From: Syntrophomonas sp. | GTDB taxonomy: Bacteria > Bacillota > Syntrophomonadia > Syntrophomonadales > Syntrophomonadaceae | Length of the DNA: 44,489 bases | Reading direction: 5' to 3' | Assembly: GCA_016841425.1 (NCBI GenBank) | Contig: JAENZE010000018.1 | Location: forward strand, 1 to 44,489 | In this document: piece by piece, positions 1-44,489 of the stretch | Position numbering within the stretch: the first letter of the stretch is position 1 | How the letters are laid out: each line of letters starts with the position of its first letter | The notes under the pieces: generated by a model | The model's input: the letters and a program-made list of their open reading frames with translations, nothing else | What the model was told of the DNA's origin: nothing | Databases searched by the model: none | Made by a program: the position numbers and the translations under genes

Positions 1-130
1 GCCCCCTTCCGCTAATCGCCTTCGCAGGATGTTGTTACCCATGCTTCGCCAACGGTCGCCAGTATATTTATACATACCCTGGCGAAGTTTTTGAACTTTT
101 TCAGTGGTCTCGGATGGTCCTTTTGTCACC
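1..130 (+). repeat. Right half of a dispersed palindromic (MITE-like) element, cut by the window edge
   Basis: This stretch matches 19024-19154 almost base for base. Differences are a few substitutions and one indel near position 93. It ends with TTTTTCAGTGGTCTCGG and then GGTCCTTTTGTCACC, which is the terminal inverted repeat of the complete copy at 18845-19154. The left half must lie outside the window. The element ends two bases before the stop codon of the LCP gene on the minus strand, so it occupies that gene's 3' side. Confidence 0.85.
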
Positions 131-131
131 C

Positions 132-1334
132 TTATATTTGTTCTGGACTGCTGGTTTCCGGCGGAGTTGTTTCATAACCTTCACTGCCGGTATAATCTTC
201 TCCACTATCTTCTGTTTCATCCGGGGGGATTTCATTATCTGTCCCGTTAGGGTCTGCTGCAGTATCATCGTCAGTTCCTTCAAGATCATCGCCCTCCAGG
301 GCGGGATCAACCAATTCTGTAGGATCAGTTAATTCTTCTGGATTCTCGGTCTCAACTGGATCTTCAGGTTCGGTTGTTTCTTCCGCCGCTGGTGTAGAGG
401 ATGCAGCAGGAGTCGTCCAGCCAGGCGGATCACTCATTACTTCAAAAGACTCTCCTGCAAAGAGAGCATCGATCATACCCCGAGCTTTTTCCTCGTCTGC
501 ATACCAGTAGCTGGCACCGTTATCAGTATGTGAATATCCAGGCAGAGTTTGAGTGATAACATTTCCCCCTCCGAAGTTGCGGGCCATATTAGCCAGAGTA
601 CCCATTTCTTTCAAAGGAATATTAGTATGTACATTTTCCAGCAATTTAGGGACCAGTTCAGGAAGCTTAGTAATAGTACTGGTGCTGATCATCTCATCTA
701 CCAGAGCTTTGATAAATTTAGCCTGACGCTGGGTGCGGCCTATGTCTGCGGTTGGCCCGCCCCGGTATCTGACATATCTCAATGCATCTTCTCCGCTTAA
801 CAGCTGCATTCCCTTGGAAAGATTAATGTTTAACTTGGGATCCGGGTCAGCATGATACATGTTCGTTTCGACATCAATATGTACGCCTCCCAGAATATCT
901 ACTATCTCAGCAAAGCCATCAAAGTTAGTAACTGCATAATATTTCACATTTATACCCAAAAGCTCTCCGACTATCCTGCATGCCTCTTCCGGTCCCTGTA
1001 GAAAGTTGACACTATTGATCTTATCATAATAACCATTTGATACCTCAACCCTGGTATCGCGTGGTATCCAAACCATAACTGCTTTTTTCGTCCGTTTGTC
1101 AATGCTGGCTAAAATCATGGTGTCACTGCGAGAATTCTCTTCACTTGACCTGGCGTCGATACCCATGAAAAGGATATTTAATCGGCCTCCAGGAATTATC
1201 CCCTGTACAGTTGAAACCATGGTTCCATTTTGCAGCTGATTTCCTATCAGGGCTCCCATGGCAAAAGTTACCAGATACACTGCTAGTACAACAATAACTA
1301 ATCCAAATTTGCTGATTCGCTTGCGCTTTTGCAA
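132..1334 (-). CDS. LytR-CpsA-Psr (LCP) family cell-wall ligase
   Basis: LCP proteins transfer undecaprenyl-linked polymers such as teichoic acids or polysaccharides onto peptidoglycan at the outer face of the membrane. The 400-residue protein has a short basic N-terminus, one membrane segment (about residues 11-31) and an LCP domain (about 50-290). Visible family residues are NILFMGID with D60, R69 and D71, the PRDTR motif (R92, D93), and a YRGGPTADIGRTQRQ motif with R191, D197 and R200. Residues from about 310 to the end form an acidic tail rich in Thr, Glu, Asp and Pro, probably disordered and extracellular. The start is a TTG preceded by an AGAGG-like ribosome site. The gene appears to be monocistronic. 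Which polymer it attaches cannot be told from sequence. Confidence 0.93.
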   Translation of the reverse strand: MQKRKRISKFGLVIVVLAVYLVTFAMGALIGNQLQNGTMVSTVQGIIPGGRLNILFMGIDARSSEENSRSDTMILASIDKRTKKAVMVWIPRDTRVEVSNGYYDKINSVNFLQGPEEACRIVGELLGINVKYYAVTNFDGFAEIVDILGGVHIDVETNMYHADPDPKLNINLSKGMQLLSGEDALRYVRYRGGPTADIGRTQRQAKFIKALVDEMISTSTITKLPELVPKLLENVHTNIPLKEMGTLANMARNFGGGNVITQTLPGYSHTDNGASYWYADEEKARGMIDALFAGESFEVMSDPPGWTTPAASSTPAAEETTEPEDPVETENPEELTDPTELVDPALEGDDLEGTDDDTAADPNGTDNEIPPDETEDSGEDYTGSEGYETTPPETSSPEQI

Positions 1335-1792
1335 CTTAATACCTCTTTTCCAGGTTTATAACTAAATCCAGCTTATTTTACCAATATGTGCGAATCCTGT
1401 CTATATAAAATACGCTGATTAAGGAATCAGACTTACGGGTGGAGGAAGATGGTCTGCCACTTCCAAAAGCAGCAGATTCAGGCATAATCGTACCGCTTGA
1501 TCAAATCCAGAAAGACATTCTATAAATTCCAACCATAAGGAAAAAGATTGTGTAACCCGGCCAATATCAATAATCCAACCTGAAAAAATATAAAGTATAA
1601 TCACCCAATTTAAACAGGGGAGTTCTGCATTCTGAGTTTTGCAAATCCATTCTCATTATGAGCAATGATAGAAAGAGCATAAGGAAAGGGAAAACAGAGC
1701 AGTAATTCGGGAGATGTAAAATAATCTTTTCATTTTTAGTTAAGGAAAGGGTGAAGGAAGTTGCTAGAAAGCCGTATTACCAACCTTTTTGT
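1335..1792. other. Intergenic region with no supported gene; possible activator site
   Basis: About 460 bp separate the divergent LCP and acyl-CoA dehydrogenase genes. A 61-codon GTG-initiated frame on the minus strand (1419-1604) has no ribosome site and no family I recognise, so it is not called. The perfect dyad CTCATTATGAG at 1652-1662 lies about 140 bp upstream of the sigma-54 promoter and resembles a dyad at 10065-10078. It may be an enhancer-binding site. Confidence 0.4.
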
Positions 1793-1794
1793 TG

Positions 1795-1810
1795 TGGCAT
1801 GGTTTTTGCC
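1795..1810 (+). promoter_or_regulatory. Sigma-54 (-24/-12) promoter
   Basis: The sequence TGGCATG-GTTT-TTGCC fits the sigma-54 consensus TGGCAYR-N4-TTGCW, with invariant GG and GC at the required spacing. It lies about 120 bp before the acyl-CoA dehydrogenase start at 1931 and faces it. Three more promoters of this form occur in the window, all before fatty-acid genes. Activation would need an AAA+ enhancer-binding protein such as that at 8528-9877. Confidence 0.88.
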
Positions 1811-1930
1811 TAATTAGATATCAGGTTGGTTCATATGATAGGCGCGTTACTACTATGTGATTGCAGTAATCAGGTTTCAAGGCAGCCCGCCGGTATAATC
1901 AACCGGTAAAGTGAGGAGAGGAGTGATTAA

Positions 1931-3073
1931 TTGAAACGCAGTTTACCTTTTGACAGTGAACACGAGATATTTCGCAAGACCTTCAGAGACTACGTGGAAA
2001 AAGAAATTGTCCCCTTCTATGAGCAATGGGAGGCAGAAGGTATAGTACCCCGGGAAGCATATAAGAAAATGGGCCAGCAGGGGTTTTTATGCCCCTGGGC
2101 GGAGGAGGAATACGGGGGGGCAAGAGCGGATTTTCTTTATTCAGTTATTATATGCGAAGAATTCTGCCGTAGGTCAATAACTAGCTTTTTTACCTTTCTG
2201 CACAGTGACATCGTTGCCCCATATATAGCAACATTCGCGTCAGACGAGCAAAAGGCTTGCTGGCTGCCCGGTTGTGTTAGCGGGGATACCATTCTGGCTG
2301 TAGCCATGACAGAACCAGGGGCGGGTTCCGACCTGGCAGCAATGAGAACCAGAGCAGTAAAAGATGGCAATGACTTTATTATTAATGGGTCGAAGACGTT
2401 TATTTCGAATGGCATACTTGCTGATTTGATTATTGTAGCAGCTAAAACTGATCCAGGAGCAGGAAACAAAGGAGTAAGTCTTTTTGTAGTTGAAAGAGAT
2501 ACTCCTGGTTTTGAAAGAGGTAAACAGATATCAAAAATTGGCATGCATGCCCAGGATACGGCGGAGCTTTTTTTTGATGACTGTCGTATATCCTCATTTA
2601 ACCTGCTGGGAAAAGAAGGTCAGGGTTTTGTGTATTTGATGCAGAAGCTGCAGCAAGAGAGACTTATGGCGGCTATTATGAACCAGGGAATGGCCGAGCG
2701 TTGCCTGGAATTAGCCCTCGATTATGTGAAAGAACGCAGTCTGTTTGGTAAAACATTGAGCAAATTCCAGAATACCCAGTTCACTCTGGCTGAAGTAGCC
2801 ACGGAGATACAAGTCGGAAGAACTTTCATTGATCAGCTGATACTGCAGCATATAGCAGGGAACAACATTGTCCATGAAGTAAGTATGGCTAAATACTGGA
2901 TTTGCGAAATGGCAAATCGGGCTGCTACACGCTGTCTGCAGCTGTTTGGCGGGTATGGATACTGCAGTGAGTATGAGATATCACGGCTATTTACTGATAC
3001 CAGGGTACAGACTATTTATGCGGGCACATCGGAAATAATGAAGGTGATTATCAGCCGGGGACTGGGGTTGTGA
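1931..3073 (+). CDS. Acyl-CoA dehydrogenase, LCAD/IVD-type catalytic base
   Basis: This cytoplasmic FAD enzyme inserts the alpha-beta double bond in an acyl-CoA and passes electrons to ETF. The 380-residue length is normal. The FAD/substrate region shows MTEPGAGSD (126-134) and NGSKTFISNG (152-161), and the C-terminus carries QLFGGYGY. The usual MCAD base in the YEGT motif is Ala here (IYAGTSE). A Glu instead sits in QQERL (E243), matching the helix-G base of long-chain and isovaleryl-CoA dehydrogenases. This suggests a long or branched substrate. The start is TTG, placed by a GAGGAGAGGAG ribosome site at 1913-1923. It is the first gene after the sigma-54 promoter and is followed 110 bp later by a thiolase. 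Substrate specificity is inferred. Confidence 0.93.
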   Translation: MKRSLPFDSEHEIFRKTFRDYVEKEIVPFYEQWEAEGIVPREAYKKMGQQGFLCPWAEEEYGGARADFLYSVIICEEFCRRSITSFFTFLHSDIVAPYIATFASDEQKACWLPGCVSGDTILAVAMTEPGAGSDLAAMRTRAVKDGNDFIINGSKTFISNGILADLIIVAAKTDPGAGNKGVSLFVVERDTPGFERGKQISKIGMHAQDTAELFFDDCRISSFNLLGKEGQGFVYLMQKLQQERLMAAIMNQGMAERCLELALDYVKERSLFGKTLSKFQNTQFTLAEVATEIQVGRTFIDQLILQHIAGNNIVHEVSMAKYWICEMANRAATRCLQLFGGYGYCSEYEISRLFTDTRVQTIYAGTSEIMKVIISRGLGL

Positions 3074-3183
3074 CATCGGTATGAATTTATGCCATAAACC
3101 CCCAGGTTAGTACACTTTAAAATACTTGATGGAATGTTAACGATTGGATTACTAAAATCCGCCAAGAGAGGAGTTGAAAAACA

Positions 3184-4368
3184 ATGAGAAAAGTTGTGAT
3201 TTTGGGGCTTGGTCATACCAAGTTTTGTTTTAATTCTCCTAAAACAGGGGTTGAAATGCTGGCTGAAGCATCTGTAGAAGCTATCCTGGATTCGAATTTG
3301 AACCCCAGGGATATACAGTCGGCCTATATCGGTAACGTACTGGGAACCTTCTGCGAAGGTCAGGCCACGGTATCTCAGTTTGCGTGTGATGACATAGGCT
3401 GTTTGAATATTCCCGCTATTAGATACGAAGGTGCGTGTGCCTCAGGCAGCATAGCGGTACGAGAAGCATTTATGTGGGTAGCTTCGGGATTTTACGATGT
3501 GGTCTTGGTAGGGGGAGTAGAAAAGGCGACTGCTATGGGTACATCGCTGGCTACCCGAACCTTCTGCATGGGTACTGACAGTAAATATGAATTTGGAACC
3601 GGTCTTACCTTTCCTGGATTTTTTGCCCTGTTAACTCGTCTTTATGCTACTCAATACAATTTACCTCTGAGCCGGCTAAAGGAACAGATGGCCCTGGTGT
3701 CTGTACAGTCCCATAAATATGGTATGAAAAATCCTCATGGACAAATAAAGCAAGAAATAAGCGTAGATGAAGTGTTGAAAAGCATGCCGGTTTGCACTCC
3801 TTTAAATCTGCATGACTGTTGTCCTTTTTCTGACGGTGCAGCTGCAGCTGTACTTTGCTCAGAAGAGGCAGCCCGAAAAATATCCAGTAAAAAGCCGGTA
3901 TATATTAGTGGTATAGGGCTGGCGACTTCAGGCAAAATGTCATCGCAATATAAGTACTTACCTCGCTTGAGGGCCAGGGAACTGGCTGCCCAGCAATCAT
4001 ACCAGATGACCGGGTTTAAGCCGGAAGATGTTGATGTATGTGAACTTCACGACTGTTTCAGTATAGCGTCATTCATAGCTGCTGAAGGATTGGGCTTCTT
4101 CGAGCCTGGTAAAGCAGGAGAAGCATGGGAAAAAGGCGATGCTGACATCGGCGGGAAAATTCCAATTAATATTTCGGGTGGACTAAAGGCTAAAGGACAT
4201 CCCATTGGTGCTACAGGCGTGTCCCAGTTGTATCACATTACTAAACAGCTGAGGGGCGAAATGGAAGAAAATGGTGTACAGGTTGACGGAGCAAGGGTCG
4301 GCATGATAGATACTCTGGGTGGGGACGGATGCATTTGCAACCTGATTCTAACGACTGATGGGATCTAG
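3184..4368 (+). CDS. SCP-x type thiolase (3-ketoacyl-CoA thiolase)
   Basis: It probably cleaves 3-ketoacyl-CoA with CoA. The 394 residues belong to the SCP-x/lipid-transfer subgroup of thiolases rather than the classic FadA/AtoB group. The nucleophile is Cys85 in EGACASGS. The subgroup motif HDCF (H289) replaces NEAF, and GHPIGATG supplies H339. The C-terminal DGCICN (381-386) corresponds to the second cysteine region. A DUF35 protein follows immediately, the standard partner of this subgroup. In steroid degradation a related pair acts as a retro-aldolase, but the known aldolases lack the nucleophilic Cys that is present here, so thiolysis is more likely. SCP-x thiolases often act on 2-methyl-branched or sterol side-chain ketoacyl-CoAs. 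Ribosome site GAGAGGAG lies just before the ATG. Confidence 0.9.
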   Translation: MRKVVILGLGHTKFCFNSPKTGVEMLAEASVEAILDSNLNPRDIQSAYIGNVLGTFCEGQATVSQFACDDIGCLNIPAIRYEGACASGSIAVREAFMWVASGFYDVVLVGGVEKATAMGTSLATRTFCMGTDSKYEFGTGLTFPGFFALLTRLYATQYNLPLSRLKEQMALVSVQSHKYGMKNPHGQIKQEISVDEVLKSMPVCTPLNLHDCCPFSDGAAAAVLCSEEAARKISSKKPVYISGIGLATSGKMSSQYKYLPRLRARELAAQQSYQMTGFKPEDVDVCELHDCFSIASFIAAEGLGFFEPGKAGEAWEKGDADIGGKIPINISGGLKAKGHPIGATGVSQLYHITKQLRGEMEENGVQVDGARVGMIDTLGGDGCICNLILTTDGI

Positions 4369-4384
4369 AAGGGGGGATGAAAGA

Positions 4385-4795
4385 ATGGATTATAAGCTTC
4401 CTTTTAAAGAATATAATAAAGCCTTGAGAAAAAATAAACTGCTGGGTTTGAAATGCAACGATTGCGGCAGTATTACCTGCCCACCCAAAATGGCCTGCCA
4501 GGAGTGCCAGGGTTTGGATTTAGAAATAGTTGAGTTGACCGGTCAGGGTAAACTGCTTAGTTTTAGCACTCATTATATAGCTCCACTGGGGAGGGACAAT
4601 GAAATTCCCTATACCGTTGCGCTGGTTGAGTTGGATGAAGGGCCCTGGCTGTTAGGAAACCTTATAGATATAAACCCCAGAAAGATGGATATGGGTCTGA
4701 TTGGGCAAAAAGTTACCACTGCTGGAAGGGTATTTCCCGGTGACACCTATTCGGATGGTCCTATAGCCAGACCTGTTTTTAGTCTGGTGGAATAG
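4385..4795 (+). CDS. DUF35 zinc-ribbon/OB-fold protein, thiolase partner
   Basis: This 136-residue protein has an N-terminal zinc ribbon (CNDC, then CQEC, about residues 20-45) followed by an OB-fold beginning near GKLLSFSTHYIAP. DUF35 proteins bind SCP-x thiolases, HMG-CoA synthases or Ltp2-like aldolases and help bind or channel acyl-CoA. Adjacency to the thiolase at 3184-4368 fits this role. An upstream in-frame ATG at 4358 overlaps the thiolase, but the GGGGGG run at 4371-4376 is correctly spaced for the ATG at 4385, which I chose. It is probably translationally coupled to the thiolase. Confidence 0.87.
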   Translation: MDYKLPFKEYNKALRKNKLLGLKCNDCGSITCPPKMACQECQGLDLEIVELTGQGKLLSFSTHYIAPLGRDNEIPYTVALVELDEGPWLLGNLIDINPRKMDMGLIGQKVTTAGRVFPGDTYSDGPIARPVFSLVE

Positions 4796-4808
4796 AAGAT
4801 TAATCAAT

Positions 4809-4844
4809 AAAATTCCCCTTTTAATGTTAGTAAAGGGGGATTTT
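4809..4844 (+). terminator. Stem-loop with T-run between DUF35 and racemase genes
   Basis: AAAATTCCCCTTTTA (4809-4823) pairs with TAAAGGGGGATTTT (4831-4844) around a short loop, and the stem ends in a T tract. It has the form of an intrinsic terminator. The next gene begins 33 bp later in the same direction with no recognisable promoter of its own, so it may be a partial terminator that reduces distal expression. Confidence 0.6.
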
Positions 4845-4876
4845 ATTTGAAGAATCATTGTGGGGGAGGAATTGAT

Positions 4877-6055
4877 TTGCTTCAAGCATTACAGGGGATA
4901 AAGGTACTGGACCTTTCCATGTATCTTCCCGGACCTCTCTGTTCACAGATACTGGCAGATTTTGGTGCAGAAGTGATAAAAGTAGAGGAAATAAACGGTG
5001 AATGGGGAAGATGGGTAGAACCTTTAATAGGCAGACAAAGTGCTCGTTTTTATTCGGTAAATCGCAACAAGAAAAGTGTGGCATTGAATCTCAAGCAGGA
5101 AGAGGGCCGGGAAGTATTTCTTAAGCTGCTGGAAAAGACCGACGTATTGATTGAACAGTTTCGCCCAGGAGTTATGGAGAAGTTGGGCTTGCATTATGAT
5201 AAGCTTAAAACAGTTAATAAGGGTCTTATTCATTGCGCTATAAGCGGATATGGGTACAGCGGACCTTTGAAGTATACTGCCGGGCATGATTTAAATTATT
5301 TGAGTATTGCCGGTGTTACTGGTCTGACCGGGAGTTCTGCCGAACCTGCCATGTCTGCGGTTCAAATTGCTGATATTGGTGGAGGAACTCTTTATGCAGT
5401 AATTGGCATAATGATGGCCTTGAGAGCACGGGCAGTAACTGGAGAAGGCCAGTTCTGTGACATTTCTATGACGGATGGCGCTATCAGCTTACTATCTTAT
5501 ACGCTGGGGGAATGGTCCGGGCAGTGTAAACTGCCTGAACGGGGTGCAGAAATGCTTACGGGAGGGTATGCTTGCTATAATATTTATAAAACCCGGGACA
5601 ATAAGTTTATCAGCCTGGGAGCTATCGAAGATAAATTCTGGCGGGATTTCTGCACCCGCATTGACCGCCCGAACTACATCCAGATGCAGTGGGCAAGGGG
5701 AGAACAGAAAAATATAATAGATGATATCAAAGCCCTATTCATGAAAAAAAACCAGCAGGATTGGCTAGAAATTTTTGGGGATCTGGATATTTGTCTTACC
5801 CCGGTACTTTCATTAGAAGAAATGTCCGAACATCCTCAGGTAAGGGAAAGAGAGATGATGCTTAGGATGCCCAATTACCAGGACAGTGGCCGGGATTTGT
5901 ATCTTGCCGGTATTCCTGTTAAGTTATCTTCTACCCCGGGAGAAATCAAATTGCAATTCCCAGAAGTTGGGCAGCATACCACAAGCATCCTGCAGGAGGC
6001 CGGCTATAATGAAATGGAAATAGAGGAGCTGAAAGAACAGGGAATAATAAAATAA
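4877..6055 (+). CDS. Alpha-methylacyl-CoA racemase-like family III (CaiB/BaiF) protein
   Basis: Family III includes CoA-transferases and 2-methylacyl-CoA racemases. This 392-residue protein aligns best from memory with AMACR/MCR. The motif AGHDLNYL carries His137, IADIGGG carries Asp166 and GAIEDKF carries Glu251, which match the racemase His/Asp/Glu catalytic set. Other AMACR-like blocks are TGEGQFCD, MTDGAIS, LTGGYACYN and DICLTPVLSLEEM. AMACR epimerises (2R)- and (2S)-methylacyl-CoA so that an S-specific dehydrogenase can act. I chose the TTG at 4877 because GGGGGAGGA (4862-4870) precedes it. A TTG at 4847 would add ten residues but has no clear site. A CoA-transferase role cannot be excluded without an alignment. 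Confidence 0.82.
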   Translation: MLQALQGIKVLDLSMYLPGPLCSQILADFGAEVIKVEEINGEWGRWVEPLIGRQSARFYSVNRNKKSVALNLKQEEGREVFLKLLEKTDVLIEQFRPGVMEKLGLHYDKLKTVNKGLIHCAISGYGYSGPLKYTAGHDLNYLSIAGVTGLTGSSAEPAMSAVQIADIGGGTLYAVIGIMMALRARAVTGEGQFCDISMTDGAISLLSYTLGEWSGQCKLPERGAEMLTGGYACYNIYKTRDNKFISLGAIEDKFWRDFCTRIDRPNYIQMQWARGEQKNIIDDIKALFMKKNQQDWLEIFGDLDICLTPVLSLEEMSEHPQVREREMMLRMPNYQDSGRDLYLAGIPVKLSSTPGEIKLQFPEVGQHTTSILQEAGYNEMEIEELKEQGIIK

Positions 6056-6070
6056 TAAGTACATCAAGCT

Positions 6071-6194
6071 GTCAGAGCGAGCAAAAAAGGTTAAGAGCAA
6101 GGCAACCGGAAAGCACGTAAATGAGGCGGGTTAATGTATGGCGACACACCTTCCCTCCGGGGAAGGAATGTCCCCGTATAGAGTACGTTGATTG
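6071..6194 (+). repeat. Dispersed intergenic repeat, family 2, copy A
   Basis: This stretch is clearly similar to the reverse complement of 33981-34107. Shared blocks are GAGCAAAAAAG, AAGAGCAAGGCA, GACACACCT, GGAATGTCCCCGTA and AGTACGTTGATT, in the same order. It contains a stem CCTTCCC/GGGGAAGG at 6149-6166 nested within GACACA/TGTCCCC. Both copies lie just downstream of a stop codon. No open reading frame is evident. Confidence 0.75.
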
Positions 6195-6292
6195 AGCGGG
6201 CTTCCTTATTATTTTTAGCGAAATGAGATCAAATTGTGGTCCTGTAAGGGATTTTTGAAATAACGCAGAGATTCGTTTTTGTCATCGGTCTG

Positions 6293-6319
6293 AAAGGACT
6301 GGCTTAACGCCAGTCCTTT
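6293..6319 (-). terminator. Hairpin at the convergent gene ends
   Basis: AAAGGACTGGC (6293-6303) pairs perfectly with GCCAGTCCTTT (6309-6319) around a five-base loop. It sits 10 bp beyond the stop of the crotonase gene on the minus strand. The stem ends in TTT but lacks a long T tract. It could also serve the plus-strand operon ending at 6055. Confidence 0.7.
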
Positions 6320-6329
6320 GCTTTGTGCT

Positions 6330-7109
6330 CTACTTACCCTTGAATACCGGTTTCCTTTTTTCCAAAAAGGCAGTCAACCCTTCGTGTGCATCTTCGGTAC
6401 TCATTAAGAATGCCCAGGTCTTTTGCTCAAATAAAAGGCCTGAAGCCAAATCAACATATTCAGAGTAATTGATAGCTTTCTTCATCAGCCTCATGGCTGT
6501 TTGGGACTTGGCTGCTAGTTCAGCAGCAAGTTTTTTGCTTTCCTCTATGAGATTCTCAGCTGGAACAATTTTAGTAATTAAACCGATTTGAAATGCAGTT
6601 TTGCTATCTACTGGTTTTCCAGTCATGAGCAGGTGCTTGGCCCAGCCTGGTCCTACCAAACGAGCTAATCGCTGGGTGCCTCCACCGCCTGGATAAAGTC
6701 CCAGGTTGATTTCTGGTAAACCTAATTGAGAGCCTTCCGCTGCAATACGAAGATCACAGCTGAGTGCAAGTTCGCATCCTCCGCCCAATGCCAATCCGGC
6801 AATTGCTGCTATTACAGGCTTATCCAGGTCAGCTACTTTATTGATGGCCTCGTGAGCAAGGATAATAAATTTCTCTGCCTCCAAGGGGCTTATTGATGAC
6901 ATGAAGCTAATATCTGCACCGGCAGCGAATACATTACTCCCACCAGTTATAACCAGCGCTTTTATTTCATTATCCCCAGCTATCTCGTCCATGAGAGCAG
7001 ATAGTTCTTCCAGCATTCTGTCGTTCAAGGCATTCAGTACCTGGGGCCGATTAAGTGTTATTATGGCTACCCCATCGGTCTTTTCAAAAAGCAGATGTTT
7101 ATAGTCCAT
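6330..7109 (-). CDS. Enoyl-CoA hydratase (crotonase family)
   Basis: It hydrates trans-2-enoyl-CoA to 3-hydroxyacyl-CoA in beta-oxidation. The 259-residue length is typical. The oxyanion-hole segment AAGADISFM (62-70) and both catalytic glutamates are visible: E113 in GGGCELALSCD and E133 in GLPEINLGLYPGGGGTQR. The gene begins 33 bp after the acyl-CoA dehydrogenase on the same strand, with GGAGGAGGG as ribosome site, so the two are co-transcribed from the sigma-54 promoter at 8327-8342. Retention of both Glu residues argues for a true hydratase rather than an isomerase. Chain-length preference is unknown. Confidence 0.94.
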   Translation of the reverse strand: MDYKHLLFEKTDGVAIITLNRPQVLNALNDRMLEELSALMDEIAGDNEIKALVITGGSNVFAAGADISFMSSISPLEAEKFIILAHEAINKVADLDKPVIAAIAGLALGGGCELALSCDLRIAAEGSQLGLPEINLGLYPGGGGTQRLARLVGPGWAKHLLMTGKPVDSKTAFQIGLITKIVPAENLIEESKKLAAELAAKSQTAMRLMKKAINYSEYVDLASGLLFEQKTWAFLMSTEDAHEGLTAFLEKRKPVFKGK

Positions 7110-7142
7110 ATTTTCCCTCCTCCAGTACTTTCGGCATAATTC

Positions 7143-8288
7143 CTATTCTCTCAGTAGATTGCCGGCAATTACCATGCGCTGGATCTGGGCCGTACCTTCA
7201 AAAATCTGAAGAATTTTGGCATCTCGCATCATTTTTTCAACCGGATATTCTCTAGAATAACCATACCCGCCCAATATCTGCACCGCATTTGTAGTTACTT
7301 CCATACATATGTCAGCCCCAAAACATTTAGCCAGTGAGGCAGCCTGGGTACTGGGCATGTTATTATCAAACAACCAGCAGCTTTTTTGTACCAGTAGGCG
7401 AGCAGCTTCTATTTTCATCAACATATCAGCTAACATAAACTGTATGGCCTGGTACGAAGCTATAGGCTTTCCAAAAGCAATTCTCTGCCGGGCGTAGTCC
7501 CGAGCGTACTCATATGCTCCCTGAGCCAGGCCCACTGCGATGGCTCCCACCAGGGGGCGGGATGCATCAAAAGTTTTCATAGCTATCTTAAAACCCGTTC
7601 CTTCATGGCCAAGCAGCCATTTTTTATGAACCCGTACGTTATCAAAAATAACCTCTACCGTGTTTGATGCTTTAATCCCCATTTTCAACTCTTTCTTACC
7701 AATGGATATTCCTTCCAGATCGGAGTCTACAATAAAAAATGCCATTGCCGCTGGTCCCATGCTTCTGTCCAAGGTGGCCAAAACCGTAAACTGGCTGGCT
7801 ACTCCACCATTGGTTATAAAACATTTAGTGCCGTTTAAAACATAATAGTCCCCATCCTTTTTGGCTGTAGTAGTTATACCGGCTACATTGGAGCCCGCTC
7901 CCGGTTCAGTTACACAAAATGACTGAAATTTCCCCTCATGGCAGGCCCGGGTAAACCACCAATCCTGTTGTTCCTCGTTTCCTGCAATAACAACCGGTTC
8001 GGAAGCCAAGCAATTGGTAAGCACCCCCAGGGCTATACCGGTGCAGCCGCGGCACAATTCCTCGGCAATGATACATTGCGTTACAGAATCATAATAAACA
8101 CCGTTATATTTCTCTGGTGCAACTAAACAATTCAAGCCCAGTTCCTGCATTTTTTGCAGCACCGGGAAGGGAAACTCCTCACTTTCATCATAGTGAGCCC
8201 GTACGGGGATGATTTCATTTTCAACAAACTTTCTGAGCATAGTCTGCAAAGCCAGCTGTTCTTCGGTATAAACAAAAGATAAAGCCAT
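7143..8288 (-). CDS. Acyl-CoA dehydrogenase, MCAD/SCAD type
   Basis: This 381-residue FAD enzyme oxidises acyl-CoA to enoyl-CoA. It shows VTEPGAGSN, NGTKCFITNG, QILGGYGYSREYPVEK and the C-terminal IFEGTAQIQR. The Glu in that last motif (E364) is the canonical catalytic base of short- and medium-chain dehydrogenases. This contrasts with the enzyme at 1931-3073, whose base is on helix G, so the two probably differ in substrate. The ATG start follows AGGAGG by eight bases. It is the first gene of a two-gene operon with crotonase. No ETF genes are in the window, so the electron acceptor must be encoded elsewhere. Confidence 0.95.
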   Translation of the reverse strand: MALSFVYTEEQLALQTMLRKFVENEIIPVRAHYDESEEFPFPVLQKMQELGLNCLVAPEKYNGVYYDSVTQCIIAEELCRGCTGIALGVLTNCLASEPVVIAGNEEQQDWWFTRACHEGKFQSFCVTEPGAGSNVAGITTTAKKDGDYYVLNGTKCFITNGGVASQFTVLATLDRSMGPAAMAFFIVDSDLEGISIGKKELKMGIKASNTVEVIFDNVRVHKKWLLGHEGTGFKIAMKTFDASRPLVGAIAVGLAQGAYEYARDYARQRIAFGKPIASYQAIQFMLADMLMKIEAARLLVQKSCWLFDNNMPSTQAASLAKCFGADICMEVTTNAVQILGGYGYSREYPVEKMMRDAKILQIFEGTAQIQRMVIAGNLLRE

Positions 8289-8326
8289 TTAATATACCTC
8301 CTTTCCTAAAGATTAATTATGTAATG

Positions 8327-8342
8327 AGCAAAATATATGCCA
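8327..8342 (-). promoter_or_regulatory. Sigma-54 (-24/-12) promoter
   Basis: Read on the minus strand the sequence is TGGCATA-TATT-TTGC, an exact match to the core sigma-54 pattern. It lies about 40 bp before the dehydrogenase ATG at 8288 and faces it. Here the downstream operon is acyl-CoA dehydrogenase plus crotonase. The regulator gene at 8528-9877, transcribed in the same direction, ends about 185 bp upstream. Confidence 0.88.
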
Positions 8343-8460
8343 GCTGCCAGATAGCCGAAAAATGGCAATGTTAGCTTGGGGAGTCAGAGCTCAGGGGAAT
8401 TATTTTTATTAAAATTAAAAACGATAAAAGCCATTTAGTGAGAAGACATTAAGACACAAA

Positions 8461-8488
8461 CAAAAAGAGTCATTTGCAGAAATGACTC
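8461..8488 (-). terminator. Intrinsic terminator of the sigma-54 activator gene
   Basis: GAGTCATTT (8467-8475) and AAATGACTC (8480-8488) form a perfect nine-base-pair stem with a four-base loop. On the minus strand it is followed by TTTTTG. It is placed about 40 bp after the regulator stop codon and separates that gene from the dehydrogenase operon downstream. Confidence 0.85.
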
Positions 8489-8527
8489 TATTATCTCAGT
8501 TTTAGGAATGAAGTTTAATCTTAATAA

Positions 8528-9877
8528 TTAATCAATCCCGTATTTCTTTGCTTTCCTATATAAAGATGAAAGATTAATACCCAGGTATTTAGCAGCTTCA
8601 ATTTTATCATTACTGGTTTCATTCAATATCTGAGTAATAATTTTCTTTTCATAAGCATTGATCATACTTTTTAAGTCAGTTAGGTTGGTAGTAGTCTTGC
8701 TGTTATCAATGCTAAATGACAGACAGTTCTTATCAATTATCGAGGATTTGCGTAAACTGCTCATAATTATTGCTCTTTCTAAAACATTTTCCAATTCTCT
8801 CACATTGCCTGACCATTTATGTTTTATAAGTATATTCAAGGCTTCGTCAGAAATGCTTGCTATATCAAGACCTAATTTGCTGCGTATTTTTTCTATAAAA
8901 TATTCAACTAATAAAGGTATATCCTGTTTGCGGTTACGTAATGGAGGTATATCTATGCGGACTACGTTCAAGCGGTAATATAAATCCTGCCTGAAAGTAG
9001 CATCTTCCACCATTTGTTCAAGTATTCGGTTAGTTGCCGCGATTACCCTGACATCTAACCTGATGGGGCGATTTCCGCCCAGTCTTTCAATTTCTCTTTC
9101 TTGAAGGAAAACTAGCACCTTGCTTTGCATGGATAAGGGCATTTCTCCGATTTCGTCTAAAAAAATAGTTCCTTTATCAGCTATTTCAAATTTTCCCGGC
9201 TTGCCCTTTTTCTGAGCACCAGTGTATGCACCTGCTTCATAGCCAAATAATTCTGCTTCTAAAAGATTGTCAGGAATACCAGCACAATTTACCCTGACAA
9301 ACGGTAAATGAGCTCTCCGGCTGTGATTATGAATGGCCTGGGCAAATAGTTCTTTGCCTGTACCACTTTCACCGGTCAAAAGCACAGTAATACCATCAAA
9401 TTGAGATACTTCCCGGGCCAGGTATTTCATATCTTTAAAGACCTTATCTTCTCCAATTAAGGAATCTAGATTATACCTGGCTGTGTAGGTATGGTAGCTC
9501 TTTTGGGTCTGGTTTATAAGTCTTGACACTACGTTTTCTCTAATTTTATTGTCCCAGCTGTCCATGAAAATGCTATATGCCAGAGCTCCAACAACTTCTC
9601 CTTCCTCAAACAGGGGAACGCTGCAGGCAATACCATAACCATCATTGACTTTCCATTCATAGCACATTATTTCCTTTTCCTTCTCAATGGCTTCAATAGT
9701 ACGGGTTTCAGGAGTGATATCCCGGATATCTTTTCCTATAACCTGATATCGAGGCAGCTTAAGGAATTTTAAATAAGCATCGTTGATAAAAATAACGGTT
9801 CCATTTTTATCTACCACCAGGGCCGCCATATAAGGATTATTGTACAAAACCCTTTTCACCAGGTTATCGAAATTCAT
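8528..9877 (-). CDS. Sigma-54-dependent activator with PAS sensor (PAS-AAA+-HTH)
   Basis: This enhancer-binding protein would use ATP to open sigma-54 promoters. The 449-residue protein has a PAS domain (about 10-110), an AAA+ domain (about 138-370) and a C-terminal Fis-type helix-turn-helix ([18 protein letters not shown]). Walker A is GESGTGKE (169-176) and Walker [13 protein letters not shown]. The sigma-54 contact loop reads GAYTGA (216-221) instead of the usual GAFTGA, a mild variant. A TTG at 9904 would extend it by nine residues, but GGAGG placed five bases before the ATG at 9877 favours this start. It lies between two sigma-54 operons of fatty-acid genes, so it probably controls them, perhaps in response to an acyl-CoA or redox signal sensed by PAS. 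Confidence 0.93.
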
Positions 9878-9929
9878 ACATACCTCCGGATCATATAACA
9901 ACAAGCATTGGGATAGAGCAGGCCATCAG

Positions 9930-9941
9930 CGCAACGTTGCG
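9930..9941. promoter_or_regulatory. Perfect 12-bp palindrome upstream of the activator gene
   Basis: CGCAACGTTGCG is a perfect dyad 53 bp upstream of the activator start codon. A second small dyad, TATAGG-N5-CCTATA, is at 9981-9997. Either could be an operator for the regulator gene. I saw no other copy of the 12-mer in the other promoter regions, so binding of the activator itself is doubtful. Confidence 0.35.
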
Positions 9942-10064
9942 GGATTTAATGTAAGAAGATAAGTTTTGCTTACTAAATTATATAGGTACAGCCTATAAAT
10001 ATGCCTTAATCTGGGCTGAGATTACGTAAATCATTAAATTATGAACGGCTTCTTCTGCTTTAAA

Positions 10065-10088
10065 TCTCATTATTGAGAAATATTTCTC
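10065..10088. promoter_or_regulatory. Overlapping dyads, possible enhancer site for the 10240 promoter
   Basis: TCTCA-TTAT-TGAGA (10065-10078) overlaps GAGAAATATTTCTC (10075-10088), both perfect inverted repeats. They lie 150-175 bp upstream of the sigma-54 promoter, a typical distance for an activator-binding site. The first resembles TCTCATTATGAG at 1651-1662. The remaining sequence from 9942 to 10239 shows no gene. Confidence 0.4.
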
Positions 10089-10239
10089 CCTCTAGATAAT
10101 GAAAACATTGACTATTGAATAGAGTTAATCTGCACTTCTTAAAATACTCACTGCGGTTCCTTTCCAGGGTAATTTTTGCTTTTGCGAAAACACTAATAAC
10201 ATTTGTTATTCAACCTGGCATTAAACAGGCATTTCGGGA

Positions 10240-10255
10240 TGGCATATGATTTGCA
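10240..10255 (+). promoter_or_regulatory. Sigma-54 (-24/-12) promoter
   Basis: TGGCATA-TGAT-TTGCA matches the sigma-54 core exactly. It is 85 bp upstream of the thiolase start at 10340 and divergent from the sigma-54 activator gene. It should drive the thiolase/CoA-transferase/SDR/CoA-transferase operon. Confidence 0.9.
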
Positions 10256-10339
10256 AAATGCATATAGCAGATGATGAATAGCAGTAAGTTTTCCCACTTA
10301 CTGCTGTAAAACATCAATATTTTTGAAGGAGGTTTGAAT

Positions 10340-11524
10340 GTGAGAGAGATAGTGATTGCCAGTGGCGCCAGGACTGCTATTGGCGATTTTGGCGGCAGCT
10401 TAAATTCCTTTACAGCTGTACAACTGGGTGGAATTGCTGGTAAGGCTGCAGTGGTGAGGGCTGGATTAGAACCTGAAGACATAGAGGAAGTCCTGATAGG
10501 TCACTGCCTGCAGGGGGGCGCGAAAGGGAACCCGGCCCGGCAGGTACAGAAAGAAATTGGCATTCCCTGGGAAGCCCCTGCTGCAACTATAAACCAGCAG
10601 TGTGCTTCTGCTATGCGTTCTCTGGAGATAGCTTGTTCAGATATCAGTTTAGGTAAAGTCAATATTGCTTTGGTGGGAGGGATTGAGAGTACCAGCAGTG
10701 CGCCATATTATCTTTTGAAGGCTCGGCAGGGGTATCGGCTTTTCCACGGTAATGATGGACCCTATGACAGTCTAATTCATGACGGGCTTAATTGCGCTAT
10801 TATGGGTTATCACATGGGAGTCACAGCTGAAAACCTGGCTGATTGCTACCAGATAACCCGTGAAGAACAGGACCAACTGGCTTGCTTAAGCCATCAAAGA
10901 GCAATTGCAGCCACTACCAGTGGTAAATTCAAGGATGAAATTATCGCAGTAGAGGTAAAAAAGCAGCGCCAGACATTAATATTCGATACGGATGAACATC
11001 CACGGGCTGATATTACCCTGGAAGGCCTGGCCCGGCTACAGCCAGTGTTCAAAAAGGGCGGCACAGTTACTGCCGGGAATGCTTCCGGGCTGAATGATGG
11101 GGGTGCCGCAGTAGTAATAATGTCCAGGGAGGCAGCAGAAAGCAGGGGGATAAAACCTATGGCCAGGATTTTAGCTACTGCTTCCTGTGGAGTGCATCCG
11201 AAAATAATGGGAATTGGCCCTGTTTATGCAATTCCCCAGGCACTAAGATATGCCGGTTTAGAGATCAAAGATGTAGATTACTTTGAGATCAATGAAGCTT
11301 TTGCTGCACAGTTCCTAGCCTGTAATAGGGAGTTGAACATCAGTATGGATAAGATTAATGCTAATGGTTCTGGCATCGGTCTCGGGCATCCTACCGGGCA
11401 AACTGGCGTTAGACTGGTTATCACCGCTATGTATGAATTATTAAAACGAAATCAGAAGATAGGATGTGCCTCGCTCTGTGCCGGTGGAGGGCCAGCTATG
11501 GCCATAGTATTCGAAATGCTTTAA
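10340..11524 (+). CDS. Acetyl-CoA acetyltransferase / 3-ketoacyl-CoA thiolase
   Basis: It performs the last step of beta-oxidation, releasing acetyl-CoA. The 394-residue protein is a classic degradative thiolase. Catalytic residues are Cys88 in INQQCASAM, the NEAF block, H350 in GLGHPTGQTG, and C380 in LCAGGG. Around the nucleophile QQCAS replaces the common VCGSG, and GLGHPTGQTG replaces ALGHPIGASG, so it is a divergent member. The GTG at 10340 is seven bases after AAGGAGG (10326-10332). The TTG at 10334 is too close to that site. It is the first gene of the operon downstream of the sigma-54 promoter. Confidence 0.93.
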   Translation: MREIVIASGARTAIGDFGGSLNSFTAVQLGGIAGKAAVVRAGLEPEDIEEVLIGHCLQGGAKGNPARQVQKEIGIPWEAPAATINQQCASAMRSLEIACSDISLGKVNIALVGGIESTSSAPYYLLKARQGYRLFHGNDGPYDSLIHDGLNCAIMGYHMGVTAENLADCYQITREEQDQLACLSHQRAIAATTSGKFKDEIIAVEVKKQRQTLIFDTDEHPRADITLEGLARLQPVFKKGGTVTAGNASGLNDGGAAVVIMSREAAESRGIKPMARILATASCGVHPKIMGIGPVYAIPQALRYAGLEIKDVDYFEINEAFAAQFLACNRELNISMDKINANGSGIGLGHPTGQTGVRLVITAMYELLKRNQKIGCASLCAGGGPAMAIVFEML

Positions 11525-11573
11525 AAAGATATTTGGTATCTCTTTCAATAATAGAGATAAGGAGGAGATGATA

Positions 11574-12869
11574 ATGGATAGCAAAGCTATGTATAAAGAG
11601 AAACTAACTACTGCTGATCAAGCAGTGGCATTAATTAAAGATGAATCTTCTATAGCGGTGCCAGTTGCAGTCGGTCAGCCGCCAACCTTGATAAATGCTC
11701 TGGCGCGACGCAAAGACCAATTTACCAGGGCTGAATTATTAACTGTAGTAGATGTTTATCCTACTCTTTTTCATAACAGCGACCGTGATCCAGCCTTTAT
11801 ATTGGATTACAGTTACTGCATAGCCCAGCGCAAGGGTCTGCAGGAAGGTAAATATGTTTATACTCCAGGCCGGTTGGGAGATGTACCCAGGTGGCCGGAC
11901 TGGGGCAGGAAGTTTAACGTAGTAATGTTTCAGGCTGCTCCTATGGATAGTCATGGATATTTCAGCCTGGGTCTGTCCTGTGATTATACTCTGCCCTGGG
12001 CGCGTCAGGCTGATCTGGTACTGGTTCAAGTCAATGAGAACATGCCTCGTACTTTTGGACAGAATTTCGTACACATCAGCGAAGTGACAGCACTTATTGA
12101 AGACCATGTCCCTCTAGCTACCTTACCCGAAGTACCTCCCAATGATAATGAAAAAATAATAGGCCAATATATAGCTGACCTGGTAGAAAACGGTTCCTGT
12201 ATTCAATTAGGGATCGGAGGAATACCCAATGCAGCTGCACTGGCATTAGAGAACAAAAAAGATCTGGGTATCCATACCGAAATGGTGGCAGATAGTATGA
12301 GGGTACTATGGGAGAAAGGGGTTGTTACGAATCGTAAAAAGACCTTTATGCCTGATGTTATGTGCTGCACCTTCGCTCTGGGGACTCGGGAATTATACGA
12401 CTGGCTGGATGATAATCCCATGGTTCAATTTTATCCTACTGATTTTGTTAATAATCCAGAAGTTATTGCCCGTATCGATAATATGGTATCAGTAAACAGT
12501 ACCATGGAAATGGACCTTTCCGGTCAGGCATGTTCAGAATCCATCGGACACATTCCATATACCCATACTGGTGGGCAGGCCGATTTCGTACTGGGAGCCA
12601 GCAGGTCTAAAAATGGTAAGTCAATTCTGGCCTTCGAATCCACTGCTGTAACTAAAGACGGAATGGTATCAAAAATCGTACCCCATCTAAAACCGGGTTC
12701 CTTTATAACTACTACCCGTTATGATGTTCAATATGCAGTAACTGAATACGGAGTAGCCCAGTTAAAAGGTCAGAGTATGTGGGAAAGGGTCAAACGATTG
12801 ATTAATATCGCTCACCCCAATTTTAGAGATCAGCTGAGATTTGAAGCTCAACAAGCTCATTTTATTTAG
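11574..12869 (+). CDS. Acyl-CoA:acetate/butyrate CoA-transferase (4-hydroxybutyrate CoA-transferase family)
   Basis: Members move CoA between an acyl-CoA and a free acid through a glutamyl-CoA thioester. In syntrophs this activates fatty acids without spending ATP. The 431-residue protein shows NMPRTFGQNFVHISEV, GIGGIPNA, and LGIHTEM with predicted catalytic Glu236. The C-terminal block is VTEYGVAQLKG followed by IAHPNFRD. The ATG at 11574 is eight bases after AAGGAGG, and an ATG two codons earlier abuts the site. It is close in motif detail to the transferase at 43030-44337 and more distant from the one at 13695-15029. The acid and donor used are inferred from context only. Confidence 0.9.
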   Translation: MDSKAMYKEKLTTADQAVALIKDESSIAVPVAVGQPPTLINALARRKDQFTRAELLTVVDVYPTLFHNSDRDPAFILDYSYCIAQRKGLQEGKYVYTPGRLGDVPRWPDWGRKFNVVMFQAAPMDSHGYFSLGLSCDYTLPWARQADLVLVQVNENMPRTFGQNFVHISEVTALIEDHVPLATLPEVPPNDNEKIIGQYIADLVENGSCIQLGIGGIPNAAALALENKKDLGIHTEMVADSMRVLWEKGVVTNRKKTFMPDVMCCTFALGTRELYDWLDDNPMVQFYPTDFVNNPEVIARIDNMVSVNSTMEMDLSGQACSESIGHIPYTHTGGQADFVLGASRSKNGKSILAFESTAVTKDGMVSKIVPHLKPGSFITTTRYDVQYAVTEYGVAQLKGQSMWERVKRLINIAHPNFRDQLRFEAQQAHFI

Positions 12870-12907
12870 CTTTATAAGCCAATGGTTTTTGAAAAGGAGT
12901 GATAAGA

Positions 12908-13672
12908 ATGATTATAAATGGAAAAACAGCTATTGTTACCGGTGGAGCCTCGGGCATGGGGGAAGCCACGGTAATTAGACTGCATCGAGCTGGAGCCCGG
13001 GTAGTAATAGCGGACCTTAATGAAGAAAAGGGCCAAGAATTAGCAGCACAGCTTGGCAGCAATGCTTTATGTATTAAGACTGACATATCTTCAGTTGACG
13101 AAGTTCAACACCTTTGTAAAGCCGCTAATGATGCTTTCGGAGCTGTTCATATCCTGGTCAACAACGCCGGACTGGGGACAATCGGCCGTACCCTGGGCAA
13201 GAATGGCCCGCTTAATTTAAAAGTCTTCAAGAAAACTATTGAAGTAAACCTTATTGGTTCGTTTAATATGCTGAGCAACGCGGCCTGGGAAATGGATAAA
13301 AACGAGGGGGAGGATGGGGAAAAGGGTGTTATTATTAATGTCTCTTCCATAGCTGCTTATGACGGACAAATAGGGCAGGCTTCTTACTCGGCCTCTAAAG
13401 CCGGCATAGTAGGTATGACCCTACCCGTTGCCAGGGATCTTGCCCGGCATGGGATCAGGGTATTTACCATAGCACCAGGTATTATCGATACTCCCATGCT
13501 CAAAGAGGTCCCGGAGCCAGCCCGGCAGTCTTTGGCCAAACAGGTTCCATTTCCAGCCCGGCTTGGGGATCCAGACGAGTTTGCCAGGTTAGTCCAGCAT
13601 ATAATCGAGAATGGGTACCTCAATGCAGAATGTATTAGACTTGATGGCGGTATCCGGATGGGACCTTCGTAA
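12908..13672 (+). CDS. HSD10-like short-chain 3-hydroxyacyl-CoA dehydrogenase
   Basis: This 254-residue NAD-dependent SDR resembles 3-hydroxyacyl-CoA dehydrogenase type II (HSD17B10), which oxidises 3-hydroxyacyl-CoA and 2-methyl-3-hydroxybutyryl-CoA. The cofactor motif is TGGASGMG, and the catalytic set is S147, Y160 and K164 (YSASK). Long HSD10-like blocks are GQASYSASKAGIVGMTLP, TIAPGIIDTPML, VPFPARLGDP and CIRLDGGIRM. It lies between thiolase/CoA-transferase and a second CoA-transferase, so it supplies the 3-hydroxy oxidation step of the operon. AAGGAG at 12894-12899 fits the ATG at 12908 better than the GTG at 12899. A generic SDR role is the alternative, but the similarity is specific. 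Confidence 0.88.
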   Translation: MIINGKTAIVTGGASGMGEATVIRLHRAGARVVIADLNEEKGQELAAQLGSNALCIKTDISSVDEVQHLCKAANDAFGAVHILVNNAGLGTIGRTLGKNGPLNLKVFKKTIEVNLIGSFNMLSNAAWEMDKNEGEDGEKGVIINVSSIAAYDGQIGQASYSASKAGIVGMTLPVARDLARHGIRVFTIAPGIIDTPMLKEVPEPARQSLAKQVPFPARLGDPDEFARLVQHIIENGYLNAECIRLDGGIRMGPS

Positions 13673-13694
13673 GGAGAATGAAGGAGGAGATAAA

Positions 13695-15029
13695 ATGAAT
13701 TGGAGAGAAGAATACAAGCAGAAGCTGATTTCCTTTGAGGAAGCTGCCCGTACTATAAAATCAGGCGACTTTGTGAGTATGGCGCTGGGTATCGGAGCCT
13801 GCTCGGCAGATATGTATCATGCTATACTAAACCGGCACGAAGAGCTGGAAAACGTACGACTGTTAGATACCGTTCAGGTAAGGCCCTGTAAACTGTATGA
13901 CCCTGACTTCATGAAGGGTCTGGATGGGCGTATCAATCACATCCCGGCCTTCGGTATGGCTACCATCCGCAAAATGAATAAAGCCAAGTTATCTGATTTC
14001 TTCCCTGCCACCACCCTGGATGCCGGAGATAGAATAGCTGAAAGATCCAGCGTTTATATGGTAATGGTTACACCACCTAATAACCAGGGTTTCGTTAATC
14101 TAGGGCTGACCAATTTCTATACTATGAGGGGAATCAGGGAGGGAAGAGCCAGAGGCAATTTAAGAACCGCGATTGCTGAGATTAACGATCAGATGCCTAT
14201 CATTTTTGGCAACAACTGGATGCACATATCGGAATTCGATTACTTTGTAGAAAATTCTACTCCTATTCCCAGTACTCAAAGAGGAGAACCTTCTGAAAAA
14301 GAAAAAGCTATCGGGCAATACGTACTTGAACTTATCAACAATGGAGACACCATCCAGATGGGTATTGGCGGCATTACTGAAACTGTAATCTCGGGCTTGG
14401 AAGGAAAGCATGACCTGGGAGTAGTTACAGAAATGCTGCCTATAGGATTGGCCGGACTGGTTGAAAAAGGGATAGTGACAAATAAAAAGAAGCCCATTCA
14501 TAAAGGAGTCACGCTGGCCACATTTTGCGTAGGAGACCAGAGCCTTTATGAATATGCCCGGGAAAACCCGGTATGCGAATTTTATCCGGCTGAATACACC
14601 AATGACCCAGCTTTTATTGCCCGGCATCCTAATATGATAGCAATAAACAACGCGGTTATGGTTGACTTCAGTGGGCAAATAGTGTCTGAAGGTATGGGTC
14701 ATACCCAGATCAGCGGTTCTGGAGGACAGTTGGATTTCATGATCGGAGCCTACTGGTCAGATGGGGGTAAAGGGGTAACCCTGGTAAACTCTTCCCGCCA
14801 GCTTCCGGATGGAACATTATCTTCTTCCATAGTTCCTGAATTTCCACCTGGAAGTCCCATAACCGTGCCTCGTACTTTTGCCGATTACGTAGTGACTGAA
14901 TATGGTGTAGCCCATCTAAAATATAAGACCCGACGGGAACGCGCCCGCGCACTGATAGCTGTTGCACATCCAGATCTAAGAGGAGAATTAGAAGCCAGTT
15001 TGAAAAAGAACTATTTTCCCAATAGTTAA
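13695..15029 (+). CDS. CoA-transferase, acetyl-CoA hydrolase/transferase family (divergent paralogue)
   Basis: The 444-residue protein has the family landmarks GIGGITETV, LGVVTEM with likely catalytic Glu246, GSGGQLDFMIGA, and VTEYGVAHLKYKTRRERARALIAVAHPDLRG. Its N-terminal half differs from the transferases at 11574 and 43030: HIPAFGMATIRKM replaces their TPGRLGDVP or VPGRLGQCP stretch, and QMPIIFGNNWMHISEF replaces the MPRT segment. It probably uses another acid or partner. AAGGAGG at 13681-13687 sets the ATG at 13695. It starts 22 bp after the SDR stop and ends the operon before a strong hairpin. Confidence 0.9.
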   Translation: MNWREEYKQKLISFEEAARTIKSGDFVSMALGIGACSADMYHAILNRHEELENVRLLDTVQVRPCKLYDPDFMKGLDGRINHIPAFGMATIRKMNKAKLSDFFPATTLDAGDRIAERSSVYMVMVTPPNNQGFVNLGLTNFYTMRGIREGRARGNLRTAIAEINDQMPIIFGNNWMHISEFDYFVENSTPIPSTQRGEPSEKEKAIGQYVLELINNGDTIQMGIGGITETVISGLEGKHDLGVVTEMLPIGLAGLVEKGIVTNKKKPIHKGVTLATFCVGDQSLYEYARENPVCEFYPAEYTNDPAFIARHPNMIAINNAVMVDFSGQIVSEGMGHTQISGSGGQLDFMIGAYWSDGGKGVTLVNSSRQLPDGTLSSSIVPEFPPGSPITVPRTFADYVVTEYGVAHLKYKTRRERARALIAVAHPDLRGELEASLKKNYFPNS

Positions 15030-15039
15030 AAAAAGCAGC

Positions 15040-15073
15040 AACCGGGGGGTACAGCCAATACTGCCCCCCGGTT
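15040..15073 (+). terminator. Terminator hairpin after the thiolase/CoA-transferase operon
   Basis: AACCGGGGGG (15040-15049) pairs with CCCCCCGGTT (15064-15073). The stem can be extended inward by ACAG/CTG. A weak TTTAAATTT tract follows. It lies 10 bp after the CoA-transferase stop. Confidence 0.8.
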
Positions 15074-15158
15074 TAAATTTGAAGTGAAGTTTCACTCTAA
15101 AATCAATCCGGTGTGATGTAATAATCATGGAATTTTATTTCCAGCCGGAACATGGCAG

Positions 15159-16052
15159 CTAACCCGTAACATTATTACCAACCTCTTCCTTCTTTCCCAG
15201 TATAGATAAAAGCATAGCTGCGAGAATCAGGGCCATTCCGGCTAGGATGCGCAGGGTTAAGATGTCTCCACCCCATAAATAACCTGCCATGCCGGCAAAA
15301 ACCGGCTCCATGGTTAGTATGATGGCAAAACGCGTGGGGGTGCTGTATTTCTGCATAGCGTTCTGCAGGAGAAAGGCCATAGTAGTAGCAAAGACTGCAG
15401 TAACCAGTATTGCGCTGGTGACACTGGCTGGAAAACTTTGAGGGAATGGTTCAAAAACCAGGCCTATAAGCAGAGAAACCACTCCCACAAATAAAATCTG
15501 TACCGCAGTTATGGCTACCGGATTATGAAGGTGTGAATAACGATCTACCGATATTATATGCAGGGCAAAACCTAAAGCGCAGACTAGAACCAGCAGGTCA
15601 CCCCGACCCAGGTGAAATGTCCCGGGCTGAACCGACATAAGGTAAAGGCCAGCGGCCGCTAACAATACAGTGAAAATGATTGACCCGCCCAGAAGACGCC
15701 TGTTTATTATGGAATATATAATAGGCACCAGCACCACGCTTAACCCGGTGATAAAACCCGCATTAGAGGAGGATGTGTATTGTAATCCCACGGTCTGAAA
15801 AGTATAACCAACAAAGAGGAAGAACCCGATTAGAATTCCGCTCCTCAATGTGGAAGGGGTTACCTGTCTGATGTTTTTGCAGGAAATCAGAGCCAGGAGT
15901 ATAAACGCAGTAATAAACCTTATACCCAAAAAGAGGAAGGGGCCAATATCTGCCAGAGCGTTTTTAGTCATTACAAAAGTAGTACCCCAGATGAAAGCAA
16001 CTATCAACATGGATATTTCTGCCTGTGAACGATTGCTAATTTTGCTCAGCAT
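15159..16052 (-). CDS. EamA/DMT-family transporter
   Basis: This 297-residue membrane protein of about ten helices contains two EamA repeats. The first has FIWGTTFVMTKNAL near its start. The second spans roughly residues 150-285 and includes TMEPVFAGMAGYLWGG, a typical end-of-repeat motif. Family members export metabolites such as amino acids or drug-like molecules, but the substrate cannot be predicted. I chose the ATG at 16052 with a GGGGA-like site; a TTG at 16064 would add four residues. It is convergent with the preceding operon and seems to stand alone. Confidence 0.88.
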   Translation of the reverse strand: MLSKISNRSQAEISMLIVAFIWGTTFVMTKNALADIGPFLFLGIRFITAFILLALISCKNIRQVTPSTLRSGILIGFFLFVGYTFQTVGLQYTSSSNAGFITGLSVVLVPIIYSIINRRLLGGSIIFTVLLAAAGLYLMSVQPGTFHLGRGDLLVLVCALGFALHIISVDRYSHLHNPVAITAVQILFVGVVSLLIGLVFEPFPQSFPASVTSAILVTAVFATTMAFLLQNAMQKYSTPTRFAIILTMEPVFAGMAGYLWGGDILTLRILAGMALILAAMLLSILGKKEEVGNNVTG

Positions 16053-16119
16053 AATAATCCCCAATTCTCATCAACTTATCGACATTCAGCGTCTGACTAT
16101 ATTACATTAACAATATTAG

Positions 16120-16347
16120 CTTAACAATTCAATACCTGCCGCCTTCTTTATTGGGATCGTAGGGTCAGTAAAAAACATTGAAAAATCCAAAAGATTCTCA
16201 GAGATAAAAGTATTGTATGAGCAGCATTCAATAACATTATCTGACCTAAAATCCCTGTATTATCCAAATTATATGTATAAATATAATGAGATTATACAGA
16301 TAGAAAAGACAGATATAGAATTATCAACTAGAATAATAAGCCACTAA
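16120..16347 (+). pseudogene. AT-rich open frame without a normal start, possible gene remnant
   Basis: About 75 codons are open in one frame from just after a TAG at 16117 to TAA at 16345. The first half has no ATG or GTG; the only TTG is at 16213, without a good ribosome site. The translation begins with a hydrophobic stretch (AAFFIGIVGSV) followed by a lysine-rich, protein-like sequence with LYEQHSITLSDLK. I recognise no family. It could be a decayed small gene or chance. The rest of this 430-bp gap, apart from the promoter at 16405, shows nothing. Confidence 0.2.
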
Positions 16348-16404
16348 TCCCAATAAAACGGCATTTATGCTTGTGCAAAAATCGTATACCATGTCCTTTT
16401 GTTG

Positions 16405-16433
16405 TTGTCGATGCTTGGATATGAATGTATAAT
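16405..16433 (+). promoter_or_regulatory. Sigma-A type promoter of the amino acid ABC operon
   Basis: TTGTCG (16405-16410) and TATAAT (16428-16433) are separated by exactly 17 bases. The promoter lies about 48 bp upstream of the binding-protein gene. Unlike the acyl-CoA operons, this one has no sigma-54 pattern, which suggests housekeeping expression. Confidence 0.75.
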
Positions 16434-16480
16434 GGGATGTAGTTGATATTAGGAAGAAGTGAGGAAAAGGAGTGAGAGTA

Positions 16481-17287
16481 TTGAAAAAGTTTTTAAGTTT
16501 ATTGCTGATTGCTATGCTGGCTATCGGAATGCTGGCAGTAGCAGGATGCGGGGGGGCTGAAGAGGAACCGGCTCAACAGGAACCGGCTGCCGAAGAGAAT
16601 ACCATTAGCAAACTGGTCGTAGGTTCTGAAACTGCCTATGCACCGTTTGAGATGGTTGACGACGCAACTGGGGACTACATAGGATTCGATATGGATATCA
16701 TTAAGGCCATCGGCGAGGCTATGGAAGTAGAAGTTGAAATTAGAAGCATGGAGTTTACAGCATTAATTCCTGCTCTGCAAAATGGCCAAATTGACTGTGC
16801 TATTTCAGCTATGTCGATAACCGAGGAAAGATCCCAGGTGGTAGATTTTTCAGATTCATATTTTGATGCTGGTCTGATAATCGCTGTAGCTGCTGATACT
16901 GAAGGAATAGAAACCCTGGATGACCTCAAGGGGAAAGTTTTAGCGGCTCAGATAGGAACCATCGGAGCGGATGCCTGCGTGGCAGTTAAAGCTGAAGACC
17001 CGGCGACTGAAGTCAAAACCTATGACCATGTTGGAGAAGCATTTATGGAACTGCAAAAAGGCGGAGCAGACGCAGTTGTTAATGATATGCCGGTTACCGC
17101 TTACTATGTAAAGACCGAAGCTTCTGATAAAGTTAAAATGGTTGGCGAAGTATTCCAGGCTGATGACCATTATGGAATGCCTGTTCAAAAGGGAGATGCA
17201 GAAACCCTTACCCTCTTGAATGAAGGACTGGCAAAGATTAAAGCCGACGGAACCTATGACGAAATATACGCCAAATGGTTTGAATAG
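16481..17287 (+). CDS. Polar amino acid ABC transporter, substrate-binding lipoprotein
   Basis: This extracytoplasmic receptor feeds the permease at 17400 and the ATPase at 18113. The 268-residue protein has a lipoprotein signal peptide ending in AVAGC (lipid-modified Cys23), then an acidic Ala/Glu/Pro linker. A bacterial extracellular solute-binding family 3 domain follows, with ETAYAPFE, GFDMDIIKAIGE, AISAMSITEERSQVVDFSD and QIGTIGAD. I chose the TTG at 16481 because AAAGGAG lies eight bases before it; a GTG at 16472 overlaps that site and would add three residues. The ligand is a polar amino acid by family, and the exact one is not known. Confidence 0.92.
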   Translation: MKKFLSLLLIAMLAIGMLAVAGCGGAEEEPAQQEPAAEENTISKLVVGSETAYAPFEMVDDATGDYIGFDMDIIKAIGEAMEVEVEIRSMEFTALIPALQNGQIDCAISAMSITEERSQVVDFSDSYFDAGLIIAVAADTEGIETLDDLKGKVLAAQIGTIGADACVAVKAEDPATEVKTYDHVGEAFMELQKGGADAVVNDMPVTAYYVKTEASDKVKMVGEVFQADDHYGMPVQKGDAETLTLLNEGLAKIKADGTYDEIYAKWFE

Positions 17288-17337
17288 ATTGATTATTGTC
17301 AGGCAATGTTAGTCTGTTGAGGATAAGACGTTAACTC

Positions 17338-17365
17338 GAAAGCGCGGGTCTTAACTCGCGCTTTC
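17338..17365 (+). terminator. Strong hairpin between binding protein and permease genes
   Basis: GAAAGCGCGGGT and ACTCGCGCTTTC form a 12-bp stem with one wobble and a CTTA loop, followed by ATTGTT. Such hairpins after binding-protein genes commonly protect the upstream mRNA or partly terminate, giving excess receptor over membrane components. Confidence 0.65.
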
Positions 17366-17399
17366 ATTGTTAATGGCACAGGGGAGGAGCACCTGAAAT

Positions 17400-18116
17400 A
17401 TGAATTTAGGTTTTACTAATACTGAATGGATTTTTGGCACAACGATTATAGACAGGCTCCATGAGATTTATGGTTTTCAGGTGGTAGTTAATAACCTGCC
17501 CAATTTCGGTATGGGCGCTTGGTTGACTCTTGAAATTACTGTATTTTCAATAGCTATAGGTATGGTATTGGGTTTAATCGCTGCTTTGGGAAGGATGAGC
17601 AAGATTAAAGTAATAAAATCCATAGCTGTTGCTTACATTGACTTCTTTCGGGGAACCCCTCTTTTTGTTCAGATTTTGCTGCTTTACTTTGGAATCATAC
17701 CATTAATTTTTGACGCATCGCCCATACAGTCCGCTATCATTGCCTGTGGCCTAAACAGCGGAGCATATGTGGCTGAAATAATTAGGGCCGGAATACAAGC
17801 GGTAGATAAGGGACAGATGGAAGCAGCTCGGTCGCTGGGGATGACTCATGGACAGGCTATGATACACATTATATTTCCGCAGGCTTTTAAAATTGTAATA
17901 CCACCTCTAATCAATGAATTTATAATGCTTCTCAAAGATACCTCGCTGGTCTCTGCCATATCTGTCGGTGAATTAACTCATACGGGAAAGATGCTTTATG
18001 CCAGTACTTATCAAGCAGTATGGGTTTGGGGTGCAGTCTGTGTATTTTATTTCATTATGACCAAGGCCTTATCTATACTGGGTGATTGGACGGAAAGGAG
18101 GCTGGCCACTGAATGA
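17400..18116 (+). CDS. Polar amino acid ABC transporter permease
   Basis: The 238-residue inner-membrane protein belongs to the HisM/GlnP family. It has about five membrane helices. Characteristic features are [32 protein letters not shown], and the ATPase-coupling EAA loop [25 protein letters not shown]. The ribosome site GGGGAGGAG precedes the ATG. Its stop codon overlaps the ATPase start (ATGA), showing translational coupling. It presumably works as a homodimer because only one permease gene is present. Confidence 0.94.
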
Positions 18117-18835
18117 TTGTAGTAAACAACCTCCACAAGAGTTTTGGCAAACTGGAAGTATTAAAAGGAATCGATTGTCACATACATCAGAAAGAAGTGG
18201 TTTGCGTTATTGGCCCCAGTGGATCAGGAAAAAGCACTTTCCTGCGCTGCATTAACCGCCTGGAGGAAGCTCAGCAGGGGAAGATTTTTATCGATGGGGA
18301 AGAAGTTACTGCTCCTAATGCAGATATAAATCGTATAAGACAGGAGATGGGTATGGTATTTCAATTATTCAACCTGTTTCCTCATAAGACTACCCTGGAA
18401 AATGTTACCCTGGCCCCCATAAAAATTAAGAAGATGAGCAAAGAGAAAGCTGATGATATCGCTATTGGACTATTACGTAAAGTCGGTCTGGGGGATAAAG
18501 ACCATGTTTTTCCATCCCAGCTGTCAGGAGGACAGAAGCAGAGGGTGGCGATAGCTCGGGCACTTGCCATGCAGCCTAAAGTAATGCTGTTTGATGAACC
18601 AACCTCCTCACTTGATCCAGAAATGGTAGGTGAAGTATTAGAGGTAATGAAAGATCTGGCACACGAGGGAATGACTATGATTGTAGTAACGCATGAAATG
18701 GGATTTGCCAGGGAAGTTGGACATCGAGTATTTTTTATGGATGAAGGAATACTAATGGAAGAAGGGACTCCTGCACAAATATTTGATAATCCCCAGAATC
18801 CGCGTACTCAGTCATTTTTAAGCAAAGTACTTTAA
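18113..18835 (+). CDS. Polar amino acid ABC transporter ATPase (GlnQ-like)
   Basis: The 240-residue ATP-binding subunit has Walker [11 protein letters not shown]-loop FQLFNLFPH, signature LSGGQKQR, Walker B VMLFDEP and the switch histidine in VVTHEM. It energises amino acid import with the two preceding genes. The length and sequence are standard for the GlnQ/HisP group. Its start overlaps the permease stop by four bases. A repeat element begins nine bases after its stop. Confidence 0.95.
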
Positions 18836-18844
18836 ATTATCTCA

Positions 18845-19154
18845 GGTGACAAGGGGACGGTCCGAGACCACTGAAAAAGTCTATTTAGGTAAACGGGTAT
18901 GCATAAATACACTTGCTCCCAGTCTGCGCATGGACAACATTAACTGCTTGTCGATTACCTCCAGGGTTACAGCGCCAATTCGCATCCGTGCTCAACGGCG
19001 CTCTCGCGGCGTCCGTGCCGCTCGCCCCCTTCCGCTAATCGCCTTCGCAGGATGTTGTTACCCATGCTTCGCCAACGGCCGCCAGTATATTTATACATAC
19101 CCTGGCGTCAGTTTTGGGACTTTTTCAGCAGTTTCGGACCGTCCCCTTGTCACC
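18845..19154. mobile_element. Complete 310-bp palindromic (MITE-like) element with about 37-bp terminal inverted repeats
   Basis: The left end GGTGACAAGGGGACGGTCC, extended through CTGAAAAAGTC, is repeated inverted at the right end with three mismatches in 37. Similarity continues inward: GGGTATGCATAAATACA on the left matches the reverse complement of the right-side TATATTTATACATACCC. Its right half recurs at 1-130. I see no transposase motif in any frame, so it appears non-autonomous. It separates the ABC transporter operon from nth, and its right end lies 17 bp before the nth start codon. Target-site duplication could not be identified with confidence. Confidence 0.75.
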
Positions 19155-19171
19155 TGGTTCCGGGAGGACGT

Positions 19172-19804
19172 ATGAAAAATGAAAATAAGGTTAACCGGAT
19201 ACTAAATTTACTGATAAGCGAATACCCAGATGCAGGCACCATGCTAGTGTTCAACACCAGGTTTGAGCTGCTGGTGGCAGTAATATTATCTGCTCAAAGT
19301 ACCGATAGCCAGGTAAACCGGGTAACTGCTGAGTTGTTTAAAAAGTACCGAAAGCCCGAAGATTTTGCAGATCTAAACCTCGCTGAATTAGAAGGTCTCA
19401 TCAAAGGAGTCGGGCTGCATAAATCAAAAGCGAAAAATATCAAGGCCATGTCTGAGTTGCTGATAAATAAACACGGAGGTCAAATTCCGGCGAACCTCGA
19501 GGGATTGATGAAACTACCTGGAGTAGGAAGAAAAACAGCGAACGTGATGCTAGCGGTCGGCTTTGACTTACCCGGCTTGGGGGTGGATACCCATGTACAT
19601 CGGGTATCTAAACGCCTGGGTCTGGCAACTGGCAAAACTGCTGATAAAACTGAAAAAGAATTAAAGGCATTGATCCCCCGGGAACTTTGGAGCAAGAGCC
19701 ATCACCTGTTTATATGGCATGGCCGCAGGGTCTGTAAAGCACGTAAGCCCCTGTGTGCAAAATGTGTCTTAGAAGAACTTTGTCAGAAAAATCTAGAAAG
19801 ATGA
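19172..19804 (+). CDS. nth: Endonuclease III (DNA glycosylase/AP lyase)
   Basis: It removes oxidised pyrimidines and cleaves at abasic sites in base-excision repair. The 210-residue protein has the helix-hairpin-helix LPGVGRKTAN with catalytic Lys121, the catalytic Asp139 in GVDTHVHRV, and a C-terminal 4Fe-4S motif C-X6-C-X2-C-X5-C (C188, C195, C198, C204). The ATG at 19172 follows GGGAGGA. A longer frame back to 19052 would be made of repeat DNA and is rejected. The gene is bracketed by GGACGGTCC-type repeats, and the downstream hairpin overlaps its stop codon. Confidence 0.95.
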   Translation: MKNENKVNRILNLLISEYPDAGTMLVFNTRFELLVAVILSAQSTDSQVNRVTAELFKKYRKPEDFADLNLAELEGLIKGVGLHKSKAKNIKAMSELLINKHGGQIPANLEGLMKLPGVGRKTANVMLAVGFDLPGLGVDTHVHRVSKRLGLATGKTADKTEKELKALIPRELWSKSHHLFIWHGRRVCKARKPLCAKCVLEELCQKNLER

Positions 19805-19893
19805 CACAGGGGGACAAGGGGACGGTCCTTTTGTCCCTCCAGCGCCGCGTTAAGGGGTGACAAAAGGACCGTCCCCTTGTCACCCCCCGTGTC
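19803..19893. repeat. Long near-perfect palindrome of the GGACGGTCC repeat family
   Basis: The arm 19803-19837 (GACACAGGGGGACAAGG and onward) is the inverse of 19855-19893, with only small indels, around a 17-base loop. The core GGGGACGGTCCTTTTGTC is the same as in the termini of the 18845-19154 element, and in orientation it joins two such ends face to face. It starts inside the nth stop codon. In RNA it would form a very stable hairpin that could end nth transcription or protect its 3' end, and it also resembles a REP/BIME unit. Confidence 0.85.
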
Positions 19894-19939
19894 CTCGTGA
19901 CTAAAGAATGATTATAATGGCAATAATTACAGGGAGGAG

Positions 19940-19969
19940 TTGTCCTGGAGGCTGGCGATATGCTACAAT
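19940..19969 (+). promoter_or_regulatory. Sigma-A type promoter for the ileS T-box transcript
   Basis: TTGTCC (19940-19945) and TACAAT (19964-19969) are 18 bases apart. TG precedes the -10 by one base, giving an extended -10 (TGCTACAAT). It lies about 30 bp upstream of the T-box leader, a suitable distance for its transcript start. Confidence 0.65.
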
Positions 19970-19997
19970 AATAAAGATTTTTAGGAAAATTTAATTA

Positions 19998-20243
19998 ATA
20001 ACAATTACCGTGAACGGGACAGTAGACAAAAGCAATCGCTATCAGCGAGCAGGGGACGGTGAAAGCCCAGCAGCGAGTTTTGGTTGAAGATCACCCGGGA
20101 GTTTTCAGGCTGAATAACCAATTACAGATAAGGCTTGAACGTCACTCGCGTTAAGAGTTCGGAGTGGTGCCTGGTTATACGGGTACTACAAGGGTGGTAC
20201 CGCGGAAAATGCTTTTCGTCCCTTGGGGATGGAAAGTTTTTTT
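19998..20243 (+). promoter_or_regulatory. T-box leader (tRNA-Ile sensing) of ileS
   Basis: The leader contains the T-box core AGGGTGGTACCGCGG (20191-20205). Its TGGT can pair with an uncharged tRNA acceptor end ending ACCA with A at the discriminator. A candidate specifier ATC (Ile) followed by A is at 20090-20092 on the 3' side of stem I, consistent with the downstream gene. A terminator stem follows (20212-20236). Uncharged tRNA-Ile is expected to stabilise the antiterminator and allow ileS transcription. The 5' boundary is approximate. Confidence 0.93.
20212..20243 (+). terminator. T-box regulated intrinsic terminator
   Basis: CTTTTCGTCCC (20212-20222) pairs with GGGATGGAAAG (20226-20236), including two wobble pairs. 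Seven T residues follow directly. It overlaps the antiterminator partner sequence TCCCTT, as in other T-box leaders. Confidence 0.9.
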
Positions 20244-20280
20244 AGTTGATGGAGAAATAAACTGGTGAGGTGGTTAATAA

Positions 20281-23064
20281 ATGGCTAAGGGTAAGTATGA
20301 TGGTACACTGAATTTACCAAGAACAGAGTTTCCGATGAGAGCGAATCTCCCTGCCAAGGAACCTGAAATATTAAAGTTCTGGGAAGATAACCAGATATAT
20401 GAACAAGTACAGGGGAAAAATTCTGGTCGGGATATGTTCATCCTGCATGATGGACCTCCTTATGCAAATGGTGATATTCACCTGGGGCATACCTTGAATA
20501 AAGTTTTGAAAGACATTATAGTAAAACATCGCTCGATGATTGGTTTTGATGCACCTTATGTCCCCGGTTGGGACACTCATGGTCTGCCGATTGAGCAGCA
20601 GGCTATTAAAGCTCTGGGTATAGACCGGCACAAAACAGATGTGGTTGAGTTCAGGAACCACTGCAAACAGTATGCTCTTAAATATGTAGATATCCAGAGA
20701 GAGGAGTTCAAGCGCCTGGGAGTACGGGGAAATTGGGAAAATCCCTATCTAACCCTCCATCCCTCCTTTGAGTCGGTACAGGTTCGAGTATTTGGTGAAA
20801 TGGCGAAAAAGGGCTACATTTATAAAGGATTAAAGCCTGTATACTGGTGTGCAGATTGTGAAACCGCACTGGCAGAAGCTGAAGTTGAATATGGAGATAA
20901 AACTTCTCCGTCTATTTATGTAAAATTTCCGGTAAAAGATGGTAAGGGAGTAATTCCAGAAGATTCTTTTGTTATTATCTGGACCACTACTCCCTGGACT
21001 CTGCCTGCCAATACTGGTATTTCTCTCCACCCGGATTTTGATTATGTACTAATAGAGGTAGGAAATGAAAAATACGTAATTGCCAAAGGACTGCTGGAAA
21101 ACGTGGCATCTGAGGTAGGGTGGGACTCTTATACCATTCTCGATGAATTTAAAGGTGCTGCATTGGAAAGGGCAGTTTGCAGTCATCCCTTCTTCGATCG
21201 AGATTCACTGCTGATTCTGGGTGAACACGTAACCCTGGAAGCAGGTACCGGATGTGTGCATACTGCACCCGGACATGGCGAGGATGACTTCTATGTGGGA
21301 AAAGAGTACGGTTTGGATGTGATATCGCCAGTGGATGACAGCGGTAACTTCACTGAAGAAGCCGGCATTTTCCAGGGACTATTTGTGCACGATGCCAACC
21401 AGAATATAGCAGTAGAGTTAGATCAGTTAGGACTGCTGGTTCATGCCGCCTGGGTTAATCACCAGTACCCATACTGCTGGCGGTGTAAGAAGCCTATCAT
21501 TTACCGGGCTACTGAACAGTGGTTTGCTTCTATCGATGGTTTTCGGGAGGCAGCTTTAAAGGGCATCGATGAGGTTAAGTGGATTCCGGCCTGGGGTCGG
21601 GAACGAATCTATAATATGGTAAGAGATCGGGGAGATTGGTGTATCTCCCGGCAAAGAACCTGGGGGGTTCCTATTCCTATTTTCTACTGTGAGTCCTGTG
21701 GCGAAGCAATTATTAATGAAGCTACCATCGAACGTGTAAGCAAGCTTTTCGCTGAGCATGGATCTGACATTTGGTTCAAAGAAGAAGCGAAGAACCTGCT
21801 GCCGGATAACTATCAGTGCCCCGATTGTAAGGGAGATAAATTCCGGAAAGAGACTGATATCATGGATGTATGGTTTGATTCAGGTTCCAGCCACATGGCA
21901 GTCCTGGAGACCCGTGATGACCAGCGCTGGCCTGCAGACTTGTATCTGGAAGGGAGTGACCAGCACCGGGGATGGTTCAATTCGTCGTTGTCTACGTCAG
22001 TAGCAGTACGAGGTATTCCTCCTTATCGGCAGGTTTTGACTCACGGCTTTTTAGTAGACGAACAGGGACGCAAGCAGTCGAAATCTCAGGGGAATGTAGA
22101 TGATCCACTGAAAATTATTGGACAGCTGGGAGCAGACATACTGAGATTGTGGGTTTCCTCGGCTGATTACAGGACTGATGTAGCTGTGTCTAATAATATC
22201 ATCAAGCAGAGTGCAGAAGCCTACCGGAAAATAAGGAATACCTGCCGGTTTATGCTGGGCAACCTGTTCGATTTTGATCCAGAACAAGATAGGGTTGATT
22301 ATGAAAATTTAACCGAGTTGGATAAGTGGGCACTGGTCAAACTTGATAAACTAGTACGCCGGGTTAGCAAGGCTTATGACGAGTATGAGTTCCATGTGGT
22401 TTTCCACTCGGTTCATAACTTCTGTACAGTGGATCTCAGCAGCATTTATTTTGATGTATTAAAAGACAAACTGTACTGCTCGCACCCGGATGATCCCCAG
22501 AGGAAAGCGGCTCAAACCGTGCTTTATGAGCTTATCAACTCAGTAGTGGTTATGCTCACGCCGGTTCTGGCCTTTACCAGCGAAGAAATCTGGACTCATC
22601 TTAAGAAACAGGGAGATCCTGCCAGTGTGCAATTGTTGGAATGGCCAGAGGCCAATGATCAATATGCCAATGATGAAATCGAAGAGAAGATAGATAAAGT
22701 ACTGACAGTAAGAGAAGTAGTTACCAAAGCCCTGGAAGAAGCCCGGGTCAAGAAAGTAATAGGTCATTCGCTTGGAGCCTGGGTCACTATCTATGCTGAT
22801 ACAGCAGGGGTTAAGCTCCTGGAAGAGGTCGAGGACCTGGAGAAGATATTTATTGTATCTCGGGTAGATGTGAAAGGCCAGGATGAACGTACCCATGACT
22901 CACTGTCTTTGGAAGAGGTAAGCGGTATCTGGGTGCGCGTACAAGCGGCTGAAGGCGAGAAATGCGAGCGGTGCTGGATTATCGAACCTTCAGTGGGGAA
23001 TGATGCAGATCATCCCACACTGTGTAAAAGATGCAGTGATGTAGTATCCAGGCTGGAAGGATAG
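20281..23064 (+). CDS. ileS: Isoleucyl-tRNA synthetase
   Basis: It charges tRNA-Ile in the cytoplasm. The 927-residue class I enzyme has the HIGH-type motif HLGH (67-70), the CP1 editing domain around TTTPWTLPANTG, and the KMSKS-type loop, which reads KQSKS (598-602) with Gln for the usual Met. The C-terminus carries a zinc finger starting CERCW and ending CKRC, as in bacterial-type IleRS. The gene is controlled by the T-box leader just upstream, and its ATG is preceded by GGTGAGGTGG. An ACT-domain gene begins 12 bp after the stop. Confidence 0.97.
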   Translation: MAKGKYDGTLNLPRTEFPMRANLPAKEPEILKFWEDNQIYEQVQGKNSGRDMFILHDGPPYANGDIHLGHTLNKVLKDIIVKHRSMIGFDAPYVPGWDTHGLPIEQQAIKALGIDRHKTDVVEFRNHCKQYALKYVDIQREEFKRLGVRGNWENPYLTLHPSFESVQVRVFGEMAKKGYIYKGLKPVYWCADCETALAEAEVEYGDKTSPSIYVKFPVKDGKGVIPEDSFVIIWTTTPWTLPANTGISLHPDFDYVLIEVGNEKYVIAKGLLENVASEVGWDSYTILDEFKGAALERAVCSHPFFDRDSLLILGEHVTLEAGTGCVHTAPGHGEDDFYVGKEYGLDVISPVDDSGNFTEEAGIFQGLFVHDANQNIAVELDQLGLLVHAAWVNHQYPYCWRCKKPIIYRATEQWFASIDGFREAALKGIDEVKWIPAWGRERIYNMVRDRGDWCISRQRTWGVPIPIFYCESCGEAIINEATIERVSKLFAEHGSDIWFKEEAKNLLPDNYQCPDCKGDKFRKETDIMDVWFDSGSSHMAVLETRDDQRWPADLYLEGSDQHRGWFNSSLSTSVAVRGIPPYRQVLTHGFLVDEQGRKQSKSQGNVDDPLKIIGQLGADILRLWVSSADYRTDVAVSNNIIKQSAEAYRKIRNTCRFMLGNLFDFDPEQDRVDYENLTELDKWALVKLDKLVRRVSKAYDEYEFHVVFHSVHNFCTVDLSSIYFDVLKDKLYCSHPDDPQRKAAQTVLYELINSVVVMLTPVLAFTSEEIWTHLKKQGDPASVQLLEWPEANDQYANDEIEEKIDKVLTVREVVTKALEEARVKKVIGHSLGAWVTIYADTAGVKLLEEVEDLEKIFIVSRVDVKGQDERTHDSLSLEEVSGIWVRVQAAEGEKCERCWIIEPSVGNDADHPTLCKRCSDVVSRLEG

Positions 23065-23075
23065 GAGGGAAGCAG

Positions 23076-23357
23076 GTGGAAGAAGGCAAAAGAGCCATAA
23101 TCACCGTGCTGGGACAGGATCGGGTAGGCATTATTTATGGCATTTCCGGAGTGCTGGCCAACAACAATGTGAATATTCTTGATATCAGCCAGACTATATT
23201 ACAGGAGTTTTTTACCATGGTAATGGTGGTGGACGTTGCCGGGAGCCTGGTTGAATTCGCCCAGCTAAAAGAACAACTTGACAGCAAAGGTAAGGAATTA
23301 GGCCTGCAGGTAAATCTGCAGCATGAGGATATATTCAAGTTTATGCACCGGATATGA
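23076..23357 (+). CDS. ACT-domain protein (UPF0237 family)
   Basis: The 93-residue protein is a single ACT regulatory fold. Its N-terminus reads RAIITVLGQDRVGIIYGISG, typical of ACT proteins that bind small metabolites such as amino acids. The GTG start follows AGGAGGGA. It lies between ileS and a UPF0210 gene, and the ACT/UPF0210 pair is a conserved two-gene unit in Firmicutes. This suggests it regulates or assembles with the UPF0210 protein. Neither has an established biochemical role that I can name. Confidence 0.9.
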   Translation: MEEGKRAIITVLGQDRVGIIYGISGVLANNNVNILDISQTILQEFFTMVMVVDVAGSLVEFAQLKEQLDSKGKELGLQVNLQHEDIFKFMHRI

Positions 23358-23369
23358 GGAGGTTTTGTA

Positions 23370-24737
23370 GTGCCGTTTAATATAAGTAATGAAGAAATTC
23401 TGGAAACCTGGCGGATGGTGGAAGTTGAAAAACTTGACATCCGGACCATAACTATGGGCATAAACATATTGGACTGCCGCGATGCAGATGCAGATAAGAC
23501 CGGTCGGAATATTTACGATAAAATTTGCCGTTGTGCACGGGATTTAGTGAAAGTTGGGCAAGATATAGAAAAAGATTTCGGTATTCCAATCATTAATAAG
23601 CGGATTTCTGTAACCCCGGTTGCCATGCTGGTGGACGGCTTTTCTGCAGCCCAAATAATTAAAGTTGGGCAATATCTGGATCAGGCTGCTCGCGAAGTTG
23701 GGGTAAACTTTCTGGGCGGTTTTTCGGCACTGGTTCATAAAGGTTATACCCGAGGAGGGCGGGAATTAATTCAAGCCATACCTGAAACTTTGGCTTCAAC
23801 CGAGCATGTGTGTTCGTCAGTTAATGTCGGAACCACCAAAGCAGGTATTAATATGGATGCAGTGTGTGATATGGGAAAAATAATAAAGGCTACCGCCCAT
23901 CTGACAGCAGAAAAAGATGGTCTGGGATGTGCTAAACTGGTGGTGTTCTGCAACGCTGTTGATGATAATCCCTTTATGGCAGGAGCATTTCACGGGCCGG
24001 GGGAACCGGAACTAGTTTTAAATATAGGAATCAGCGGTCCGGGAGTAGTTGGGAATGTGGTGAAAAATAATCCCGATTGCGACCTGGGGGAACTGGCTAA
24101 CCGGATTAAGAATACCGCTTTTAAAATCACCCGCAGTGGAGAACTGGTAGGAAGGGTAGCGTCTAACAGACTGGGAGTTCCTTTCGGCATAGTTGACCTT
24201 TCTCTAGCACCGACTCCCGCGGTAGGTGATAGTGTTGCCGAAATATTAGAAGCCATGGGGTTGGAAAGAGTAGGAACTCATGGCAGTACTGCAGCTCTGG
24301 CCCTGTTAAATGATGCAGTGAAAAAAGGCGGGGCGATGGCCTCTTCTTATGTTGGTGGACTTTCAGGGGCTTTTATACCCGTTAGTGAAGATGCCGGTAT
24401 GATCGCAGCGGCAGCAGCAGGGGCTTTATCCATAGACAAACTGGAAGCCATGACCTGTGTATGTTCAGTAGGATTAGATATGATCGCAGTTCCCGGAGAT
24501 ACTCCGGCTGAAACATTATCCGCTATTATAGCAGATGAAGCAGCTATCGGCATGATTAACCGGAAAACTACTGCTGTAAGGATTATACCAGCCCCAGGTA
24601 AGAAAGAGGGCGATTATGTTGAATTTGGCGGATTGCTGGGCAGAGCACCGGTGATGCCAGTTAACAAGAATAGTTCTGCATTGTTCATCCATCGCCAGGG
24701 AAGAATTCCTGCACCAATACAAGCCCTAAATAATTAA
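23370..24737 (+). CDS. UPF0210 (DUF711) family protein
   Basis: The 455-residue protein of the DUF711/UPF0210 family starts at a GTG preceded by GAGGAGG. Recognisable features are [21 protein letters not shown] near the N-terminus, the central [13 protein letters not shown] and the C-terminal [13 protein letters not shown]. The fold is related to glycyl-radical pyruvate formate-lyase-like barrels, but the catalytic Gly and Cys of that family are not evident. Its function is unknown. It is 12 bp downstream of the ACT gene and probably co-expressed with ileS. Confidence 0.9.
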
Positions 24738-24810
24738 CTGCTGATAACCTTGACCTAAGGCGGTATGTAATTTCATATATATGGAATAATAAATATTAGG
24801 TGGGGAGAAT

Positions 24811-25161
24811 ATGGAGCAGAATGATGGAAAGGGAATAGAGAATAACAGGCAGGAACATGAGCATGAATATATAGGAGAAAAACTTGGTTATATTCAGTTA
24901 AAGATTGATGAAATATCGTACAATATGGAAAAACTGGGAGTATCCGAATACCTGGAAATGCTGCATAATCCCAGAAGATTATTTTTCACCAACTTCTGGG
25001 CCGGCATCTATCGAGGATTTGGAATGGCGATAGGGTTCACTATTTTGGCGGGGATCGTAATATATATTTTGCGGGGGCTAATAACTCTTAATATACCGGT
25101 GATTGGAGATTTTATAGCTGAGATAGTGAAGATTGTACAAAATCAGCTGCAATTAAAATAG
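24811..25161 (+). CDS. DUF5665 small membrane protein
   Basis: The 116-residue protein has a charged N-terminal helix (about 1-50) with coiled-coil character, then EYLEMLHNPRRLFFTNFWAG. A single hydrophobic segment follows (about 68-90), then a second amphipathic stretch ending in GDFIAEIVKIVQ. This matches the DUF5665 domain found in Clostridia and Bacilli. No function is known. A GGTGGGGAG site precedes the ATG. It stands between UPF0210 and a TraR-like gene, all in the same direction. Confidence 0.8.
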   Translation: MEQNDGKGIENNRQEHEHEYIGEKLGYIQLKIDEISYNMEKLGVSEYLEMLHNPRRLFFTNFWAGIYRGFGMAIGFTILAGIVIYILRGLITLNIPVIGDFIAEIVKIVQNQLQLK

Positions 25162-25207
25162 GGGAATAGGGTTTGTTAATACTTTTATAGAACTGAGGTG
25201 TTAACAA

Positions 25208-25552
25208 ATGGGTTATCAAACCAGCCTGCACATACGCAAGCAAGAAATAGAAAAGATGATGGCAGAAAAAAGAGAACAGTTGATGGAAGCCGGCACAGAA
25301 TTATCTATTTTTAGTCACCAAGCTGATGATGTGGTGGTTGATCTTTATGAAAGAGAAAAGAATACTGGCATTATGGAACTGCTGGAAATAGAGCTGGAAA
25401 AGGTAAATGAAGCTCTGCAAAAATGCGCTGCAGGAGAATATGGGAAATGCGAATCCTGTGGAGGAACCATTGAAGACGAACGACTGAAGAGCAGAGTTAA
25501 TACTGCTTTATGTCAGAAATGTGCACAAAATAAAAAGAAGATGTTGCATTGA
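25208..25552 (+). CDS. TraR/DksA-type zinc-finger protein (YteA-like)
   Basis: The 114-residue protein has an N-terminal coiled coil (about 5-75) and a C-terminal zinc finger CESC...CQKC (about 84-106). The spacing is typical of TraR/DksA-like proteins of Firmicutes. The finger is preceded by NEALQKCAAGEYGKC, a hallmark of this family. DksA relatives enter the secondary channel of RNA polymerase, but the Firmicute YteA group is not proven to do so. The acidic DxxDxA tip of DksA is not clearly present. It has its own GAGGTG site and may share the upstream transcript. Confidence 0.87.
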   Translation: MGYQTSLHIRKQEIEKMMAEKREQLMEAGTELSIFSHQADDVVVDLYEREKNTGIMELLEIELEKVNEALQKCAAGEYGKCESCGGTIEDERLKSRVNTALCQKCAQNKKKMLH

Positions 25553-25727
25553 TGTGCAACCATTTTGATACAATTAGTGTATATTAAATATGAGAGATTG
25601 AGAGTCAGGGATAATAGTTCTATAGTATCTGTTTTATGCTTCCTGGATAGATATTTGGAACCAGGATACTAAATTAGTATTTTGTAAAGTATGCAACTGT
25701 GATTGGATTAAGGAGGCGAACCAATCA

Positions 25728-26924
25728 ATGAAGGTCGGAATATTTACAGACAGCTATAAGCCGTATACAAGCGGTGTAGTTACTTCGATTGCTACTTTTA
25801 AAGAAGAATTAAATAAACTGGGGCATCAGGTGTATATCTTTGCGCCCAGTTATCCTGAATATGAGGATGGAGAAGAAGGAGTATTCAGATATTACTCCAT
25901 GGCTTCTCCCACAAATCCGGATTTTGCTCTTGTTATACCAGTTTATCCAGGTATGCATATGCTGCTGAAGAAACTGGACCTGGATATAATTCACGTTCAC
26001 TCGCCATTTACCATGGGATGGGTAGGTATGCACTGGGCTAACCGTCAGCATGTACCATTAATATTTACCTATCACACCCTGTATGATCAGTATGCACATT
26101 ATGTACCAGTAGCACAGGAACTGGTCCGGGAAATGGCACTGCGCTTCAGCAACAACTTTTGCAACCAGTGTGACCATATAGTCGTACCCAGTCAGGAAAT
26201 ACAGAGACTCCTATATAGTTATGAAATAAGTACCCCGATTTCGGTCATCCCCACCGGGGTTCCGCTGCACAAATTCCAGGGCCCCAGGGAAAACTGGCTG
26301 AGGAACAACTATGACATACCAGAGGAAAATAGAATCCTGCTCTTTGTCGGCCGGCTAACCAGAGAAAAAAACCTGGAGTATTTGATAGATGCTTTCACTC
26401 TTGTTAAAAGGGAAATGCCCAACACCACTCTGGTTTTGACAGCTCAGGGACCGTTGGAACATGAGCTTAAGCAGTTGGTGGTAAACCTGGGTATGCAACT
26501 AGATATCGATGTAATATTTACCGGGGCGCAGCCTTTTGATACCCTGGTAGACATTTACTATTCTTCTGACCTGTTTGTGTTTTCTTCCATGACTGAAACC
26601 CAGGGTTTAGTACTGATTGAAGCCATGGCGGCAGGGCTTCCTGTAGTTGCAGTAAGGGCTTATGGGGTACAGGATATGGTGGATAACGGCATAGATGGTG
26701 TACTTACTGAATGTAATAGGGAAGAGTATGCTCAGGCCATAACCGGAATTTTATCCGATAGAAAACTATATGATTACTATAAGAAGAATGCCCACAAGAA
26801 GGCTATCAGTCTTTCCTCAACTAATATGGCTCTCAAGCTGGAAAAGGTTTATGAGGAACTGCTTGTCAACAGTCCCCCCAGACGAACGAAAATACAGGAG
26901 TTTATTTCCCGCATTGCTCCATAA
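25728..26924 (+). CDS. GT4 family glycosyltransferase (diacylglycerol glucosyltransferase-like)
   Basis: The 398-residue GT-B enzyme uses a nucleotide-sugar donor. The N-terminal acceptor domain has MKVGIFTDSYKPYTSGVV and the DIIHVHSPF loop. The C-terminal donor domain has FVGRLTREKNLEYLI and the retaining E-X7-E motif in ETQGLVLIE. The sequence style is that of MgtA/UgtP-like lipid glycosyltransferases, which make membrane glycolipids or lipoteichoic acid anchors. A cell-envelope role also fits its neighbours MurT and GatD. The acceptor is not certain. AGGAGG precedes the ATG, and a terminator follows. Confidence 0.9.
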   Translation: MKVGIFTDSYKPYTSGVVTSIATFKEELNKLGHQVYIFAPSYPEYEDGEEGVFRYYSMASPTNPDFALVIPVYPGMHMLLKKLDLDIIHVHSPFTMGWVGMHWANRQHVPLIFTYHTLYDQYAHYVPVAQELVREMALRFSNNFCNQCDHIVVPSQEIQRLLYSYEISTPISVIPTGVPLHKFQGPRENWLRNNYDIPEENRILLFVGRLTREKNLEYLIDAFTLVKREMPNTTLVLTAQGPLEHELKQLVVNLGMQLDIDVIFTGAQPFDTLVDIYYSSDLFVFSSMTETQGLVLIEAMAAGLPVVAVRAYGVQDMVDNGIDGVLTECNREEYAQAITGILSDRKLYDYYKKNAHKKAISLSSTNMALKLEKVYEELLVNSPPRRTKIQEFISRIAP

Positions 26925-26943
26925 GAACGGAGAAAGCAGCCTG

Positions 26944-26968
26944 CGGCCTTCCCAAACAGGCCGTTTTT
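26944..26968 (+). terminator. Intrinsic terminator after the GT4 gene
   Basis: CGGCCT (26944-26949) pairs with AGGCCG (26958-26963) across an eight-base loop. Five T residues follow immediately. It lies 20 bp after the stop codon. Confidence 0.8.
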
Positions 26969-27064
26969 CTGTGTTGGAGTTTTATTAGTATGGTATCTAT
27001 GGTAAATTAGTTAGTAGCTAATTGGTTTAAATGGGTCCAATATATAATATGGAAGTGTGAGAGA

Positions 27065-28441
27065 TTGAGAAAAATACTAACGATAACAGCAGGAAAAATA
27101 CTTATATTCCTGAGCCGTATGTTGGGGAACCAGGGTACTGATTTTCCAGGCCGGGCAGCAAGAACATTATATCCTGGAATCCTGAAAGCTCTGGCTGCAA
27201 ACATCCAGGAAGAGATATTTATCGTAACTGGTACCAATGGTAAGACTACTACTACCAACATGATAGCATCGATTTTGAGAGAAAAGGGGTATACACTGGT
27301 TCATAATACAGCAGGTGCCAATATGCTGAGTGGCATTACCACCGCTTTTATTGAAGCATCTGATTTATTGGGCCGGAAAAAATTTGATTATGCCCTGTTG
27401 GAAGTTGATGAAGCCTTTGTTCCCCTCCTGATTAAAGAAGTGCGGCCCAGGGTAGTGATAATAACTAATTTCTTTAGGGATCAGCTGGACCGATATGGGG
27501 AACTTGATCATACCATTAATCTAATTAAAGAAGGAGTGCGAAATACCGATATTGAGCTGGTATTAAACGGAGATGATCCTCTAATCAGTCATTTCCATAA
27601 TGATACTGGTCTGCACTGCTGGTACTATGGTTTTGCTCAGACTATTTATGACAGTGTGGAAAGCATGGAAAGCCGAGAAGGCAGATACTGTGTATTCTGC
27701 GGCCATGAACTTGATTACCAAAGGTATCATTATGCACAGCTAGGACAGTTTAGGTGTCCAGAGTGCGATAACCACAATCCGGATATGAATTTCACCGGCA
27801 ATAAGCTCAAGATGAACCCATTCATAGAGATGAATGTAAATGATTTGTTCATACAAAGTCCCTATCAAGGGTTCTATAACGCGTATAATATTCTGGCGGC
27901 AGTATCAGCAGCACGACTGGTAGGCATCGAGGACCGTACTATCCAAAGAGCTATTGCCGGATATCGTCCCCGGGCCGGACGCATGGAGAACTTTATTATT
28001 AACGGTAAGCGGACCATTTTGATATTGGTAAAGAACCCTACCGGTCTAAATCAGACCTTATCAACCCTGCTTTATGATACAAAAAGCAAGAATCTGTTCA
28101 TAGCGCTAAATGATAATGCTGCCGACGGACGTGACATATCCTGGATTTGGGATGCTGATGTAGAGATGCTGGCTGATGTCAAGGCTCGTATCGTTTATGT
28201 AGTCTCTTCCGGGCAGAGGAGTGGTGATATGGCGGTAAGAATTAAATACAGCGGTGTAAATCCCGGCATCATTAATATTAAAAGCGATCTTAAAGAGGGA
28301 ATTGAATTGGCAGTTGCTGGAGCAGGGGAAACAAACTATATTTTATCTACTTACACGGCCTTGTTTGAGTGCCAGAAAATCTTACGGAAATTGCAAAAGG
28401 ATGATTCCAAAATCGTTGGACAAAGACAGCTTCAGGCGTAG
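27065..28441 (+). CDS. murT: Lipid II isoglutaminyl synthase, MurT subunit
   Basis: MurT with GatD amidates the D-Glu of lipid II to D-isoglutamine, using ATP and glutamine. The 458-residue Mur-ligase-like protein has the ATP loop VTGTNGKTTTT (54-64), a zinc ribbon with C209, C212, C231 and C234, and a C-terminal DUF1727 domain beginning near ILVKNPTGLNQTL. The start is TTG, with only a weak upstream GGAAG site. Its GatD partner is not directly adjacent: a small lipoprotein gene lies between them. Confidence 0.94.
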   Translation: MRKILTITAGKILIFLSRMLGNQGTDFPGRAARTLYPGILKALAANIQEEIFIVTGTNGKTTTTNMIASILREKGYTLVHNTAGANMLSGITTAFIEASDLLGRKKFDYALLEVDEAFVPLLIKEVRPRVVIITNFFRDQLDRYGELDHTINLIKEGVRNTDIELVLNGDDPLISHFHNDTGLHCWYYGFAQTIYDSVESMESREGRYCVFCGHELDYQRYHYAQLGQFRCPECDNHNPDMNFTGNKLKMNPFIEMNVNDLFIQSPYQGFYNAYNILAAVSAARLVGIEDRTIQRAIAGYRPRAGRMENFIINGKRTILILVKNPTGLNQTLSTLLYDTKSKNLFIALNDNAADGRDISWIWDADVEMLADVKARIVYVVSSGQRSGDMAVRIKYSGVNPGIINIKSDLKEGIELAVAGAGETNYILSTYTALFECQKILRKLQKDDSKIVGQRQLQA

Positions 28442-28453
28442 AAGGAGAAGTAT

Positions 28454-28909
28454 ATGAAAAAAAAACGTGAATCTCTTATATATACTGCAGCACTAATATT
28501 AGTATTGATTTTCACCGCTGGCTGTGCACAAGCACAGCAGAGCTGCAAAGGGCTGCAGATATCCAGTATGAATTCGGCAATTGGTGCAGTCGAACCGGAT
28601 AGGATCGATAAGCAAAGAATGTCCTATTCCATTAATCTTTGCAATGACTCAGATCAGGAAACTTATATCTCTTTTGTCGAACCATTACTTGCAACCGAGA
28701 TTAATGGAAGATTATTAAGTGGAGACACCCGGGTAGAAGTCAAAAAGAAGGTGTCTGCCCGGGATTCCATAGTGGTAGAAGGGGAATTCATCTTTGATTC
28801 CACGGATCTGAGCAAACAGGATATAATAGCCATGGAGCCCATAATAAGCGGATACCGGGTTGGCACTGAGCAGCAGATTGAGCTGCCTGGCAAGGGGGTC
28901 AGGCAGTAA
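28454..28909 (+). CDS. Small hypothetical lipoprotein
   Basis: The 151-residue product begins with a basic segment, a hydrophobic stretch and the lipobox FTAGC (Cys24), so it should be a membrane-anchored lipoprotein on the cell surface. The mature part, residues 50-145, alternates polar and hydrophobic residues like a beta-sandwich and has SYSINLCNDSDQETYISFV. I recognise no named family. It starts 12 bp after murT behind AGAAGGAGAAG and precedes gatD, so it is expressed with the lipid II amidation pair. A link to cell-wall amidation is only positional. Confidence 0.8.
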   Translation: MKKKRESLIYTAALILVLIFTAGCAQAQQSCKGLQISSMNSAIGAVEPDRIDKQRMSYSINLCNDSDQETYISFVEPLLATEINGRLLSGDTRVEVKKKVSARDSIVVEGEFIFDSTDLSKQDIIAMEPIISGYRVGTEQQIELPGKGVRQ

Positions 28910-28990
28910 GTTAAGACAAAGCATAAAACTCACTGGGAGCAGCAAGTGCGAAAGTTGAGTTATTAACATAGCACTGGGAGATGAAATAAT

Positions 28991-29725
28991 ATGGCTGGAT
29001 TTGTAATCGCACATATGTACCCGGATTTGTTAAACCTCTATGGGGACAGAGGTAACCTGCTGTGCTTGCAGCAGAGGATGCGCTGGCATGGACATGACTG
29101 CAGAATAAAAAATATCCGTCTGGGAGAAAAAATAGAATATGCCAACATAGATATGGTATTCATGGGTGGAGGTTCTGATCGGGAACAGGGACTGGTCTAT
29201 CGTGACCTGGCAGGACGTTCTGACGAATTTATGGCCAGGATTGAGGATGGACTGCCGGTGCTGTGTATTTGCGGGGCCTATCAATTATTGGGAACATCAT
29301 ATATTGCTGTTAATGGACAGGTTATGGAAGGATTGAAATTTTTTAATTTTATTACCCGGGGAGCAAAGAATCGTTTAATAGGAAATGTCCTAATAAAAGC
29401 TTGTATGGACGGGGATGAAATAAGTATAGTAGGATTCGAGAACCACGGCGGAAGGACCTTCTTCGAGGATGATACCCTGCAAGCTCTCGGTCGTGTAATC
29501 AAAGGCTATGGGAACAATGGGGAAGATAAAAAGGAAGGGATCAAATACAAAAATCTTATTGGGACCTACCTGCATGGTCCGCTGCTTCCTAAAAATCCAG
29601 CAGCAGCAGACTTTTTTCTGAAGGCTATGGCCCGAAGGCGGGGAGTAGAACTAGACTCTCGTCTGGATGACTATATAGAAAAAATAGCTCATGAACAGAT
29701 CAAAAACAGATTGTTGGCTAAATAA
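28991..29725 (+). CDS. gatD: Lipid II isoglutaminyl synthase, GatD glutamine amidotransferase subunit
   Basis: GatD hydrolyses glutamine and delivers ammonia to MurT. The 244-residue class I amidotransferase (cobyric acid synthase-like) has the nucleophile Cys94 in CICGAYQLLG and the active-site His195 in GTYLHGPLLP. It opens with the family-typical DLLNLYGDRGNLL. The gene begins 81 bp after the small lipoprotein gene and is followed by a clear terminator, which ends the operon. Confidence 0.95.
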   Translation: MAGFVIAHMYPDLLNLYGDRGNLLCLQQRMRWHGHDCRIKNIRLGEKIEYANIDMVFMGGGSDREQGLVYRDLAGRSDEFMARIEDGLPVLCICGAYQLLGTSYIAVNGQVMEGLKFFNFITRGAKNRLIGNVLIKACMDGDEISIVGFENHGGRTFFEDDTLQALGRVIKGYGNNGEDKKEGIKYKNLIGTYLHGPLLPKNPAAADFFLKAMARRRGVELDSRLDDYIEKIAHEQIKNRLLAK

Positions 29726-29751
29726 TATTAAGACTGGAGAGTTCTTTTAAG

Positions 29752-29776
29752 AACAGCGGGAGTACCGCTGTTTTTT
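29752..29776 (+). terminator. Intrinsic terminator after gatD
   Basis: AACAGCGG (29752-29759) and CCGCTGTT (29765-29772) form a perfect stem with a five-base loop. The T run extends to 29776. It lies 26 bp after the gatD stop. Confidence 0.9.
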
Positions 29777-29863
29777 ATTGCCAATTACACAGCATAACAT
29801 GTGGTATGTTTTGTAAAATGGGGGGTAAAACTATAAGAGAACGATGATAAAAGGGGTGATATC

Positions 29864-30889
29864 ATTAACGTCCTCGAACAAAACATCGGTATAGATTCCT
29901 TCCCTGCAGCACTTATAAAGAAGCGCATGGTGGAGGAACTGCAAACCAATCTTTCAGCCATAGACGTTATCATAGATTATCTGCTGGAATGCAGCGGGAA
30001 GATGTTGAGGCCGCGATTAGTATATCTTTCAGCCTTGCTCTACCCTCATGAATCAGAAAAAGTAATTGATATATCGGTGGCCGTTGAATTGATTCACATG
30101 GCCTCTTTGCTGCATGATGACGTTATAGATCGGGCTGATTGCAGGCGAGGCAGAGAAAGCGTCAACCACCGCTGGGGTAATCAGGCCAGTGTACTAACCG
30201 GGGACTACCTCTTTGCTGCTGCCTTTAACCTGATCAATCGCTACCCTTTAGCTCAAGTTATGGATAGTATTACATCGACCATACAGACTATGTGTACCGG
30301 TGAAATGAAACAGATGTCGATGAACAGTAACCTGGGTATTACTGAAGAAGACTACTATGACAAAACGTACAGAAAAACTGCCTGTTTATTTGCTTCTTCC
30401 TGTAGGGTAGGTGCTTTGGTCGCCGAAGCACCTCCAGAACAAGTGATGATCCTGGAGAGATTTGGTCTGAATTTAGGATATGCTTATCAGGTTATAGATG
30501 ATGTTCTTGATTTTACTGCTGATGCAGAAAAACTGGGCAAGCCGGCTGGAAATGACTTAACCCAGGGCAATATAACCTTGCCGGTGATCCTGGCATTGAA
30601 AGATCAGGAAAAGGGGATAAAGTTAAGAAATCTATTGGATAATGGCAGAAGCAGCGCAGATAAAATGCCTGCGGTAGTGAATATTCTCTGGGAGTGTGGT
30701 GCTCTGGAAAAAAGCATTATCCAATCCAGGAAATTCTTAAAGAAAGCATTGAATAATCTCCAGCAGCTACCAGCAAGCCCAGCCCGCCAAGCGTTAAAAG
30801 ATACCGCATTATATCTTATGGATAGTTATAACCAGCGGTTGATGGATGGCAAACAGGGGGAAGGACGGCTCCAAAGTGGAAACGCTTAA
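29864..30889 (+). CDS. Polyprenyl (probably heptaprenyl) diphosphate synthase, likely ATT start
   Basis: The enzyme elongates allylic diphosphates with isopentenyl diphosphate. Both aspartate motifs are present: DDVID (85-89) and DDVLD (212-216), with GKMLRPRLVY and an HRWGNQASVLTGDYL block. The first ATG in frame is 29927, but it has no good ribosome site and would put the LRP motif unusually near the N-terminus. Upstream codons 29864-29926 stay open and read NVLEQNIGIDSFPAALIKKR, as expected for this family. The AAAAGGGG at 29849-29856 then points to an ATT at 29864 as start, giving 341 residues. Chain length is inferred from the adjacent YtpB-like gene. Confidence 0.85.
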   Translation: MNVLEQNIGIDSFPAALIKKRMVEELQTNLSAIDVIIDYLLECSGKMLRPRLVYLSALLYPHESEKVIDISVAVELIHMASLLHDDVIDRADCRRGRESVNHRWGNQASVLTGDYLFAAAFNLINRYPLAQVMDSITSTIQTMCTGEMKQMSMNSNLGITEEDYYDKTYRKTACLFASSCRVGALVAEAPPEQVMILERFGLNLGYAYQVIDDVLDFTADAEKLGKPAGNDLTQGNITLPVILALKDQEKGIKLRNLLDNGRSSADKMPAVVNILWECGALEKSIIQSRKFLKKALNNLQQLPASPARQALKDTALYLMDSYNQRLMDGKQGEGRLQSGNA

Positions 30890-31976
30890 GACGAATTCTA
30901 CGGAATTGATATACAGATCCAGCAGTAAAAACGTAAGAGGTCAGACCGGTATATTGGCCCGCTACATCATCGGTATCCTGCCTGTGGTTAAAAAACAGCT
31001 AGCTGCCTGGCTGAGAGAAGCTGAACAGTGTCAGAGCATGGAACTGCGGCGGCAGGCTCTGTTAAGTTTGAAAAAGAAAGATTTTCACTGCCAGGGAGGT
31101 GCAGTGTTTGCCCTGCCTTTTCCTAACCGACGACAGGAATTGATTACCCTGATTGTAGCTTATCAGACTATTTGTGACTATCTGGATAACCTGTGCGACC
31201 GCTCTGGATGCACCGATGGCCGTGCCTTCAGACAGCTGCATCTGGCTTTAGTAGATGCATTGACTCCTGGAAAGGACCACTCCGACTACTATAAATATTA
31301 TCCTTATAAAGATGATGGGGGATATCTTGACAAACTGGTGGACGAATGCCGTCGCTGCCTGAATATTCTGCCCTCTTGGGGATTGGTTCAGGAGGAAAGC
31401 CTGCGGTTGGCAGAATTATATGCTAACTTGCAAGTATACAAGCATTTAGTGGTAGAAATAAGAGAAGATTTATTAAAAGAATGGGTTGCAACTGAAAGCA
31501 AAGCATTTCCCTGTCTTTACTGGCAGGAATTTGCAGCGGCCTGCGGGTCTACCCTGGCGGTTTTCGCCCTTATGGGACTAGCTTCCAAGGATGAATTACA
31601 TACAGATGAGGTCAAAACTAACCTGAAAGCATATTTCCCCTGGATATGCAGTCTGCATATACTCCTGGATTACTTTATTGACCGACAGGAAGATATCGCT
31701 GGCGGAGACCTGAACTTTACCTTTTACTATAAAAGCAGTGAAGAAATAATAAATCGTCTAAAGCTTTTGGTACGCCAGTCCCATCGATCCATTAACGGAC
31801 TGTCTGAAAACGCCTTCCCAAAAACAGTAATAGAAGGACTCCTGGCTATGTATTTGTCTGACCATAAGGTAAAGGAACAGGGTCTGGAAAACATAGCCCG
31901 AGCATTGCTGGCAGAATCTGGTCCACCAGCATTTCGAACCTATCGCATATGCAAATTGGTTAGGAAGCTTATATAA
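30876..31976 (+). CDS. YtpB/DUF2600-family terpene synthase (tetraprenyl-beta-curcumene synthase-like)
   Basis: In Bacillus the YtpB enzyme converts heptaprenyl diphosphate to the C35 sesquarterpene tetraprenyl-beta-curcumene. This 366-residue homologue shows the conserved DFHCQGGAVFAL block and the aspartate-rich CDYLDNLCDRSG (D101, D104, D108), then DYYKYYPYKDDGGYLDKLV. The reading frame overlaps the end of the polyprenyl synthase gene. I used the GTG at 30876, which has GGGGGAAGG upstream; an ATG at 30846 is possible. Overlap with a prenyl synthase supports a coupled two-step terpene pathway. No squalene-hopene-type cyclase is in the window. Confidence 0.88.
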   Translation: METLKTNSTELIYRSSSKNVRGQTGILARYIIGILPVVKKQLAAWLREAEQCQSMELRRQALLSLKKKDFHCQGGAVFALPFPNRRQELITLIVAYQTICDYLDNLCDRSGCTDGRAFRQLHLALVDALTPGKDHSDYYKYYPYKDDGGYLDKLVDECRRCLNILPSWGLVQEESLRLAELYANLQVYKHLVVEIREDLLKEWVATESKAFPCLYWQEFAAACGSTLAVFALMGLASKDELHTDEVKTNLKAYFPWICSLHILLDYFIDRQEDIAGGDLNFTFYYKSSEEIINRLKLLVRQSHRSINGLSENAFPKTVIEGLLAMYLSDHKVKEQGLENIARALLAESGPPAFRTYRICKLVRKLI

Positions 31977-31992
31977 ATTGCCGCTGGGTATT

Positions 31993-32862
31993 TCATGATG
32001 ATCTTCTGATACTTATAATGGCCAGGGCGGAAAATAATAAAACTGCACCAATTGACTGCATTAGATTAAGACGTTCACCAATGAGTGTCAAAGCCAAAAA
32101 AGTAGCAGTCAGCGGTTCGAACAGTGAGGCTATAGCAGCACTGGTAGCAGTAGTGTTTTTTAAGCCAGTAGTGTAAATAATATAAGCCATAGCAGTAGGT
32201 ACTACTCCCAGGAATAAGAGGATACCCCATACTGCAATCGGAAGACCAGGTGGAACAGGTATAAATGGAAGCATAAATAATGCACCCAGGGAAAACGTAA
32301 TAGAAACTATCCGCAGCGGAGAGTAATGAGTCAGGAGGGATTTACCTGCTACTGCATAAATGGCATAAGATAAGCCGGCACCGAGTGCCAGCAGGTAACC
32401 CAGAGAACTATTGGAGTCGAGAGAAAAGTTAAGCTGGTATATATCCATGATTAGAATAGTGCCGCTGATGCTCAAGATCAGTCCCATTAAAACCCTGGTA
32501 TTTAACTTTTCTTTCAAAAACAATTTAGACAAAATGGCTACAAACACCGGTGAGGTACATATCGCAATTAGAGTGGCGGTCGAAACCATCGCATAAGTAA
32601 CTGCCGAGAAAAAACTCAATTGGTAAGTTGCCACAGTCACACCATATATCAGAAAAATACCCAGATGTTTTTTCTGCAAAGGTTCTTTATTACCCTTGCT
32701 TATTAAGGAGATAAGGATGAGAATTGGTGAAGCAAATAAGAGCCGCCAGGCTCCAATTGTCAAAGGCGACAATGGATATACATCATTTATGTACCTGGCT
32801 GAAATACCAGTGGTTCCCCACAGTATGGCGGCCATTAAAATCAACAAAATTCCCCGCTGCAT
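31993..32862 (-). CDS. EamA/DMT-family transporter
   Basis: The 289-residue protein has about ten membrane helices and two EamA repeats. The first starts MAAILWGTTGISARY. The second includes GLSYAIYAVAGKSL and ends with SLFEPLTATFLALTLIGERL. It is only about 15 bp from the converging YtpB-like gene. GAGGGAG precedes the ATG. The substrate is unknown. It is not closely similar to the EamA protein at 15159-16052. Confidence 0.9.
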   Translation of the reverse strand: MQRGILLILMAAILWGTTGISARYINDVYPLSPLTIGAWRLLFASPILILISLISKGNKEPLQKKHLGIFLIYGVTVATYQLSFFSAVTYAMVSTATLIAICTSPVFVAILSKLFLKEKLNTRVLMGLILSISGTILIMDIYQLNFSLDSNSSLGYLLALGAGLSYAIYAVAGKSLLTHYSPLRIVSITFSLGALFMLPFIPVPPGLPIAVWGILLFLGVVPTAMAYIIYTTGLKNTTATSAAIASLFEPLTATFLALTLIGERLNLMQSIGAVLLFSALAIISIRRSS

Positions 32863-33159
32863 AGCAACTCCCTCATTAATGTTCTTCCTTCATAGATCAT
32901 ACCTTCATGCTAATGCTAATTAATTTTCTTCATATAACTAAGCAGTATATTGACCCATGATATCACATAGCAGGATACTTGTCTTGCAGAGGATGATTTA
33001 AATATTAATTGGATCAAACTATAAATGGGAGAAGCATCAAAACCCTGGAGCAGCAGATTAATATACTATGCTTTTTCAGGCAGGAATTTCTGATTCTTTA
33101 ATATAATAACACTATAGGAAAAAAACCAGATTGGATAAAAGATGAAAGGGGACAAAAAA

Positions 33160-33948
33160 ATGGCAGCAGATATAATTGATTATCAAATATTTGGTGATGA
33201 CATGCAGATGGTAGAAATTGAGTTGGACCCCGGCGAAGGCGTGAGAGCTGAAGCTGGTGCTATGATGTACATGGAACAGGGGATAGTAATGGAAACGGGA
33301 ATGGGTGCTGGAGCAGGTGCAGGTGTTGGAGCAGCACTTTTTAAGGGTTTGAAACGTGCAGTCACTGGAGAGAGCTTTTTCATCACTACCTTTTTCAACA
33401 ACGGCCAGGGAAAACAGCATGTAGCTTTTGGCGCTCCTTATCCTGGCAAGATTATACCCATCAATCTGGCTTCCCACGGGGGACAGTTTATAGCTCAAAA
33501 AGACTCTTATCTTTGTTCTGCCAATGGCATAGATATAGAGATAGCTTTTACCCGTAAAATCGGTGCAGGACTGTTTGGAGGAGAAGGATTTATACTCCAA
33601 AGATTAAAAGGAGATGGTATGGCCTTTATTCATGCCGGGGGAACCATAGTAAGAAAAGAACTCCGTCCTGGAGAGATGATTAAGCTTGATACCGGTTGTC
33701 TGGCCGGAATGGATGCATCAATAAACTATGACATTCAATTTGTAGGCGGCTTTAAAAATGCTCTGTTTGGAGGGGAAGGCCTTTTCCTGGCTACCTTAAC
33801 CGGGCCAGGAGTGGTATACCTGCAAAGTCTGCCCTTGTCCAGGCTGGCTGACCGTATCTCAGCAGCAGCCGGGTTTAAGGCTGGAAACAGCGGCGGAGAA
33901 AGCAGAGGTATTGGTGGTATCCTGGGCGGCATGATCAGTGGAGACTAA
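33160..33948 (+). CDS. TIGR00266/AIM24-family protein
   Basis: The 262-residue protein has the beta-rich fold of the AIM24/TIGR00266 family. Repeated motifs include VRAEAGAMMYME near the N-terminus, a Gly/Ala-rich segment GMGAGAGAGVGAALF, and two FGGEG blocks (GAGLFGGEGF and NALFGGEGLF). It ends in a Gly-rich tail. Mitochondrial AIM24 is needed for inner-membrane organisation, but the bacterial role is unknown. The ATG at 33160 is eight bases after AAAGGGG, and an ATG at 33142 lies before that site. It appears monocistronic. Confidence 0.9.
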   Translation: MAADIIDYQIFGDDMQMVEIELDPGEGVRAEAGAMMYMEQGIVMETGMGAGAGAGVGAALFKGLKRAVTGESFFITTFFNNGQGKQHVAFGAPYPGKIIPINLASHGGQFIAQKDSYLCSANGIDIEIAFTRKIGAGLFGGEGFILQRLKGDGMAFIHAGGTIVRKELRPGEMIKLDTGCLAGMDASINYDIQFVGGFKNALFGGEGLFLATLTGPGVVYLQSLPLSRLADRISAAAGFKAGNSGGESRGIGGILGGMISGD

Positions 33949-33980
33949 AAAGGAACAGGTCCAAACTTGAGATATTTATC

Positions 33981-34107
33981 AATCAACGTACTTGTTACGG
34001 GGACATTCCTCTGTGAGGTGTGTCCCCACACCTTACTCGTCTCAATCACTGGCTCTCATTAATGCCTTGCTCTTGAACTTTTTTGCTCGGTCTGGCTTTA
34101 TTGACAG
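33981..34107 (-). repeat. Dispersed intergenic repeat, family 2, copy B (inverted)
   Basis: Its reverse complement matches 6071-6194 in order and content. The clearest structure is GGGGACATTCCTC-TGTG-AGGTGTGTCCCC at 33999-34027, a hairpin with an imperfect stem. It lies 33 bp after the stop of the AIM24-like gene, and its hairpin may also serve as that gene's 3' end. No coding potential is seen. Confidence 0.75.
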
Positions 34108-34144
34108 AGGCCATCCCCAAAAAGATGGACCTTCTTAAATAAAA

Positions 34145-34197
34145 CAACAAAAAAGCCGCTCACCTAATAAAGCAACCCACTTTGATGCAGGGGTGAG
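34145..34197 (-). terminator. Likely terminator of the PAS-PAS sigma-54 activator gene
   Basis: On the minus strand CTCACC and GGTGAG form a stem spanning 34159-34197 with a long internal loop. A CGGC spacer and TTTTTTGTTGTTTT follow. It is positioned 40 bp after the regulator stop. The long loop lowers certainty. Confidence 0.55.
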
Positions 34198-34237
34198 GAT
34201 AATGCGTATTTATTTCATAATACTTGGCAGGAAATGC

Positions 34238-36097
34238 TTATTCTCGCCTGCCCCAAAGACAGGTAATACCATAGGTTTTAATCTTGCGGTGTATGGTACG
34301 GCGGTTGAGACCCATCTCTCTAGCTACTTGAGAGACATTGCCGTTATGTTTATCCAGCAACCTTATAATTTCCTCTCGCTCTACTTGGGCCACTAACTGA
34401 CGTATCTTCTTATTACCTTTTACGTTTGACGATACAGGAGAATACATTTGGTGAACAGGTGGTTCAGAATGATAGTTATTAAATTCTGCTGGAAGGTGTT
34501 CCAAACGAAGATGCTGACCGTTAGACGTATTAACCATTCTTTCGGTGATATTCTGAAGTTCACGAACGTTGCCGAGCCACTGAAAGTGACAAAAACGCTC
34601 ATATATCAAGGGCTCAATCATATCAATATATTGTTGGCTAAACCCATAAGTGTTGACAAGAAAGTATCTAAATAGGACGGGGATATCCTCCGGGCGTTCT
34701 CGCAGGGGAGGGATCTTTATAGCTAATACATGTAACCGATAGAAAAGATCCTGCCGGAACCGACCTTTTTCCACTTCTTCACGAAGATTTTTATTACTGG
34801 CACAAATAATCCGAACATTAACAGGAATGAGCCTATTACCGCCGATGCGAGTAATACTTTTTTCCTGAATAACCCTTAAGAGGTTGGTCTGTTCTTCCAA
34901 CGGCATGTCTCCTATTTCATCTAAAAAAATAGTACCTCCCGAAGCCAGTTCGAATTTGCCCGGATTTCCACCTTTTTTGGCACCAGTAAAAGCCCCTTCG
35001 GCATAACCAAAAAGTTCACTGGCAATTAAGTCTCTTGGAAGGGCACCACAGTTCAGCGCCACAAAGGGTCCTTTAGAGCATTTGCTGCTGTTATGAATAG
35101 CCTGGGCAAACAATTCTTTACCAGTTCCGCTTTCACCTTCCAGCAATACATTGCTCTCTTTAAATGCAGCCCTTTTTGCCAATATAATTAGTTCTTTCAT
35201 CTTTTTGCTCTCGCAAATAATATCCTCAAAACAAAATTTTGCTTTAGCACCTGTAAAGCGATTGATAAGTTTGTGAACTTCTTTGATGGGACGTACAATA
35301 ATAACGCCTCGATGAATTTCTCCTAGTTCATTATGAATTGGGGCGCCCGAAGCTAAGAAATGAATATTTACTTTTTTAGTGTTGAGCATGATTTCTTCAT
35401 CTCGAAATGACTGACCCTGGTTCAACATTTTCCACAATATAGATTTTTCCTTGTTTTGCGCACAAATTTTCAAATATTCCAAGCCTTCTTTGAGAATATC
35501 ACGTGCGGTAGGGTTCATATGCTCTACATTGCCGTGAATGTCAATAATCAAGACCCCGTCTGACATGTTGGTTATTATGTTCTTTAGTATTTTGTTGGTA
35601 ATGGAAATTTCCTGATTAATCTGGTGCAATTCAGCGGTTCGTTGAATGACTCTCTGTTCCAGATCATTTTGGGTTTTCTGCAATTCGAGTTCTATATGCT
35701 TACGTTCTCCAATATCCATAGCTGCCGAAATCGTTGAAGCGACCCCGTTGACTTCAATACTGGCATTCAAAATTTCCACCCAGTGCTGCTTGTGGTTTTT
35801 ATCTGTTACAATAATTTCATATTGATCGGGCACCGACTCCAGGTTTAAACGACGTTTGTTGCGTTCTATCATCATTTCCTGGTAATCAGGATGGACAATA
35901 TCCCACCAGTTTTTACTTCTGAGTTCCTCCATACTATATCCTAACGTCTTTAATGTGGCGGGATTAGCATAGGTAAATCTATTTCCCTGAATTGAAAACA
36001 TGTACAACGGCATGCTTTCCATAAACTGCCGAGACATAATTTCCTCATTGTTTCTTTGATTATGCTCCTTCTCCAGATATTCAATATAGTATTCCAT
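34238..36097 (-). CDS. Sigma-54-dependent activator with two PAS domains
   Basis: The 619-residue regulator has PAS1 (about 25-130, with FTYANPATLKTLGYSMEEL), a coiled linker (132-170), PAS2 (about 170-275), an AAA+ domain and a C-terminal helix-turn-helix (GNVSQVAREMGLNRRTIHRK). Walker A is GESGTGKE (321-328), the sigma-54 loop is a canonical GAFTGA (368-373), and Walker B is [12 protein letters not shown]. The ATG follows GGAGG by six bases. It is divergent from the double-cubane/ABC cluster, but no -24/-12 promoter is visible in the 400 bp between them. Its target may therefore lie elsewhere, such as the promoter at 42979. Confidence 0.93.
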   Translation of the reverse strand: MEYYIEYLEKEHNQRNNEEIMSRQFMESMPLYMFSIQGNRFTYANPATLKTLGYSMEELRSKNWWDIVHPDYQEMMIERNKRRLNLESVPDQYEIIVTDKNHKQHWVEILNASIEVNGVASTISAAMDIGERKHIELELQKTQNDLEQRVIQRTAELHQINQEISITNKILKNIITNMSDGVLIIDIHGNVEHMNPTARDILKEGLEYLKICAQNKEKSILWKMLNQGQSFRDEEIMLNTKKVNIHFLASGAPIHNELGEIHRGVIIVRPIKEVHKLINRFTGAKAKFCFEDIICESKKMKELIILAKRAAFKESNVLLEGESGTGKELFAQAIHNSSKCSKGPFVALNCGALPRDLIASELFGYAEGAFTGAKKGGNPGKFELASGGTIFLDEIGDMPLEEQTNLLRVIQEKSITRIGGNRLIPVNVRIICASNKNLREEVEKGRFRQDLFYRLHVLAIKIPPLRERPEDIPVLFRYFLVNTYGFSQQYIDMIEPLIYERFCHFQWLGNVRELQNITERMVNTSNGQHLRLEHLPAEFNNYHSEPPVHQMYSPVSSNVKGNKKIRQLVAQVEREEIIRLLDKHNGNVSQVAREMGLNRRTIHRKIKTYGITCLWGRRE

Positions 36098-36447
36098 TCA
36101 TTTCCTCCGTACCATCCATACTGACTGCAGAAAAACCATTTTATTACTGGCAGAGAGTGACAGTTTGTTTAGAAGGATACATTGTAAGAGCAAATAGGGA
36201 ACTACTACCTATCAAACATCAAACCATTGCCAAACCATGGGAATTACCCTGTCCATCACCAGGATTGGATTAATTAAAGCAATTAATTTTCATTTCAATT
36301 AATTATTATTTATAGTTTATTCGTTGTATGACAAATTACTTATTATCAGATGGATTCTTGTTAATGAAAATGAATGAATAGGAAAAGAGAACTATGATTA
36401 TATATAACCAAAAATAATACAAAATATACCCATAAATAATAATAATA
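36098..36447. other. AT-rich intergenic region between divergent genes
   Basis: The roughly 350 bp before the extended -10 site are strongly AT-rich towards the right end. I found no gene. A partial TGGCAGAGAGTGACA at about 36149 lacks the TTGC half and is not a sigma-54 promoter. Confidence 0.4.
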
Positions 36448-36456
36448 TGATATAAT
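36448..36456 (+). promoter_or_regulatory. Extended -10 sigma-A promoter candidate
   Basis: TGATATAAT is a perfect extended -10 (TGN followed by TATAAT), about 43 bp upstream of the ATG at 36499. No good -35 is present at 17 bp, which extended -10 promoters can tolerate. It would drive the double-cubane/DUF3798/ABC cluster. Confidence 0.5.
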
Positions 36457-36498
36457 GTGGATTAAATTGACTCGGAAAAAGAAAGAGGCAGTAAGAAA

Positions 36499-37614
36499 AT
36501 GTTGGAGCTTGATAATAATTATTTAGATACAGTTGAAGAAAAACATTTTTCCCTAGCCCGTGAAAAAAAAGCACATGGAGCAAAGGTAGTTGGAATATAC
36601 TGCGCCTTTACTCCGAAAGAAATTATTACGGCTGCCGGAGCCATTCCGGTAGCTCTATGCAGCGGCAGCAGCGACTCCATACCGTCCGCTGAAGAACATC
36701 TACCCCGAAATCTGTGTCCTCTGATCAAGGCAAGTTATGGTTCTGCTCTTACCGAGAGATGCCCTTATTTTTATCTGGCCGATATTCTAGTAGCTGATGC
36801 TACCTGTGATGGGAAGAAAAAGATGTATGAGCTCTTGAGTCGTATCAAGGAGGTGCATTTACTAAGCCTTCCTCAAATGCCGGATTTGAGAAGCTCGTAT
36901 GATCAATGGCTTAGCGAATTATATCGTTTAAAAGAGTATCTGGAAAATGAAACTGGAATTTTAATTAGCGATGATAAATTGTGGGAAAGCATTAAGCAGT
37001 ATAATCGCGTGCGGCAGTTAAAAAGGGCGATTTTCGAACTAAATAGAGGCCCGATACCGTTGCTTAGTGGCAGTGAAATAAGCATAGCTGTTGATAGCGG
37101 AGGTTTTGAAGTCGATTTACCCGGTGATATTGATAGATATCTGCAAGTAATCGACTTTGCCAAAAAGAGGGGGGGTATAAGACCTCGTCCGCGTATACTG
37201 TTAACCGGATGTCCGACTACATCAAAAAAAGTTCTCCATTGCCTGGAAGAATACGCCAATGTTGTGGCTTTCGAAAACTGTGGAGGATTGAAAAGCATTA
37301 TCGAATCGGTAGATGAAACAGGAAATCCCATGGAAGCTATAGCCCGCAGTAGTTTAAGATTGGCCTGCCCCTGCATGTCTCCCAATGAATTGCGCTATCA
37401 GCTTGTCGCTAGCTTAATTAAAGATTATACAATTGAAGGAGTAGTAGATCTCACTTGGCAGGCATGCCATACCTACAATATTGAGTCATATTCCCTGGGG
37501 GATTTTGTACGTCGAGAGAAAGGTGTTCCATTTCTGCAGATTGAAACAGATTATTCTGAATCGGACCTTAACTGGATCAAGTTACGGATAGAGGCATTTA
37601 TTGAAATGCTCTAA
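36499..37614 (+). CDS. 2-hydroxyacyl-CoA dehydratase D-component family / double-cubane cluster-type protein
   Basis: The 371-residue protein belongs to the HgdB/FldB/BcrB superfamily (COG1775-like). It is an oxygen-sensitive iron-sulfur protein group that receives one electron at very low potential from an ATP-driven activator. Eleven cysteines are present; the best conserved contexts are NLCPLIKASYGSA (C73), DATCDGKKKMYELL (C103), FENCGGLKS (C261), ACPCMSPNE (C290, C292) and QACH (C323). These fit the single-subunit double-cubane protein type better than a dehydratase alpha/beta pair, since there is no second subunit. No activator ATPase gene is in the window. It precedes a DUF3798 lipoprotein by 29 bp, so it probably acts on what the ABC system imports. 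Its substrate is unknown. Confidence 0.85.
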   Translation: MLELDNNYLDTVEEKHFSLAREKKAHGAKVVGIYCAFTPKEIITAAGAIPVALCSGSSDSIPSAEEHLPRNLCPLIKASYGSALTERCPYFYLADILVADATCDGKKKMYELLSRIKEVHLLSLPQMPDLRSSYDQWLSELYRLKEYLENETGILISDDKLWESIKQYNRVRQLKRAIFELNRGPIPLLSGSEISIAVDSGGFEVDLPGDIDRYLQVIDFAKKRGGIRPRPRILLTGCPTTSKKVLHCLEEYANVVAFENCGGLKSIIESVDETGNPMEAIARSSLRLACPCMSPNELRYQLVASLIKDYTIEGVVDLTWQACHTYNIESYSLGDFVRREKGVPFLQIETDYSESDLNWIKLRIEAFIEML

Positions 37615-37642
37615 TATCACAAGAAGCATAGGAGGGTTTATG

Positions 37643-38782
37643 ATGGTTAGGAAGTTGACAGGTATATTATTGGTTGTAGTGATGCTATTAAGTCTGGTCG
37701 GTTGTGGCAGCACTGAACCGGTCCAAGATGATGCCGGGGTAGAGGAAAGCAGTTATAAGATAGGTATAGTAACGCCTACATTGTCTGCCAGTGAAGACGA
37801 ATTCAGGGGTGCCCAGAAAGTGATGGAAAAATATCCTGATATGATTAAGCATATTGTGCTGCCGGACAATTTTTCTGCCGAACAGGAAACCGCCATTACA
37901 CAGATTACCAGTTTGGGGGATGATGAAAACACCAAAGGGGTAATAATATGCGCAGGTTATTCAGGGATCCTGCCTGCTATTCAAAAGCTTAAAGAAAAAA
38001 GGCCGGACATAGTAGTAATTACTGCCCCTATCTGGGATGATCCTGACATGATGTCGAAGTACATAGATATTTGTCTCGATACAGACTGGCTGGAAAGAGG
38101 AGTGACCATACCTACCAAAGCTTATAAAATGGGAGCGAAGACTTTTATTCATTACTCATTTCCTACCCATATGGCCAAGGAACTACTTGTTAATAGAAGA
38201 GATAAAATGAAAGAAACCTGTGAAGAACTAGGTATGAAATTTGTTGATATAAGCACCCCGGACCCACAGACCGGCAGTGGTCCCAGTGCTATGCTGCAAT
38301 TTCTGCAAGAAGACATTCCCCGGCAGATAGAAAAATATGGTGTAGACACCTGTATATTTGGTACCAATTGCCCGATGCAGGATGTGATTATTGCTAAAGC
38401 ACTCGATTTGGGATTCATTATGGCTGAGCAATGCTGTCCAACACCAACTCAGGGATTCCCTGCCGCCATGGGGCTGGAAATAAGTTCGGAAGATGCTGGG
38501 GATTTTGATAAACTAAACCAATTAATAAGTGAAAAGGCAGCCGCAGCAGGTCAAACTGGAAGATTGTCCACCTGGCCCATACCGGTTGGATACTTTTTGC
38601 CGGAATTCTCAGTAGAAATTGCCAAAGATATCATAGATGGCAAGATAGATAGGGACCATATTGATATGGAAGTATTGACAAGCACCGCCCAAGAAGTTGC
38701 AGGAGTTGAAGTCAATTTTAATAAACTAAAGGATGAAATCGATAATTACTATTTAATTATAATGGAATCAATCATCTATTAA
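37643..38782 (+). CDS. DUF3798 family lipoprotein, probable substrate-binding protein
   Basis: The 379-residue product has a lipoprotein signal ending LSLVGC (Cys21), then a periplasmic-binding-like domain starting YKIGIVTPTLSASEDEF. An alternating beta/alpha pattern with VIICAGYSG and TCIFGTNCPMQD is like family 1 binding proteins. I assign it to DUF3798, whose ligand is undefined. The ABC ATPase and two permeases that follow have the type served by BmpA or sugar-binding proteins, so it is the likely receptor. AGGAGGG at 37630-37636 fits the ATG at 37643, and another ATG is one codon earlier. It holds six cysteines in the mature part, unusual for an exported protein, including CIFGTNC and EQCCP. 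Confidence 0.82.
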   Translation: MVRKLTGILLVVVMLLSLVGCGSTEPVQDDAGVEESSYKIGIVTPTLSASEDEFRGAQKVMEKYPDMIKHIVLPDNFSAEQETAITQITSLGDDENTKGVIICAGYSGILPAIQKLKEKRPDIVVITAPIWDDPDMMSKYIDICLDTDWLERGVTIPTKAYKMGAKTFIHYSFPTHMAKELLVNRRDKMKETCEELGMKFVDISTPDPQTGSGPSAMLQFLQEDIPRQIEKYGVDTCIFGTNCPMQDVIIAKALDLGFIMAEQCCPTPTQGFPAAMGLEISSEDAGDFDKLNQLISEKAAAAGQTGRLSTWPIPVGYFLPEFSVEIAKDIIDGKIDRDHIDMEVLTSTAQEVAGVEVNFNKLKDEIDNYYLIIMESIIY

Positions 38783-38953
38783 GTTCATCAGATTTGGAGG
38801 AAACACAGGGACACCTTTATGGCATATGGGGTTTCCTTGGTTTCCTCCCTCTCCTCATATACAGGTAAGCTCACAGATACTCTCATCTCCCAGCTCAGTC
38901 CAAATCTTAAAGGAAGCAATCTTGAGCATTATATTTCAAAGAGAGGAACAGTC

Positions 38954-40531
38954 ATGTTAAAGATTTGCGGTATATCAAAGAGCTTTGGCAATCAAGAAGT
39001 CTTAAAATCTGTAAACCTGGAAATTCCGCCCGGTGAGATTCATGGACTAGTGGGTGAGAATGGAGCTGGCAAGACTACCCTGCTGAACATTCTATTTGGC
39101 AGGGATATTATTCGTCATTCTGGTGGTTACTCAGGGGAGATATATTTTGATGAACAGAAAGTACAAATCAATACTTCGCGCGATGCTATCGAGTTAGGTA
39201 TTGGCATGGTGCATCAAGAATTTGCACTAATTCCCAATATGAGCATTAGCGAGAATATAAGGATTGGCCGAGAATATGTCCATCAACCCAGTGAGAAAAT
39301 ATTGGGTACTGCATTGGCTCTGATAGATAAAAAGCAAACCCGGGAAGAAGCCCGTAAAATTTTACAGAAACTTGGGGTTAACACAGATGTTAATTTGAAA
39401 GTCTTAGATTTATCAGTCAGCTTAAAACAGTTCATAGAGCTAGCCCGGGAAATAAGCAGAGAAAATCTCAAATTACTGATTCTGGACGAGCCAACTGCAG
39501 TTTTAAGCAGGGAAGATGCACAAGCATTTATTAAGATTGTTAAGGAGATTGCTGAAAAAGGAACCGCAGTTATTTTCATATCACACCGGCTGGAGGAAGT
39601 AATTGCTGTTTGTCACCGAATCACAGTACTGCGGGATGGTAATATAATAAACACTTATCAACGGGATCAATTTGAGATAAATAGAATTGCCGAAAGTATG
39701 ATCGGTCATTCATTAAATCGAGCGAGCCGTCCCCGTCGCGTTCTGGAAGAAAAGTCCATTATGGCATTTCGAAACTTCGCTGTAGCTATGCCCGGGGAAC
39801 TGATAGAGGATTTAAACATTAATTTATATCAGGGGGAAATACTTGGCATTGCAGGTTTGTCCGGTCACGGCAAACTGGCATTAGGCAAAGGAATAATGGG
39901 AATTTATCCAACTGCAGGTCATGTAAGCATAGGGGAGCGAATCCTTGATACATCTAATTCTGCTGATGCCCTGTCCCAAGGCATATATTATGTGCCAGAT
40001 GATCGTAGAGAAACCGGGCTGCTAATGGATCACTCCATTATGGAAAATATTATATTCACTGCTCTACAGCAGAAAAATCGCTTTCTTAAGCCTTCTCTCT
40101 TCAGCCTAATGAGCAGAATTGATTATCCTGCGAGCACAACTTATTCTATAAACAGTATTCAAACCTTCGATATTCGCTGCCAGAATATACATCAGAAGGT
40201 CAGCACCTTGAGCGGCGGAAATCAGCAAAAGGTTTGCCTGGCTCGGGCTCTGGCCATGGAAGCGCAGATATTGATAGTATCAGAACCTAGCAGAGGAGTC
40301 GATATTGGTGCCAAAGCCAGGATACTAGAGGCTCTCTCGCGTATTAACCGGGAATTGGGTACTACCATAATTATGGCATCCAGTGAACTCGATGAACTAA
40401 AATACTTGTGTGATCGCATCGTAGTTTTATATGAAGGGAAAAACTTCGGCATATTATCTCCTAACGATGATGATCTTACATTTGCTCTGGCATTTTCAGG
40501 CAAAAGGAAGGAAGAGCTATGCGTAATTTAA
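38954..40531 (+). CDS. ABC transporter ATPase with two nucleotide-binding domains (RbsA/nucleoside type)
   Basis: The 525-residue protein is a tandem ATPase of the sugar/BMP-nucleoside import class. Domain 1 has Walker A GENGAGKT (34-41), a reduced signature LSVSLKQFIELA, and Walker B LLILDEPTAVLS. Domain 2 has a degenerate Walker A GLSGHGKLALGK but a canonical signature LSGGNQQKVCLA and ILIVSEPSRGVD. This asymmetry is normal for the class. A longer frame from 38819 lacks similarity. GAGAGGAA before the ATG at 38954 supports the start. The 170 bp after the DUF3798 gene hold only a loose dyad (38796-38848). It overlaps the first permease by 13 bases. Confidence 0.92.
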   Translation: MLKICGISKSFGNQEVLKSVNLEIPPGEIHGLVGENGAGKTTLLNILFGRDIIRHSGGYSGEIYFDEQKVQINTSRDAIELGIGMVHQEFALIPNMSISENIRIGREYVHQPSEKILGTALALIDKKQTREEARKILQKLGVNTDVNLKVLDLSVSLKQFIELAREISRENLKLLILDEPTAVLSREDAQAFIKIVKEIAEKGTAVIFISHRLEEVIAVCHRITVLRDGNIINTYQRDQFEINRIAESMIGHSLNRASRPRRVLEEKSIMAFRNFAVAMPGELIEDLNINLYQGEILGIAGLSGHGKLALGKGIMGIYPTAGHVSIGERILDTSNSADALSQGIYYVPDDRRETGLLMDHSIMENIIFTALQQKNRFLKPSLFSLMSRIDYPASTTYSINSIQTFDIRCQNIHQKVSTLSGGNQQKVCLARALAMEAQILIVSEPSRGVDIGAKARILEALSRINRELGTTIIMASSELDELKYLCDRIVVLYEGKNFGILSPNDDDLTFALAFSGKRKEELCVI

Positions 40532-41556
40532 CCCCACATATACCACAATTATTTATGATTGTCTTTTTGTTGATAATGGCGATTACCGCAGTGGCAGCAG
40601 GTATTCCCTCTATGCGTCTATTGAATGATTCCATGATCCGGCTGGCTATGAACGGGGTTTTGGTCATATCGTTGATACCCATGCTTAATGTAGGAGCAGG
40701 AATCAATTATGGGCTGCCAGTTGCAATATCAGCCGGCCTGCTGGGTATGTCAATAGCAGTCAATTTCCGCATAGAAGGACTAATTGGTTTCCTGGCCGCT
40801 GTATTGTTTTCCATATTGGCAGGTTGGGTATTCGGCTGCGCTTACGCTGGAATCCTAAATAGGGTCAAGGGGCGAGAAGAAATTGCCGGCATTTTTATTG
40901 GTTTTTCCTTTGTATTCTTAATGAGTTTTTTCTGGGCGGTAGCACCTTTCAAAAATGCAGCTATGCTGTGGCCTATTGGCGGTAAAGGAATGCGGCCCAC
41001 CATTGGTTTAACGGCATACTTTGAAAAAGTATTAAACCATCTGTGGGCGGTCCAAATCGGGGAATTAATTCTGCCCCTTGGTTTGCTAGCATTTTTTGGG
41101 TTCCTGGGTTGGCTGGTATACGCTTTGTTTAAAACCAAATTAGGGTTAGCTATACTGGCAGTAGGCGAAAATGAGTTGTTTGCCCGATTGGCTGGTATTA
41201 ATATAAATAAAACGCGGGCTTATGCGATTATATTGTCCACGGTACTAGGGGCAGTAGGAATTTGTGTTTATGCTCAAAGTTATGGCTTTATCGAGCTTTA
41301 TGAGGCTCCTTTAATGATGGCTTTTCCTGCCGCGTCTGCCATTCTGTTGGGGGGGAGTATGGGTAGGAAAACATCTGTCTTCCATGCTATTCTTGGTACT
41401 TTTCTTTTTCAGACTATTTATGTTTATACCGGACCTATAGCCAACACTATACTTGTTCCTGAAGTATCCGAAATTATTCGGGTAATCTTGAGTAACGGTA
41501 TTATTTTATACGCGCTTCTATATGAAGGAAGAGGGAAGACATATGAGACAAATTAA
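40519..41556 (+). CDS. ABC transporter permease 1 (BPD_transp_2 family)
   Basis: The 345-residue membrane protein has about nine hydrophobic segments. It is of the branched-chain amino acid/ribose/nucleoside permease superfamily. Typical features are PMLNVGAGINYGLPVAISAGLLG and the coupling loop AVGENELFARLAGININKTRAYAI. Its start overlaps the ATPase gene and its end overlaps the next permease, so the three are translationally coupled. It likely forms a heterodimeric channel with permease 2. Confidence 0.9.
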   Translation: MRNLTPHIPQLFMIVFLLIMAITAVAAGIPSMRLLNDSMIRLAMNGVLVISLIPMLNVGAGINYGLPVAISAGLLGMSIAVNFRIEGLIGFLAAVLFSILAGWVFGCAYAGILNRVKGREEIAGIFIGFSFVFLMSFFWAVAPFKNAAMLWPIGGKGMRPTIGLTAYFEKVLNHLWAVQIGELILPLGLLAFFGFLGWLVYALFKTKLGLAILAVGENELFARLAGININKTRAYAIILSTVLGAVGICVYAQSYGFIELYEAPLMMAFPAASAILLGGSMGRKTSVFHAILGTFLFQTIYVYTGPIANTILVPEVSEIIRVILSNGIILYALLYEGRGKTYETN

Positions 41557-42628
41557 CCCTGTCCCGATAATATTTCTATTACTGTTTTTTTTAAGCTGGC
41601 AATACTCGGGTATGAGTTTTATTTTTGTGGGAAATGAAGTTATCACAAGATTTATTCGGGATGGAGTAATGGTGCTGGCGCTTCTGATTCCAATAACAGC
41701 AGGTATGGGGATCAACTTTGCAGTAACAATTGGAGCAATTTCGGCCCAGATAGGACTCATAGCCATAATAATATTACAGGTAGAAGGATTTAAGGGAATG
41801 ATAATGGCAGGTCTCTTGGCACTGCTGATTGCTTTTTTTATGGGCTGGATTATGGGTTTGATTCTAAACCGGGTAAAGGGTAAGGAGATGATCACTACCA
41901 TTATTATAGGATTTTTGGGTAATGGCATCTACCAATTTATCTTCCTGGTGGGCTATGGTACCTTTATAAAAGCACTAAATACTGAAATAATGCTGTCGCG
42001 GGGAGTAGGAGTCAGGAATATGGTGGATCTTGCAGAATACCGGAATATTTTGGATAATATCTGGGTTTTTCAGGTAGGGGGAATTATCATACCACTATTT
42101 ATGATTATGCTGGTTATAAGCTTTTGCCTGGTGGTGACCTATATTATGAATACCCGCATGGGACAGAAGTTTCGGGCAGTAGGGGAAGATATGGAAGTAT
42201 CATCTTCGATTGGAATAGATGTAGATAAAACCCGGATTCAGGCCATGATTATCTCTACCATTATTGCCTGTTTTGGACAGCTGATTTATCTTCAGAATAT
42301 CGGTATGCTGAATGTATATACAGCTCATTTAAACTCAGATATATTTTCCGCAGCTGCCTTACTCGCAGGGGGAGCCAGCATTAAAAATGCTCAGGTTCGG
42401 CATGCTATCCTGGGAGTATTTTTATTTCATTCCCTATTTATTGTGTCCCCTCAAGCAGGGCAGAATCTTTTTGGCAATGCGGCTCTGGGAGAATACTTCA
42501 GAAGTTTTATAGCTTATGGCACTATTGCTATCGCATTAGTATTCAATCTGAGAGATAAAGCGCCTGGACTAGAGCTTTGTATAAATACCGCTGAATTGAC
42601 GACATCCGGTGGCAAAGATTGCCGCTAA
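41543..42628 (+). CDS. ABC transporter permease 2 (BPD_transp_2 family)
   Basis: The 361-residue paralogue of the previous gene has about nine hydrophobic segments. It carries the matching motifs ITAGMGINFAVTIGAISAQIGL, LNRVKGKEMITTIIIGFLGN and the coupling loop AVGEDMEVSSSIGIDVDKTRIQAM. The GGAAGAGGG at 41527-41535 places the start at the ATG 41543 rather than 41522. It ends the transport cluster. The substrate is unknown, although this permease class usually carries sugars, nucleosides or similar polar molecules. Confidence 0.9.
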   Translation: MRQINPVPIIFLLLFFLSWQYSGMSFIFVGNEVITRFIRDGVMVLALLIPITAGMGINFAVTIGAISAQIGLIAIIILQVEGFKGMIMAGLLALLIAFFMGWIMGLILNRVKGKEMITTIIIGFLGNGIYQFIFLVGYGTFIKALNTEIMLSRGVGVRNMVDLAEYRNILDNIWVFQVGGIIIPLFMIMLVISFCLVVTYIMNTRMGQKFRAVGEDMEVSSSIGIDVDKTRIQAMIISTIIACFGQLIYLQNIGMLNVYTAHLNSDIFSAAALLAGGASIKNAQVRHAILGVFLFHSLFIVSPQAGQNLFGNAALGEYFRSFIAYGTIAIALVFNLRDKAPGLELCINTAELTTSGGKDCR

Positions 42629-42978
42629 TAAACTGAGAGTTGTTTCCATCTGCTTTTCCACCAGCACATGCTTCAAGACTAATCCAATGTATCTGCTTTA
42701 AGGAAGCACCTTTTTCCAAGACTTATTTACATACACCGGCAGCCCACTTCTTACCACGGTACTGAGACATTACTATCTCACCTGCTACTTCTAAATCTCA
42801 CGGGAATACAGAAATGTCTCACTGCTTATCCCGATAGCAAACATAATGGTTCACAGCTGAATACATCAGTTGAACTATTTTGGCAAAATAACTTCGGCCG
42901 AGTTGACGTGGAGAATAAGCAGTCTGACGAATTTATTAATGTAAATTTGCATGAAATTTTCAGGCCTTTCTTTTCTTT
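42629..42978. other. Intergenic region upstream of the 42979 sigma-54 promoter
   Basis: No gene is seen in these 350 bp. TGAGACATT at about 42761 is repeated inverted as AATGTCTCA about 42 bp further on. Two additional TCTCA words lie between them. These share the TGAGA/TCTCA word with the dyads before the 10240 promoter and may be activator sites 150-220 bp upstream of the promoter. Confidence 0.35.
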
Positions 42979-42994
42979 TGGCATTATTATTGCG
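42979..42994 (+). promoter_or_regulatory. Sigma-54 (-24/-12) promoter
   Basis: TGGCATT-ATTA-TTGCG matches the sigma-54 core with correct spacing. It is 36 bp upstream of the CoA-transferase ATG at 43030, a short leader with AAAGGAGG. It is the fourth such promoter in the window. Confidence 0.87.
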
Positions 42995-43029
42995 AATAAC
43001 AATGGTGACAGAGAAAGGAGGTCTTGCTT

Positions 43030-44337
43030 ATGAATGTTAAGGAGGAGTATAAATCTAAACTCAGAGCCCCTATGGAGGCAATACAATTAGTTAACTCGGG
43101 TGACCGGGTCATAACTCCACTTAGTAACGGAATACCGGTGGCACTGTTGACAGCCTTGAATGCCCAAAGCGACCTGAAGGATGTAAGTATATACAGCGGG
43201 ATTGAGCTTTTCCCATTAGATCTTTACAAGCCTGATCATAATCCAAACTTGCATGTGCACAGCGTTTTCCTGGGGCCGGCGGTTCGACCAGGGGTTAAGC
43301 ACGGCTGGATCATCAAAGTTCCCGGCCGCCTGGGACAATGCCCGGAGATTATCCGCCGTCATTTGAATATTGACGTTGTGATGATGGTGGTCTCACCAAT
43401 GGATCAACACGGATACTTCAGTATGGGTACCAACGCCGATTATTGTTACGCGATAGCCAAAATGCACACCACCCGTCATATAATTGTTCAGGTCAGTGAA
43501 AACATGCCCCGCACCTGGGGAGATAATCATCTCCATATTTCTGAGGTATCATCAGTAGTAGAGTTTACTCAGCCGATGGTGGAACTACCGCAGATTCCGA
43601 TGACCAAAGAAGATGAAATTATTGGCGGAACAATCGCTGAAATGATTGAAAACGGGTCGACTCTGCAGCTGGGCATAGGTGGAATTCCCAATGCGGTTGG
43701 GCATTTCCTGGAAAACAGGCGTGACCTGGGAATTCATTCGGAGATGTTCTCTGATGCAATGCTGGAGCTCTATCTTCAGGGGGTGGTCACCGGTCGCAAA
43801 AAGACCCTCAAGCCAGGGAAATGGGTAGGCTGTTTTGCATTGGGAAGCAATAAGCTGTATAAGTTCATACATGACAACCCAATGATCGAAATTCACTCCA
43901 GTGAATGGGTCAATGACCCGATGGTAATAAGAATGAACGACAAGATGGTGTCTATTAATACTGCCATCGAGGCTGACCTAACCGGTCAGGTTAATGCGGA
44001 AGCAATGGGTACGGTGCAATATTCGGGCATGGGGGGATTTATTGATTTTGTTCAGGGCTGCTGGAATTCCAGGGGAGGAAAGTCATTTATCGCTCTTTAT
44101 TCCACCTACATTAATAAGGAGGGAGAGAAGAAGTCCCGTATAGTAAGCACCATGTCCCCCGGATCGGTAGTGACCGGAAATAGATGTGAAGTTGAGTATA
44201 TAGTCACTGAATATGGTGTGGCACTGATGAAGGGGATGAGTAACAGACAGCGGGCGAAGAACCTTATTGCTATTGCCCATCCCGACTTCCGCGATGAGTT
44301 AACTTTCGAGGCTAAACAATTGCGGATTCTAGATTAA
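43030..44337 (+). CDS. Acyl-CoA CoA-transferase (4-hydroxybutyrate CoA-transferase family)
   Basis: The 435-residue protein is a close paralogue of the product of 11574-12869. Shared blocks are VPGRLGQCP, VVSPMDQHGYFSMG, NMPRTWGDNHLHISEV, GIGGIPNAV and LGIHSEM with predicted catalytic Glu238. It also shares VTEYGVALMKG followed by IAHPDFRDELTFEAKQL. It should transfer CoA to a carboxylic acid substrate or from an acyl-CoA product. AAAGGAGG eight bases before the ATG fixes the start, and a TTG at 43024 is closer than that site allows. It is the first gene after the sigma-54 promoter, and a further gene begins at the window edge. Confidence 0.92.
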   Translation: MNVKEEYKSKLRAPMEAIQLVNSGDRVITPLSNGIPVALLTALNAQSDLKDVSIYSGIELFPLDLYKPDHNPNLHVHSVFLGPAVRPGVKHGWIIKVPGRLGQCPEIIRRHLNIDVVMMVVSPMDQHGYFSMGTNADYCYAIAKMHTTRHIIVQVSENMPRTWGDNHLHISEVSSVVEFTQPMVELPQIPMTKEDEIIGGTIAEMIENGSTLQLGIGGIPNAVGHFLENRRDLGIHSEMFSDAMLELYLQGVVTGRKKTLKPGKWVGCFALGSNKLYKFIHDNPMIEIHSSEWVNDPMVIRMNDKMVSINTAIEADLTGQVNAEAMGTVQYSGMGGFIDFVQGCWNSRGGKSFIALYSTYINKEGEKKSRIVSTMSPGSVVTGNRCEVEYIVTEYGVALMKGMSNRQRAKNLIAIAHPDFRDELTFEAKQLRILD

Positions 44338-44457
44338 TTGAAATATGGGGAGAGAGCTAACTGGATTGATTTATTGGATAGAATTGAAATCAGGCTTTTT
44401 AAGCAGCGGATGCTTATTAGTTATCAATAGTTCAGCAAGATTGGAGGTAACGATGAA

Positions 44458-44489
44458 ATGATAAAGAAAATACGGAAAGTCGCAATACT
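44458..44489 (+). CDS. Partial gene at window edge, possibly 3-hydroxyacyl-CoA dehydrogenase (FadN-like)
   Basis: Only about ten codons are visible, beginning MIKKIRKVAI, after a TTGGAGG ribosome site about ten bases upstream. An ATG at 44453 is closed after two codons. The IRKVAI start leading into a beta-strand is typical of the NAD-binding N-terminus of FadN/FadB-like 3-hydroxyacyl-CoA dehydrogenases. The location after a CoA-transferase in a sigma-54 operon supports this. The evidence is thin because no glycine motif lies within the window. Confidence 0.4.
   Translation, partial: MIKKIRKVAI

Follow-up and report, generated by a model that had tools for sequence, protein, structure and literature searches.

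A branch of the double-cubane cluster proteins (DCCPs) was found to have a dedicated partnership with an ABC importer whose receptor is a DUF3798 lipoprotein. It is this partnership that is new here, and no new protein class is involved. It is represented by a five-gene run in a 44,489-nucleotide stretch of DNA from Syntrophomonas sp. (hereafter the window), which is contig 8 of a 3.58 Mb genome. The arrangement is not a product of chance, since the four transporter genes remain together at nearly all loci and the adjacency of a DCCP gene is confined to one of the two deep clades of DUF3798 proteins.

The run occupies positions 36499–42628, is tightly packed, and all five of its genes are open (Table 1). 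The first-pass annotation had described an iron-sulfur protein with 11 cysteines, a cysteine-bearing DUF3798 lipoprotein, an RbsA-like tandem ATPase and two overlapping permeases, and all of them were found in this order. The family matches were PF06050 for the DCCP (3e-96), PF12683 for the DUF3798 protein (5e-119; 397 bits at a gathering cut-off of 24.6), two ABC_tran matches and two BPD_transp_2 matches. The make-up of an RbsA-type importer, with a tandem ATPase and BPD_transp_2 permeases beside a binding protein, is present. The DUF3798 gene starts with the ATG at 37640, has an AGGAGG ribosome site and encodes the lipobox LVGC. The start of the ATPase gene is the ATG at 38954, with a GAGAGG site before it, and the reading frame from 38819 is an over-extension. 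The ATPase and permease A genes overlap by 13 bp and the two permease genes by 35 bp.

Table 1. Features of the DCCP–importer operon and the evidence for each of them
Feature	Position	Strand	Evidence
Putative extended -10 element of the operon promoter, TGATATAAT	36448..36456	+	Sequence match alone, about as frequent in the window as expected by chance
Double-cubane cluster protein (DCCP), importer-linked clade, 371 aa	36499..37614	+	PF06050, NF040772, cysteines, model
DUF3798 lipoprotein, type-1 periplasmic-binding-fold receptor	37640..38782	+	PF12683, lipobox, fold match
Tandem (RbsA/XylG-type) ABC ATPase	38954..40531	+	Two ABC_tran stretches
ABC permease A	40519..41556	+	BPD_transp_2
ABC permease B	41522..42628	+	BPD_transp_2

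A tight operon with an extended -10 promoter had also been proposed. The gene packing and the -10 string (TGaTATAAT) are both there, but about three such strings are expected in the window by chance and four were found; alone, the string is weak evidence for a promoter. The five genes are presumably co-transcribed. The CoA-transferase/hydrolase gene at 43030 was considered as a further member of the operon and rejected: it follows after a 400-bp gap, has its own sigma-54-type promoter, and no CoA-transferase was found beside the unit at other loci.

The [8Fe-9S] double-cubane cluster is among the very few biological clusters able to drive nitrogenase-like reductions. As late as 2025, the DCCPs were described as proteins without a known biological function (PMC11971306). 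The iron-sulfur protein of the window is a genuine member of this family, as the first-pass annotation had assumed. Against NF040772 ('double-cubane-cluster-containing anaerobic reductase') it scored 412 bits (cut-off 350), while it fell far under the cut-offs of HadC (86 of 700 bits) and BzdN (73 of 454 bits). Its predicted model (pLDDT 87) matched best the DCCP structure 6eno (Z 44.3, rmsd 2.1 Å, 367 residues), followed by BzdN (Z 40.4) and then by HadC (Z 38). Six predicted cluster cysteines (C35, C73, C103, C261, C290 and C323) are common to 6eno and BzdN and do not vary among 11 DCCPs representing three types, while the HadC chain keeps only three of them (C73, C103 and C323). BzdN is the other protein with a structurally proven [8Fe-9S] cluster (PMC11971306). 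Because the six cysteines are common to 6eno and BzdN, we infer that they are the [8Fe-9S] ligands here as well, and the DCCP of the window presumably carries this cofactor.

The closest characterized relative is the DCCP of Carboxydothermus hydrogenoformans (PDB 6eno, 7yyl, 7yzm), which shares with the protein of the window its fold, the six cluster cysteines and, judging from the presence of an activator in every genome checked, probably the dependence on an archerase-type activator. The protein of the window differs from it in being shorter, without the N-terminal extension (31% identity), and in belonging to a separate clade that is found beside the DUF3798 importer.

Membership of the same superfamily (PF06050) and the CoA-transferase/hydrolase gene that follows downstream could also speak for a step of the 2-hydroxyacyl-CoA dehydratase or benzoyl-CoA reductase type, in which the CoA-transferase would convert an imported acid to its CoA ester for dehydration or reduction. 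We consider this very improbable, given the bit scores above, the absence of the six-cysteine set from HadC and the separate promoter and non-recurrence of the CoA-transferase gene. BzdN (PDB 8s02_B), a benzoyl-CoA reductase subunit with the same six cysteines, acts on CoA esters as a heterodimer with BzdO, whereas the operon of the window encodes one subunit only. A paired dehydratase with its activator is encoded on contig 16 of the same genome.

Proteins of this family had been expected to need an ATP-dependent activator, and none is encoded in the window, in agreement with the first reading. The suggested search for an unlinked HgdC-like activator revealed one on contig 23 of the same genome, where it lies beside another DCCP gene (HadI match 1e-76, DCCP reductase match 1e-59); this activator would serve the DCCP of the window too. 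An activator is encoded in all 15 checked genomes carrying the linked DCCP type. At seven of 25 linked loci its gene stands beside the operon, either directly upstream of the DCCP gene (L019, L021, L035 and L043) or just downstream of permease B (L023, L027 and L029).

To describe the distribution of the unit, 398 genomes of the phylum and further 395 genomes of the phylum of locus L031 were sampled. DUF3798 was detected in 68 of the 398 genomes, and about 10 of these 68 contained a DCCP over the cut-off, which is below the rate in the whole sample (116 of 398). A link between DUF3798 and DCCPs across the whole family is therefore rejected: the coupling had been said to fail if DUF3798 occurred mainly without the iron-sulfur gene, and in this sample it does. 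For one part of the family the coupling stands, and there it is conserved across phyla. In a tree of 101 DUF3798 sequences, built by a quick method, two deep clades were recovered on either side of a long, fully supported branch, clade A (41 sequences, including that of the window) and clade B (60 sequences). A DCCP gene lies beside the importer at 25 of the 41 clade-A loci and at none of the 60 clade-B loci (Fisher p about 3e-13, a value that ignores relatedness); many of the loci, and most of those in clade A, were found with the DUF3798 protein of the window as query, and close relatives are over-represented in these counts. Adjacency was scored with the help of tblastn and whole-genome searches, which also caught DCCP genes lying under antisense reading frames (e.g., L021); the label counts of the tree (24 linked and 9 changes) are a little inaccurate, as they carry an older label for this locus.

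The linked clade-A loci span Bacillota, Desulfobacterota and Spirochaetia. The remaining 16 clade-A loci have no adjacent DCCP gene, and some of them are contig ends (e.g., L018). Since these 16 loci and all clade-B loci are without an adjacent DCCP, import by the transporter does not need the DCCP. It should be mentioned that the neighbours of the clade-B importers were also considered as a clue to the ligand, and nothing telling recurs among them; a gene labelled c6, recognized by eye as Xaa-Pro-peptidase-like and present at seven loci, seemed uninformative.

The DCCPs found beside the importer form a distinct group. In a tree with 28 other DCCPs, 22 of the 23 linked proteins fell into one clade with support of 100/100, apart from the canonical DCCPs. 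Whole-genome searches of 22 genomes separated the linked type (602–676 bits) from all other DCCPs (at most 472 bits), with one linked copy per genome where present, and the linked-type copies found in this way were those seen beside DUF3798 in the loci. At L039, the single exception, the usual upstream position is occupied by a DCCP gene from a different clade. The DUF3798 protein of this locus, however, is sister to that of L037, where the DCCP is of the usual type; judged by these relationships, it looks like a replacement in place by another DCCP. At two loci (L128 and L044) the DCCP gene is located downstream instead, and the pairing therefore outlasts changes of gene order. The distances among linked DCCPs and among DUF3798 proteins correlate (r 0.75), as do those between the transporter parts.

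Few genomes carry the linked type, which was present in at least two of the 398 genomes (counted in the DUF3798-positive ones) and in one of the 395, and two of these three were already known. The reverse search of the 395 genomes with the linked DCCP clade returned only the known genome and none further. Within the family of the window's own genome, most DUF3798 proteins belong to a subgroup without an adjacent DCCP (L072–L077). Since the DUF3798 protein of the window falls outside this subgroup, its position suggests horizontal transfer.

It could be argued that the importer works on its own and has the DCCP gene beside it by coincidence, given that most DUF3798 importers lack such a neighbour. 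This is the least credible of the explanations that we considered, as the adjacency extends over three phyla and involves one dedicated DCCP clade, and the pairing was kept both through the in-place replacement and through the altered gene order.

The DUF3798 model (pLDDT 89.6) has a type-1 periplasmic-binding fold, with the Clostridium difficile DUF3798 protein (PDB 3qi7) as the best match (Z 43.5, 36% identity), then LsrB (Z 18.7) and sugar-binding proteins. Three cysteines stand out, C244, C265 and C266. None of the 41 clade-A sequences lacks any of them, and of the 60 clade-B sequences 57, 59 and 57, respectively, have them; H171, H177, N243 and W312 are conserved along with them. In the model, the three cysteines come after the ends of two adjacent strands that belong to one domain. 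Because strand ends at this place face the cleft in the type-1 fold, going by the strand order of the predicted model, the cysteines are predicted to lie at the receptor cleft. The modelling of the ligand pocket proposed in the first-pass annotation thus yielded the fold and the putative cleft cysteines, but profile alignment of DUF3798 with RbsB and LsrB gave no significant alignment from which ligand residues could be placed. The 3qi7 protein, the only DUF3798 member with a solved structure, is of the same family and fold but carries N-E and Q-S where the receptor of the window has N-C and C-C. It thus lacks all three cleft cysteines, and little can be learned from it about what the cysteine-bearing majority binds.

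In its general composition the importer resembles the RbsA/RbsC and BMP-type (nucleoside, riboflavin) importers, which likewise combine a tandem ATPase, BPD_transp_2 permeases and a type-1 receptor. BMP-type importers have two distinct permeases, as the importer of the window does. It differs from both in its receptor, given the lack of a significant alignment to RbsB or LsrB. Permease A had no match among solved structures.

The best candidate for the ligand is a thiophilic one (sulfur, selenium, metal or metalloid), to which we give a chance of about one in three; it is suggested by the three near-invariant cysteines, predicted to lie at the cleft together with conserved histidines. Since the pocket cysteines are common to DUF3798 members without a DCCP, the type of ligand is probably older than the DCCP partnership. 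Several positions at which clade A is distinct from clade B (e.g., 112, 129, 131, 176 and 271) are located near the same loops as the cysteines, and for this reason the two clades may bind different ligands.

The same residues would suit a soft metal or a metal complex. The importer might then bring in a metal or cofactor complex, from which the DCCP would reductively release the bound element, or activate it, in the manner of a cytoplasmic siderophore reductase. Low-potential electrons would be appropriate for reductive release, and no catabolic enzymes recur among the neighbours of the unit across the loci. However, no metal homeostasis genes recur there either, and we know of no metal complexes that are imported through a type-1 (RbsB-fold) receptor. 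We consider this explanation unlikely.

A further clue was sought in the neighbourhood of the importer in Syntrophomonas wolfei, a member of the same family as the window's genome. The genome was assigned to S. wolfei by the agreement of encoded protein masses with the published ones for Swol_0405, 0412, 0413 and 0423 (PMC3582634). The DUF3798 lipoprotein of this species, Swol_0413, was identified in a band of the membrane fraction. A protein spot contained Swol_0412, which is a longer-type DCCP; both are therefore expressed. The S. wolfei importer is located between DCCP/activator genes on one side and genes for MtaA-type methyltransferases, a corrinoid protein and a RACo-type activase on the other, with nitrogenase-like genes nearby. 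Corrinoid protein and URO-D genes were also revealed downstream of the unit, on the same strand, at L128 and L034, and RACE/URO-D genes near L036. DCCP genes have been noted in some type 1 mlp clusters and provisionally tied to selenium (PMC10418091; PMC5322559), and the S. wolfei DUF3798 importer adjoins a cluster of this kind (PMC10418091).

It can be supposed from these neighbourhoods that the module supplies or assists the type 1 mlp clusters of Kountz and Balskus, which encode corrinoid methyltransferases, and so takes part in the salvage of methyl-sulfur or methyl-selenium compounds. Against this, a corrinoid protein or RACE gene was present at only four of the 41 clade-A loci, the DCCPs of S. 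wolfei fall into clades other than the linked one, and a search for the MtaA/MtbA family (NF004889) gave matches in S. wolfei but none in the window's own genome. The selD gene was present in about 49 of the 68 DUF3798 carriers and in 259 of all 398 genomes, which is no clear association. Because of the missing MtaA/MtbA match and of this result, a corrinoid or selenium role cannot be general. Both the coupling to corrinoid methyltransferases as a general feature and the DUF3798–selenium link were rejected, and methyl-sulfur or methyl-selenium salvage appears quite unlikely.

Our preferred explanation, which we hold to be moderately likely, is that the five genes encode a dedicated import-and-reduce module. 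The DUF3798 lipoprotein would capture a small compound outside the cell, and the tandem ATPase with the permease heterodimer would bring it inside. The ATP-driven activator encoded elsewhere, on contig 23, would charge the cytoplasmic DCCP one electron at a time, and the DCCP would then perform a low-potential reduction of the imported compound or of its first product. The imported compound would thus presumably be the substrate of the DCCP.

A more specific form of this proposal can be put forward only tentatively, as possible rather than probable. In this form the linked DCCP branch would be the dedicated intracellular reductase for one imported thiophilic compound (organosulfur, organoselenium, metalloid or metal complex) bound by the cysteine-lined receptor. 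If so, a homodimeric DCCP would for the first time have a physiological role assigned to it, and the pathway, anaerobic uptake followed by reduction, would be new. For the DUF3798 family, the partnership gives a first functional frame, together with a distinctive three-cysteine site. For the DCCPs, the ligand of the receptor becomes the best candidate for what the linked branch acts on, and the function of this branch thereby becomes a question of ligand binding.

At one of the compared loci in which the double-cubane cluster protein (DCCP) gene stands beside the DUF3798 importer (L039, 8694-11155), the usual site upstream of DUF3798 holds a DCCP from a different clade. Apparently, this DCCP is a replacement in place. 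At another such locus (L027), the stretch at 14696-20688, 3' of the activator gene of the operon, carries on the same strand a set of SsuABC-like transporter genes together with one FmdE-like gene and another SsuA-like gene, all of them named by eye from sequence. YedF-like selenium-metabolism genes, likewise named by eye from sequence, were found at most 10 kb from three linked loci (L017, L019 and L021), and no clear association between selD and DUF3798 was seen across 398 sampled genomes.

A second DCCP locus of the Syntrophomonas sp. genome (L051) looks decayed: its 424-aa DCCP is intact, but the DCCP next to it is shortened and the activator is present as a fragment, whereas all three genes are intact in S. 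wolfei. In some 30 kb, the S. wolfei locus (L070 and L071) brings the DUF3798 importer together with nitrogenase-like genes, three DCCPs and their two activators, as well as a cluster for corrinoid methyltransferase and another ABC importer.

Sigma-54-related features of the window and a second DCCP locus
Feature	Location	Strand	Remark
Sigma-54-type promoter match	window 1795-1809	+	exact match
Sigma-54-type promoter match	window 8328-8342	-	exact match
Sigma-54-type promoter match	window 10240-10254	+	exact match
Sigma-54-type promoter match	window 42979-42993	+	exact match
Sigma-54 activator	window 8528-9904		
Sigma-54 activator	window 34238-36097		
L051, second DCCP locus	G000 contig 10, 8347-11200		

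Exact matches to the sigma-54-type promoter were more numerous in the window than expected by chance (four versus 0.34), and all of them were correctly oriented and located close 5' of a beta-oxidation or CoA-transferase gene. Together with two sigma-54 activators encoded in the window, these placed matches suggest that it carries a fatty-acid regulon under sigma-54.
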